NCBI GenBank assembly: GCA_001563875.1
Contig: LKMN01000006.1
Location: forward strand, 1-38,548
Direction of reading: 5' to 3'
DNA length: 38,548 bases
Origin: Nanohaloarchaea archaeon B1-Br10_U2g1
GTDB lineage: Archaea; Nanohalarchaeota; Nanosalinia; Nanosalinales; Nanosalinaceae
Part shown: positions 1-38,548 of the stretch, in pieces
How the letters are laid out: each line of letters opens with the position of its first letter
Numbering within the stretch: position 1 is the first letter of the stretch
Made by a program: the position numbers and the translations under genes
The notes under the pieces: model-generated
Told to the model about the DNA's origin: nothing
What the model saw: the letters and a program-made list of their open reading frames with translations, nothing else
Database searches by the model: none

Positions 1-148
1 CTGTGAGATAAGAGTCTCTGTCTGACTGCCATATGCCTAGTCCTAAAGCACCTAAACCTCCTGCGACAGCTGCTCCTCCGAGCAGATTTCGTCTTGAAAC
101 TTTATCGGCGTTTTCGTTTATTTCGTTCTTGTCTGTATTGTCTGACAT
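1..148 (-). CDS. Tat-like secreted or anchored protein, N-terminus only
   Basis: Partial gene whose 3' part lies outside the window. Reading leftward from an ATG at 146-148, it encodes about 49 residues: an Asn/Asp/Glu-rich 18-residue N-region, then VSRRNLLGGAAVAGG, then a Gly/Ala/Leu-rich hydrophobic stretch ending near GLGIWQS. S-R-R-N-L-L fits the twin-arginine consensus (S/T-R-R-x-F/L-L), and the weakly hydrophobic Gly-rich core is typical of Tat signals. By analogy the protein would be exported folded, or anchored by this helix. It lies 7 bp downstream of the next gene on the same strand, which carries a second SRR motif, so the two are probably co-transcribed. No function can be given, as the mature part is not visible. 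Confidence 0.6.
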   Translation of the reverse strand, partial: MSDNTDKNEINENADKVSRRNLLGGAAVAGGLGALGLGIWQSDRDSYLT

Positions 149-155
149 TTTTTGT

Positions 156-797
156 TCACCCTTCGTAGTCTTCACTGATTTCTTCGGCTATTCCGAGAGC
201 CTGAGAGTACGTTACAGAATCTAGATCCGAGTATTCTCGTTGGTTGATGCTGTTAGCGTTTAAATGTATGGTGTTGTCAAGAATGGTGTCGCTAAATCCT
301 AGCTGGTAGTCTCTGTCTTCGTTTTCTATTTCCTCTTCTAGGTCAACACCTAGGGATTCAAGGTTTTCGTCTTGAGACATGCTGTATGCGCCAGCTATCT
401 CGTTGATTGCTTCGTTATCGTTCACAGCGAAATCATAATCGTCATTTGCTAGAGCTCTATAGCCTCCGATTGCACCTAGACCTGCGAGTATCGCTCCTCC
501 GCCTGCTATTATTTTCAGAGCTCTTCTTCTGCTTGTATCTTTGTCGAGTTCTCCGAAGTCTTCATCTTCGCTTGTGGAGCGGGAGAATCTTTCTTTTAAG
601 CCTCCGGTCGCGTTTCTGAAGCGAGCTCCAACGGAAGTCTGGTCTCTGTGGGTTTCGTCGGTAAGAGGCTCTTCATCTCTTACTTTTCTGCTTTGCTCGT
701 TTACAGACTCTTCTAGATTATCTGCAACGTGTTCTAGTTCGTTTAAGGACTCTTCAAGATGTAATTTGTCATCATCCGAGTCGTCTGAGTAGCCCAT
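156..797 (-). CDS. Acidic membrane-anchored protein with internal SRRR motif
   Basis: Not recognised; 213 residues. Residues 1-87 are very acidic and look disordered or helical. Residues 89-95 read SRRRALK, followed by a Gly/Ala/Ile membrane helix (about 95-113) and a 100-residue acidic C-terminal domain. The SRRxxLK motif plus weak hydrophobic core resembles a Tat signal, but it lies about 88 residues in, far deeper than usual, so it may simply be a signal-anchor helix. No cysteines. On the minus strand, AGGTGA (807-812) lies 9 nt before the ATG and a TATATA-like stretch (815-823) is about 25 bp upstream, so either SD-led or leaderless translation is possible. It precedes a similar SRR protein. 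Partners and role unknown. Confidence 0.65.
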   Translation of the reverse strand: MGYSDDSDDDKLHLEESLNELEHVADNLEESVNEQSRKVRDEEPLTDETHRDQTSVGARFRNATGGLKERFSRSTSEDEDFGELDKDTSRRRALKIIAGGGAILAGLGAIGGYRALANDDYDFAVNDNEAINEIAGAYSMSQDENLESLGVDLEEEIENEDRDYQLGFSDTILDNTIHLNANSINQREYSDLDSVTYSQALGIAEEISEDYEG

Positions 798-862
798 TGT
801 TAAATTTCACCTATAGTATATATGGATGTTAAATCTGTTTTTTGAGGTCTTATTCATTTCTA

Positions 863-1510
863 TCACATTCTGCGCGTGTTTTCTTCTATTTCTGAGTTAA
901 CTGAGTTGAGTCGACTTGTTATGTTGTTTATCTTCTCTATATCCTCTTCAGTTGCCTCTGTTTTAAGCGGTTTGTTCCGGTCTGTACCATATGCAGAATC
1001 ACCGGGTTCGGATAACGCTCCATCCGCAATCTTGCCGTACTCCTCTTTCAGTGTTTCAACATCGTTTTCAGCGCTGTCTCCGGCTGTATAGATGTCCGAT
1101 ACAAACATCTCTAGCTCTGAAACTAGCTTGCCGTCTTTCTCTTCCACGGGTGTTGCTTTCGATAGCACTGCCTCGTCGTCGAACTCTCCGTCAGAGTAAA
1201 CTTCTCCGATTATCTCGGCGTATACCTCAGAGTGGTGTTCAAAGGCGGAGTCAAGTCCTTCCAGAAAGTCTCCGTATTCCTCCTCTGATTCTCGGAGCGG
1301 CTCCGATCTCTCTTTAAGATAGTCTAGCCACTCTATCTGTTTTGTTAAGTGTGTTTGAGCGTTTACTGCGAACTTTTCGTACATGTTGAAGAAGCTTACT
1401 CCGTCCACTTTGTCGTCGAAGGGAACCTCTTCTTCAAGTTCGTCCTCAACATATTCTGAGAACTCTCTGAATGCTTCTCTTGGACCGTAGTCTCCATTTT
1501 CTGTAACCAT
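863..1510 (-). CDS. Hypothetical acidic helical protein
   Basis: Not recognised; 215 residues from the chosen start. There are two in-frame ATGs, at 1516 and 1510. The second is preferred because AAGGTG on the minus strand then sits about 8 nt upstream rather than almost touching the start codon. The sequence is strongly acidic, with helical amphipathic stretches (about 50-90 and 180-215). It has no signal peptide, membrane helix or cysteine, so it is probably cytoplasmic. A stretch around 160-180 is rich in Gly, Asp and Pro and may be a linker. It shares its upstream 200-bp AT-rich region with the divergent gene at 1717. Possibly part of the same accessory set as the neighbouring acidic unknown proteins. 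Confidence 0.55.
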   Translation of the reverse strand: MVTENGDYGPREAFREFSEYVEDELEEEVPFDDKVDGVSFFNMYEKFAVNAQTHLTKQIEWLDYLKERSEPLRESEEEYGDFLEGLDSAFEHHSEVYAEIIGEVYSDGEFDDEAVLSKATPVEEKDGKLVSELEMFVSDIYTAGDSAENDVETLKEEYGKIADGALSEPGDSAYGTDRNKPLKTEATEEDIEKINNITSRLNSVNSEIEENTRRM

Positions 1511-1716
1511 TTTCATTACACCTTGCGATTATCTTAGACTGGGATTTGATGAGTTTGCTTTTAAAGATTTATTTTCTATACAGTATTTCAATTATAAGAC
1601 TTGGAGAACATGGTAAAAATTTAGATAGTTACTTATAGAACGCTGTAATGTTGTAAAACTGTATAATCTACTTTAATTACCAAGACAACTTTATGAAAGA
1701 CTAAGGTGAACTTTAG

Positions 1717-3120
1717 ATGATTGACAGGGCAGATGACCCGGACAACACACGGAAAGAAGATAGATCAGTATTCCAAAGAAACGCTGAAAGACTTAGAGCG
1801 GACGGAGGAACAATGGATGAGGGAACAGAAGACCTACCTCAGAAGACAAAAGGTGTAGAAACCACTCATGAAGAAGTAAGCTCTCAAAATGGAGAGTCAA
1901 CCCAGCAAGGGAACGGAAACAGTTCCGGAATAGTTGAGAAAGCGGAGAGAAGTGTCAAAGAGCTTATAGGCTCTAACAGACCGACAAGCATGTTCGGTAA
2001 ACAGACACCTACAGAAGAATCCAGAGAATCACATAAAGAAAGCTATGAATCAGGTCTAGATTTAGACCTGCAGGAAGCAAGTAAAGCAGTAGACAACGTA
2101 GGAGCAGATGTCCAAGACTGGAACAAAGACAGACAGGAACTCGAACTCACAATGCAGAAAGCAAGAATGGAGTTCGAAAGCAAACTCGGAGAGAGAACCA
2201 AAGCATTAGGTAAAGAGATAGGAAAAGTTCAGAGATGGGCGGAGTCGCCTCTAGACCAAGACCTCGCTTATGAAGCAGATCCTAACAGAGGTTCTTTCAG
2301 TTTCGGAGAGTATGAAGATCTTGGACTTTCAGAGTTTGTAGACGTTCTTTCAAACGAAGCAGAAGAAGCAGACCAGCTCTACACACACAGACAGGAACAG
2401 ATCGCTGAACTAGGAAAAGAGCTAGACCAAATGAAAAAGAACGATGTAGGAATCGAAGACTCTGAAGAGCTTGCAGCAAACAAAGGTATAGGAACTGACT
2501 CAAAAGAGATCTCAGACTACGAGAGAAGAGCAGTAAAGAGCAGAAGAAAAGAAGTATCTGACGAAATCGAGATGCACAGAAACAAGAAAGATGAGCACGA
2601 ACAGGACTTCGTTTCATACACAACTGAAGCAGAATCTGTCTACAGAGACCATGCTGCTGAAGTAGGTGACTACATTGCCGATGCTGCAGGAGCACTACAG
2701 GAGACAACAGAAATGCTTGAAGACTTCTCAGAGGTCGAAATACCTGTGATGGAGGATGAAATAGCAGATATAGCGCCTGAAGAAGTATCCGGCAAACTGC
2801 TTGATGATGGAGAACAAGAAGTAAGAGAAGAGTACAGAGACGCAGTCAACGCTTTAGGAGTCAAGGCCGCTCAACAGTACAAACAGGTTGAAAACGCATT
2901 GAACGAGCTTGAAGAAATTGAGGCAGGTATGGAAGATGACTACTTTGGAGATGTCAAGAGAAGCGACAAACTAAGAAGTAAGGTGGATGAAGTCTCAGGC
3001 AACGGAGATGCTTACGAACAACACTTGACAGAAACAGTGAATGAAGCTTTAGGAGATGAGTACGCGGCAAGTGACACAATTAGAAACGTATTCCGAGGTA
3101 TTGAGCCTGAAATAGAATAA
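1717..3120 (+). CDS. Large acidic coiled-coil protein, paralogue of 28893-30134
   Basis: Family not recognised; 467 residues. It starts MIDRADDP, followed by a polar, probably disordered region (about 1-85), the motif RPTSMFGKQ (about 90), then almost continuous charged helix with coiled-coil character. The C-terminal part holds ALGVKAAQQY, a helix with ENALNELEEIE, and DYFGDVKRSDKLRSKVDE. Each has a counterpart in the same order in the 413-residue protein at 28893-30134 (MIERADRP, RPTSRFGRQ, ALGETATDQY, RYFTGLSRSDKLRDVLD). No signal peptide, membrane helix or cysteine, so it is probably cytoplasmic. AGGTGA (1704-1709) lies 7 nt before the ATG, and TTTAATTA (1672-1679) could be the TATA box. 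Function unknown; a structural or scaffold role is a guess. Confidence 0.75.
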   Translation: MIDRADDPDNTRKEDRSVFQRNAERLRADGGTMDEGTEDLPQKTKGVETTHEEVSSQNGESTQQGNGNSSGIVEKAERSVKELIGSNRPTSMFGKQTPTEESRESHKESYESGLDLDLQEASKAVDNVGADVQDWNKDRQELELTMQKARMEFESKLGERTKALGKEIGKVQRWAESPLDQDLAYEADPNRGSFSFGEYEDLGLSEFVDVLSNEAEEADQLYTHRQEQIAELGKELDQMKKNDVGIEDSEELAANKGIGTDSKEISDYERRAVKSRRKEVSDEIEMHRNKKDEHEQDFVSYTTEAESVYRDHAAEVGDYIADAAGALQETTEMLEDFSEVEIPVMEDEIADIAPEEVSGKLLDDGEQEVREEYRDAVNALGVKAAQQYKQVENALNELEEIEAGMEDDYFGDVKRSDKLRSKVDEVSGNGDAYEQHLTETVNEALGDEYAASDTIRNVFRGIEPEIE

Positions 3121-3146
3121 GGGTTCCTCAATAATCTTCTTTTCTT

Positions 3147-4178
3147 TTATTTTAATCTTATATCTAGACAGACACGGTCGATATATGCAGCTCTCTCGCC
3201 ACATACAGTTCTTTCAACAATTTGGTGCTCTCTATCGGCGGCTTCGCTCGCTTTCTCTATCTCGTCTTCAATTATGCTCCAGTTCCTTTCTTCCAAGAAA
3301 CGATAATAGTGAACAATACCGCCTTTTTTTGTATGCTTGAACGCGAGATCAACGTAATCTTGTGAGGAGCCAGGCAGAGGCATTATTATCCGGTCAAAAG
3401 TGTTGAGATTAGGTAAAATATCTTTGACGTCGCCTTCAACTACTTCGACAGTGTCTTCAACGTTGTTTAGACTAATATTTTCCTCCTGGAATCTTACGGC
3501 TTCTGGATTTTTCTCAACTGACACGACCTTATTAGGATTTGATAGTCTGGCTGCCATGATGCTGAAAGGTCCTACTCCTGAAAACATTACAAGGACCTTT
3601 TCGCCATCATTTATCTGGTCGATAACTCTTTTTCTTTCTGTACTGAAACGTTCTGAAAAGTATGTCTTGGTAGGGTCTACTCTATAACGACAGTCGAACT
3701 CGGTGTGAGTGGTTTCTGTCTTTTCGCCGTATAGTTTTTCGTACTCTCCGACTCTGAACTCTCCTTTCAATCCTTCCTTCTTGAGCATAATGGTCTCCAC
3801 ATGAGGATTGTGGTGTAGTATACCTTCCACTGCTTCAGAACTCTTTACGTTGTTGAGATCGTTTATAACAGCTATATCTCCAATCAGTTCGTAAGAAGGC
3901 GTTTTAAACTCTTTCTGTTTTTCATCCTCTTTAATAACTGATATATCGTTCTCTAATTCTTCTTTAATATCGTGGAGTTCTTCATCAACGAAAATTTTCT
4001 CATCAGTCTCTACCTGACCTTTTATCTGTTCTTTAGAGTATTTTTCGGATGAAAAAACCTTTAAAACAAGGTCTGTGGTATCTTTCCCGGCTTTAAACGT
4101 GTTTTCGTCTTTATCTAGTTCAAAGCCTTGTTTACAGAAAAGTTCTTCAACACGGTTCTCAAGTTTCTCCTGTCTCAT
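3147..4178 (-). CDS. trm5: tRNA (guanine37-N1)-methyltransferase Trm5
   Basis: Probable class I SAM-dependent methyltransferase making m1G37 next to the tRNA anticodon, a modification that prevents frameshifting and feeds wyosine synthesis in archaea. The Trm5 hallmarks are all present: YFSERFSTER (173-182), SAM-binding loop MFSGVGPFS (198-206), acidic residue of motif II in VSVEKNP (219-225), and MPLPG (266-270) at the usual NLP/PLP catalytic motif. The core is preceded by a D2-like region (about 60-160). The N-terminal 60 residues diverge from the usual D1 domain. Length of 343 residues fits archaeal Trm5. It is transcribed away from dph5 across a 45-bp gap. Confidence 0.88.
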   Translation of the reverse strand: MRQEKLENRVEELFCKQGFELDKDENTFKAGKDTTDLVLKVFSSEKYSKEQIKGQVETDEKIFVDEELHDIKEELENDISVIKEDEKQKEFKTPSYELIGDIAVINDLNNVKSSEAVEGILHHNPHVETIMLKKEGLKGEFRVGEYEKLYGEKTETTHTEFDCRYRVDPTKTYFSERFSTERKRVIDQINDGEKVLVMFSGVGPFSIMAARLSNPNKVVSVEKNPEAVRFQEENISLNNVEDTVEVVEGDVKDILPNLNTFDRIIMPLPGSSQDYVDLAFKHTKKGGIVHYYRFLEERNWSIIEDEIEKASEAADREHQIVERTVCGERAAYIDRVCLDIRLK

Positions 4179-4223
4179 AAGGGTTTAGTTAAAGAGTTTT
4201 TACCTGAAAAATACTTTAACAGT
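4179..4223. promoter_or_regulatory. Shared trm5/dph5 divergent promoter region
   Basis: Only 45 bp separate the two divergent start codons. The stretch is AT-rich and holds TTAAAG (4189-4194) and CTTTAA (4214-4219) elements that could act as TATA boxes on either strand. Both transcripts must be leaderless or nearly so. Which element serves which gene cannot be decided by eye. Confidence 0.45.
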
Positions 4224-4928
4224 ATGTTATACTTGATAGGTCTAGGACTAGACAATAATGAAATCACTGTTAAAGGTTTAGAAGCGGTCAAATCCGCTGA
4301 AAAAGTGTATGCAGAGTTCTATACTAATACGGAGAATATAGATCTTGGAAAAATTGAGGAAAAGACAGGGAAAGAGATAGATGTACTCGGCCGTGAGGAT
4401 GTAGAACAAGAAGACCTTGTTCTCGAATCAGCGGAAAAGAGAGACACAGCGTTCCTAGTATCGGGAGACCCGCTTACAGCAACAACTCATTACGGCATAA
4501 AACACCGTGCCGAGGAGAAAGATATAGAAACAGAAGTGGTTCATGCGCCCTCAATCTTTACAGCTATAGCTGAAACCGGTTTAAACGTATACAAGTTTGG
4601 AAGAACAGTTACTCTCCCTAAAAATGCGTCTCCAAGCTCTATCACCGAATATATAGAGAAAAATAACTCTATAGGATTGCATACTTTGATACTTCTGGAT
4701 ATAGACTTTCCGGCCTCAGAAGCTGCGGAAAAACTTAAAGAAATGGATTCAGAACTTACAGAAAGACGGGCCATAGTGCTTGAAAGAGCTAATAGAGAGA
4801 ACCAGAAAGTAACTAAAGGAAAGCTAGGAATGTTATCAGAGAAGGACTTTGGTGAAACACCTCACTCAATAATCATTGTAGGAGAAACCTCTCATATGGA
4901 AGAAGAGTTCTTGGATAGCCATGAATAA
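4224..4928 (+). CDS. dph5: Diphthine synthase Dph5
   Basis: SAM-dependent methyltransferase that methylates the diphthamide precursor on a histidine of elongation factor 2. The start is set at the ATG of MLYLIGLGLD, which matches the family N-terminus exactly; an in-frame ATG at 4128 would add a non-homologous extension reading into trm5. The protein is 234 residues, slightly short for the family (about 250-265). Visible motifs: GLGLD (6-10), the Gly-rich SAM site VSGDPLTATTHYGI (79-92), and HAPSIFTAIAETGLNVYKFG (107-126), typical of archaeal and eukaryotic Dph5. The stop overlaps the start of the DUF357 gene, so the two are likely an operon. Its presence implies Dph2 elsewhere in the genome. 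Confidence 0.97.
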   Translation: MLYLIGLGLDNNEITVKGLEAVKSAEKVYAEFYTNTENIDLGKIEEKTGKEIDVLGREDVEQEDLVLESAEKRDTAFLVSGDPLTATTHYGIKHRAEEKDIETEVVHAPSIFTAIAETGLNVYKFGRTVTLPKNASPSSITEYIEKNNSIGLHTLILLDIDFPASEAAEKLKEMDSELTERRAIVLERANRENQKVTKGKLGMLSEKDFGETPHSIIIVGETSHMEEEFLDSHE

Positions 4929-5157
4929 GACACAGGAACAACTGGAGCAAGAGACCAAGAAGTGGCTGGACAGACTTGAAGAAAGAATAGAGAGAAGAGA
5001 CAGCTCTGTTGAACAGATGGAAAACGTTCTGGCTTATCGGGATGATACATACCATTTTTTAGACGAAAAAGACTTTATCCGGGCCTGGGAAGCCGTAATA
5101 TATGCTTGGGGTATATTAGAAACCTTGGAGAGACTGGGAAAGTTTGAGACCGAATAG
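4921..5157 (+). CDS. DUF357-family small protein
   Basis: Encodes 78 residues of mostly helix. The second half, with DEKDFIRAWEAVIYAWG and LGKF, matches the pattern of the archaeal DUF357 family (a growing-phase helix, A..A..YA.G.LD, then G). The family's function is not established, and the assignment rests on pattern recognition by eye. The ATG overlaps the end of dph5 by 8 nt, so the two are translationally coupled. No cysteine, signal peptide or membrane helix, so cytoplasmic. The N-terminal half is Glu/Arg-rich and probably pairs as a helical hairpin with the second half. Confidence 0.72.
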   Translation: MNKTQEQLEQETKKWLDRLEERIERRDSSVEQMENVLAYRDDTYHFLDEKDFIRAWEAVIYAWGILETLERLGKFETE

Positions 5158-5164
5158 ATAAAAG
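5156..5164 (+). promoter_or_regulatory. TATA-like box for the 5189 membrane gene
   Basis: AGATAAAAG centred about 29 bp before the ATG at 5189, just after the stop of the DUF357 gene. The spacing suits a leaderless or very short-leader archaeal transcript and marks the start of a new unit covering 5189-5900. Confidence 0.5.
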
Positions 5165-5188
5165 GAAGAACAGTACAAGATTTTCTTT

Positions 5189-5470
5189 ATGGGCTGGACA
5201 GATGATCCATGGAAGTATCCTGCCTTCACAGTTGCAGGTATAGCAGCTTTCGTTACAGCAGATATTACTGGTCCAATTATATCAACCAATGTAGGACTTG
5301 AAGACTGGATTGGAGAGTATATAGCTGCAGGTTTGGCAGGAATCCTTTTCGGCTTCGTGATTGATGACATGGTCCCGGCATACATAGCACAGAAGAAAGG
5401 AGGCTCCTCCGACTTTGGAGGAGGCGGAGATGACTTTGGAGGAGGCGGAGATGAGTTCGACTTCGAGTAG
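5189..5470 (+). CDS. Small two-helix membrane protein with DFGGGGD repeat tail
   Basis: Not recognised; 93 residues. Two hydrophobic segments (about 13-33 and 46-68) span the membrane, and the tail is soluble. The tail repeats DFGGGGD twice and ends DEFDFE, coded by a perfect 21-bp tandem repeat (5411-5452). The flexible, acidic Gly-rich tail looks like a binding or spacer segment. The last 20 nt overlap the start of the next membrane gene in another frame, implying coupled translation. It may belong with the membrane proteins at 5451-9858 that precede the pilus ATPase. Confidence 0.7.
   Translation: MGWTDDPWKYPAFTVAGIAAFVTADITGPIISTNVGLEDWIGEYIAAGLAGILFGFVIDDMVPAYIAQKKGGSSDFGGGGDDFGGGGDEFDFE
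5411..5452 (+). repeat. Perfect 21-bp tandem repeat, two copies
   Basis: The unit, beginning GACTTTGGAGGAGGCGGAGA, occurs at 5411-5431 and again at 5432-5452 without a mismatch. It encodes the DFGGGGD repeat of the upstream protein. In the +1 frame it also supplies in-frame ATG codons ahead of the next gene, which confuses start prediction there. Confidence 0.95.
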
Positions 5471-5900
5471 GATAGCTCTACTAATGATTTTTACTCTGTT
5501 AGTATCTGGATTAGCGGTCTCCCATAACCATCATACTAGCTCTGTATATGATCAAACAAGTTTCGAACTACCTCAGTACGATACACATGAGGAGGTTCTT
5601 ATAGAGTTTGTTGCTCCTTTTTTGTTTGTATCTATCCTTCTTACTCTGTCTTACGGCAAAGTTCTGCATGCTATCTTTAAAGATAAAGATGAAACTCCTT
5701 ACGCCAGTCCTTACTGGGTTGAAGAGGAGGAAAAGCCGAATGTTAAACGTTATGCTGTTCTACTAGGCTTTTTGACCACGGCGGTAATAGTTCCTACGGA
5801 GTTCTGGGGATGGATTCAGCTAGCTATAAGTTCCATAGGGGTAATAGTTACGGCAGCCTTTGCGCTATTAGTGGTCTACATTATATATTTGATGAGGTAG
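5451..5900 (+). CDS. Multi-pass membrane protein, unknown
   Basis: 149 residues from the chosen ATG at 5451; an ATG at 5415 lies inside the tandem repeat of the previous gene and adds only acidic repeat-coded residues. It opens with SSTSSRIALLMIFTLLVSG, a signal peptide or first membrane helix, followed by a His-rich HNHH segment and an acidic outer loop. Further helices lie at about 50-70, 100-118 and 122-147, near the end. A short cytoplasmic or outer loop (about 75-95) is charged and holds PYASPYW. No family recognised. It overlaps the preceding gene and ends 43 bp before the large coiled-coil gene at 5944, which has its own promoter. Confidence 0.6.
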   Translation: MSSTSSRIALLMIFTLLVSGLAVSHNHHTSSVYDQTSFELPQYDTHEEVLIEFVAPFLFVSILLTLSYGKVLHAIFKDKDETPYASPYWVEEEEKPNVKRYAVLLGFLTTAVIVPTEFWGWIQLAISSIGVIVTAAFALLVVYIIYLMR

Positions 5901-5914
5901 CTGTGATAAATTCT

Positions 5915-5921
5915 TATAAAA
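5915..5921 (+). promoter_or_regulatory. TATA box for the 5944 coiled-coil gene
   Basis: TATAAAA is centred 26 bp before the ATG at 5944, within a longer A/T run. No SD-like sequence lies between, so the mRNA is probably leaderless. Confidence 0.65.
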
Positions 5922-5943
5922 TAAAAAGCATTAATACTGTCCT

Positions 5944-7689
5944 ATGGAATCCGAACTAAGACGTAAGTTTATCTTTTTGAGTTTAACAGTTATTTTCGTA
6001 TCCGGTTTCGTGGCAGCACAGACTCCGGGAGGAGGTGTAGGAGGAGCACCGAGCGTAACAGGTTTCTTAGATGATATAGCTATGGGTGTCAACGATGCCA
6101 TAAGCTGGGATACAGGCAACACCTGGGAAGCAATGCTGTTAAACGTTATATTGCCGGCATTAGGTATTTATGCTGCAGCAAGGTTTGTTATAGGTAAAGG
6201 ATTCCACTATGCTGAAGCAAACTTCCAAGAAAGAACAAGTCTAGGATCAAGCGAACTTGGAGATACTGCCGAATGGTCTGCAAGAATACTTTCTGCCATA
6301 ACAGCTATCTGGGCGGTAGTTGCCTGGGGAGCTTTCATTGCAGTATACTGGTACATAGCGGGACTGCTGTTCCTAATCTTTCTGTTGTGGATACTGATAA
6401 CCGGAGGAATAGGTGTTATGTCTCCGTTCCCCGAACTATCTCTGGGGATTGGACGTTCCGGAGGAAGTAACGGAGACAATATGGCTCCGGAAGTCGAGAA
6501 AGAAATCAGAGAGATAGCGGATGAAAATCAAAGACTCAGAGACGAACTTAACCAAGTTAGAGAGCAGGAAAAAACCGATGAAGAACGTATAAACAGCGGA
6601 GATGAAGGACCGGAAGAAGCCGAGTCTCATATACGTACAGAGCTAAAAGAACTCTCACAGATAGAAAAACAGATATCAGAAGTTGAGAAAGAAGTAGAGA
6701 CTATTGAGGCGCAGATAAAAAGCCAAGAACAAGAGACGGAGCAAGAAGAACAGCACGAGCAACAGCTTCTACAAAAACTCGAAGCTCAACAAAAGAAGTT
6801 CAAAGAGACACTCCAACAGATAGAAGCTTATGAAGAGAAGACTATTGAAAACCAGAACGGCATAGACCAAATGCTGAACAGTTTGAAGCAGTCCAATCAA
6901 GTCAACAAAGACGCTATCCAAGAAGATTTAGCTTACAATCTTGACAATCTGGTCCAGATTGACAATATGCTTGAAAGCTTGAGTGAAATGGAGCAACAAG
7001 AATTTCAAGAGCTGAAAACGGCTTTAGAAGAGGAAAAAGAGGTTCTGTCTAATTTAGAGGCTCAAAAACAGGAAATTTTGGCTTTAGAAGACCAAGTCAA
7101 ACAGTTATTTAAGGAGATAGATATTTTGGAAAGCTGTTTCGAGGCAGAAGAAGATATAATAAGCCAGGCTGAAAGGCTTGCTCAGCAAGTGAAGGACAGA
7201 GAAGACTACCAGAAACTAGAGGAAGATGAGAAGATAATAGAAGACTTAGAGAGCAAATTCAACAGTATTTTAAATGAAGAAAACAAGATTAGAGAAAGAA
7301 TAGAAGAGCTTAAGGAGATAGAGGAGTACGAGAGAAATCAACATCAGCAGATAATTAATGAGCTTCAAGAGCTGGAAAAAAGCTTCGAAAAAACCCGTCA
7401 AATGCTTATCCAAATTGACGAGCTTATTACAGAGTTCCAAGAGGAAGTAAACAGAGAGATTAATGGAGCTAACTTCGAAACTCAGGCAGAATCTGTTTAC
7501 CACAACAAAGCTAACCGGAGAGGCGAGAACGATTTCCAGTTGATACAGCAAAAATTCCAAGACTCTGTAATGCTTTCCAACCAAATAAAGGCGGAGTTGG
7601 AGGGTGATGGAGGACAGGGAATGATTTCTCTAATACAAGATATGGAGACGTATCTTGGTAATTATCTTAAGGAGATAGGATCAAAATAG
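5944..7689 (+). CDS. Membrane-anchored long coiled-coil protein
   Basis: Not recognised; 581 residues. Residues 8-25 form a signal peptide ending GFVAAQ, followed by a Gly/Pro-rich stretch. Hydrophobic helices follow at about 63-83 and 115-157 (probably two passes). Residues 180 to about 565 are nearly pure charged helix rich in Glu, Gln and Lys, with heptad spacing of Leu/Ile, so a rod tens of nanometres long is expected. The rod most likely faces the cytoplasm if the C-terminal helix pair ends inside, but topology is uncertain. One cysteine (about residue 399). It lies just before a minus-strand gene and upstream of the small membrane genes leading to the pilus ATPase, so a scaffold or tether for that machine is plausible but unproven. 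Confidence 0.75.
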   Translation: MESELRRKFIFLSLTVIFVSGFVAAQTPGGGVGGAPSVTGFLDDIAMGVNDAISWDTGNTWEAMLLNVILPALGIYAAARFVIGKGFHYAEANFQERTSLGSSELGDTAEWSARILSAITAIWAVVAWGAFIAVYWYIAGLLFLIFLLWILITGGIGVMSPFPELSLGIGRSGGSNGDNMAPEVEKEIREIADENQRLRDELNQVREQEKTDEERINSGDEGPEEAESHIRTELKELSQIEKQISEVEKEVETIEAQIKSQEQETEQEEQHEQQLLQKLEAQQKKFKETLQQIEAYEEKTIENQNGIDQMLNSLKQSNQVNKDAIQEDLAYNLDNLVQIDNMLESLSEMEQQEFQELKTALEEEKEVLSNLEAQKQEILALEDQVKQLFKEIDILESCFEAEEDIISQAERLAQQVKDREDYQKLEEDEKIIEDLESKFNSILNEENKIRERIEELKEIEEYERNQHQQIINELQELEKSFEKTRQMLIQIDELITEFQEEVNREINGANFETQAESVYHNKANRRGENDFQLIQQKFQDSVMLSNQIKAELEGDGGQGMISLIQDMETYLGNYLKEIGSK

Positions 7690-7702
7690 AAAAGGAGAAG
7701 AA

Positions 7703-8176
7703 TTAACTAAGGAAGCTTCTTACTTGTCCCCATACTGAGTCGGATCTGCTGAAAGTCTCTTCTAAGGAAGAGGATGTTTTACTGTTCAAAGATGCTCTCC
7801 TTGATTCTGCTGTTCCTTTTGGTGTGTTATCGTCGATTATATCGATGCCAAGTTTTTTGGCTGTTTCTTTGACTCCTCCTATCTTGTAGCCGTTACATTT
7901 GACTGCGGTGGTTGCTCTGGAGGCTGCATCATAGGCTTCAGACACGGTCTCTTCGTAGATGCTTGGTTCTTCTGAAGTTTCTATCTTGTCTACTCCCAGT
8001 CTTTCTGTCACTTCGTCTAGAGTTGTTTCATAGGACTTTCTGTCGGTAACTGCGGTGCCTGTTTCATCGTATACTTCTGATGCGTCGAAGTCCTCTACGG
8101 TTTCGTACTCTCTTTGAGCTTCGGGTTTTATGGTTCCGGCGTCTTCTCTTCCAGCGTGGTTGTATTCGATTATCAT
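7703..8176 (-). CDS. Hypothetical acidic soluble protein
   Basis: Not recognised; 157 residues, no signal peptide or membrane helix, one cysteine (KCNGYKIGG). The first half is rich in Glu, Thr and Asp. The middle (about 75-120) contains a possible small alpha/beta unit, CNGYKIGGVKETAKKLGIDI. The tail is Ser-rich. TTTATAAATATAG on the minus strand lies about 27 bp upstream of the ATG (around 8200-8210), giving a leaderless transcript. It is a lone minus-strand gene between two plus-strand membrane units. Confidence 0.55.
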   Translation of the reverse strand: MIIEYNHAGREDAGTIKPEAQREYETVEDFDASEVYDETGTAVTDRKSYETTLDEVTERLGVDKIETSEEPSIYEETVSEAYDAASRATTAVKCNGYKIGGVKETAKKLGIDIIDDNTPKGTAESRRASLNSKTSSSLEETFSRSDSVWGQVRSFLS

Positions 8177-8327
8177 TGTTATGTGTAAGTAGTAACACTC
8201 TATATTTATAAATCTTACCTGTGTCTCTGGCTTGAAACAACCGAAAATATACCTTCTACGCAGTTATAACTCCCAATTATTTAAACCAAAAACATGTTAT
8301 TAGGTAGTATAGAGGTATGCCAAAAAG

Positions 8328-8465
8328 ATGATTGAAAGCTTAATCCAAGCTATTATAGACAATCCTGACGTTGCAGGTCTAGCACTGTTAATAGGTTTCT
8401 TTGCAGGTTCTATGTACCAAAAACGTAAGATGAGAAAAAGAGGAATGGGAGGAATGGGCTTCTGA
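8328..8465 (+). CDS. 45-residue single-helix membrane peptide
   Basis: Reads MIESLIQAIIDNPDVAGLAL, a hydrophobic stretch to about residue 29, then MYQKRKMRKRGMGGMGF. The strongly basic end should stay in the cytoplasm. GAGGT (8311-8315) lies 12 nt before the ATG, and ATTTAAAC at about 8278-8285 fits a TATA box. An ATG at 8317 opens only a 4-codon frame. It ends 12 nt before the next membrane gene, so it probably leads the operon 8328-9858. Function unknown. Confidence 0.6.
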   Translation: MIESLIQAIIDNPDVAGLALLIGFFAGSMYQKRKMRKRGMGGMGF

Positions 8466-8477
8466 AGGTGTTAAAAA

Positions 8478-8729
8478 ATGAAGAGAGCTAAATTCCACGA
8501 ATACTTATACGAAGTTGAAAACTGGGTCGACGAGTTCGCGATAGCCTTTCTATCGTTCGGAGCTATAGCGGTCATAATCAACGCTATATTCTTTGCTCCA
8601 GGAGATGTCAACTTCCTATCGCTAGGAGAGCTAATCTATCCTTGGATCGTAATGCTTGCATTAATGATTATAGGAAGAGAGCTGTGGCTCCTCAACAGGA
8701 ACTTGAGGGCTTACGCAGAAGGTGAGTAA
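8478..8729 (+). CDS. Small two-helix membrane protein
   Basis: 83 residues, not recognised. Amphipathic basic/aromatic N-terminus (MKRAKFHEYLYEVENW), membrane helices at about 19-41 and 47-67, then a short Arg/Asn-rich cytoplasmic tail. GGTG lies 10 nt before the ATG. It follows the 45-residue peptide gene by 12 nt and precedes the GTG-started gene at 8735 by 5 nt, so it belongs to a compact operon of four membrane proteins upstream of the pilus genes. Confidence 0.7.
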   Translation: MKRAKFHEYLYEVENWVDEFAIAFLSFGAIAVIINAIFFAPGDVNFLSLGELIYPWIVMLALMIIGRELWLLNRNLRAYAEGE

Positions 8730-8734
8730 GTAAA

Positions 8735-9343
8735 GTGGAAGCCTCAGGGTTCAACCAACTGCTACAGAACATGGCGCAGCAGGACTTCTTCACAGGGATT
8801 TTCCCTTTCCTACTATCCTATATAATATTCTTTTTAGCACTACAGAAGACACCTATATTTAGTGAACAGGAGAACAAGAGATACTCTGCTCTAGTAGCGG
8901 TTATATTCGCGTTCTTTGTGTCATATGCTGTAGTAATGAACCCTGTATACCAAGAGTTCTTCCACAGCTACTTGTCTAGTATAGTAATAGGTATGGTAGG
9001 TCTACTAGGTTTCCTAGTGTTCCTAACGTTTATACCTGGCTTTGACCTAGATAACGCAGGAGCCCGAGGACTTGTAGCTCTAGTTGTATTAGGGAGCTTT
9101 GCAGCTTTCATATTTTCTGGAGGCATGTCTGCCTTCATCCCTGTAGATGTAGGTCTGCCAGGACTGGAATATGGACTGGCAGAGGTCCTAGATTATATAT
9201 TTGAGTCGGGACTGATCTATCTAATAATTATAGGAGCAGCTTTGGCCTGGGTAACCTCTGACGGAGGAGACGGAGACTGGGGAAAGAAAGCTAAGGATGC
9301 AGGAGGATACATGATAAGGCCTGTGGGTCACGGCGGTGGTTAA
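8735..9343 (+). CDS. Polytopic membrane protein, paired with 9346-9858
   Basis: 202 residues, GTG start 5 nt after the previous stop. About five hydrophobic helices (roughly 18-37, 50-70, 78-100, 108-130, 155-170), with a Gly/Asp-rich tail ending HGGG. Residues about 25-70 (LALQKTPIFSE then YSALVAVIFAFFV) line up with residues about 20-60 of the next protein (VLQKQEIFEE then SLSVAFLSIGGF). Both have a membrane helix, LQK..IF.E turn and second helix, so they look like ancient paralogues. No enzyme motif. The context suggests a membrane part of the pilus-like machine. Confidence 0.7.
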   Translation: MEASGFNQLLQNMAQQDFFTGIFPFLLSYIIFFLALQKTPIFSEQENKRYSALVAVIFAFFVSYAVVMNPVYQEFFHSYLSSIVIGMVGLLGFLVFLTFIPGFDLDNAGARGLVALVVLGSFAAFIFSGGMSAFIPVDVGLPGLEYGLAEVLDYIFESGLIYLIIIGAALAWVTSDGGDGDWGKKAKDAGGYMIRPVGHGGG

Positions 9344-9345
9344 CA

Positions 9346-9858
9346 GTGTTTGAGAATATTGTATTATCTATGCAGGATATGAGTATTTTCCATCTATTCC
9401 TGCCTTGGTTACTTGTTCTAACGGTTACTTATGGAGTACTTCAGAAACAGGAAATATTTGAGGAAGAAGCTGTAACAGCTGCTACATCTCTATCTGTAGC
9501 ATTTCTATCGATAGGAGGCTTCTACTTCTTTGTTCCTCCAGAGATGTTCAGCCATTTCGCCGCAGTGATAGGATTCGCAATTTTCGGTTTCATAGGTCTA
9601 TTCTTACTGCTGGCAGTGGTTGGAGTAGATATAACAGAGTTTGAAGACGTTGAAAGAAGGTTTCCTGCGATAGCAGCAGCAAGTATAGCTGTTCTCGGAG
9701 CTTTAGGAGTTTTAACTTATCAGTATAATCTATTGGGTCTTCTACCGGAGTTAAGCGAGTTGACAACGTTATCGATAGACTTCGATCAACATGTAATGCC
9801 GATTTTAACTCTTCTGTTCCTACTAGCTATAGTAATATTTGTTGCTAGAGGAGAATAG
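9346..9858 (+). CDS. Polytopic membrane protein, likely paralogue of 8735-9343
   Basis: 170 residues, GTG start 2 nt after the previous stop. Five membrane helices at roughly 12-32, 42-62, 67-90, 103-124 and 148-167. The N-terminal pair shares the LQK..IF.E turn with the preceding protein. A short charged loop, DITEFEDVERRF, sits between helices 3 and 4. No cysteines or catalytic motif. It ends 8 bp before the convergent coiled-coil gene. The two proteins may form a hetero-oligomer in the membrane, but this is inference from pairing and co-transcription. Confidence 0.7.
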   Translation: MFENIVLSMQDMSIFHLFLPWLLVLTVTYGVLQKQEIFEEEAVTAATSLSVAFLSIGGFYFFVPPEMFSHFAAVIGFAIFGFIGLFLLLAVVGVDITEFEDVERRFPAIAAASIAVLGALGVLTYQYNLLGLLPELSELTTLSIDFDQHVMPILTLLFLLAIVIFVARGE

Positions 9859-9866
9859 AAACTATT

Positions 9867-10676
9867 TTACCACTCCTCTAGATCTACTTTATCTATATCT
9901 TCTTGGCTAACTTCGGAACTTGTCTCTATACCTCGTTCTTGTTTGATCTCCTGTACAAGGTCTGTTAGTTCTCTAACATTGTCGACAAGTGATGGAAGTA
10001 CTTGCTGGAAAGCCTTTTCAAGTCCTCCTATACGAGACTGGTAAGAGTCTATATTGTCTTCAATCTCGTCCATTTTCTGTATGAACTGTGTCTGATCTTC
10101 GTCATCTCTGACCTCGAGATCATGTACCCTCTGATCCAGCTCTTCAACCTTCTCTTTGACTTCATCTATCTCTCTGTAGACGTTTTCGAACTCGGCTTCT
10201 ACCATCTCAAAGTTCTCCGCTACAATAGTCTCTACAAGCTCTTCTACACCCGTATTTTGTACGTTTTGACCTTGGGGTGCGGCCTGTTGATCTCTCTGCA
10301 TATTCATCTGTGGTTCTTGAGATATATCTTGTCCTGGGTTCATTTCTTCTTGTTCTTGGTTGTTGAAGTCTTCATCCATAGGGCTTACTGCCTCTTCTCC
10401 GCCGCTGTATGGTTCCATAGGTTTAGGTCCTTCTTCGAAGCTATCTCCTGCTGCGGATGAGGTAACCGCTCTATTGATAGCTTGCTGTATCTCTGAACGG
10501 GAGTACTGTCCGTCAAGCTCGTCTTGTATCTCTCCTTCGGAGTAGCCCTGAGAAAACATTCGTTCCACAGTCCTTTCAAGTCCGCTACCCATAGATATAT
10601 CTGCTGTATTACTGTCTTGTGTAGGTTCTTTAGAGGAGTCCTCGTCTTTCAGTCTTCCGAACAGCTGAAATTTCAT
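9867..10676 (-). CDS. Coiled-coil protein with ArlC/D-like C-terminus
   Basis: 269 residues, cytoplasmic. Residues about 38-70 form a small three-helix unit (MFSQGYSEGEIQDEL, then SRSEIQQAI) resembling the short helical repeats often seen in DPANN proteins. A Gln/Asn/Met-rich linker (about 95-140) follows, then a coiled coil (about 143-250). The segment LEKAFQQVLPSLVDNVREL is reminiscent of the ArlC/FlaC-type coiled coils that form the cytoplasmic ring of the archaellum motor; this is pattern memory, not a search. It overlaps the upstream coiled-coil gene by 4 nt (ATGA) and is divergent from the secretion ATPase. It may form a scaffold under the ATPase. Confidence 0.65.
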   Translation of the reverse strand: MKFQLFGRLKDEDSSKEPTQDSNTADISMGSGLERTVERMFSQGYSEGEIQDELDGQYSRSEIQQAINRAVTSSAAGDSFEEGPKPMEPYSGGEEAVSPMDEDFNNQEQEEMNPGQDISQEPQMNMQRDQQAAPQGQNVQNTGVEELVETIVAENFEMVEAEFENVYREIDEVKEKVEELDQRVHDLEVRDDEDQTQFIQKMDEIEDNIDSYQSRIGGLEKAFQQVLPSLVDNVRELTDLVQEIKQERGIETSSEVSQEDIDKVDLEEW

Positions 10677-11140
10677 AATTTGTTACCTTTCCGTTCTTTT
10701 TCCTTAGTACTGGCTTGGTTTTCCAGCCTTTTTATCTTTCTGTCTATAAGCCTTTTGACTTCACGTTTTGAGACCGTTTTTTCTTCTTCTACAATCTTTT
10801 TTACCTGTTTTTCGGTTACGAAAGAAGATTTTATAGGGTTCATAAGGTCTATGTAGTTCTCCATTTCGTCGAGCTCTTGATTGGTCACAAACTTCTTTTT
10901 CTCCCGGTTAAGCTCTTTTATATCGACCTCCATGTTCGCTATACGGTCTCTAAGCTCGGAAATCTCGTCTTCTAGGTCTTGTATACTTCTGTTAGTGTCT
11001 TTGTTCTTTTTGAGAACTGTATCGTCTAAAGTATTGACTCGGGCGTTGAGGTTACGTATATTCTCTTCAAGATCTCTGACTCTTCTGTTGAAATCGTTGA
11101 CCCTGTTCACAATCCGGTTCAAAAGGTCTTGTTGCGCCAC
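10673..11140 (-). CDS. Coiled-coil protein with ArlC/E-like motif
   Basis: 155 residues, GTG start (an out-of-frame ATG lies 2 nt upstream). Residues 1-80 are a continuous coiled coil. Then comes FVTNQELDEMENYIDLMNP and SSFVTEKQVKKI, a motif that resembles the NPF-containing region of ArlC/FlaC and related archaeal pilus scaffolds, and a basic tail. A TATA-like TTATTATT on the minus strand (about 11164-11171) lies 27 bp upstream. The gene is divergent from the ATPase at 11182 with only 41 bp between, and its stop overlaps the start of its partner. The assignment to the archaellum-type scaffold class is tentative. Confidence 0.62.
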   Translation of the reverse strand: MAQQDLLNRIVNRVNDFNRRVRDLEENIRNLNARVNTLDDTVLKKNKDTNRSIQDLEDEISELRDRIANMEVDIKELNREKKKFVTNQELDEMENYIDLMNPIKSSFVTEKQVKKIVEEEKTVSKREVKRLIDRKIKRLENQASTKEKERKGNKL

Positions 11141-11181
11141 ATCTTTTATTCTAGAAAGCCTTGAATAATAATTAACGGGTT

Positions 11182-13443
11182 ATGGCTGTAAGAGAAAAAG
11201 ACGTTTTCGAATACGAGTACGATGATGAGACAGGAACTATAGAGATCAATCTACTTGGATCTGTATACGGAGCATCTATAGAAGACTATCCTGAAGTGAT
11301 GTCTCGGGTAATAAACATTCTTCAGGAGGTGCCGGACGCATCGTCAGTAGTTCTGTCGGAATCCCGAGATTATGAATACAGTGATACTCAGGTAGAGATG
11401 CTTAAAGAGGTCGCAGAAGCCATAAGAGATATATCAAGTCAGGGATATATATCAAAAAACGTTAGAACTGATAAATGTGAGAGCCTTTACCAAGAAAAGC
11501 TTCCTGAGGTCCAAAGAATAGTTATAGACGACCTGAGAAAAGATCCGATAGGCGCATACGTACAGCTTAAACGTATGATACGCCATCTAAACCAGGAAAA
11601 AGAGGATTCATATCCTCAGAGAAAACGCTGTATAAAATACTTTATACAGGATGTTCTGAAACCGGTATCCGGACGTCTAGAGGAGACGCACTTAATACAG
11701 CAGTCTGTAGAGCTTGACTATATAACCGGCCACCATGTAGGAGACAGAGAGGTCTACAGAGAGTTCTTCCATCCTTTAGTAAGACCTAACTTCATGCTTA
11801 CAAAGTTCATGTCGTTGCCTCCTGAGAGAGGGGAGGAGGTTGACAGATACAGGGTTCAGGAAGATGTAGAGGTCTCGGTATACCGGGTCCCGGACCAGGT
11901 ACAGCCTATTTACCACGTGAATCCTCCAGAGTTCAATCTTCCTGAGGAAAAATATCGTTTGCTTGATGCGGCAAGAAGGTTTTTGGCCTCTCACAACCCG
12001 GAGTCAGGAGAGTTCGCTAGGCCCGAGAGAATGCGCCAAGTGTTCCAGAATATAGGAAGAGATATGGTCAGGGATATTTCCGACCAGATGGGTATACAGA
12101 TATCCGGAGAGGAGTTAGAACAGTTAACAGCAATACTTAACCGTTATACTTCAGGGCTCGGCGTGCTTGAACTACTTCTCTCTGATCCAAAGGTTCAGGA
12201 TGTTTATGTAAACTCTCCGATAGGTAATGCACCGATATATATCTCTCATCAGGACTACGAAGAATGTGAAACAAATCTAATCCCTACGAAAGAGGAGGCA
12301 GAGTCATGGGCCACAAGGTTCCGTATACAGTCAGGACGCCCGTTGGATGAAGCAAACCCTGTGCTGGATACGGATACAGAGGTTCCGGGAGGCCGTGCAC
12401 GTGTCGCAATAATACAGGAGAACCTTTCGCCTGAAGGGCTAGCGTTTGCGTTCAGAAGACACCGGTCCCGAGCCTGGACGCTACCATTGTTTGTTGACAG
12501 CGGAATGATTAACCCTCTAGGCGCAGGGCTTCTATCTTTCATTGTTGATGGAAACCGGTCGGTACTGTTTGCAGGTACTCGTGGCGCCGGTAAAACATCG
12601 CTCCTGTCAGCGTCGATGCTGGAGATACTGAAGAAACACAGAATTGTGACTGTTGAAGATACTTTAGAACTTCCTGTTAAACAGATGAAGGACTTAGGGT
12701 ATAACATAGAGAGTATGAAGTCTCGTTCTGTTATTACACAGGTTGAGAACGAGCTTGCTGCTGAAGAAGCAATTAGAACATCCTTGAGGCTTGGAGATTC
12801 TGCACTTGTTATTGGAGAGGTTCGTTCTGATGAGGCAAAAACTCTTTATGAGGCTATGCGTGTCGGAGCGGTCGCAAACTTTGTCGGAGGAACAATACAC
12901 GGTGAAGACGCTTATTCAGTATTCGACAGAGTCGTTAACGACCTAAATGTTCCAAAAACTTCTTTCAAGGCAACAGATATCATTGTAAGCGTAAACAAGA
13001 TCAAGAGTCCTGACGGCCTATCGACCTTTAGAAGGGTCACGGGAATAACAGAGGTTAGAAAAGAGTGGACTGATGACCCGCAGGAAGAAGGAGCGTTTGT
13101 AGATCTCATGCGGTACGACAGTAACGAAGACAAACTTGTGCCTACAGATACGCTGCTGAACGGCGAATCACTAGTTTTGAACAGGATAGCTAGTAATATC
13201 AGAGAATGGAAAAACAACTGGGAGGCAGTATGGGACAATATACAGCTCCGTAAGCAGATAAAACAAGACATTGTCCAAAAAGCAGAGGAAACAGATAATA
13301 AAGAACTTTTAGAGGCAGAATTCACTGTCAAATCAAATCAGAGATTCCATATACTTTCAGAGAGAGTTAGGGAGGAGTACGGCGAACAAAACACCGAAAG
13401 AGTTCTAGTAAGATGGAGAGAATGGCTAGAACAACAATTATAG
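11182..13443 (+). CDS. Type IV pilus/archaellum-type secretion ATPase
   Basis: Hexameric ATPase of the GspE/TadA/ArlI superfamily that powers pilin insertion at the inner face of the membrane. All motor motifs are visible: Walker A GTRGAGKT (465-472), Asp box VEDTLELP (491-498), Walker B LVIGEVR (542-548) and His box GTIHGED (570-576). The 753 residues exceed ArlI (about 530) because of a long N-terminal region (1 to about 250) that should bind partners. It is followed 9 bp later by the membrane platform and then the pilins, so it heads a long operon. Whether it drives pili, a secretion system or a motor is not shown. No retraction ATPase (PilT) or second ATPase is present in the window. Confidence 0.95.
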   Translation: MAVREKDVFEYEYDDETGTIEINLLGSVYGASIEDYPEVMSRVINILQEVPDASSVVLSESRDYEYSDTQVEMLKEVAEAIRDISSQGYISKNVRTDKCESLYQEKLPEVQRIVIDDLRKDPIGAYVQLKRMIRHLNQEKEDSYPQRKRCIKYFIQDVLKPVSGRLEETHLIQQSVELDYITGHHVGDREVYREFFHPLVRPNFMLTKFMSLPPERGEEVDRYRVQEDVEVSVYRVPDQVQPIYHVNPPEFNLPEEKYRLLDAARRFLASHNPESGEFARPERMRQVFQNIGRDMVRDISDQMGIQISGEELEQLTAILNRYTSGLGVLELLLSDPKVQDVYVNSPIGNAPIYISHQDYEECETNLIPTKEEAESWATRFRIQSGRPLDEANPVLDTDTEVPGGRARVAIIQENLSPEGLAFAFRRHRSRAWTLPLFVDSGMINPLGAGLLSFIVDGNRSVLFAGTRGAGKTSLLSASMLEILKKHRIVTVEDTLELPVKQMKDLGYNIESMKSRSVITQVENELAAEEAIRTSLRLGDSALVIGEVRSDEAKTLYEAMRVGAVANFVGGTIHGEDAYSVFDRVVNDLNVPKTSFKATDIIVSVNKIKSPDGLSTFRRVTGITEVRKEWTDDPQEEGAFVDLMRYDSNEDKLVPTDTLLNGESLVLNRIASNIREWKNNWEAVWDNIQLRKQIKQDIVQKAEETDNKELLEAEFTVKSNQRFHILSERVREEYGEQNTERVLVRWREWLEQQL

Positions 13444-13452
13444 GCGTTAAAA

Positions 13453-15606
13453 ATGGATGAAGATAGAGAGGACAAGATCAAAGACATAGTAGATAAGCTT
13501 GACAGAGATCTTGAGATGCCTCCCTACAATACGTCCTCGAAAGAGGGTTACTCTCGAGAATACCAGAAGTACAGGAAAGAGGAGAGAGAAGAGGTTGAAA
13601 CCTCAAGCTTTGAGGAGCTATGTCTGACTTCGGGAGACCTCCTAAACCTCAAAGCAGGTAAGAAGACCAGAGAACGTCTAGGACCTCCTCTAAGACTGCT
13701 GGGGTGGGATATAACACCTGGCATGGTTCTGTCTGCAGCCGTCATGGTGGGTTTCGTGTCATTCTTTGGATGGTTCTTGCTCTTCGCTTTAAATGCGTTT
13801 TTAGGTTTCTTTATTCCGATCTCTATAATCCTTATTTCAGTATTTATTCCGATAGGAGCCGGTGTTTATACCTATTTCAAGCCAATCTACCAGGCCGAGA
13901 ACAAGGTTATAAGGAGCAGCGGGGAGATGATCCTCACAATACTCTACATGGTCATCTACATGCGTAGCTCTCCAAACCTAGAAGGAGCTATCAGGTTTGC
14001 GGCATTAAATCTTGAAGGTCCTGTTTCAAAAGATCTTAGAGGCGTATTATGGGATTTAGAGGTTGGGAAGTACAATAAAATAGAAGAAGCGTTAGAGAAT
14101 TATACTGTTAGGTGGAAGGGTTACAACGACGACTTTCTTGAATCTTTACAGCTTCTTAAGGCTTCAGTAAACGAGCCAAGTCCTCAAAGAAGAGAAGATC
14201 TTCTACAGGACTCAATAGATCGTATACTTGAGGGCACACAGGAAAATATGAAGCACTATGCGCAGGGTCTCAAGACACCGGTAATGATACTTAACGCTGT
14301 TGGAGCTATGCTTCCGGTCCTAGGTATGATAATGTTGCCTCTTGTTTCTGTATTCCTCGGAGACTCTATCTCAGAGATGCATCTCATACTTCTCTTCAAT
14401 ATAATGCTTCCTGCATTCCTTTACTGGTTTATGCAGCGAATACTTTCTTCTAGACCACCTACAGTATCCTCAGAACCTACGAGTAATGGAAATCTGCCTC
14501 GTCTAGGTTATTATAACCTGGATTTATTTGGAAGAAGTTTTTCCGCACCTGTATGGCCCTTAGGAGTGCTTATATTTTCTATTGTTGGTCTTTATGGGGT
14601 TTTGGGATACGCAATTTTTCCTGAGGTCTATCCGGTCTCTGACGGAGCTGAATCCGCGCCCGCAATGTTTACGGATGGAGACTCTTACAGTCCATTAGCT
14701 ATGCTGATAAGAAGTCTAAGTATCACCGCAGGACTAGGATTAGCCATAGGTGTGGTTCTTTACATTGGAGGATTAGAGAGAAAGAAAGCTGAAGAAGAGA
14801 TAAGGAATATTGAGAAACAGTTCCCCACAGCGTTGTTCCAGTTAGGAAACAAGATTTCGGGCGGAACACCTATAGAATTAGCTCTGAAGCAGGCAAGAGA
14901 GTCGACAGAGGAGATGGAGATCTCAGGCTTATTCAGCTATACTCTCAGAAACATTACGGAGATGGGTATGACCTTTGATGAAGCGGTCTTTGATGAAGAC
15001 TACGGCGCTCTAAGGCACTATCCTAGTCAGATGATCCATACTGTTATGAAGGCGATTATGGAGTCCTCAGAGAAAGGTACTAAGATGGCTTCAATGGCGA
15101 TGATGACTATCTCAAGATACTTAGAGAACATACACCGTACACAAGAGAAACTGAATGATCTGATGGAAGAGACAACGACCACAATACTGATGCTTGGCTA
15201 TCTTTTAGCGCCTATTGTGTCTGGAGTAGCTGTAGGTATGAGCCAGACCATAATCACGGCTATGTTTGAGCTCTCTGAATCTTTCGATGACTCTATAGCA
15301 GGTACTCCTGAGGGCGACGTGGGAGATGCTGATACTGCGGCCGCAGGTGCAGACTTTTCGGGTATACTAGGTGACTTAGACGCTGCCATACCTCCTGAGG
15401 TGCTTCAGTTCGTTGTAGGTATATACTTGATACAGCTTTTATGGATACTAGGAACATTCTATACAAAGATTAGTGTTGGAGAAAACAAGACTGAGCGAAA
15501 TATCTTTGTAGGAAAAATACTTATTTCGGGAGTGTTCTTCTACAGTATAACGCTACTAATAGTAAGCTTGCTGTTTGGAGGCATAGTAACAAGCATAGAA
15601 CCATGA
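13453..15606 (+). CDS. ArlJ/TadC-type membrane platform with two T2SF domains
   Basis: 717 residues. Membrane helices at about 92-115, 117-140, 275-300, 308-330, 375-400, 415-440, 575-605, 650-670 and 685-715 surround two cytoplasmic T2SF bundles (about 150-270 and 460-570), the arrangement of archaeal ArlJ/PilC-like proteins. Conserved-looking segments are EMILTILYMVIYMRSSPNLE in the first and FPTALFQLGNKISGGTPIE in the second. The platform couples the ATPase to pilin polymerisation. An extracellular Ala/Gly/Asp-rich loop lies at about 615-645. Its stop overlaps the next ATG (ATGA), so the pilin-like genes are co-translated. Confidence 0.92.
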   Translation: MDEDREDKIKDIVDKLDRDLEMPPYNTSSKEGYSREYQKYRKEEREEVETSSFEELCLTSGDLLNLKAGKKTRERLGPPLRLLGWDITPGMVLSAAVMVGFVSFFGWFLLFALNAFLGFFIPISIILISVFIPIGAGVYTYFKPIYQAENKVIRSSGEMILTILYMVIYMRSSPNLEGAIRFAALNLEGPVSKDLRGVLWDLEVGKYNKIEEALENYTVRWKGYNDDFLESLQLLKASVNEPSPQRREDLLQDSIDRILEGTQENMKHYAQGLKTPVMILNAVGAMLPVLGMIMLPLVSVFLGDSISEMHLILLFNIMLPAFLYWFMQRILSSRPPTVSSEPTSNGNLPRLGYYNLDLFGRSFSAPVWPLGVLIFSIVGLYGVLGYAIFPEVYPVSDGAESAPAMFTDGDSYSPLAMLIRSLSITAGLGLAIGVVLYIGGLERKKAEEEIRNIEKQFPTALFQLGNKISGGTPIELALKQARESTEEMEISGLFSYTLRNITEMGMTFDEAVFDEDYGALRHYPSQMIHTVMKAIMESSEKGTKMASMAMMTISRYLENIHRTQEKLNDLMEETTTTILMLGYLLAPIVSGVAVGMSQTIITAMFELSESFDDSIAGTPEGDVGDADTAAAGADFSGILGDLDAAIPPEVLQFVVGIYLIQLLWILGTFYTKISVGENKTERNIFVGKILISGVFFYSITLLIVSLLFGGIVTSIEP

Positions 15607-15737
15607 AAGGAGAAAACATGATGATAATAGCTACCGTGTTTGCTGCAGCAACTATAGTAGCAGCTTTGATAGTACTAACCGTAATAGATGGGACGGTACA
15701 AAACATACTGGATGATGTGCTAACAGGACTTGGATAG
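15603..15737 (+). CDS. 44-residue pilin-like membrane peptide
   Basis: Starts MKGENMMIIATVFAAATIVA, with a hydrophobic helix to about residue 28, then a short acidic tail. MKG followed by E could be a minimal class III (prepilin peptidase) site, but E at +1 is atypical, so it may be an uncleaved membrane peptide. No cysteines. ATGA overlap with the platform gene and a 3-bp gap to the next pilin gene place it in the operon. Confidence 0.6.
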   Translation: MKGENMMIIATVFAAATIVAALIVLTVIDGTVQNILDDVLTGLG

Positions 15738-15740
15738 AAA

Positions 15741-15935
15741 ATGAAACGTAGAGGAGAAATGGGGATGCCGGTAAGAATTGTGGTGATGTTGGTGGCAGCT
15801 CTAGCAGTAGTTCTCATATTTTTAGCAGTGTTCATACCTGCAGTAGGTGGAGCAGAGGAGGCAACAGGCTGTGATGGAGCTCTAAGAGCGATATCGTCAG
15901 CAATAAGTAGTGCAATGGGAGAGCAGATATGCTAG
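15741..15935 (+). CDS. Small pilin-like protein with two cysteines
   Basis: 64 residues: basic MKRRGEMGMPVR, hydrophobic helix (about 13-36), then a short outer segment with cysteines at 44 and 64, the last residue. RRG is a possible class III cleavage site. The cysteine pair could form a loop disulfide. Gap to the previous gene is 3 bp, and its stop lies inside the next gene's first codons (7-nt overlap). Probably a minor pilin; function inferred from context only. Confidence 0.65.
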   Translation: MKRRGEMGMPVRIVVMLVAALAVVLIFLAVFIPAVGGAEEATGCDGALRAISSAISSAMGEQIC

Positions 15936-17965
15936 GAGGAACAAATTCTCGGAAAGGTTTGGCACAAACGGCGGTAGTAAAAATAGTGGGAATACTCCTA
16001 ATAGGTGCTATCGTGATCAGCGTAATAGGGTCTATAGGATCTGCTATAGCTGATACAGGCGATGCATTGATGGATTTCACAGGAACAAATGAGCATGTGG
16101 ATGTGGAGGAGAAGCACACGTTCATCTCAGCATCCAGATATGTCTATGATAGAGCGTGGGACTGTGAAGAGGTAGAACAGAACATATATCCTGGCTTGGA
16201 AGATACAGACTTTGGTGAAGAGCCTCGTTGTGCAGGTGTTTCAGGTACTGCGGCCGCATACTTTAGAAACATGGTTCCTGGGGAAGACACAGGAGGAGAT
16301 ATGGAGGGAAGAAACTCCCGTATAACCTTCGAGATATCAGAGGATGTCGAGGACAACATCACGATTAGTTCGGATCAGATATACGGTGACGAAGATAGTT
16401 TGCAGAAAGATGAAAGCTCTTCCACAACACTAGATGACTCTGAAGTCGCCTTCCGCGGTGTTTCAGACGACCGAAGTTTCTACCAAAGGACCGATCCTGA
16501 AAGAGATTGTGGAGGCACCGGCTATGGTAACTGGCACGATCCAGGAAATCCTAGATACTTTGTTGCCTTCGATATAATCGGTGAAACAAACAGGGTTAAC
16601 GAAATTGGAGAAGCAGAAAACCTTGACTCCGATATGCCTGTCTACTGTGAAGAAGCATTTGTAGGCGTTTCCGACTACATATATCGTTCCAGCATACAAT
16701 CTAAGTTGGATGGTGAGGACGGAAGTTTTGAATTAGTTCTATGTCCGGGAGATGAAGGATATATACAGGCCAATAAAGACAGTCCTTGGAATGAGGAAGA
16801 AGCTGCAGAAGACCACAGTATCTTCCCATTCATAGAAATCACCACCTTAGGGGAAGACTGTGTTGGACACGGTTTTGGTGACGTCGATGTTCCTGACAAG
16901 CTTCCTGACGATTTAAAGACTTCAGGAAGACTGCTCCATGTAACAGGAGACTCTTCAGAAGATCATCCTTACGTTAGAGGACCTGGTTTAAGTGGAGGAG
17001 CTACGGATTATGCTTTCGACCTGTTCGAACTCAGTGAGGAAAATACAGAGGTTAGTAGTACCATAAGCTCCAAATCTCGTAACATAGATTTTGGACATAA
17101 TCCTCAGAGAGCGGAGGAATGTGTTCTAGGCTTATGGAACCACCATGGAGTAAACCCTGCGCCAGGCTGGGTTAGTTACGAGCAAGGAACAGCTGTGGAG
17201 AGAGACGGAACTTTCCCGGATCTGGAAAGTGAGGACGTGAAAGGCCAGTCTCTTGAAGACAGAAACTATGGTCCTGATGCAGAAGATCTATATAACCTGT
17301 ATGCTCAAGAGGGATTCGTCGGAGGTAGCTGGGGTAGCGATATCTCAGATAAGATCCTGAATGATTTCACTGGAGAACAGAGATTTGAGACATACGGAGA
17401 CCTTCTATGCGCGCCTGACAAGAGAGATGAGGCTCAGGATTTTGAGAACGACCATGCAACATGGTATATGTGTGGAGGAGATCATGGAGTAAACGAGATT
17501 GAAATTAATGAGAAAAAATGGGTCTGTGATGAGGATTCGGGGGCTTGGCTGGAAGAGAGACCTGAAGATTTTGTAGAAATTAACGTTGTTGAGACCGAGC
17601 CGGAAGAGATAGATGAACTGAACATTGGTGACGAGGCAGTCTTTGAGTTGGAGATCTCTGGTAGCGGTTTTGATATGTCGGACGTAGGATTAAACTACAT
17701 TAGACTTGATGATGAGGGTGATGAGGTAAGAGGCGGTTCTGCGGATGATGCTAACTTTGAGACGTCTTCAGATTCAGGAGTAGACTATGAAGCAACGGTT
17801 GCTGAGACCTTAGAAGGCGATAAAGAAGAAGGAGTTCTTGAATGGCCTACATATAATGTTGACGAGGTGGAGGCTGAAGACTTCGTAGGATTTTATCTGA
17901 ACGTTCAAGAGGAAGAAATGGGCAGAGTTGGTGAAAAAAAGGTTGAGATAGACCTGACAGAGTGA
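15929..17965 (+). CDS. Very large class III pilin-like protein with ten cysteines
   Basis: 678 residues. The N-terminus has SRKG then LAQTAVVKIVGILLIGAIVI, a canonical archaeal class III signal (cleavage after KG, then hydrophobic helix, about 11-40). The large ectodomain is very acidic and rich in aromatic residues, Gly and Asp, with ten cysteines (an even number). The last 120 residues (about 560-678) have alternating hydrophobic positions suggestive of one beta-sandwich (Ig-like) domain beginning VEINVVETEPEEID. Archaeal pilins are usually 100-250 residues, so this may be a tip adhesin or pilin-anchored surface protein. No enzyme motif seen. Overlaps the preceding gene by 7 nt. Confidence 0.75.
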   Translation: MLGGTNSRKGLAQTAVVKIVGILLIGAIVISVIGSIGSAIADTGDALMDFTGTNEHVDVEEKHTFISASRYVYDRAWDCEEVEQNIYPGLEDTDFGEEPRCAGVSGTAAAYFRNMVPGEDTGGDMEGRNSRITFEISEDVEDNITISSDQIYGDEDSLQKDESSSTTLDDSEVAFRGVSDDRSFYQRTDPERDCGGTGYGNWHDPGNPRYFVAFDIIGETNRVNEIGEAENLDSDMPVYCEEAFVGVSDYIYRSSIQSKLDGEDGSFELVLCPGDEGYIQANKDSPWNEEEAAEDHSIFPFIEITTLGEDCVGHGFGDVDVPDKLPDDLKTSGRLLHVTGDSSEDHPYVRGPGLSGGATDYAFDLFELSEENTEVSSTISSKSRNIDFGHNPQRAEECVLGLWNHHGVNPAPGWVSYEQGTAVERDGTFPDLESEDVKGQSLEDRNYGPDAEDLYNLYAQEGFVGGSWGSDISDKILNDFTGEQRFETYGDLLCAPDKRDEAQDFENDHATWYMCGGDHGVNEIEINEKKWVCDEDSGAWLEERPEDFVEINVVETEPEEIDELNIGDEAVFELEISGSGFDMSDVGLNYIRLDDEGDEVRGGSADDANFETSSDSGVDYEATVAETLEGDKEEGVLEWPTYNVDEVEAEDFVGFYLNVQEEEMGRVGEKKVEIDLTE

Positions 17966-17987
17966 TCTGTGAAACTTAAGGAAAAGA

Positions 17988-17997
17988 AGTTATAAGA
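17988..17997 (+). promoter_or_regulatory. Possible internal TATA box ahead of 18021 pilin
   Basis: AGTTATAAGAG centred about 28 bp before the ATG at 18021, in the only sizeable gap (55 bp) of the pilin operon. It would give a leaderless transcript for the small pilins at 18021-21415, separate from the ATPase transcript. Confidence 0.45.
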
Positions 17998-18020
17998 GAA
18001 AAAATACAGTAAGTTCTTGT

Positions 18021-18179
18021 ATGTTAGAAAGGAAGGGCCAGACTATTTCGATAAGTACACTAGCCAAGCTTGTTCTGGCTTTAGTTGTCCTGGCCGTAGT
18101 TGTCTTTATCGCTCAAAGCCAGATTGGGCCTATGGTTGATGATGCTGTATCTTCTATTCTGGCACACCAACCGCAGTAG
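18021..18179 (+). CDS. Small class III pilin-like protein
   Basis: 52 residues: MLERKG then QTISISTLAKLVLALVVLAV. The KG-Q cleavage motif followed by a hydrophobic helix is the textbook archaeal prepilin form. Only about 18 residues follow the helix (SQIGPMVDD to HQPQ), too few for a folded head. Such bare-helix pilins may fill the filament core. No cysteines. Confidence 0.72.
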   Translation: MLERKGQTISISTLAKLVLALVVLAVVVFIAQSQIGPMVDDAVSSILAHQPQ

Positions 18180-18212
18180 GTTATTTCAATCAGATAGAGA
18201 CAATGTTTATCT

Positions 18213-18365
18213 ATGAATCTGTCTATAAACACGCTCATAGTGATACTTCTAGGAGTGATAGTGATCTCTGTGGTAGGATTTTTAGTTACAGACCAAGTAA
18301 TAGATTTCCGTTACTTTGCGTTAGACGAGATAGATGCAGTTAACCTAGTGCCTGGAGGTAGTTAG
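18213..18365 (+). CDS. Small single-helix membrane protein in pilin cluster
   Basis: 50 residues: MNLSINTLIVILLGVIVISV and a hydrophobic helix to about residue 24, then an acidic 26-residue tail with DFRYFALDEIDA. No KG/RG site, so perhaps not processed like a prepilin. No cysteines. An ATG at 18202 opens another frame with no helix and is discounted. Three bases separate its stop from the next gene. Confidence 0.6.
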   Translation: MNLSINTLIVILLGVIVISVVGFLVTDQVIDFRYFALDEIDAVNLVPGGS

Positions 18366-18368
18366 CAT

Positions 18369-18572
18369 ATGAAGCCTATTCATGTAGTGGTCATGATTGT
18401 TCTGGCTTTAATTGTAGTATCTGCTTTATCCGCAGTTATGATAGGTGTTGAGTCTCCTCTTACATCAATTTTATCTAACTCTTCTGAGACCCAGACAGGT
18501 GTATCTCAGTGTCTAGACCAAAATCCTGACTACTCGTACCAAGACTGTCTCAGAGAGGTTGAAAACTCATGA
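18369..18572 (+). CDS. Small pilin-like protein with two cysteines
   Basis: 67 residues. MKPIH precedes a hydrophobic helix (about 6-30), and the short outer part carries SQCLDQNP and YQDCLREVE, two cysteines 12 residues apart that could form a disulfide loop. No clear class III cleavage site. Stop overlaps the next start (ATGA). Probably a minor pilin-like subunit. Confidence 0.65.
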   Translation: MKPIHVVVMIVLALIVVSALSAVMIGVESPLTSILSNSSETQTGVSQCLDQNPDYSYQDCLREVENS

Positions 18573-19021
18573 AAAAAGGTATAGCCGTCACTTCCAGCGT
18601 ATTCATACTTGTTACAGGAATAACCGCTATATTCGGGTTTGGGTTCGCCGTAGGTGTTATAGATAACTTTCTAGGTATGGAGTCTGATCTCCAGCAAAGC
18701 GAACAGCTTCATAACCTTCATGATAGTTTAGAAAATGCCTGCAGTAACGCTGAGGAGTTCGGAACCTTTTCAGATACTACTGAGGAGTACGAGTTTCCAT
18801 ATCTTGTCTCTCTAGGCGAAGAGAGCAATAGGTTTAGAGCGGAATTTGAAGAAGATGGTGAAACAGAGATTTGGGGCCCTGAACCGGTTGAAGGAGAGCT
18901 TGTGGAGTGCGACCTAGATATACAAGAGTTAACTGAAGAAGGAGCCTACAGATTTGAAATAGAGTCAAGTAACGGTGAAAATCCTACAGTTCAGGTTGAG
19001 CCGGTTGATGGAGATGCGTAA
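18569..19021 (+). CDS. Class III pilin-like protein with two cysteines
   Basis: 150 residues. MKKG then IAVTSSVFILVTGITAIFGF: cleavage after KKG, hydrophobic helix to about 30, heptad-like helix to about 60, then a beta-rich acidic head. Cysteines at ENACSN and VECDLD (two). The following gene starts 8 nt before its stop, in another frame. Likely a minor pilin of the same filament. Confidence 0.75.
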   Translation: MKKGIAVTSSVFILVTGITAIFGFGFAVGVIDNFLGMESDLQQSEQLHNLHDSLENACSNAEEFGTFSDTTEEYEFPYLVSLGEESNRFRAEFEEDGETEIWGPEPVEGELVECDLDIQELTEEGAYRFEIESSNGENPTVQVEPVDGDA

Positions 19022-19400
19022 GGGAGTAGTAGACGCAGGCGTAATAATACTGGTAGGCTTCGTTATATCGGCTATACTTCTTGCTGTACCCAACCAGTTG
19101 ATAACCTCTTCAGGAGAGTTCATAACTGAAGACGTGGCCGAACACCATCTAGAGCAGATAGGAAACAGCGTAATGGTTGTAGAGGATGAGGAAGAACAGT
19201 ATATTGAGGTCGATCTACCAGAATATGAAATAATTGTTGTGGAGAATAGTGTGGGGTTGAGGAGAGGACAGATAGAGGTTTCAAAAGAAATAGATTACAA
19301 TATACAGGGCCCTGATAGTTATGAGAGAATAGACGACGTTCTATGCGTTAAGCATAAGGGAAGTTACACGGATATAAAGGTTGAGAGGTGTTCAGACTGA
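19014..19400 (+). CDS. Class III pilin-like protein with two cysteines
   Basis: 128 residues from the ATG at 19014, chosen because it places RKG directly after Met (MRKG then VVDAGVIILVGFVISAIL); an in-frame ATG at 18975 would add 13 residues copying the previous gene's region. Hydrophobic helix about 5-28, then a beta-rich head with two C-terminal cysteines (DVLCVKH and ERCSD). Overlaps the next gene, which starts with GTG inside it, by 13 nt. Confidence 0.75.
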   Translation: MRKGVVDAGVIILVGFVISAILLAVPNQLITSSGEFITEDVAEHHLEQIGNSVMVVEDEEEQYIEVDLPEYEIIVVENSVGLRRGQIEVSKEIDYNIQGPDSYERIDDVLCVKHKGSYTDIKVERCSD

Positions 19401-19876
19401 CAGAGTTTTATGAGAAGATCGAGTACATAGTTGTAGCATTTACTTTAGCGATCGCACTTTATCTGATTATAGCAGGATCTGTCACAGTTTTTCTAGAGTC
19501 TAGCGAGACCGCGACAGAAACCATTTCGGAGAGGTCGCACAACCATCTAGTTCTTGAAGATCTTCTCAATGCTGAGAAAGATACTCCAAGAGCGGTGTTT
19601 ACATCTGATTTTATACTTGATGAGGATAATATTGACTTTAGAGAGGTCAACGGAGAAGAGCACTGTTATATCGAACAAGTATCCGGTCTTGATGGAGAAC
19701 GGTCTGGCTTCGGCTTTATTGAGCAGGGAGTACCTTCTGGAGAGATATCCGGATCCGAAATCTTCGATAGATGTGCTCGTACTGAGCTTTCAGGTACTGA
19801 TCCTTCATCAAGAGTTCTTCTAAAAGATGGTGAAACAAGTTATCTTCCGGGGGTGGTAGTATATGAGATATCGTAA
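19388..19876 (+). CDS. Pilin-like single-helix protein with two cysteines
   Basis: 162 residues, GTG start. A charged N-terminus (FRLTEFYEKIEY) leads to a hydrophobic helix (about 14-34), a heptad-like linker and a beta-rich head ending LPGVVVYEI. Two cysteines (EEHCYIEQ, DRCARTEL). It lacks a KG site, so the leader is odd for a prepilin and the protein may remain a plain type II membrane protein. It overlaps both neighbours (13 and 14 nt). Confidence 0.65.
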   Translation: MFRLTEFYEKIEYIVVAFTLAIALYLIIAGSVTVFLESSETATETISERSHNHLVLEDLLNAEKDTPRAVFTSDFILDEDNIDFREVNGEEHCYIEQVSGLDGERSGFGFIEQGVPSGEISGSEIFDRCARTELSGTDPSSRVLLKDGETSYLPGVVVYEIS

Positions 19877-20387
19877 AGGTAAAACTGATATAATAGGATA
19901 CCTGTTCCTTTGGGGTATCACAATTACGTTTACAGTGGTGATAACGCTTTCTCTGCTAGCTGCTGACGGTATTGGCATGGCCGATCTGGGTGCTGAAGTC
20001 GAGTTAGAGTCTGAAAGCCAGAACCACCACTCTATGATGGGCACTTTAATCTACGGCGAACTAGCCCGTACGGAAGGTTTAGAGGATTACGGCGATAAGA
20101 CGTTCGAAGAAGTATTATCTCTGTATCTGTCTTCTGATGAAGACCTTTCAGTGAACGGTCAGAGAATCGATAAGGGAGAGGTCAGAGAAGATCTTGAAAC
20201 ATATTTTGACAACAGAAGAAGCTCCACATTCGCATCTCAGGTCATGGGCTACCGCCTCGATATTCTAGCTGAGAACGATCCGGAGTCTTTCGGTGATGTA
20301 GATTCTGAAGAGACACAGATCGCCACTCATCAACTGAAACTTGAAAACGGTACAGCAACATTAATACTGGTGCAGGGTGGAAGATAA
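19863..20387 (+). CDS. Class III pilin-like protein without cysteines
   Basis: 174 residues: MRYRKG then KTDIIGYLFLWGITITFTVV. RKG cleavage site, hydrophobic helix about 10-34, then a helical, acidic domain rich in Leu, Tyr and Arg (about 60-140) and a beta-rich tail. No cysteine, unlike most neighbours. Its stop codon TAA (20385-20387) abuts the start-less signal peptide of the next pilin. Confidence 0.75.
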   Translation: MRYRKGKTDIIGYLFLWGITITFTVVITLSLLAADGIGMADLGAEVELESESQNHHSMMGTLIYGELARTEGLEDYGDKTFEEVLSLYLSSDEDLSVNGQRIDKGEVREDLETYFDNRRSSTFASQVMGYRLDILAENDPESFGDVDSEETQIATHQLKLENGTATLILVQGGR

Positions 20388-21415
20388 TCGGAGGTAAAAG
20401 AGGGCTAGCAACAGTAACTATAGGAATAATACTGCTTTTCACAAGTATAGCAACGCCTGCAATAATGATGGCGTACTCCCAAGAACTTGGAGGAACCTCA
20501 GAGTATATTGCGGATGATGTAAACAGGATAGCGGATACAGAAACAGCTAAATCAAATCATATAGACTCGACAAAACCTTTGGAGCTTAAATATGTTAAAA
20601 ATAACAAGTCGGTAAAACTTTCAGAAGAGGGCGGAAACGCTGAATGGGACAACAGAGGACTACCTGACCTGATAACTGAGAATTATGCGGGAGAAACCGT
20701 AGAGAATCTAAAAAACAGCTCTGAAGAACTCCTAGAAGACGAAGGAGTGTCCACAGATGTAAGGACCTGCAGATCAGATTCTAGGAACATGAGCATAGAC
20801 CTCAGCAATACGCCTCATCTTTCCGGAGAGATGGTTACAGAAAACGTTACGACAAACTGCCGGTTCAACTCTGGAGACGTAGAACTTGTTGAAACAGATA
20901 TTGTAACAGAGTTTGAAACGCACAACCGTTATCCGGAGTTGGCTTACTCCTCAAGAGAGTTATTTGAGGATTTTGCTTCAAATCTAGCGAATAAGGAGTT
21001 CGAAGATATAGGTGAAGGCTCTAACTGTGGGTCGAGGACTGCTGCAGAGAATGAAGCCGAAGATGATGCCGAGGATAAAGGCGATGAACGAGTTAGAGAG
21101 GCTTGGGACAGCGCAGTCGACTCTTGGAACAGCGCTAACAGTGTTGTGGTTAAGGAAGAGGAGATTCTTCAAAAGGTTAGCGATCCTGATTCAACCGCAA
21201 GCAGAGAGAGATGGTGTAACTGTGACTGTGACGAGGACGAGTCTAGAGGCAGTTCCTGCTGCGATCCTTATTATGAAGACGATTCTGCCGATTACAATCC
21301 TCAGAGAACGGACACTCTACTAGAGATGAGGGATGACGATGAGAAGATCTTTTACGACGGAAGGGCTAAAGACCTGAGTTTTCTGGTCGATGAGTACAGT
21401 CATTACTTCGACTGA
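20384..21415 (+). CDS. Class III pilin-like protein, no standard start codon
   Basis: Translating upstream of the first ATG (20465) continues an open frame back to ATA ATC GGA GGT AAA AGA GGG CTA at 20384, which reads GGKRG then LATVTIGIILLFTSIATP. This is a complete class III signal: basic KRG, hydrophobic helix. Starting at 20465 would delete the cleavage site and the helix. No ATG, GTG or TTG exists in frame between the previous gene's stop and this motif; the likeliest start is ATA at 20384, overlapping the TAA stop. A G at 20386 would restore ATGA. The 343-residue protein has 8 cysteines (four after residue 270 in a CNCDC and CC cluster) and an acidic helical body. Confidence 0.65.
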   Translation: MIGGKRGLATVTIGIILLFTSIATPAIMMAYSQELGGTSEYIADDVNRIADTETAKSNHIDSTKPLELKYVKNNKSVKLSEEGGNAEWDNRGLPDLITENYAGETVENLKNSSEELLEDEGVSTDVRTCRSDSRNMSIDLSNTPHLSGEMVTENVTTNCRFNSGDVELVETDIVTEFETHNRYPELAYSSRELFEDFASNLANKEFEDIGEGSNCGSRTAAENEAEDDAEDKGDERVREAWDSAVDSWNSANSVVVKEEEILQKVSDPDSTASRERWCNCDCDEDESRGSSCCDPYYEDDSADYNPQRTDTLLEMRDDDEKIFYDGRAKDLSFLVDEYSHYFD

Positions 21416-21496
21416 TATCTACGCCTAACTTGGTTATAGAGCCTGAGAGCGTATCAAAGGTAATGTTAAAAGTCTTCAGTTCTTTTCTTAGAACAG

Positions 21497-21790
21497 GTGA
21501 ACAACACAGTGGCAGAACAAGAAGACGATAACACAGTATACGTAGGTTCAAAACCTGCAATGAGCTATGTATTAGCTGTAGTAACGCAGTTTAGTGAAGG
21601 ACAGGAGACAGTACACATTAAAGCTAGAGGAAAAGCAATTAGCCGTGCAGTTGACGTAGCTGAAATGGTTCAAAGAAAGTTTGTAGAAGATTCTGAAGTC
21701 GAAGATATAACGATCGACACGGACCAGATAGAGACTGATGAAGGAGAAGAGTTAGACGTCTCAAGCATCCAAATCGATATGGCTAAGTAG
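21497..21790 (+). CDS. albA: Alba-family DNA/RNA-binding chromatin protein
   Basis: 97 residues. YVGSKPAMSYV (15-25) and IKARGKAISRAVDVAEMVQ (about 39-57) match Alba, a small dimeric chromatin protein of archaea also able to bind RNA. In Sulfolobus the site is GKKP with two lysines; here the first is Ser (S18) and the second is kept (K19), so the acetylation-target lysine may be missing. GTG codons lie in frame at 21497 and 21509; the latter gives a start MAEQEDD closer to family length. The C-terminus is unusually acidic. It is a housekeeping gene inserted between pilin groups. Confidence 0.93.
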   Translation: MNNTVAEQEDDNTVYVGSKPAMSYVLAVVTQFSEGQETVHIKARGKAISRAVDVAEMVQRKFVEDSEVEDITIDTDQIETDEGEELDVSSIQIDMAK

Positions 21791-21830
21791 AACCTTAACG
21801 GTTCTTCTTCCACTATTTTTCTACACCATA

Positions 21831-21838
21831 TTTTTATA
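21831..21838 (+). promoter_or_regulatory. TATA box for the 21861 pilin unit
   Basis: TTTTTATA centred 26 bp before the GTG at 21861, downstream of alba, which suggests a leaderless transcript covering the two pilins 21861-22481. Confidence 0.6.
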
Positions 21839-21860
21839 CAGAGGTAAACAAGAGAATCTT

Positions 21861-22169
21861 GTGAAAAGAAAAGGGGTATCACAAGTACTTTCATTGATAG
21901 TTGCTGCAGCAGTACTGATGATGGCTGCACTTACACTGATAATACTGGTAACCGGAGGCCTAGGAGACTTCGGAGCAGACCTATTTGGAGGAACATGCTC
22001 AGGAGCAATAGAGTCATCATGTCAGGCTCAAGGCGGAGGAACCGTTTCGATACCGTCCTCTTGTTTGACCGGAGGAGAACTAACAGAAGAGGCCAATCAG
22101 TTTGATATGACCAGCAATTACAATATAGATCTTGATGATGGAGAAGTAGCTTGCGCGCCACAAGAGTAA
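21861..22169 (+). CDS. Class III pilin, four cysteines
   Basis: 102 residues, GTG start. MKRKG then VSQVLSLIVAAAVLMMAALT: the RKG-VSQ signal is shared with the pilin at 22823. The TM helix ends in LVTGGLGDFGADLFGG, echoed in its neighbours (FGDLGDW, AGELGEW), so three adjacent pilins look paralogous. Four cysteines in the outer part, enough for two disulfides. Probable pilin of an independent unit with its own TATA box. Confidence 0.82.
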   Translation: MKRKGVSQVLSLIVAAAVLMMAALTLIILVTGGLGDFGADLFGGTCSGAIESSCQAQGGGTVSIPSSCLTGGELTEEANQFDMTSNYNIDLDDGEVACAPQE

Positions 22170-22187
22170 GGAGATCAGGTTTCAAAA

Positions 22188-22481
22188 ATGGACAAAACTG
22201 TAGAGATACTTGTTGTAGTTGTTGTAGCGTTGATAGCGGCAACAATTGTAATATTTCTCTTAACAGATCAGACTGATGGGTTCGCAGAGTTTGTAGGAGA
22301 TTCAACGGAAGACTCTGAATGCAGGATAGCTGAAGCACAGTTCGGACAATCTCTCACATGTGACGGAACTGATTTTGAGACAGGAGAATATCAGGAGATA
22401 TACGAAGAACACGATCACTGTGACTGGGCTCAGGACTTCCAAGGAGCTGTTGAAGCAAGAGACAGCTACTGCGGCGAATAA
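22188..22481 (+). CDS. Pilin-like protein with four cysteines
   Basis: 97 residues: MDKTVEILVVVVVALIAATI hydrophobic helix to about residue 26, then an acidic tail of about 70 residues with four cysteines. No KG site. It follows the preceding pilin by 18 bp and has an AGG-type ribosome site, so the two are probably one transcript. Could be an anchored surface peptide rather than a filament subunit. Confidence 0.68.
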   Translation: MDKTVEILVVVVVALIAATIVIFLLTDQTDGFAEFVGDSTEDSECRIAEAQFGQSLTCDGTDFETGEYQEIYEEHDHCDWAQDFQGAVEARDSYCGE

Positions 22482-22497
22482 GATCTCAGCTCTAGAG

Positions 22498-22505
22498 AAT
22501 TTATA
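22498..22505 (+). promoter_or_regulatory. TATA-like box for the 22534 pilin
   Basis: TTTATATG occurs about 32 bp before the ATG at 22534. The same TTTATATG core recurs at 22790-22797, about 29 bp before the ATG at 22823, so the two single-gene pilin units have matching promoters. Confidence 0.5.
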
Positions 22506-22533
22506 TGTAGGCAGTCCAATTAACTAAATTACA

Positions 22534-22779
22534 ATGCCAACAAAAGGGATGTCAGCAACACTTGCTGTCGTGGTGGCCGCTGCAGTAATACTTGTAACCG
22601 CGGCAGGCGTGATAATGATGTTCCAGACAAGTGCAGGAGAGCTTGGAGAATGGATCGATACAGAAACAGGTGAGGCCGACTGTTATGGCCTTCAGACGCA
22701 GTACCAAGGCGGAAACGATGAGGCCTTAGCAGAGGCTGAGTCCGAAGGCTGCCAATGGGCCGACGAAGTAGACGACTAG
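22534..22779 (+). CDS. Class III pilin, two cysteines
   Basis: 81 residues. MPTKG then MSATLAVVVAAAVILVTAAG: TKG cleavage site, hydrophobic helix about 6-28, then a short acidic outer domain with cysteines at ADCYG and EGCQW. AGELGEW matches a motif in the flanking pilins. It has its own TATA-like box and no close upstream partner, so it is probably monocistronic. Confidence 0.78.
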   Translation: MPTKGMSATLAVVVAAAVILVTAAGVIMMFQTSAGELGEWIDTETGEADCYGLQTQYQGGNDEALAEAESEGCQWADEVDD

Positions 22780-22789
22780 CTAAAATCAT

Positions 22790-22797
22790 TTTATATG
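22790..22797 (+). promoter_or_regulatory. TATA-like box for the 22823 pilin
   Basis: TTTATATG, identical in core to the box at 22498-22505, about 29 bp before the ATG at 22823. It supports the ATG at 22823 as start of a leaderless mRNA. Confidence 0.5.
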
Positions 22798-22822
22798 GGT
22801 ATTTAACCATTAATAGAATACA

Positions 22823-23047
22823 ATGGTCTATTCAAGACTGATGAAACTGATTCTACAGAGATGCGTTCTGGTTCTTGAGACAAGGAAAGGTGTCTCTCAG
22901 ACCCTGGCTATACTAGTGGCTGCGGCTGTACTGCTTATGACGGCAACTACTATGATAGTGGTTATACAGGGAGGTTTCGGAGATCTAGGTGACTGGCTGA
23001 ACCCTGTATTTGATGATCCTGAAGCCCAAACCGGTTTAGACGATTAA
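22823..23047 (+). CDS. Class III pilin with long leader
   Basis: 74 residues. The signal site TRKG then VSQTLAILVAAAVLLMTATT starts after a 23-residue leader; an in-frame ATG at 22841 would shorten it to 17. The TM helix is followed by a 25-residue acidic tail with FGDLGDWLNP and PEAQ. The only cysteine is in the leader and would be removed, leaving none. The stop is immediately next to that of gpmI on the other strand, with no gap. Confidence 0.75.
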   Translation: MVYSRLMKLILQRCVLVLETRKGVSQTLAILVAAAVLLMTATTMIVVIQGGFGDLGDWLNPVFDDPEAQTGLDD

Positions 23048-24496
23048 TCACTCTTCCATCAGGTTTCTCTCTACAATTTCTCTGATATCCGCTAACTTGT
23101 CTACGTCCTGTTCTTCAACATTTATCGATATTAAAGGAACCTTGTTTAGAGTGTGAGATGTGTTAGGTTGCTGATTTTCTCCCATGTTCTCACAGTTTCC
23201 ATGGTCTGCGGTGATAAACGCTCCATACCCTGTTTCCTCCAGTTTGTCGATTATCCTGCCTACATTCCTGTCTACTGTCTCAACCGCTTTAATGGCTGCA
23301 TCCAGATCTCCTGTATGCCCTACAAGGTCGCAGTTTGCATAGTTTAGAAGTATAAAGTCATGTTCCTGTTCTTCCATAGACTCAAGAACTATGTCGGTTA
23401 TTTCTTTGGCGTGCATCTCCGGTTTCTCGTTGAAAGCCTTTATCTTATCAGACTCAATAAATCTTCTTGTTTCATTTTCAAACTCGAGTTCTCTTTGACC
23501 GTTGAAGAAGTAGGTTACATGAGGTCTTTTCTGTGACTCCGCTACTCTCAACTGTTTCAGTCCGGCCTCCTCTATCTTTTCACCTAAAGTATTTTCCACA
23601 ACTTGTTTTTCGAATATAACAGGGTTTTCAAAGTCTCTCCTGTAAGGAAACATCGATACGAAGTTTGGTCTTACCGGGTTTTCAAACTCTCCAAAATCAT
23701 TTTTCAGAAATGCTTCAGCTATCTGTCTCTCACGGTCCGCCCTGAAGTTGTAGAAGATCAGCTCGTCCTCACTCTTCATTCCTTCAAAGTCTTCACTGGC
23801 TGAAGGCACAGTAAAGTAGTCGTAGTCTCCATCGCTGTATGTCTTTTCAAGGGCTTCCCGCGGATCACTGAAACTGAAACCCTCTGCGTTTACCATTGCG
23901 TCATATGCCTTCCGAGTCCTTTCCCAGTTCTTATCCCTGTCCATAGAATAGAAACGGCCGGTAACCGTTGCAATCTCTCCTCCATATTCAGAGGTCCAGC
24001 CCTCTATCATAGAGATGTATCTCTCTCCTGATTTAGGTGAGACGTCTCTTCCATCGGTAAAGCAGTGGATAAAGACATCTACATCATAATCTGAACAGAT
24101 CTCGAGCAGCCTTTTTAGATGGTTTATATGGCCGTGTATACCGCCGTCGCTTATAATTCCGGCTAGATGTATGTTAGTACCGTTTCTCTCAGCTGTTTCC
24201 AGAGAATTTTTCAGAGCTTTTTTCTTTTTCAGACTGTTTCCGTCTACCGCTTTATCGATTCTTGTAAGTCGCTGAGGTATAGTTCGGCCGGCGCCTAGAT
24301 GCAGATGTCCTACCTCTGAGTTGCCTGTAAACCCTTCGGGAAGTCCTACAGCAGGTCCGGATGCCTCTAGTTTCTGGTAACTGTGTTCATCCATCAGTCT
24401 ATCGAGATTAGGTGTGCATGCTTGTTTGAAACTGTTTCCTTCCTCGGCATCTCTCAAACCAACGCCGTCCATCACGATAAGTAGTACCGGCCTCAT
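23048..24496 (-). CDS. gpmI: 2,3-bisphosphoglycerate-independent phosphoglycerate mutase
   Basis: Interconverts 3- and 2-phosphoglycerate in glycolysis and gluconeogenesis using two metal ions and a phosphoserine. 482 residues. MDGVG (9-13) and GNSEVGHLHLGAGR (58-71) carry the N-terminal metal Asp (D10) and the catalytic Ser (S60). C-terminal metal ligands are in TADHGN (429-434) and NTSHT (445-449). A central phosphotransferase-lid domain occupies roughly 80-300. Length and motifs match the bacterial-type GpmI, not the shorter archaeal ApgM (about 410), a known mixed pattern in archaea. It is convergent with the pilin at 22823 and divergent from the coiled-coil gene at 24552. Confidence 0.97.
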   Translation of the reverse strand: MRPVLLIVMDGVGLRDAEEGNSFKQACTPNLDRLMDEHSYQKLEASGPAVGLPEGFTGNSEVGHLHLGAGRTIPQRLTRIDKAVDGNSLKKKKALKNSLETAERNGTNIHLAGIISDGGIHGHINHLKRLLEICSDYDVDVFIHCFTDGRDVSPKSGERYISMIEGWTSEYGGEIATVTGRFYSMDRDKNWERTRKAYDAMVNAEGFSFSDPREALEKTYSDGDYDYFTVPSASEDFEGMKSEDELIFYNFRADRERQIAEAFLKNDFGEFENPVRPNFVSMFPYRRDFENPVIFEKQVVENTLGEKIEEAGLKQLRVAESQKRPHVTYFFNGQRELEFENETRRFIESDKIKAFNEKPEMHAKEITDIVLESMEEQEHDFILLNYANCDLVGHTGDLDAAIKAVETVDRNVGRIIDKLEETGYGAFITADHGNCENMGENQQPNTSHTLNKVPLISINVEEQDVDKLADIREIVERNLMEE

Positions 24497-24519
24497 AACA
24501 CCGGTTATACTGGACGAAG

Positions 24520-24527
24520 TTTATTAA
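24520..24527. promoter_or_regulatory. Bidirectional TATA element between gpmI and 24552
   Basis: TTTATTAA lies about 28 bp before the ATG at 24552 on the plus strand and about 27 bp before the gpmI start (24496) on the minus strand, in a 55-bp intergenic region. Read on the minus strand it is TTAATAAA, so a single element appears to sit at the correct distance for two leaderless transcripts. Confidence 0.55.
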
Positions 24528-24551
24528 CTAATCTTCTCTATCTTTTAAACA

Positions 24552-25538
24552 ATGTCCATGTCTTTAAGAGAGAAGGTCCGGAAAGCGGCTGAAGAACTGA
24601 ACACGGTTCTAGACACTGAAGAAGTGAAAGTAGCCGCTGAAACAGTTGATGAGGCAGACGCAGAAAAAGTCAAACAGGTTGTTAACAATCTTCAACAGAG
24701 AGAGGATGCTTCAACTGAGGATGAAGTAAAGGACCAGAGTAGCGAGCTTTCCACTACACACCAACAGCTTTTAGATGAGCTCGAAAAAGTTGAGGAAGAG
24801 ACACAGGAAGGTGAAGAGGCTTTAAAAAACGAGTTAAAGGCTCTTGAAGACAATGTTGAACAAGACTCTGATAACGGATACAAAACCAATACTCGGACAG
24901 AAAAAACTGAGAAACATAGTTTGGAGACTGAAGGCCACGCAAGAACAGTCAAAGAAAGAATAGATAGGCTACAAGACAGAATTAATAGTCTGGAACATAA
25001 GACTGTGTCAGAAAACTCTGAAGAGCTAGGCAGAATCTCGGAGCTAGAAAAACGCATAGAGAGACTTGAACTAGAGAAAAATAATGGTTTAGAAGAAAGA
25101 ATAGATTCTCTAGAAAATAAAATAGAGTCCATAAAATCGTCTGAACCGCTTGAAAACAGTATACAAGAGGTCCGTCAAGAGCTTAAAGCAGAGTCGAAAT
25201 CTTCACAGGAACTAACAGAAAAAGTTGAAGAACTGGACAGCAAGATAGAAAGACTTTGGGAAGCAATGGATGAAGAAACGGAGAAGCTGGAGAAAAGTAT
25301 TTCTGGATCAATGGACGAAGATAAAGTTCGGAAGCTAGTAAAAGAAGAGACTAAATCAATTGAGGACAAGATTAAAGATGACAGCTCCGAAGATGTTGAC
25401 AAGCTTTGGGAGGCCATGGATGAGCAGATAGCCTCTCTGGAAACACGTATTCACAGGAATGAAGAGGATATGGAAGAGGCTCTGATGAAGGTAGTTGATC
25501 TATCCGATCTGGTTAAACAGCATTTAAAAGACCACTAG
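24552..25538 (+). CDS. Acidic coiled-coil protein with LWEAMDE repeat
   Basis: Not recognised; 328 residues, cytoplasmic, no cysteine. Residues 1-50 form a short globular-looking N-terminal region, then coiled coils with many Leu heptads (about 70-105 and 130-320). LWEAMDE occurs at 235-241 and again at 285-291, marking a 50-residue internal repeat. The C-terminus is VKQHLKDH. Located immediately before the second acidic coiled-coil gene (25588) and downstream of the pilin cluster. A structural role at the base of the pilus-like machine is possible, but no direct link is seen. Confidence 0.68.
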   Translation: MSMSLREKVRKAAEELNTVLDTEEVKVAAETVDEADAEKVKQVVNNLQQREDASTEDEVKDQSSELSTTHQQLLDELEKVEEETQEGEEALKNELKALEDNVEQDSDNGYKTNTRTEKTEKHSLETEGHARTVKERIDRLQDRINSLEHKTVSENSEELGRISELEKRIERLELEKNNGLEERIDSLENKIESIKSSEPLENSIQEVRQELKAESKSSQELTEKVEELDSKIERLWEAMDEETEKLEKSISGSMDEDKVRKLVKEETKSIEDKIKDDSSEDVDKLWEAMDEQIASLETRIHRNEEDMEEALMKVVDLSDLVKQHLKDH

Positions 25539-25587
25539 AGTTTTAACTTTTTGATTACTTCTAAGTATTAAAGAAGAGGTTCAACTA

Positions 25588-26976
25588 ATGGCAGAAGATG
25601 TAATATTCGGGGAAGATGAGGAAGAAACTGAACAAGAAACCCTTTTTAGTGCAGAAGAGAAAGAAGAGACGAAGGATGAAGACACACTCTTCGAAGAAGA
25701 CGAAGAAAAGGATGAAGACGAAAGTTTAGATAACGAAACTGAAGAGGAAGATGTGCTGTTCGGCGAGGAAGACGAAGAGCTGCCAGATGAACAAGAAGAT
25801 ATTGAATATGAAACAGAGGATTCTGAAGAAAGCCAAAATATTAGTGAAGAATCAACAGCGGACGAAGAGGTTCCAGAAGCGTCCGAAGATAGAATAAGCG
25901 ATATAGAAGATAAAATAAAAGAACTTGAAGAAAACCATTCTATAGAAAACATATCATCTCGTTTAAACAAAATGGAGGAAAGATTAGATGATTTGAACGA
26001 TTCTTCAGAGGCCGGAGAGACGGAAGAGCTAAAAGAAGATGTTAATGATCTTAAAACGCTTACAAACGATTTGGAGAACGAGATTAAGGAGCTAGATGTA
26101 GAAAAAGAGGTAGAACAGGTTAAAGAGCGTCTAGCTGAGAAATCCTCTCTCATAAAGGATATCAAACAGAGTCATGAAGAAAAGCTGTCACATACAGAAG
26201 AAAAAATAGACGAAATTGCTCAAGAGGACTCAGAACAACTTCAACAAAGAATCAAGGAACTCGAAGAAGATATCGAGTCTCTTGAAAACAGAGGTGCAGA
26301 AGACGTAGACGACCTAGAAAAGAGGTTTGAAGAGCTCGAAGAAAGTATAGATGCCTTAGAAGACAGTGAAGAAGGGAGTCGGGAAGAAATAGAAAACAGA
26401 GTAGCAGAGCTTCAAAAAGATATTGACTCTCTGAAAGACGATAAGGAAAAAGTTGAGGAGCTAGAGGGTCGTGTTGAAGAGATCGAAGAAGATAAACTGG
26501 GAGAGCTCAAAATAGAGATACAGAACCTTGAGAACCGGTTAGAAGCGATGGAGGAACAAAGAGAGGAAGAAGATCTAACAAAGCTTAAGGAGCAGGTCGA
26601 ACACCTCAAGGGAATGGTCTCTGACTTCCAATGGATATTCAATGATTTCGATGATCTTGTAAACCTCAAACTCCTTACAAAAGAAGAGTATGAACAGTTA
26701 AAAGACGGTGGAGAAGACCAGGAAGACGTCCTAGAGCAGATTAATACCAATCTTCAAAGACTGGTAACCGAAATCGGTACTGAAAACGAACTCGAAAAAA
26801 GGTTACGGAAACTTGAGGAACAAGGTCTAAAGGAGAAGGAGTCTCAGGATCAAGACTTACAGATGGTTCTTGATGAAATAGAGAGGCAGGAAGAAGAGAT
26901 ACAGGAAATCCGAGAAGGTTACCAAGAGCTTGGCGAGATGATGAAGCTAGTTCTAGAAGAGCTTAGATCTCGCTAA
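25588..26976 (+). CDS. Very acidic coiled-coil protein with four LF motifs
   Basis: Not recognised; 462 residues. The N-terminal 85 residues are almost all Asp/Glu but contain four short motifs: DVIFGED (4-10), ETLFSAE (17-23), DTLFEED (32-38) and DVLFGEE (55-61), spaced 13-23 residues apart. Such repeated Phe/Leu spots in a disordered acidic chain look like multivalent docking motifs. Residues about 100-460 are coiled coil; a break near 340-375 (DFQWIFNDFDDLVNLKLL) is more hydrophobic and may bind a partner. No cysteine. Begins 49 bp after the preceding coiled-coil gene with AGAGGT upstream; probably co-transcribed. Confidence 0.7.
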   Translation: MAEDVIFGEDEEETEQETLFSAEEKEETKDEDTLFEEDEEKDEDESLDNETEEEDVLFGEEDEELPDEQEDIEYETEDSEESQNISEESTADEEVPEASEDRISDIEDKIKELEENHSIENISSRLNKMEERLDDLNDSSEAGETEELKEDVNDLKTLTNDLENEIKELDVEKEVEQVKERLAEKSSLIKDIKQSHEEKLSHTEEKIDEIAQEDSEQLQQRIKELEEDIESLENRGAEDVDDLEKRFEELEESIDALEDSEEGSREEIENRVAELQKDIDSLKDDKEKVEELEGRVEEIEEDKLGELKIEIQNLENRLEAMEEQREEEDLTKLKEQVEHLKGMVSDFQWIFNDFDDLVNLKLLTKEEYEQLKDGGEDQEDVLEQINTNLQRLVTEIGTENELEKRLRKLEEQGLKEKESQDQDLQMVLDEIERQEEEIQEIREGYQELGEMMKLVLEELRSR

Positions 26977-26979
26977 ACT

Positions 26980-28002
26980 TCACATAAAGCTTTCAAGACC
27001 GGATTGACGGCTTTTAAGCGCTTTCTCAAGTTTATTGATGCCTGAGTTGACACGGTCCTCTGAAAAGTCGTGGTCGTCAACCAAAACCTTTCTTATCTGA
27101 TCCTTATCTGGTTCTCCAAAGCTGTAATCTTCTTCCACGACCGGAGGGTCTGTGAAGAATTCTAGAATTGTTTCGGGATCATTCTCTGAATCCCAGCTTA
27201 CTTTCTCGTCTTCAAGCAGCTTGTCGAACTCATCATATTCTCTGACTAGTTTCAAGCCGGTTTTAGGACCTATACCGTGTACTCCGTCCGGATTGAAGTC
27301 TGTACCCACCAGTATTCCGAGCCATATAAGCTTCTCTTGTGATATGTCCAGTTCTTCCAGAACAGCTTCTTTCTCAATTTTCTCTGTAGAAATCTGTTTC
27401 TCTCCGCCTCCAGAAGTTTTACGTTTTTTTCTTGAAGTAAGATTTCTTACCATTCTATCGGCTCCGAAAAGCAGACAGTCCCAGTCTTGGCTACCAACAG
27501 CGTAAACATCTTCATTGGAGCTCATGTATGCAGCTTGAGCTTCTCCTTCGCTTGGAGCCTCGATGAAAGGTATGCCCATAGCATCCAATAGTTTTTTTGA
27601 CTCTACAAGCATTTCGGAAGTGACTTTAGAGCTTTGTGTGGCTTTTGAATATGCTTCGGAAATTTTTCCTTCTTCTTTCAGTTTCTCCCATTCCTTACGG
27701 GCTTCTTCGCGTTTTTTACGTCTTCTGGAGCTTTCTTTCTCTTTTAAATCTGGTACGCTACCGTCGAAAATATATATAGGGCGGATGTTGTTCTCCAGAA
27801 GGTTTATGTTTCTATAGAAAAGACCTGAAAGATGAGAGGTCACCTGTCCGGAAGAGTCTTTTAACGGGGTTCCGTCTCTTTGTCTTATTATCGATATGAA
27901 CTGGTAGATGGTATTCATGGCGTCTACAGCAATTTCTTTATCGTTTAGATCACCAAAACTTATTTCTTCAGGCTCTACAAGGTCACCGAAGTTGACTCCC
28001 AT
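26980..28002 (-). CDS. fen: Flap endonuclease 1 (FEN1)
   Basis: Structure-specific nuclease that removes 5' flaps in Okazaki fragment maturation and repair. 340 residues. The ATG at 28002 is preferred over 28011 because ATTTAAAG on the minus strand (about 28024-28031) is 26 bp from 28002 and because MGVNFGDLV matches the family start. Metal-site acids: D27, D80, E152, E154, D173, D175 and D235. A helix-turn-helix region, GVHGIGPKTG, lies at 240-249. C-terminal QSGLESFM (333-340) fits a PCNA-interacting PIP box (Q..L..F-M), the last residue being unusual (M in place of an aromatic). Convergent with the 25588 gene, with 3 bp between them. Confidence 0.97.
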   Translation of the reverse strand: MGVNFGDLVEPEEISFGDLNDKEIAVDAMNTIYQFISIIRQRDGTPLKDSSGQVTSHLSGLFYRNINLLENNIRPIYIFDGSVPDLKEKESSRRRKKREEARKEWEKLKEEGKISEAYSKATQSSKVTSEMLVESKKLLDAMGIPFIEAPSEGEAQAAYMSSNEDVYAVGSQDWDCLLFGADRMVRNLTSRKKRKTSGGGEKQISTEKIEKEAVLEELDISQEKLIWLGILVGTDFNPDGVHGIGPKTGLKLVREYDEFDKLLEDEKVSWDSENDPETILEFFTDPPVVEEDYSFGEPDKDQIRKVLVDDHDFSEDRVNSGINKLEKALKSRQSGLESFM

Positions 28003-28023
28003 AGAGGACACTTTGACGTGCCA

Positions 28024-28031
28024 GCTTTAAA
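28024..28031 (-). promoter_or_regulatory. TATA box for FEN1
   Basis: Reads ATTTAAAG on the minus strand, 26 bp before the second in-frame ATG (28002), arguing for that start and a leaderless mRNA. Confidence 0.6.
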
Positions 28032-28078
28032 TCCGGTCTTGGTTAAGAGGGATAAAAAAGGGCTGATAAATTAGTACT

Positions 28079-28216
28079 ATGAATACGTTCTGTGAGTTCT
28101 GCCAAGAGAGAAAAGCGGTTACTTCATGTAATGTGTGCGGTAGTAATGTATGTAGAGAGGATAAACTGGATTATGGGTGCAGGGTTTGTGGAGGAGGAAA
28201 AAAGAGTTTTGAATAA
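28079..28216 (+). CDS. Tiny zinc-binding protein, seven cysteines
   Basis: 45 residues. Cys pairs: FCEFCQE (C5, C8), SCNVCG (C17, C20), C25 and YGCRVCGG (C34, C37). The C-x2-C, C-x2-C and C-x2-C pattern suggests one or two zinc sites, loosely similar to B-box or HIT zinc fingers, but no family is certain. GATAAAAAAG (28051-28060) lies about 24 bp upstream. It is a lone plus-strand gene between FEN1 (divergent) and aEF1-beta (convergent, 4 bp away). Function unknown; small archaeal zinc proteins often aid nucleic-acid binding or regulation. Confidence 0.7.
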   Translation: MNTFCEFCQERKAVTSCNVCGSNVCREDKLDYGCRVCGGGKKSFE

Positions 28217-28220
28217 GTAA

Positions 28221-28475
28221 TCAAAGCTTGTCGAAGTGCTCGAGCTCAATGCTTTGAATATTGTCTAGCTGCTCTAGCTTCTCCTCAACTGCGTCAGTTC
28301 CTCCTTCCTCGTCAGTTGTGATTGTAGATACTTTGACTGCTTTAAGTCCGAAGGCAACGTTCTCCTCACCGATGTCTTCTACATCTATAAGCTCGTTTAT
28401 TTGATCTTTAACTTCTCCTAAATCGGTTTCAGCATCTTCTGGCATTATCTTGTAAACGCATGAAATCTTTCCCAT
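28221..28475 (-). CDS. ef1B: Translation elongation factor aEF1-beta
   Basis: Guanine nucleotide exchange factor for aEF1A. 84 residues, slightly shorter than the usual 88-91. The N-terminal beta strand ISCVYKIMPED, central GLKAVKVSTIT and LEQLDNIQSIELEHFDKL end are characteristic. Fold is a ferredoxin-like alpha/beta; the acidic nature is typical. Start supported by the family N-terminus. A TATA-like AAATATAAC on the minus strand (about 28505-28513) is about 33 bp upstream. Confidence 0.92.
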   Translation of the reverse strand: MGKISCVYKIMPEDAETDLGEVKDQINELIDVEDIGEENVAFGLKAVKVSTITTDEEGGTDAVEEKLEQLDNIQSIELEHFDKL

Positions 28476-28560
28476 TTTTTGTTCAACCTCGATATAGAAC
28501 CGAGTTATATTTGAAGATTTAAAAACAGACCTCTAATCTTTGAAGGAGAAAAGAGAGGTT

Positions 28561-28579
28561 GTGAGGAAAACTTCCTCAC
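28561..28579. other. Perfect 8-bp hairpin with 3-nt loop
   Basis: GTGAGGAA and TTCCTCAC are exact inverse complements separated by AAC. On the minus strand it lies about 40 nt beyond the short ORF's stop, after T-runs (TTTTTTAC and TTTTTAG), so it could be part of a terminator or a structured RNA end. It could equally be a binding site. Confidence 0.5.
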
Positions 28580-28616
28580 TAAAAACTATAGTAAAAAAGT
28601 TAATTCTAATAGATTT

Positions 28617-28670
28617 CTAGAATGGTAGTTTTTCTCTGATGTTTGCCCATGCTTCTTTTAACTTCTCCAT
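28617..28670 (-). CDS. Candidate 17-residue peptide with strong ribosome site
   Basis: Encodes MEKLKEAWANIREKLPF. An exact GGAGGTGA (28676-28683) sits 5 nt before the ATG, the best SD-like sequence in the window, and TATA-like boxes lie 65-80 bp upstream. The peptide would form one amphipathic helix. It could be a real microprotein, a leader peptide for a structured RNA, or chance. The SD and promoter are the only support. Confidence 0.45.
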   Translation of the reverse strand: MEKLKEAWANIREKLPF

Positions 28671-28775
28671 ATTGTTCACCTCCTAGTTAATTTGAACTGT
28701 TTTAATGGTTTTCTGGAAGGACTCTATATTAGATATAAAACGACCTTATATAAATAAAAGCCACTACCAAGACAG

Positions 28776-28783
28776 TTTATATC
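28776..28783 (+). promoter_or_regulatory. TATA box for tRNA-Arg
   Basis: TTTATATC about 30 bp before the first base of the tRNA, as expected for an archaeal promoter. Confidence 0.6.
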
Positions 28784-28809
28784 CAAGAAGAGTTTTTTAC
28801 TTGGTTGAT

Positions 28810-28882
28810 GCCCCCTTGGTCTAGCTGGAAAGACGTCACCTTGCGGAGGTGAAGATCCTGGGTTCAAATCCCAGAGGGGGCG
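28810..28882 (+). tRNA. tRNA-Arg (anticodon GCG)
   Basis: A complete cloverleaf folds by eye. Acceptor stem GCCCCCT pairs with AGGGGGC (28875-28881); D arm GTCT/AGAC; anticodon stem TCACC/GGTGA around loop TTGCGGA, giving anticodon GCG (reads CGC/CGU Arg codons); variable loop AGATC; T arm CTGGG/CCCAG with loop TTCAAAT. Discriminator base G at 28882 and no encoded CCA, as in most archaea. No intron. Its TATA box is at 28776-28783. It is followed 10 bp later by the convergent 413-residue protein gene. Confidence 0.96.
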
Positions 28883-28892
28883 AGAGATTTGT

Positions 28893-30134
28893 TCATGCCT
28901 GAACGGCGTTTCTTACGGTCTCCTGTATATAATCGTCATAGTCTTCTCCTATTGAAGTGTCTAAGACATCTCTCAGCTTATCTGAACGACTTAAGCCGGT
29001 AAAGTATCTTTCAGGCAGCTCCTCTTCAATCTGCTCTAGATGCTGTATAGGCTTTTCAAGTGTTCTGTACTGGTCGGTAGCTGTTTCGCCAAGCGCCTGA
29101 ATAGTCTCTTGATACTGGTCTCTTATATGGTCTTCAGCGTCGTCTAGAAGCCGTTTATCGATATTGTAGGAAGCATTCAGCTCTGTAAGGAGGTCTCTTG
29201 GACTGTCGTCTGCAAGTTTTTCAAGTAAAGTTACGGTTCTCTTGAGGTCTCGAGACATCTCTACAGTATATGTCTCAAGTTCATTGGCTTGAACGTCATA
29301 GAAATCTTCTAAAGTATCTCTCAGCTCTATGAAACGGCTCTCTAATCTGTTTCTCTTCGTAACGTTATCGTTTATGCTTTCATAGAGCTCTTCATCCACT
29401 ACATAGTTTACTGCTTTCGATTCGTATTTCTTTATTTCTTCGGAGTCTGATCCCAGCCCTTTCACAGTTCTTTCAGGTGCGGGCTCCTTTTCCCTGCCTA
29501 GTTTTTCTACCTGTTTTCCCTGTTTTGCAAGTGCTTCCTGTATCTGGGCGAACTTCCTGTCTATATTCTGTAATGGAAATGAAACGGCTCTTACAAACTC
29601 TAAGGAGCTGAGTCCGTCTTCATCTCTAAAGCTGTACGTCTCATTCAGTATTTCAGGTTCCTCTAGCGAGGTATCTTCTGCCCATCTCTTGGTCTGACCT
29701 AGCTCCCTACTTATTTCACGAGTCTTCGCGGCTATACTACTTTCCAGTTCTGTTCTGACTCCCTGCATCTTAAGTTCGGATTCTTCACGCTCTCTTTCCC
29801 AGTCTTTCAGATGGAAGCGCCCTCTCTCTACTGATCTGCTAGCGTCCGTAAAGCTTAACCTCTCTTCAGTGGCTAGAGCGTTATCAAACGATTCTTGAGC
29901 AGTATCTGAGGCTTTCTGTCTCCCGAAACGAGAGGTAGGTCGCATGTTGTCAAAGAATCTTTCAAGACTGTTCTCTACACGTTCCTCGGTGTCTTTTGAG
30001 GCTTTGAGCCTCTCCAGGTCTTCGCCAGGCGTTCTATCTGGTTTTTCTGAGCCGTCTCCTAAAACCTGGTCTGACTCGTCTAGTTCGCTCGTTGTATGGC
30101 TGGCTACTGAAGGTCTGTCGGCTCTTTCAATCAT
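28893..30134 (-). CDS. Acidic helical protein, paralogue of 1717-3120
   Basis: 413 residues, family not recognised. Same order of landmarks as the 467-residue protein: MIERADRP start, RPTSRFGRQ (66-74), a long Glu/Arg/Lys helical body, GLGSDSEEIKKYESKAV (compare GIGTDSKEISDYERRAV), ALGETATDQYRTLEKP, then RYFTGLSRSDKLRDVLD near the end. Total identity by eye is modest but clear in blocks. No cysteine, signal or membrane helix. GAGGAAAG precedes the ATG. Two copies 26 kb apart imply an old duplication or a lineage-specific family. Confidence 0.75.
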   Translation of the reverse strand: MIERADRPSVASHTTSELDESDQVLGDGSEKPDRTPGEDLERLKASKDTEERVENSLERFFDNMRPTSRFGRQKASDTAQESFDNALATEERLSFTDASRSVERGRFHLKDWEREREESELKMQGVRTELESSIAAKTREISRELGQTKRWAEDTSLEEPEILNETYSFRDEDGLSSLEFVRAVSFPLQNIDRKFAQIQEALAKQGKQVEKLGREKEPAPERTVKGLGSDSEEIKKYESKAVNYVVDEELYESINDNVTKRNRLESRFIELRDTLEDFYDVQANELETYTVEMSRDLKRTVTLLEKLADDSPRDLLTELNASYNIDKRLLDDAEDHIRDQYQETIQALGETATDQYRTLEKPIQHLEQIEEELPERYFTGLSRSDKLRDVLDTSIGEDYDDYIQETVRNAVQA

Positions 30135-30220
30135 CTTTCCTCACGGCCAAGAACTCCAAATCAGGACTATTAAACAATGTTGTCTCGGATAACAGTATGT
30201 CCGGATTTTGCTTCTGTTTT

Positions 30221-30697
30221 TCAAATCTTCTCCGCTATCTCCTCTCCAATATCTAAACCTGTCTGCTCATACTTTTTCGAAGCCTCCAAAACAGCTATGT
30301 AAGCAACTATAGATAGTACTGAGGCAAGAAACAGATTGCCTATAATCATGGTCTGTGTCGCGTCTACAGCCTGACTGGCTAGAGCGACCTCTAGAGCTTC
30401 TTCTGGAGGTGAAGATCTGGTTAGCACGGTACCTATACTGTAACTCACTATATAGATGGGGTACTTGACCACAGGGTTAAAGACTACAACACAGGCGAAG
30501 AGAGCAAGTTTGTTTATTCTGTCAAATATTCTCGATATAACCAAAAAGAATACTACACCTAACCCTAACGAAGGGATAACCGTTACAAAAGTGCCTAATG
30601 CGGCGCTGAAGGCGGTTTCTCTAGGTGTGTGCTCTTCTTTCAACGCTTTCTCTAACTCGTTTTTCACTCTTTCCTGGTACTCTCCGAATCTGCCCAT
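30221..30697 (-). CDS. DUF2062-family membrane protein
   Basis: 158 residues with a basic/acidic amphipathic N-terminus, the signature RETAFSAALGTFVTVIPSLG (27-46) that marks DUF2062, then membrane helices (about 45-63, 66-85, 115-136). The domain often occurs fused to glycosyltransferases or alone; its function is unknown. The gene is divergent from the PHP phosphoesterase gene at 30757 with 59 bp between. Confidence 0.85.
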   Translation of the reverse strand: MGRFGEYQERVKNELEKALKEEHTPRETAFSAALGTFVTVIPSLGLGVVFFLVISRIFDRINKLALFACVVVFNPVVKYPIYIVSYSIGTVLTRSSPPEEALEVALASQAVDATQTMIIGNLFLASVLSIVAYIAVLEASKKYEQTGLDIGEEIAEKI

Positions 30698-30756
30698 GAA
30701 CTAGTATTGTTTTTGTCTACATTCTTTTTGAGTATGGAGTCTAAAAACAGGATGTT

Positions 30757-31467
30757 ATGGAAGAAGGTCTTAGTCTGAAGATTGATCCTCATGTACACTC
30801 TCAAGCCTCTTTTGATGGTAAAGAACCGGTAGAACTTATACTTGAACATGCAAGTGATATAGGTCTAGACGGAGTAGTCATAACTGATCATGACGAGATA
30901 GATGCGTCTCTCAAGGCTGCGGAATTGGCGGAGGACTATGGTTTAATAGGTGTTCCTGGAGTAGAGGTCTCCACGAAAGCAGGACATCTACTTGCTATAG
31001 GTGTTGAACAGAGACCTGAAGAAAGGAAACCTCTCCGGGAAACTATCGCGGAAGTAAGAGAAGAGGGCGGTGCGGCCGTCATACCACATCCCTTCCAGAG
31101 AACCAGACACGGTGTAAAGAAACGTAAAATTCGGAAACCAGACGCTATAGAAATATACAACTCTTGGCTTTTCACTGGTTATAGAAACAGGAGGGCTAAA
31201 ACCTTTGCAGAAAAAAGAGATATACCTGGTGTTGCTGCAAGTGATGCCCACTCGGTAGGAACTGTCGGAAGAGCGTATACTGAGATAGTTTTTGAAGAGA
31301 AACGGTCCAAGGAGGAAATTGGTTGCGAAGATATTGTGGAGGCTATCAAAGCAGATAAAGGGAATGTTTACGGCTGTAGAGTGCCTATATACAAGAGCGC
31401 AGGCCACTACGTCAAAGGCAGTGCCCGTAGAATAGGCTATGCTGTCAGAAGAGCAAAGTTTTTCTAG
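30757..31467 (+). CDS. PHP-family metal-dependent phosphoesterase
   Basis: 236 residues. Metal ligands at all expected sites of the PHP fold: HVH (H12, H14), TDHD (D44, H45), E70, H77, IPHP (H111), and SDAH (D163, H165). Stand-alone archaeal PHP proteins hydrolyse phosphate esters such as nucleotides or oligonucleotide ends; the substrate here is unknown. The C-terminal region (about 205-236) is basic and may contact nucleic acid. It could also be a histidinol-phosphatase-like enzyme, but no His-biosynthesis genes are nearby. Confidence 0.88.
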   Translation: MEEGLSLKIDPHVHSQASFDGKEPVELILEHASDIGLDGVVITDHDEIDASLKAAELAEDYGLIGVPGVEVSTKAGHLLAIGVEQRPEERKPLRETIAEVREEGGAAVIPHPFQRTRHGVKKRKIRKPDAIEIYNSWLFTGYRNRRAKTFAEKRDIPGVAASDAHSVGTVGRAYTEIVFEEKRSKEEIGCEDIVEAIKADKGNVYGCRVPIYKSAGHYVKGSARRIGYAVRRAKFF

Positions 31468-31653
31468 TGGCTAAAAAACTTCCGATCTGTTTTAATTAAC
31501 TTTTAGGATTAAAAACGGATTTTAGATAACTCTGTATTGCATATTATATTAATAAGGATTTCTTTGTAGTTTGTTTAATCATATTCAGGTTTAAATCTTA
31601 ATGCGTCGTCTTTTTGGGTTCAGGAAAACAATTGCGGAAAGGCATAATAATCG

Positions 31654-31661
31654 TTAATATA
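31654..31661 (+). promoter_or_regulatory. TATA box deciding the OsmC start
   Basis: TTAATATA is centred 26 bp before the ATG at 31683, supporting that start over an upstream in-frame ATG at 31614. Confidence 0.55.
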
Positions 31662-31682
31662 GGGAGCAGCGCTAAGATTACT

Positions 31683-32138
31683 ATGTCAGAAGATAAGGTA
31701 CAGAACCTACATTTCGATGTTAAAGCATCCAGTAAAACACCTGTAGAAACAGTGGTGGAGACACCGGGCTCGGAAATCATTATAAGAGATCCTGAAGCCT
31801 ACAACAAATTTGATAGATTGGTTAACCCTGAAGAATATCTCCTAGGGTCTCTTGCAGGATGTATAAGTCGTATTGCTCACATAGTTGCTTATGAAAAAGA
31901 TTTGGAGCTTGAAGAGCTCAATATAGATATAGGTGGAGAGATTAATCCTTCAAAATTTTTAGGTGAAGAAAGTAAAGAAGGCTCAAAATTCCGGGAAATC
32001 GATGTAAAAATAAAAGCAGATATTGAAGCTGACGAGGAAGAATTCAGAGAATGGATCAGACAGATCCGTGAAAGATCACAGATAGTTGACACGGTCGAGA
32101 ACAGTGTATCGGTAAACATTGGGATGAGCCGGCTATAA
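31683..32138 (+). CDS. OsmC-family protein, second cysteine missing
   Basis: OsmC/Ohr-type fold (peroxide-reducing thiol proteins, usually with two reactive cysteines). 151 residues from the preferred start; a TATA box fits this ATG. NPEEYLLGSLAGCISRIAHI (48-67) is the central helix with the first cysteine (C60). The second cysteine, normally in a CP(V/I)xxTL motif, is replaced: ERSQIVDTVENSV has Ser (S132) and Gln in place of Cys-Pro. The protein therefore may not act as a two-cysteine peroxidase, and resembles the OsmC-like branch of unknown function. It is followed by the DUF192 gene with its own promoter. Confidence 0.82.
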   Translation: MSEDKVQNLHFDVKASSKTPVETVVETPGSEIIIRDPEAYNKFDRLVNPEEYLLGSLAGCISRIAHIVAYEKDLELEELNIDIGGEINPSKFLGEESKEGSKFREIDVKIKADIEADEEEFREWIRQIRERSQIVDTVENSVSVNIGMSRL

Positions 32139-32141
32139 AAG
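32133..32141 (+). promoter_or_regulatory. TATA box overlapping the OsmC stop, for DUF192
   Basis: CTATAAAAG includes the OsmC stop codon TAA (32136-32138) and is centred 27 bp before the GTG start at 32164, giving a leaderless mRNA. Confidence 0.65.
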
Positions 32142-32163
32142 CTGTATAAGTCCATATATAACT

Positions 32164-32517
32164 GTGAAGTACAGGAAAACCGAGGTAAGGGTGGGAGAAG
32201 AAAAGTTTGAAAGCTACCTGGCAGACAGCTTCTTAAGCAGATTCTGGGGTCTAAGCCTGAAAAAAACAGGTAAGATGCTGTTTGTACTACCTTGGGACAC
32301 AAAGGCAGGAATAGACATGATGCTGCTATCTCGACCGCTGCATCTGTACTTCATAGATTCTGAGAAAAAAGTGGTTGATATAAAGAAGGCTGAGCCCTGG
32401 ACATGGAATCCGAAAACATGGAGAATATACCGTCCAGAAACCAAACATCGTTATCTGCTTGAGTCTTTCGAAAAACTAGATATCCAAGAAGGAGATAAAG
32501 TCGGTTTCGAGATTTAA
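32164..32517 (+). CDS. DUF192 (COG1430) protein
   Basis: 117 residues, GTG start. FLSRFWGLSLKK, GKMLFVLPWD, HLYFIDSEKKVVDIKKAEPW and LLESFEKLDIQEGDKVGF are the conserved blocks of DUF192, a small beta-rich family of unknown biochemical role. Bacterial members often have a signal peptide; this one has none, so cytoplasmic. No cysteine. Confidence 0.88.
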   Translation: MKYRKTEVRVGEEKFESYLADSFLSRFWGLSLKKTGKMLFVLPWDTKAGIDMMLLSRPLHLYFIDSEKKVVDIKKAEPWTWNPKTWRIYRPETKHRYLLESFEKLDIQEGDKVGFEI

Positions 32518-32520
32518 AGG
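32513..32520 (+). promoter_or_regulatory. TATA box overlapping the DUF192 stop, for nmd3
   Basis: TTTAAAGG overlaps the TAA stop (32515-32517) and is centred about 27 bp before the ATG at 32543. An AGAGGT also lies directly before the ATG, too close for SD use. Confidence 0.55.
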
Positions 32521-32542
32521 TTTCAGTTAAAATACTAGAGGT

Positions 32543-33223
32543 ATGGAGCTCACAAAGTTCTGTCCGCGATGCGGAGAAGAAACAGAACGCCTTTACGGAA
32601 ACAAGAAGAAGCTATGTCCTGACTGTTATCCGGATGTAAACACTCTTATTGAGATTCCGGACACTGTCGAACTTGATATATGCAGCATCTGCGGCAGAAT
32701 GAGGAAACAAGGAGTCTGGATAGAAGAATATACTTTGGAAGAGCAGCTTGCAGCAAAGTTCGAAGAGTTCTCTGAACCTGGTATAGAGTTAGAGCTACAG
32801 TACTGGGAGGAAAACGAAAGAATGTTCGTGAGGGTACACGCCTTCAAAGATGAGATGAAAGCGGAGTACGACACCGAGATAAAGATAAACCAAGAACAGT
32901 GTAAGACGTGCTCACAGTTCCACGGAGGATTCTACAAGGTAAAAATGCAGCTTCGAGGCGAAAAAAACCTTAACAAGATTTCAAACCAGGTAGTTGACAA
33001 AGCTGCTGAGGTAACTAATGAAGGCCGTAAAAACTTTCTTGCAAACGTTGAGAAGATGGAGCACGGCTACGACTTCTACTTCTCAACCGAAAAAATAGCT
33101 GGAGAGATACTCAGGATGCTGAAAAACCGGTATGATACCGAAGTGAAAAGAAGCTATGAGCTTATAGGAGAGGACGACGGGCAAAGAGTCTACAGAAACG
33201 TTATCTCGGTAAGAGTGGAATAA
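32543..33223 (+). CDS. nmd3: NMD3-type ribosome assembly factor
   Basis: Archaeal homologue of the eukaryotic 60S export adaptor Nmd3, thought to act in large-subunit maturation. 226 residues, shorter than many archaeal NMD3 (about 350). Four CxxC pairs bind zinc: C7/C10, C25/C28, C47/C50 and C120/C123. The rest alternates charged helix and beta strands (e.g. GRKNFLANVEKM, FSTEKIAGEILRML). Neighbours are ribosome-related: aIF1A, RIO1 and the KH protein. Confidence 0.92.
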   Translation: MELTKFCPRCGEETERLYGNKKKLCPDCYPDVNTLIEIPDTVELDICSICGRMRKQGVWIEEYTLEEQLAAKFEEFSEPGIELELQYWEENERMFVRVHAFKDEMKAEYDTEIKINQEQCKTCSQFHGGFYKVKMQLRGEKNLNKISNQVVDKAAEVTNEGRKNFLANVEKMEHGYDFYFSTEKIAGEILRMLKNRYDTEVKRSYELIGEDDGQRVYRNVISVRVE

Positions 33224-33227
33224 TTGG

Positions 33228-33235
33228 TTTAAAAA
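33228..33235 (+). promoter_or_regulatory. TATA box for aIF1A
   Basis: TTTAAAAA centred about 27 bp before the ATG at 33258; leaderless transcript expected. Confidence 0.65.
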
Positions 33236-33257
33236 ACTGTTTCTATAAAACCGTATT

Positions 33258-33569
33258 ATGGCAGAGGAACAAGAAGAAGGAATAGGCCGTGTACGTGAAC
33301 CGGAAGGGGAAGAAGTACTCGGCATAGTACTGAGGAAAGAAGGTGGAGGAAAATACCGTGTATACTGTACAGACGGAAGAAAAAGAATCTGCCGGATACC
33401 AGGAAGCAAGAAGAGAGGAATATGGGTAAAAAGAGACTCAGTAGTACTAGTTGATCCTTGGGATATACAGGGCGACGAAAAAGGAGACATAGTAAAGAGC
33501 TACTCTCAGGCAGAGACAGACTGGCTTGAAGGCCGGGACTATCTGGACGAAATCTCAGAGTTCCTATAA
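33258..33569 (+). CDS. eif1A: Translation initiation factor aIF1A
   Basis: 103 residues. OB-fold protein that occupies the A site during initiation. Conserved core: VLGIVLRKEGGGKYRVYC, DGRKRICRIPG, WVKRDSVVLVDPWD and a Glu-rich C-terminal tail. The N-terminal MAEEQEEG is acidic. It precedes a small membrane protein and RIO1, the usual archaeal neighbourhood. Confidence 0.97.
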   Translation: MAEEQEEGIGRVREPEGEEVLGIVLRKEGGGKYRVYCTDGRKRICRIPGSKKRGIWVKRDSVVLVDPWDIQGDEKGDIVKSYSQAETDWLEGRDYLDEISEFL

Positions 33570-33579
33570 ACCTGTGAAA

Positions 33580-33828
33580 ATGATCTCAAAACATAAAGAC
33601 GTTTTAGCAGTATTTGTAGCTGTATTTCTAGCAACTGCGCTTATACTGAATGTTCTTTGGGCTACAGGTATCTTGATGTGGGGAGGATACATAAACGGTC
33701 CAGAAGGATTTTTGGAGCTATATGTTCCGGTAATATTTGCTACAAACTATGGACCTATACTGATATCTTTTGTTACAGGAGCTTTAGCATCCGGAATCTA
33801 CAAGGTATACAGCCGGTACAAGGGATAG
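33580..33828 (+). CDS. Small two-helix membrane protein
   Basis: 82 residues from the ATG at 33580; a GTG at 33574 in frame would add two. Hydrophobic helices at about 8-26 and 45-65 with a short basic end (YSRYKG). No family recognised. It ends 33 bp before RIO1 and begins 10 bp after aIF1A; likely co-transcribed with aIF1A. Confidence 0.65.
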   Translation: MISKHKDVLAVFVAVFLATALILNVLWATGILMWGGYINGPEGFLELYVPVIFATNYGPILISFVTGALASGIYKVYSRYKG

Positions 33829-33861
33829 ACTTGTTTAATCTTTCTAAACCAGTTCATAGAT

Positions 33862-34626
33862 ATGAAGGATGAAAACTTTGACTTTGAGGAAAGGTGGAAA
33901 GAAGAGTCCCGTAGAATGTTTGACTCCTCAGAGGCGAGAAAAGCTTTCGAAAATGTTTTCGATCACAGTACGTCGATGGCATTACTCAAATTATCGGAAC
34001 AAGGAATAATAGATACATTATATGGCACTATAGAGTCAGGGAAAGAGTCCGTAGTGTTTCTAGCTGATACTGCGGAAGAAGAAAGGGTTATAGTCAAGAT
34101 CTATATGACTCGGGCAGGAAACTTTAGGGAGATGAAGAGGTATCTTAGAGGAGACAAAAGGTTTAGAAACGTCAAAGATGATAGAAGAGCCGTAGTACAG
34201 GAATGGTGTAAAAAAGAGTACAGAAACCTGAAAAAAGCTCTGAACGTGGTGAAATGTCCAGGGCCTATAGCGTTCAGAAGAAATATTGTAGTAATGGAGT
34301 TTGCGGGAGAGGAGTTCTCGCCCTACCCTAAGATGAAGAACGTTGAGATACAGAACCCTCAAGAAGGCTATAAACAGGTTTTAAACGGTATTAAACGGTT
34401 GTGGCATAAGGAAGAGCTTGTGCATGGCGATCTATCAGAGTACAATCTCTTGGTAGGTAGAGAAGGTGTTACATGGTGGATAGACTTCTCTCACGGCGTA
34501 CACTACAACCATCCGGAGGCTGAAGAGCTCCTGAAAAGAGACGTAAAGAACATCGCAAACTTTTTCTCGAGACAGGGTGCAGACACTGATCCAGAGAAAG
34601 ACTATAAACGTGTTATTTCAGGGTGA
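33862..34626 (+). CDS. rio1: RIO1-type atypical serine kinase
   Basis: Cytoplasmic RIO-family kinase/ATPase involved in small-subunit rRNA maturation. 254 residues. Nucleotide loop region ESGKESVVF (58-66), catalytic lysine K79 in VIVKIY, hinge VVMEFAGEEF, catalytic loop VHGDLSEYN (187-195; D190, N195) and metal-binding D208 in WWIDFSHGV. The RIO1-specific flexible loop is present around 95-115. TTTAATC (33834-33840) lies 25 bp upstream. Confidence 0.95.
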   Translation: MKDENFDFEERWKEESRRMFDSSEARKAFENVFDHSTSMALLKLSEQGIIDTLYGTIESGKESVVFLADTAEEERVIVKIYMTRAGNFREMKRYLRGDKRFRNVKDDRRAVVQEWCKKEYRNLKKALNVVKCPGPIAFRRNIVVMEFAGEEFSPYPKMKNVEIQNPQEGYKQVLNGIKRLWHKEELVHGDLSEYNLLVGREGVTWWIDFSHGVHYNHPEAEELLKRDVKNIANFFSRQGADTDPEKDYKRVISG

Positions 34627-34651
34627 CAAGCTCTAAACTCCTTGTTCAAGG

Positions 34652-34659
34652 TATAAAAA
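34652..34659 (+). promoter_or_regulatory. TATA box for the KH/top6 operon
   Basis: TATAAAAA about 30 bp before the ATG at 34686. Downstream genes top6B and top6A are preceded by SD-type sites and are therefore likely on the same transcript. Confidence 0.6.
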
Positions 34660-34685
34660 GCTTGGCCGACTCAGTTCTATTATAG

Positions 34686-35189
34686 ATGAAGGAAGTAAGA
34701 GTACCGGAAGAGAGAGTAGGAGTACTTATAGGAGAGAGCGGCGAGACTAAGAAAGATATTGAAGAACTTCTTGATATAGATCTTGAGATTAAGGATAATC
34801 TCGCGGTTATTAAGGGAGATGCACTAGATGAAAGAACAGCCCATAGAGTTGTAAAAGCTATAGGAAGAGGTTTTAATCCCGAAAAAGCATTAAGGCTTGT
34901 AGAAAAAGATGTCACATTTCATATGCTTGATATAACAAAGTTTGCTGATACCAAAAACTCTGAAGAAAGACTTAAGGGTCGTGTAATAGGTAGAAACGGA
35001 GAAACCAGAAGACATCTAGAAAAAGAAGGTAATGTAGAGATATCAGTTTACGGAAAGACCATAGGAGTTATAGGCTATGCAGAGAATATTCATATAGTAA
35101 CAGAATCAATAAAGATGCTGTTAAAAGGAAGTACGCATTCAACGGCGTACCAGTACCTGGAGAAAAACCAGGAAAAGATAAGGAGGTAA
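34686..35189 (+). CDS. pno1: Pno1/Dim2-type KH RNA-binding protein
   Basis: Two-KH protein that binds the 3' end of pre-16S rRNA. 167 residues. First KH with a GESG loop (16-19), second with IGRNGETRR (101-109) as the active GXXG loop; the family feature RGFNPEKALRLVE (61-73) links them. The acidic N-terminal KH is probably degenerate (G-E-S-G). A close partner of RIO1 in small-subunit biogenesis. AGGAGGT (35181-35187) at its end is the ribosome site of top6B. Confidence 0.9.
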   Translation: MKEVRVPEERVGVLIGESGETKKDIEELLDIDLEIKDNLAVIKGDALDERTAHRVVKAIGRGFNPEKALRLVEKDVTFHMLDITKFADTKNSEERLKGRVIGRNGETRRHLEKEGNVEISVYGKTIGVIGYAENIHIVTESIKMLLKGSTHSTAYQYLEKNQEKIRR

Positions 35190-35199
35190 AGACTATACT

Positions 35200-36789
35200 A
35201 TGCCAAACGGAATGGAAGAAACAGTTCAACAGGAATCAGACCACCGCGAAATCTCGGTGGCAGAGTTCTTCGAGAAAAACAAGCACCTACTAGGTTTCGA
35301 AAACCCACAGAAATCAATTATAACCGTTATAAAAGAAGCTATAGACAACTCGCTCGACGCATGTGAAGAAGACGATATACTACCAGAGCTTCACGTACTG
35401 ATCGATGAAATAGACGATAAAAAATGCAGAGTAGAGGTAAGAGACAACGCAATCGGTTTATCGCGAGAAAATATTCCGAAGGTATTCGGTAAACTTCTGT
35501 ACGGATCCAAGTTCCACAAACTACAGCAGAGCCGCGGGCAGCAAGGAATAGGTATCTCTGCATCCGCGATGTATGCGCAGCTGACGACAGGAGAGCCTGT
35601 AACAGTATACTCCAAACAGAAAGGAGAGCCATGCCATAAATTCATAGTAAGAATCGATACAGAGAAAAACGAGCCAGAAATTATAGAGGACGAAGTAATT
35701 GAGCCTGGTACAGACGAGTTCCCGGGTGACAAAGACTACTACTTCGACCACGGAACCACAATCGAGATGGATATCGAGGCCAAGTATACTAAAGGCCACC
35801 ACTCAATTAGAAACTATCTGAAACACACTGCGGTCATGAACCCGTACGCAAGAATAGTTCTAAGAGAGCCTGACGGGAACAAGATAGAGTATCCAAGGGT
35901 CTCCAAGACTCTTCCTGATAGACCGGAAGAGATCAAGCCGCATCTACACGGAGTAGAACTTGGAGTCGTTATAAGGATGATGGAGAACAGTAACGCAAGA
36001 ACAGTATCCTCATTCTTGCAGAAAGAGTTCACAAGGGTAGGAAGAACATCTGCTGAGGAAATACTCGACAAAGCAGATATAGATGAAGGAAGAAGGCCTA
36101 ACACGCTTGACAAAGATGAGATAGAAGAGATTCTGAAAGCGGCAGAGAACACAAATCTTCAAAGCCCACCAACAGACTGTTTATCTCCGATAGGAGAGGA
36201 TCTGGTTCTGAAAGGTCTTAAGAAAGAGCTGAACCCTGAGTTCACTACAGCAATCACTAGAAAACCGACAGTATACAAGGGAAACCCTTTCCAGGTAGAA
36301 GTCGGTCTTGCATGGGGAGGAGACATTAAAGAGGACGGAAGCTTCGACGAACTCCGTTTCGCGAACAAGGTGCCTCTTCTCTACAAAAAATCGGCTTGTG
36401 TAACTACCAAGGCGATAGAAGAGGTTGACTGGAGCCGTTACAACATAAGCCAGACAGGAGGAAGACCACAGGGACCACTGTACATCTTAGTACATATCGC
36501 CTCCGTATGGGTGCCTTTCACATCTGAAGGTAAAGAAGCGGTAGCAAACTACGATCCTATCCGTAAAGAGATGAAGCTAGCTCTTCAAGAAGCAGGAAGA
36601 AAACTAGGAAGATACATTAAGAGAAAACAGAGAGCAGAGATTCAGGAAAAGAAGAAGAGAAAACTCACGAGCTACGCAAAAGAGATGGGTCCGGCGATAG
36701 CAGATCTTGCAGGAGAAGGAGATCCTGCAGAGATTGAAAACCTCATACAAGCAATGGTCGAAGCCGACTACAACCCAGAACAGCTATAG
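35200..36789 (+). CDS. top6B: DNA topoisomerase VI subunit B
   Basis: ATPase subunit of type IIB topoisomerase. 529 residues. GHKL motifs: E46/N50 in EAIDNSLDA, D82 in RDNAIGL, and GQQGIGIS (113-120). The second motif is usually DNGPGI; here the first Gly is Ala (D-N-A-I-G), a deviation in an ATP-contacting loop. KLLYGSKFH (98-106) and the transducer lysine K445 in PFTSEGKEAV are normal. An H2TH-type region lies at about 230-310, then the transducer fold. It has an SD-like AGGAGGT 12 nt upstream and is 10 bp ahead of top6A. Confidence 0.98.
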   Translation: MPNGMEETVQQESDHREISVAEFFEKNKHLLGFENPQKSIITVIKEAIDNSLDACEEDDILPELHVLIDEIDDKKCRVEVRDNAIGLSRENIPKVFGKLLYGSKFHKLQQSRGQQGIGISASAMYAQLTTGEPVTVYSKQKGEPCHKFIVRIDTEKNEPEIIEDEVIEPGTDEFPGDKDYYFDHGTTIEMDIEAKYTKGHHSIRNYLKHTAVMNPYARIVLREPDGNKIEYPRVSKTLPDRPEEIKPHLHGVELGVVIRMMENSNARTVSSFLQKEFTRVGRTSAEEILDKADIDEGRRPNTLDKDEIEEILKAAENTNLQSPPTDCLSPIGEDLVLKGLKKELNPEFTTAITRKPTVYKGNPFQVEVGLAWGGDIKEDGSFDELRFANKVPLLYKKSACVTTKAIEEVDWSRYNISQTGGRPQGPLYILVHIASVWVPFTSEGKEAVANYDPIRKEMKLALQEAGRKLGRYIKRKQRAEIQEKKKRKLTSYAKEMGPAIADLAGEGDPAEIENLIQAMVEADYNPEQL

Positions 36790-36799
36790 GTGATAATTA

Positions 36800-37930
36800 A
36801 TGCCAAAGAAGAGTTTTGAAAACGATGAGAAGACAGTAGACAGACTAACACATCTAGGAAAGAAAATCAAGAACCAGTTAAAGGATCCGGAAGAGGACAA
36901 CCTGACGATAGAGACACAGGTACGTTCTCGAAGCAACGTTGAGTTTGACGAAGAGGACGGGAGACTTTCTTTAGGAGACAGTTATTCCACAAGAAAGTTC
37001 CTTAACATCAGCCATGCACGGAAATTCATGCAAACACTGATGGTTGCCTCAAAGACCAAAGAGCTTGTTCAACAAGGACGTACAGCATCGATCAGAGAGG
37101 TATACTACCAGTTGAAACACTCCGTACCGGGACTGGACGAGAACACGTTCGATGACCAAGACGAGTCAAACAACGTTGTTGTCGATATAGAGACCGCGAC
37201 AGGAGCTATTAGAGAAGATCTGCACCTATTTGCAGAGCCTAAAGGAAGGCTTTTCGGACCGATAAAGATCGATGACTCGGGAGACATAATCGACGGGATG
37301 AGCATGGGAACATCAGGAATGGCAATCAACTCTATCGTAGACCATTTTGAGTTCGTAGAATGTGAAGCCGACTTTGTTCTCGTAGTCGAGACCTCGGCGA
37401 TGGTTAACAGACTCGTGGAGGAAGATTTCCACAAGGACCACAATGCCGTCATCATAGGTACGGGAGGACAGCCTGCAAGAGGAGCAAGAAGGCTGATCAA
37501 CATGCTTAACGACGAGCTAGATCTTCCTGTATACGTCTTTACTGACGGCGACCCATGGGGATACTATATCTACTCTGTAATCAAATCAGGATCTATGAGT
37601 CTAGCTTTCCAGTCCGACCGTTTAGCAACACCGGAAGCAAGGCTCGTAGGTATGACCATGGAAGATATAGAGGAGTACGGGTTAGAACACGTAACTGAGA
37701 ACCTGAAAGGAAAGTCCGGAGACAACGGCGGACCAACAAAAGACTACAAACGTATCAACGACGTTATGGACTATCCTTGGATGGAAACAGAGGAGTGGCA
37801 GAACCAGCTCCAGAAAATGATCGACAAAGGGGTCAGAATAGAACAGCAGGCTCTAGCAAGTCAGAGCCTAGAGTTCGTGGCTAACGAGTATCTACCTCAG
37901 AAGATAGAGAACAGGAACTTTTTGGACTAG
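36800..37930 (+). CDS. top6A: DNA topoisomerase VI subunit A
   Basis: DNA-cleaving subunit, homologue of Spo11. 376 residues. The 5Y-CAP domain carries REVYY (99-103) with Y103 as the nucleophile; the Toprim metal residues E197 (VVETSAM) and D249/D251 (TDGDPWG) are in standard spacing. N-terminal 60 residues are acidic and probably flexible. Start follows an AGGTGA site. The stop overlaps the convergent final gene by 4 bp. Confidence 0.98.
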   Translation: MPKKSFENDEKTVDRLTHLGKKIKNQLKDPEEDNLTIETQVRSRSNVEFDEEDGRLSLGDSYSTRKFLNISHARKFMQTLMVASKTKELVQQGRTASIREVYYQLKHSVPGLDENTFDDQDESNNVVVDIETATGAIREDLHLFAEPKGRLFGPIKIDDSGDIIDGMSMGTSGMAINSIVDHFEFVECEADFVLVVETSAMVNRLVEEDFHKDHNAVIIGTGGQPARGARRLINMLNDELDLPVYVFTDGDPWGYYIYSVIKSGSMSLAFQSDRLATPEARLVGMTMEDIEEYGLEHVTENLKGKSGDNGGPTKDYKRINDVMDYPWMETEEWQNQLQKMIDKGVRIEQQALASQSLEFVANEYLPQKIENRNFLD

Positions 37931-38538
37931 GATATGGTCACTCTATAGTTTCCATATCCGTTTTTCCAGCCTCTAACTGCTTCTTTTTCTAATTTATCTC
38001 TTTCTCCTTGTAGTTTTCCTTGTCTTAGTATTGTTCCTGCTGTCAGTAGGGCTGAAGGAAGACCTATTGTTCTTGAACCTGTTTGCCAGCCTGTGGTGGT
38101 TCCTAGTAAACCGGCACTCATCGCTGCTTCGTTTACTTTCACGGATTTTTCTTTACCTCTGGCTTTATCTCTTATTCTGTCCCAGGCGTCGTCGGGAAGA
38201 AGACGGTCGTTTAGCTCTTGTACTTTTCTTTCTCCGGATGAGATTCCGGCTTCGTAGTTTGTGCTTGATACTTCTTTCCATCCGTTCTCTAGATATCTTA
38301 AAAAGGTTGAGCCTAGATCTTTTACCTGGTCTTTAGTGTCTAGAGCGCCGTAAATCTTGTCGTTAGCGTAATTGGAGTCTACTACTATTTCTCCGGCAGT
38401 ATTGTCTACGTGTGAGTGGTTTAACAGTTCTACTACTTCACGATAGTTTCCTCTGCCGTTTGCTACAGTGTCGCATACATCCTCGAGTGTCCGGTTGTAT
38501 CCGTTGTTTATGTTTTCTAACTCATCTCCAATTTTCAT
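37927..38538 (-). CDS. Hypothetical helical protein with hydrophobic Gly/Thr-rich segment
   Basis: Not recognised; 203 residues. N-terminal half is polar and helical, with SHVDN and YANDKIYG. Residues about 140-175 (MSAGLLGTTTGWQTGSRTIG then LPSALLTAGTI) are mildly hydrophobic and Gly/Thr-rich and may form a hairpin in or on the membrane. One cysteine (DVCDTV). It starts at an ATG 10 bp before the window end, so its promoter is outside. Its last bases overlap top6A. Function unknown. Confidence 0.55.
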   Translation of the reverse strand: MKIGDELENINNGYNRTLEDVCDTVANGRGNYREVVELLNHSHVDNTAGEIVVDSNYANDKIYGALDTKDQVKDLGSTFLRYLENGWKEVSSTNYEAGISSGERKVQELNDRLLPDDAWDRIRDKARGKEKSVKVNEAAMSAGLLGTTTGWQTGSRTIGLPSALLTAGTILRQGKLQGERDKLEKEAVRGWKNGYGNYRVTIS

Positions 38539-38548
38539 AGTTACTTAA

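Follow-up and report, generated by a model that had tools for sequence, protein, structure and literature searches.

What does the gene cluster around a pilus-type secretion ATPase encode in a nanohaloarchaeon, and which of the genes beside the ATPase belong with it? In the window, the whole 38,548-nucleotide stretch of DNA analysed here, the ATPase and a TadC-type platform gene lie in the middle of an interval bracketed by DPH5 and phosphoglycerate mutase (PGM). The original prediction had listed, upstream of the ATPase, one 581-aa membrane-anchored coil and two cytoplasmic ones along with five small membrane proteins, and further acidic coiled coils at 24552-26976, and had suggested that the set may build a cytoplasmic cage or host-contact apparatus. 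All of these ORFs are present:

4128-4928, DPH5, one side of the bracket
5189-5470, plus strand, small membrane protein of 93 aa; homologues at the same position in 17 loci, all nanohaloarchaeal; median identity 37%
5451-5900, plus strand, 3-TM membrane protein of about 149 aa; 17 loci, nanohaloarchaea only; median identity 28%; the start is probably ATG 5451 rather than TTG 5415
5944-7689, plus strand, 581-aa protein with a signal peptide ending ..AQ, 3 TM and a coiled coil of ~400 aa; 17 loci
7703-8176, minus strand, strain-level gene with a homologue in the sister genome only
8478-8729, plus strand, 2-TM protein of 83 aa, nanohaloarchaea only; 21 loci; median identity 55%
8735-9343, plus strand, TM5 family membrane protein, copy 1 (core)
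9346-9858, plus strand, TM5 family membrane protein, copy 2 (core)
9867-10676, minus strand, ccA, soluble coiled coil (core)
10673-11140, minus strand, ccB, soluble coiled coil (core)
11182-13443, plus strand, T4P/archaellum-type secretion ATPase of 753 aa with an N-terminal extension of ~215 aa
13453-15606, plus strand, fused double TadC/ArlJ-type membrane platform, 717 aa
15929-17965, plus strand, class III-type surface protein of 678 aa with a pilin-like N-terminus and a variable ectodomain
18569-19021 and 18975-19400, plus strand, two pilins with class III signals, from a scan for [KR]G/hydrophobic
21861-23047, plus strand, pilin-like genes at 21861, 22188, 22534 and 22823, of families conserved downstream in nanohaloarchaea
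23048-24496, PGM, other side of the bracket
24552-25538, plus strand, acidic coiled coil; several relatives have a homologue placed between PGM and FEN1
25588-26976, plus strand, acidic coiled coil with a conserved C-terminal half; 18/19 genomes of the family

Up to 18 other nanohaloarchaeal genomes have homologues of these genes with the order preserved, and a core consisting of TM5, ccA and ccB, all three without database annotation, is found in hundreds of DPANN genomes; the ORFs are therefore real genes. Among the five small membrane proteins, those at 8735 and 9346 are paralogues of a widespread family, and the other three are lineage-restricted.

Superfamily placement of the engine and its surface parts

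Against NCBIfam, the ATPase scored 138 bits with the archaellum motor model over residues 223-700 and 130 bits with TadA, both under the curated cut-offs, and its T2SSE match reached 56 bits (cut-off 24.9). Profile matches in the PDB were GspE (2oap), CpaF and FlaI, and an AF2 model (pLDDT 84) had FlaI (E 1.3e-26) and archaeal GspE as its best PDB folds. The platform protein matched T2SSF at 28.7 bits (cut-off 25.2), with a homologue in 106 of 121 loci. By these matches, the VirB11/TadA/ArlI-type ATPase and TadC place the locus in the archaeal type IV pilus (T4P)/archaellum superfamily.

Downstream of the engine, class III signals were seen at 21861 (KRKG/VSQ), 22534 (TKG/MSA) and 22823 (TRKG/VSQ), and five ORFs within 15.5-23.1 kb passed a strict class III scan, compared with 84/5439 background ORFs. 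One Peptidase_A24 gene, a prepilin peptidase above cut-off, lies in another T4P-like locus of the genome (G000:C23). The 678-aa protein, whose relatives gave no Pfam matches, carries a conserved CPGDxGYIQxNKGxP motif and is a candidate tip or adhesin. Median identities are high for the engine (ATPase 77%, ccB 63%, TadC 62%, ccA 60%) and low for the 581-aa coil (25%) and the 678-aa protein (26%). The presence of an ATPase, TadC and class III pilins beside TM5, ccA and ccB bears out the original prediction of a pilus-type machine of unusual composition; to call it a new machine was too strong, as the ATPase and TadC belong to the T4P/archaellum superfamily and the locus had already been noted (PMC10266531).

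Co-distribution of the core and restriction of the accessory genes

Independently distributed genes would have counted against the original prediction, but those of the core are not distributed independently. In 80 archaeal genomes, TM5 and ccB were each present in 30/31 with a close ATPase and in 3/49 without one (Fisher p 1.8e-17). Among 100 Woesearchaeota-type genomes, the ATPase was found in 96, TM5 in 98 and ccB in 96, and both genomes without TM5 were also without the ATPase. These 100-genome counts cover the ATPase, TM5 and ccB; for ccA, co-distribution is a matter of adjacency. The core follows the ATPase through Nanohaloarchaea, Aenigmarchaeota and Woesearchaeota. The conserved gene order is one to five TM5 genes, then ccA and ccB in reverse orientation, then ATPase-TadC. 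TM5 genes were found in 74/121 loci, at 1-5 copies per locus. Of the 97 loci whose upstream flank spans 3 kb or more, 64 have ccA and 73 have ccB adjoining the ATPase in opposite orientation; ccB was within 1.5 kb of the ATPase in 27 of the first 30 Woesearchaeota-type genomes compared. Because iterated ccA and ccB profiles drifted to other coiled coils, the counts over the 97 loci comprise direct phmmer matches and adjacency only.

In three genomes (G021, G022 and G025), the TM5-ccA-ccB block sits by a row of single-TM pilin-like genes while ATPase-TadC is on a different contig; the block therefore moves as a unit. Two genomes (G097 and G177) have one TM5 copy and no ATPase at 1e-60. Distant ATPase relatives often lack a detectable TM5 (13/45 genomes at E 1e-60), so TM5 is not obligatory across the wider ATPase family. 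Judged from gene content and order, the ATPase has stable partners in TM5, ccA and ccB.

ccA and ccB have no TM segment or signal peptide, given best 19-residue hydropathies of 0.45 and 0.01, respectively. ccA consists of an N-terminal GxSxxxIxxxLxxxGYSxxxI helical hairpin, a Pro/Gln linker and a C-terminal coiled coil with EKxFxxxLPxLTxNVxEL, and ccB ends in a YxDLxNPxxxxFVTxxE motif. Both behave generically in profile searches, as coiled coils do, and matches to SMC, NheC, xenorhabdolysin, Med9 and sigma-1 were dropped as composition effects. TM5 gave no NCBIfam match and no Pfam match above cut-off. The AF2 model of copy 2 is all-helical and of low confidence (pLDDT 77, pTM 0.45) and matched no PDB fold, so that a membrane ring or stator formed by TM5 is a guess.

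The accessory genes tell a different story in their distribution. The ATPase is DPANN-wide, but homologues of the 581-aa coil, of the three other small membrane proteins and of the two acidic coiled coils at 24552-26976 turned up in no group except Nanohaloarchaea, and these accessory genes evolve fast. Searches of Pfam and NCBIfam with the 5189-5470 protein gave no match. The coil of the 581-aa protein would be cytoplasmic under both predicted topologies, a cleaved signal with 3 TM or 4 TM. At two other loci (L199 and L200), its positional equivalents are TM5-like (HMM E 5e-8 and 2e-7) plus a coil. Its own N-terminus aligned with TM5 in the right register at 14% probability, and BLASTP against the L199 intermediate had no success; homology of this N-terminus to TM5 is suggestive. 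For the 25588-26976 coiled coil, none was found in other families of the order. The region from TRM5/DPH5 to TopoVI is wholly colinear within the nanohaloarchaeal family, and for this reason the link of the 24552-26976 coiled coils to the machine stays unproven; they are possibly mere positional neighbours. Thus, the proposal that the whole set forms one module holds for TM5 and ccB by co-distribution and for ccA by adjacency, and does not extend to the 581-aa coil, the three small membrane proteins or the downstream coils.

A probable pilus assembly machine and competing readings

The locus probably specifies an archaeal type IV pilus assembly machine in a variant form particular to DPANN, with TM5 as ring or stator and ccA/ccB as scaffold. 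An ATPase hexamer would act on the TadC platform so that pilins are added or removed, and the TM5 paralogues would surround TadC as a membrane ring or stator. ccA and ccB, encoded divergently from the ATPase, may form a cytoplasmic coiled-coil collar or scaffold that positions or gates it, an analogue of ArlC/D/E with no homology implied. In Nanohaloarchaea, the membrane-anchored 581-aa coil would join the membrane ring to this scaffold, and the pilins and the 678-aa class III protein would make up a surface filament and its tip, both specific to the lineage. The machine is likely used to attach to a host archaeon, which we infer from the near-universality of the system in mostly symbiotic DPANN and from its variable surface parts. 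A stronger version seems to us unlikely, in which cluster-2 DPANN archaea build their host-contact structure with an apparatus defined by a core of TM5, ccA and ccB (for example, the base of the Nanobdella/YN1 cone), derived from T4P and no ordinary pilus.

A divergent but true rotating archaellum, with ccA/ccB as ArlC/E, TM5 as an accessory, the pilins as archaellins and a swimming cell, is improbable. The archaellum motor is the nearest model to the ATPase, FlaI is among its best folds, and the whole ccA protein scored 28.9 bits with FlaC_arch, just over the Pfam cut-off. However, the 138 bits of the ATPase are far from the equivalog cut-off of 550 for the motor. In a whole-genome search, true FlaC proteins (PF05377) of archaellum-bearing genomes scored 64-85 bits over the full 55 positions, versus partial matches of 16-20 bits for ccA. 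Comparison of FlaC by hhalign gave 35% with ccA and 23% with ccB, about the level of an unrelated control coil (26%), and in the ccA family, 11/47 members match FlaC_arch and as many match a generic coiled-coil model. On these controls we reject ArlC/E homology of ccA and ccB; the "ArlC/E-like features" originally ascribed to the cytoplasmic coils reflect coiled-coil background. No ArlH/KaiC-type neighbour was found among the locus proteins scanned, the one weak PF06745 match being inside the ATPase.

We give a similarly low probability to a conserved pseudopilus-like system that secretes, or takes up DNA or nutrients, without a filament, and in which TM5 would be a channel. Near-universality points to a housekeeping-like need, for example nutrient uptake, several TM5 copies would suit a channel, many Woesearchaeota loci have no class III pilin adjacent to and downstream of the ATPase, and DNA uptake by DPANN pili has been proposed (PMC9563170). 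Against this, class III pilins number about five in nanohaloarchaeal loci, which also encode a large surface protein of variable sequence, and no nuclease, DNA-binding or channel component was identified, one Alba gene aside. Lastly, that the coiled coils and TM5 are positional neighbours held by colinearity and unrelated to the ATPase is very improbable and, for the core, largely refuted: adjacency proves little within the colinear TRM5/DPH5-TopoVI region of the nanohaloarchaeal family, but outside the family the flanks change while TM5, ccA, ccB and the ATPase stay together, and co-occurrence persists across different contigs.

Relation to described systems and meaning for DPANN biology

Several described systems come close to the pilus assembly machine proposed here. 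In cultivated nanohaloarchaea, a large "archaella-like" operon was reported (SVXNc_1003-31 and BNXNv_1067-93; PMC10266531), in which SVXNc_1002 is phosphoglycerate mutase, SVXNc_1032 is DPH5 and SVXNc_1016-7 are two assembly genes. With the same PGM/DPH5 bracket and a central ATPase and TadC, it is the same locus; the main text of that report mentions up to 22 hypothetical proteins, unanalysed, and does not cover TM5, ccA/ccB, their distribution or a core/accessory split.

Two cluster-2 DPANN T4P loci with coiled-coil proteins (CCPs) were described in Ca. Nanohaloarchaeum antarcticus (Hamm et al. 2024, PMC11291902). As presented there, they resemble our locus in combining a CpaF-type ATPase, TadC and coiled coils, in Nanohaloarchaeota, Woesearchaeota, Aenigmarchaeota and others; they differ in that the two CCPs of locus 2 are far apart in gene number and Mpg/GroEL/GatE accompany locus 1. 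ccA and ccB were possibly already noted among these CCPs, to go by the published account. The CCPs were likened to reovirus sigma-1 (6GAO), which the ccA and ccB profiles also match among many other coiled coils; for soluble, signal-less proteins, this generic match is not evidence of a surface fibre. Elsewhere in the genome under study, a further ATPase locus (L076) also includes two coiled coils.

Like the archaellum (ArlCDEFGHIJ), the locus has an ATPase nearest to ArlI/FlaI in fold and sequence, a platform protein and cytoplasmic coils by the ATPase; unlike it, it has no FlaC homology, no ArlH that we found, a fused double TadC and multi-copy TM5. The T4P clades surveyed by Makarova et al. 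(2016, PMC4858521) likewise combine a secretion ATPase, TadC and class III pilins, and one halobacterial subclade, 4F, has an intracellular coiled-coil protein (arCOG07564); the clade descriptions in that survey name no TM5-like membrane family. A DPANN T4P "dark matter" island with components lacking detectable similarity to other archaea was also reported (Makarova et al. 2019, PMC6393860, Fig. 2A). Its unknowns were read as diverse pilins, whereas multi-TM TM5 and soluble ccA/ccB are clearly not pilins. We found no published description of TM5, of the core/accessory split or of the near-universality in the literature.

An attachment organelle or cone has been imaged by cryo-ET in Nanobdella and YN1, and the proteins making DPANN host contact are not known (PMC11420986). 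In a sample of 100 genomes from one large DPANN phylum, TM5 and ccB, with the T4P-type ATPase, are present in 96-98%; they are tightly co-inherited, ccA adjoins them, and they offer concrete protein families for tagging, imaging or depletion in existing co-cultures. The comparison also sets a conserved engine apart from surface parts that evolve fast and might determine the range of hosts. If the core were indeed that of the host-contact apparatus, it would be a near-universal, previously unnamed machine. As far as sequence can tell, the locus is a conserved, little-studied candidate for building surface filaments in tiny, mostly symbiotic archaea.

A conserved core beside the secretion ATPase

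The genome is 0.71 Mb in size and 96.75% complete, its nearest relatives with a name are Nanohaloarchaea, and the window is one contig of it. An ORF check recovered every gene of the original prediction at the size it gave, establishing the parts list, and housekeeping genes bracket the locus on both sides:

3147-4178, TRM5/TYW2 methyltransferase, then DPH5 (one flank)
4921-5157, DUF357 gene, start of the locus
8735-9343 and 9346-9858, two members of one small membrane protein family (TM5)
9867-10676, minus strand, soluble coiled coil (ccA)
10673-11140, minus strand, soluble coiled coil (ccB)
11182-13443, 753-residue secretion ATPase
13453-15606, platform protein (TadC)
23047, end of the last pilin gene and of the locus
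Other flank, phosphoglycerate mutase, then FEN1

The names DPH5, phosphoglycerate mutase and FEN1 are based on the genes' own sequences and agreement with a published gene list. Within the pilin gene row lies an Alba DNA/RNA-binding protein gene (21497-21790; 78 bits), conserved like the ATPase (median identity 78%) and similarly positioned in nanohaloarchaeal relatives. Two coiled-coil paralogues of no assigned family occupy opposite flanks (1717-3120, plus strand; 28893-30134, minus strand; 30% identity, E 1e-48) and share an RPTSxFG motif.

The TM5 proteins, two of five small membrane proteins, matched nothing in NCBIfam and no Pfam model above cut-off. The loci compared come from Nanohaloarchaea, Aenigmarchaeota and Woesearchaeota, plus records carrying the Nanoarchaeota label. 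Of the 79 with at least 6 kb of upstream sequence, 56 have TM5 upstream of the ATPase, at one to five copies. In 64/97 and 73/97 loci, respectively, ccA and ccB occupy the stretch from TM5 to the ATPase, encoded on the opposite strand; each carries motifs outside the coil.

Rather than being distributed independently, TM5 and ccB tracked the ATPase. Among 80 archaeal genomes, each was found in 30/31 with a close ATPase versus 3/49 without (p 1.8e-17 for each); as the genomes are related and non-independent, these p values are inflated, and the counts are the actual result. In 100 Woesearchaeota-type genomes (the phylum of genome G044), a count covering these three genes found the ATPase in 96, TM5 in 98 and ccB in 96, and both TM5-negative genomes also lacked the ATPase. 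In several genomes the parts are spread over different contigs, so their co-inheritance reflects more than linkage. In G021, G022 and G025, a TM5-ccA-ccB block sits beside a row of single-TM pilin-like genes, apart from ATPase-TadC.

Genomes G097 and G177 each hold one TM5 copy with no ATPase match at 1e-60, possibly a relic or a separate use of TM5. DPANN genomes with a more distant ATPase and no TM5, ccA or ccB (loci L062-L066) have an exosortase/archaeosortase-like gene near the ATPase; one of two tested passed the Pfam cut-off.

Engine, platform and pilins

The ATPase scored 56 bits against T2SSE, 138 bits against the archaellum motor model and 130 bits against TadA, the last two both missing the curated cut-offs. 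Profile matches to archaeal GspE (2oap), CpaF and FlaI covered at most residues 216-698, leaving the N-terminal ~215 residues with no solved relative by sequence; in an AlphaFold2 model (pLDDT 84, pTM 0.65), the nearest folds were FlaI and archaeal GspE. The platform protein TadC is a fused double form, five ORFs downstream of the ATPase carry class III signals, marking class III pilins, and a single prepilin peptidase is encoded at another locus of the genome. From these four components, the machine is a member of the archaeal type IV pilus (T4P) superfamily.

Several DPANN ATPase genes are split by inteins (L073, L074 and L075; frames of 1250-2003 aa) with Intein_splicing and LAGLIDADG domains, mostly near residue 490, and eight further genomes (G088, G090, G101, G125, G136, G153, G161, G172) have long split frames of similar kind.

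The coiled coils and the limits of the module

The proposed ArlC/E-like features of ccA and ccB did not hold up. Although ccA narrowly passed the FlaC_arch cut-off (28.9 versus 27.8 bits), whole-genome comparison gave true FlaC 64-85 bits across all 55 positions, versus 16-20 bits with partial coverage for nanohaloarchaeal ccA, comparable to many unrelated coiled coils; profile-profile matches of FlaC to ccA and to ccB were close to control level. Homology to ArlC/E is therefore not supported, while an analogous role is possible. The FlaC_arch model (PF05377) gave many sub-threshold and a few over-threshold matches to unrelated archaeal coiled coils, and "FlaC" annotations assigned automatically to DPANN proteins should therefore not be trusted.

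The original prediction had also grouped all these proteins into a single module, which stands for TM5 and ccB and, by adjacency, for ccA, but not for the 581-residue membrane-anchored coil or three of the small proteins (5189, 5451 and 8478), for which homologues turned up in nanohaloarchaeal loci only. The 581-residue family is fast-evolving (median identity 25%, versus 77% for the ATPase). In another family of the same order, its position is occupied by a 278-281-residue protein with a TM5 profile match (5e-8, 2e-7) followed by a helical cytoplasmic tail, which suggests that the anchored coil may derive from TM5; direct profile comparison of the coil with TM5 was weak (14%). Of 19 genomes of the family, 18 carry the acidic coiled coil (25588-26976), 12-20 kb beyond the ATPase where one contig holds both; other families of the order gave no match. 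Gene order is shared across this entire region within the family, so closeness to the ATPase is a weak indication of function.

Relation to described systems and proposed role

A large archaella-operon-like operon that includes up to 22 hypothetical proteins, SVXNc_1003-31, has been described (PMC10266531), and its flanking phosphoglycerate mutase (1002) and DPH5 (1032) genes identify it as the same locus. DPANN T4P islands are reported to hold unrecognisable components (PMC6393860), and a further report compares coiled-coil proteins of two DPANN T4P loci to reovirus sigma-1 (PMC11291902). Sigma-1 was also matched by ccA and ccB, but the match is generic and both are soluble and lack signal peptides, and so a surface-fibre reading would not suit them. 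A second T4P-like locus in this genome (L076, contig C23, about 7980-15500) encodes a 465-aa coiled coil, a 299-aa TrmB/MarR-like winged helix plus coil, a 499-aa ATPase, two TadC-like proteins and the genome's sole Peptidase_A24 prepilin peptidase, and is a candidate counterpart of those published loci.

We found no description of TM5 or the near-universal core in the open-licence literature. The predicted new pilus-type machine is borne out as a T4P-type machine with an unannotated core; its ATPase and TadC belong to a known superfamily, and present evidence does not make it a new category of system. The locus is genuine and conserved, and encodes a variant of the archaeal T4P machine that largely lacks annotation. 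An ATPase hexamer and TadC would drive pilin assembly, with TM5 as a putative membrane ring or stator and ccA/ccB as a putative cytoplasmic collar, and lineage-specific coils and surface proteins may adapt the machine; a cytoplasmic cage of the kind originally suggested is possible, the data speaking neither for it nor against it. Its near-universality in mostly symbiotic archaea, together with its variable surface parts, points to a probable role in host contact.

Follow-up and report, generated by a model that had tools for sequence, protein, structure and literature searches.

Why do the cysteines of the pilin-like proteins encoded in this locus of Nanohaloarchaea archaeon B1-Br10_U2g1 come in even numbers? 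The window, by which we mean the whole stretch of 38,548 nucleotides analysed (contig LKMN01000006.1), had been described in a first-pass annotation as encoding fifteen such proteins, whose even counts were ascribed to paired disulfides and taken to imply exported oxidative folding. We re-read the reading frames and found 15 pilin-like proteins between the TadC/FlaJ gene and a phosphoglycerate mutase gene, in a run interrupted by the gene for Alba, which had rightly been excluded from the pilin set (Table 1). The mature cysteine counts agreed with the earlier ones in the same order. If the 38 cysteines are placed randomly by length across the 15 proteins, the probability that every count is even is about 2e-4, a post hoc figure.

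Table 1. Coordinates of the pilus locus features in the window, and of a membrane protein gene beside DsbA in other loci
Feature	Position	Strand	Mature Cys	Basis or observation
Coiled-coil-like protein	1717-3120		0	large, charged
Pilus assembly ATPase (T2SSE/VirB11-like)	11182..13443	+		PF00437, E 3.2e-15
TadC/FlaJ-type membrane platform	13453..15606	+		PF00482, E 1.4e-6
p1, tiny pilin-like	15603..15737	+	0	N-terminal hydrophobic segment, count
p2	15741..15935	+	2	one Cys is the final residue; both conserved in 10/10 aligned loci
p3, large pilin-like	15929..17965	+	10	four invariant among relatives, others vary (totals 6-12)
p4	18021..18179	+	0	count
p5	18213..18365	+	0	count
p6	18369..18572	+	2	relatives: 0 or 2
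p7	18569..19021	+	2	count
p8	19008..19400	+	2	faint DUF7266 similarity, under cut-off
p9	19388..19876	+	2	both Cys conserved in 6/6 aligned members
p10	19863..20387	+	0	most relatives 0; two have 2 or 4
p11, large pilin-like	20360..21415	+	8	includes CxCxC...CC cluster; start non-canonical or uncertain
Alba	21497-21790			PF01918, E 5e-22
p12, small pilin	21861..22169	+	4	N-terminus the most conserved
p13	22188..22481	+	4	relatives: 2-8
p14	22534..22779	+	2	count
p15	22823..23047	+	0	count after RKG site; one leader Cys
Coiled-coil-like protein	25588-26976		0	large, charged
Coiled-coil-like protein	28893-30134		0	large, charged
Multi-helix membrane protein beside DsbA	L001 972-1490			CAxC/CxxC-type pair
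Multi-helix membrane protein beside DsbA	L110 953-1486			CAxC/CxxC-type pair
Multi-helix membrane protein beside DsbA	L114 2039-2560			CAxC/CxxC-type pair

As in Tad-like archaeal type IV pili, an assembly ATPase and a TadC/FlaJ-type platform are encoded in the locus, the pilin-like proteins combine a short leader with one N-terminal hydrophobic helix, and the genome encodes a prepilin peptidase (PF01478, C23:9827). All 15 proteins have a single N-terminal hydrophobic segment; an RKG or KG site is present in several of them, and the classical site is absent from others. Only p15 has a leader cysteine, upstream of its RKG site. For the pilins scanned, Pfam and NCBIfam gave no match above the cut-off. 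Since subunits as diverged as these are expected to miss profiles, we did not take the missing match as excluding membership. The conserved N-terminus of p12 makes it a likely major subunit. The frame of p11 overlaps the p10 stop and has no ATG, GTG or TTG ahead of the hydrophobic segment (positions 20345-20465); a rare start codon or an assembly error may be the reason, and the cysteine count of p11 is unaffected by the uncertain start. The pilus genes are flanked by genes for large, cysteine-free, coiled-coil-like proteins.

Of 60 related genomes, 39 hold an orthologue or homologue of the platform protein; a scan by name places the family within Nanohaloarchaea, where the orthologues share 57-74% identity. 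We compared 12 syntenic loci of this family, in which the pilin run is largely conserved in order, after excluding locus L037 (G005) for its masked bases. The first-pass annotation had named odd counts in homologues as evidence against its proposal. Among the 143 pilins of the 12 loci, all 99 that contain cysteines have an even number, from 2 to 16. Soluble proteins of the same loci were 25 even and 33 odd (Fisher 2e-18 for pilins versus soluble proteins, the homologues not being independent). The numbers themselves shift: the p12 slot is constant (four cysteines in 11/11), and the slots of p3, p11 (4-16) and p13 are variable. Mapped onto the FlaJ tree, the counts require a minimum of 25 changes, every one of them an even step; gene order served in part to assign the slots. 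In two sister genomes p12 has lost its second cysteine and gained another, so that the total stays four. In L044 the p3 gene is split, and its pieces hold 2 and 6 cysteines. The Alba gene keeps its position inside the pilin run in relatives. We also observed that p11 and, less so, its neighbours (18569-21415) are closer to distant genomes (e.g. L038, L043 and L045) than to the same-genus L033, in contrast to FlaJ, which is nearest to L033. This discrepancy suggests that pilin cassettes may have been exchanged within a conserved locus.

We then looked beyond the family. Among the pilin-like proteins of other DPANN and Nanohaloarchaeota loci, 63 were even and 6 odd. One of the six (L093) is truncated by the locus edge, in those of L072 (23) and L096 (1) a cysteine lies within the membrane helix, and three have no such explanation. 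In one distant genome, two neighbouring pilins were odd (15 and 5). Pilin-like proteins of distant DPANN (L050, L086, L093) contain up to 20-42 cysteines apiece, and the premise that archaeal pilins are cysteine-poor thus fails in this group. As a baseline for exported proteins, we used a sample of about 140 kb of this genome together with the window. Other single-helix exported proteins with cysteines were even in 11 of 11 cases, and the sampled soluble proteins were 30 even and 52 odd. In the pilins of a separate family (Pilin_N) in the same genomes, two cysteines is the usual number. Even parity is thus a general trait of exported proteins in this organism, and the pilus is not special in this respect. 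The strict parity contrasts with a survey that found practically no genome-wide bias toward even cysteine numbers in halophilic archaea (PMC3177088), a survey not confined to exported proteins.

A search for the DsbA- or VKOR-type oxidase that oxidative folding would call for found both in the genome. The DsbA is membrane-anchored, carries CPFC (PF13462, E 1e-24) and has BdbD as its best relative among solved structures; the VKOR (E 4.8e-26) carries CTWC. All 19 family genomes encode a DsbA-type thioredoxin, and 16 of them encode VKOR (clear in 5) or DsbB (in 13). The genomes with neither are 85, 77 and 68% complete, and all those at least 89% complete have one. DsbB adjoins DsbA in several relatives that have no VKOR. 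In several distant DPANN genomes, DsbA was unrecognised despite their even, cysteine-rich pilins. In several genomes DsbA has as its neighbour a small membrane protein with multiple helices and a CAxC/CxxC-type pair (CAAC, CAGC; Table 1). It matched no Pfam family above the cut-off and may act as another thiol oxidase or as an electron carrier.

Our best explanation, in which taken as a whole we have high confidence, is that a type IV pilus of the DPANN type (Tad-like), made up of about 15 pilins and minor pilins, is encoded here, and that its subunits carry intrachain disulfides made by a general extracytoplasmic oxidative folding. Each pilin would be exported and then cleaved by the prepilin peptidase, and each cysteine-bearing subunit would fold outside the membrane. 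The BdbD-like DsbA, anchored in the membrane, would oxidise the cysteines of each chain to disulfides within it; the electrons would pass to VKOR in this organism and to DsbB in relatives. Cysteines would be gained and lost in pairs because an exposed unpaired thiol is costly in the extracytoplasmic compartment, and the counts would stay strictly even while the sequences diverge. As read from the sequences, internal disulfides formed extracellularly very probably stabilise the filaments. The earlier proposal of paired disulfides and exported oxidative folding is thus well supported by parity conserved through changing counts, by the near-lack of CxxC and by the presence of DsbA and VKOR; a restriction of the parity to the pilus is not supported, the other sampled exported proteins being even as well. 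AlphaFold2 models built from shallow alignments (pLDDT 46 for p3 and 68 for p12) were too weak to place the cysteines. Foldseek found no usable match to these models in the PDB, and a p3 profile gave a single insignificant match there. The distant DPANN genomes that combine cysteine-rich pilins with no recognised DsbA, and the two neighbouring odd pilins, speak against the explanation.

The even count of each chain is what self-contained bonds predict, and it points to bonds within subunits. The first-pass annotation had suggested mechanically locked subunits; interchain disulfides between neighbouring subunits would lock the filament covalently. The conserved cysteine at the very C-terminus of p2 would suit such an arrangement, and the adjacent odd pilins of the distant genome could bond together. 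We nevertheless consider interchain locking unlikely, since in this family each chain has an even count by itself and pairs come and go within a single chain, for which interchain bonds have no need. Binding of zinc or of iron-sulfur would likewise favour even counts, and the dense cluster of p11, with its CxCxC and CC, could bind metal. Most of the cysteine-bearing pilins, however, carry just two cysteines, which in the window lie 12-56 residues from each other; none of the window pilins contains CxxC, and this motif holds at most 8 of the 440 pilin cysteines of 13 loci. Strict parity with shifting counts, wide spacing and near-absent CxxC fit disulfides better, and metal sites are a very improbable account of the pattern. 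That chance, or a reader's eye for a striking pattern, produced the even counts is scarcely credible and is refuted by the relatives, as the window's probability was post hoc but the pattern recurs in 12 more loci with zero odd counts.

The even counts matter in two ways. Even cysteine parity offers a strong and cheap signature of pilins in DPANN loci whose subunits defeat profile searches, and the surface machinery of these cells, which are probably host-dependent, is likely to require oxidative folding. It is possible, if somewhat short of probable, that disulfide-rich pili needing exported oxidative folding, with up to about 40 cysteines per subunit, are common to host-dependent DPANN and serve as symbiont contact machinery, in parallel to CPR bacteria.

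Several elements of this picture have precedents. One archaeal pilus is already established to contain a disulfide: the cryo-EM structure of the Pyrobaculum arsenaticum type IV pilus shows a pilin with an intrachain Cys80-Cys139 bond (PMC7347861). That pilus, however, comes from a hyperthermophile and has one pilin with one bond, whereas most of a pilin set is concerned here, in a halophilic DPANN lineage. In the type IV pilus systems of Thermoproteales subclade 4G, nearly all components have multiple conserved cysteines and predicted disulfides (Makarova 2016, PMC4858521); lineage and components are different, and the parity rule and the link to an oxidase are absent from the portion of that account on which we draw. 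Type IV pilus loci with ATPase, TadC and coiled-coil genes have been described in Nanohaloarchaeota and other DPANN (Hamm 2024, PMC11291902), and the locus here is probably of the same type. The coiled-coil-like protein at 25588, which is syntenic in relatives, may be a counterpart of the coiled-coil proteins in that study. In the part of its text considered here, filament proteins are given for Locus 1 only, whereas about 15 pilins are described here, and cysteines and disulfides are unmentioned. CPR bacteria resemble the present case in combining small genomes, type IV pili, an exported MdbA-like thiol oxidoreductase and VKOR (PMC6744442), but they are bacteria, and gene content rather than cysteine parity led to the proposed link. 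Thus, a disulfide in an archaeal pilus, predicted disulfide-rich type IV pili, DPANN pilus loci and the CPR parallel of pili, oxidoreductase and VKOR are already known, and the probably disulfide-bonded pilins described here are a variant on these.
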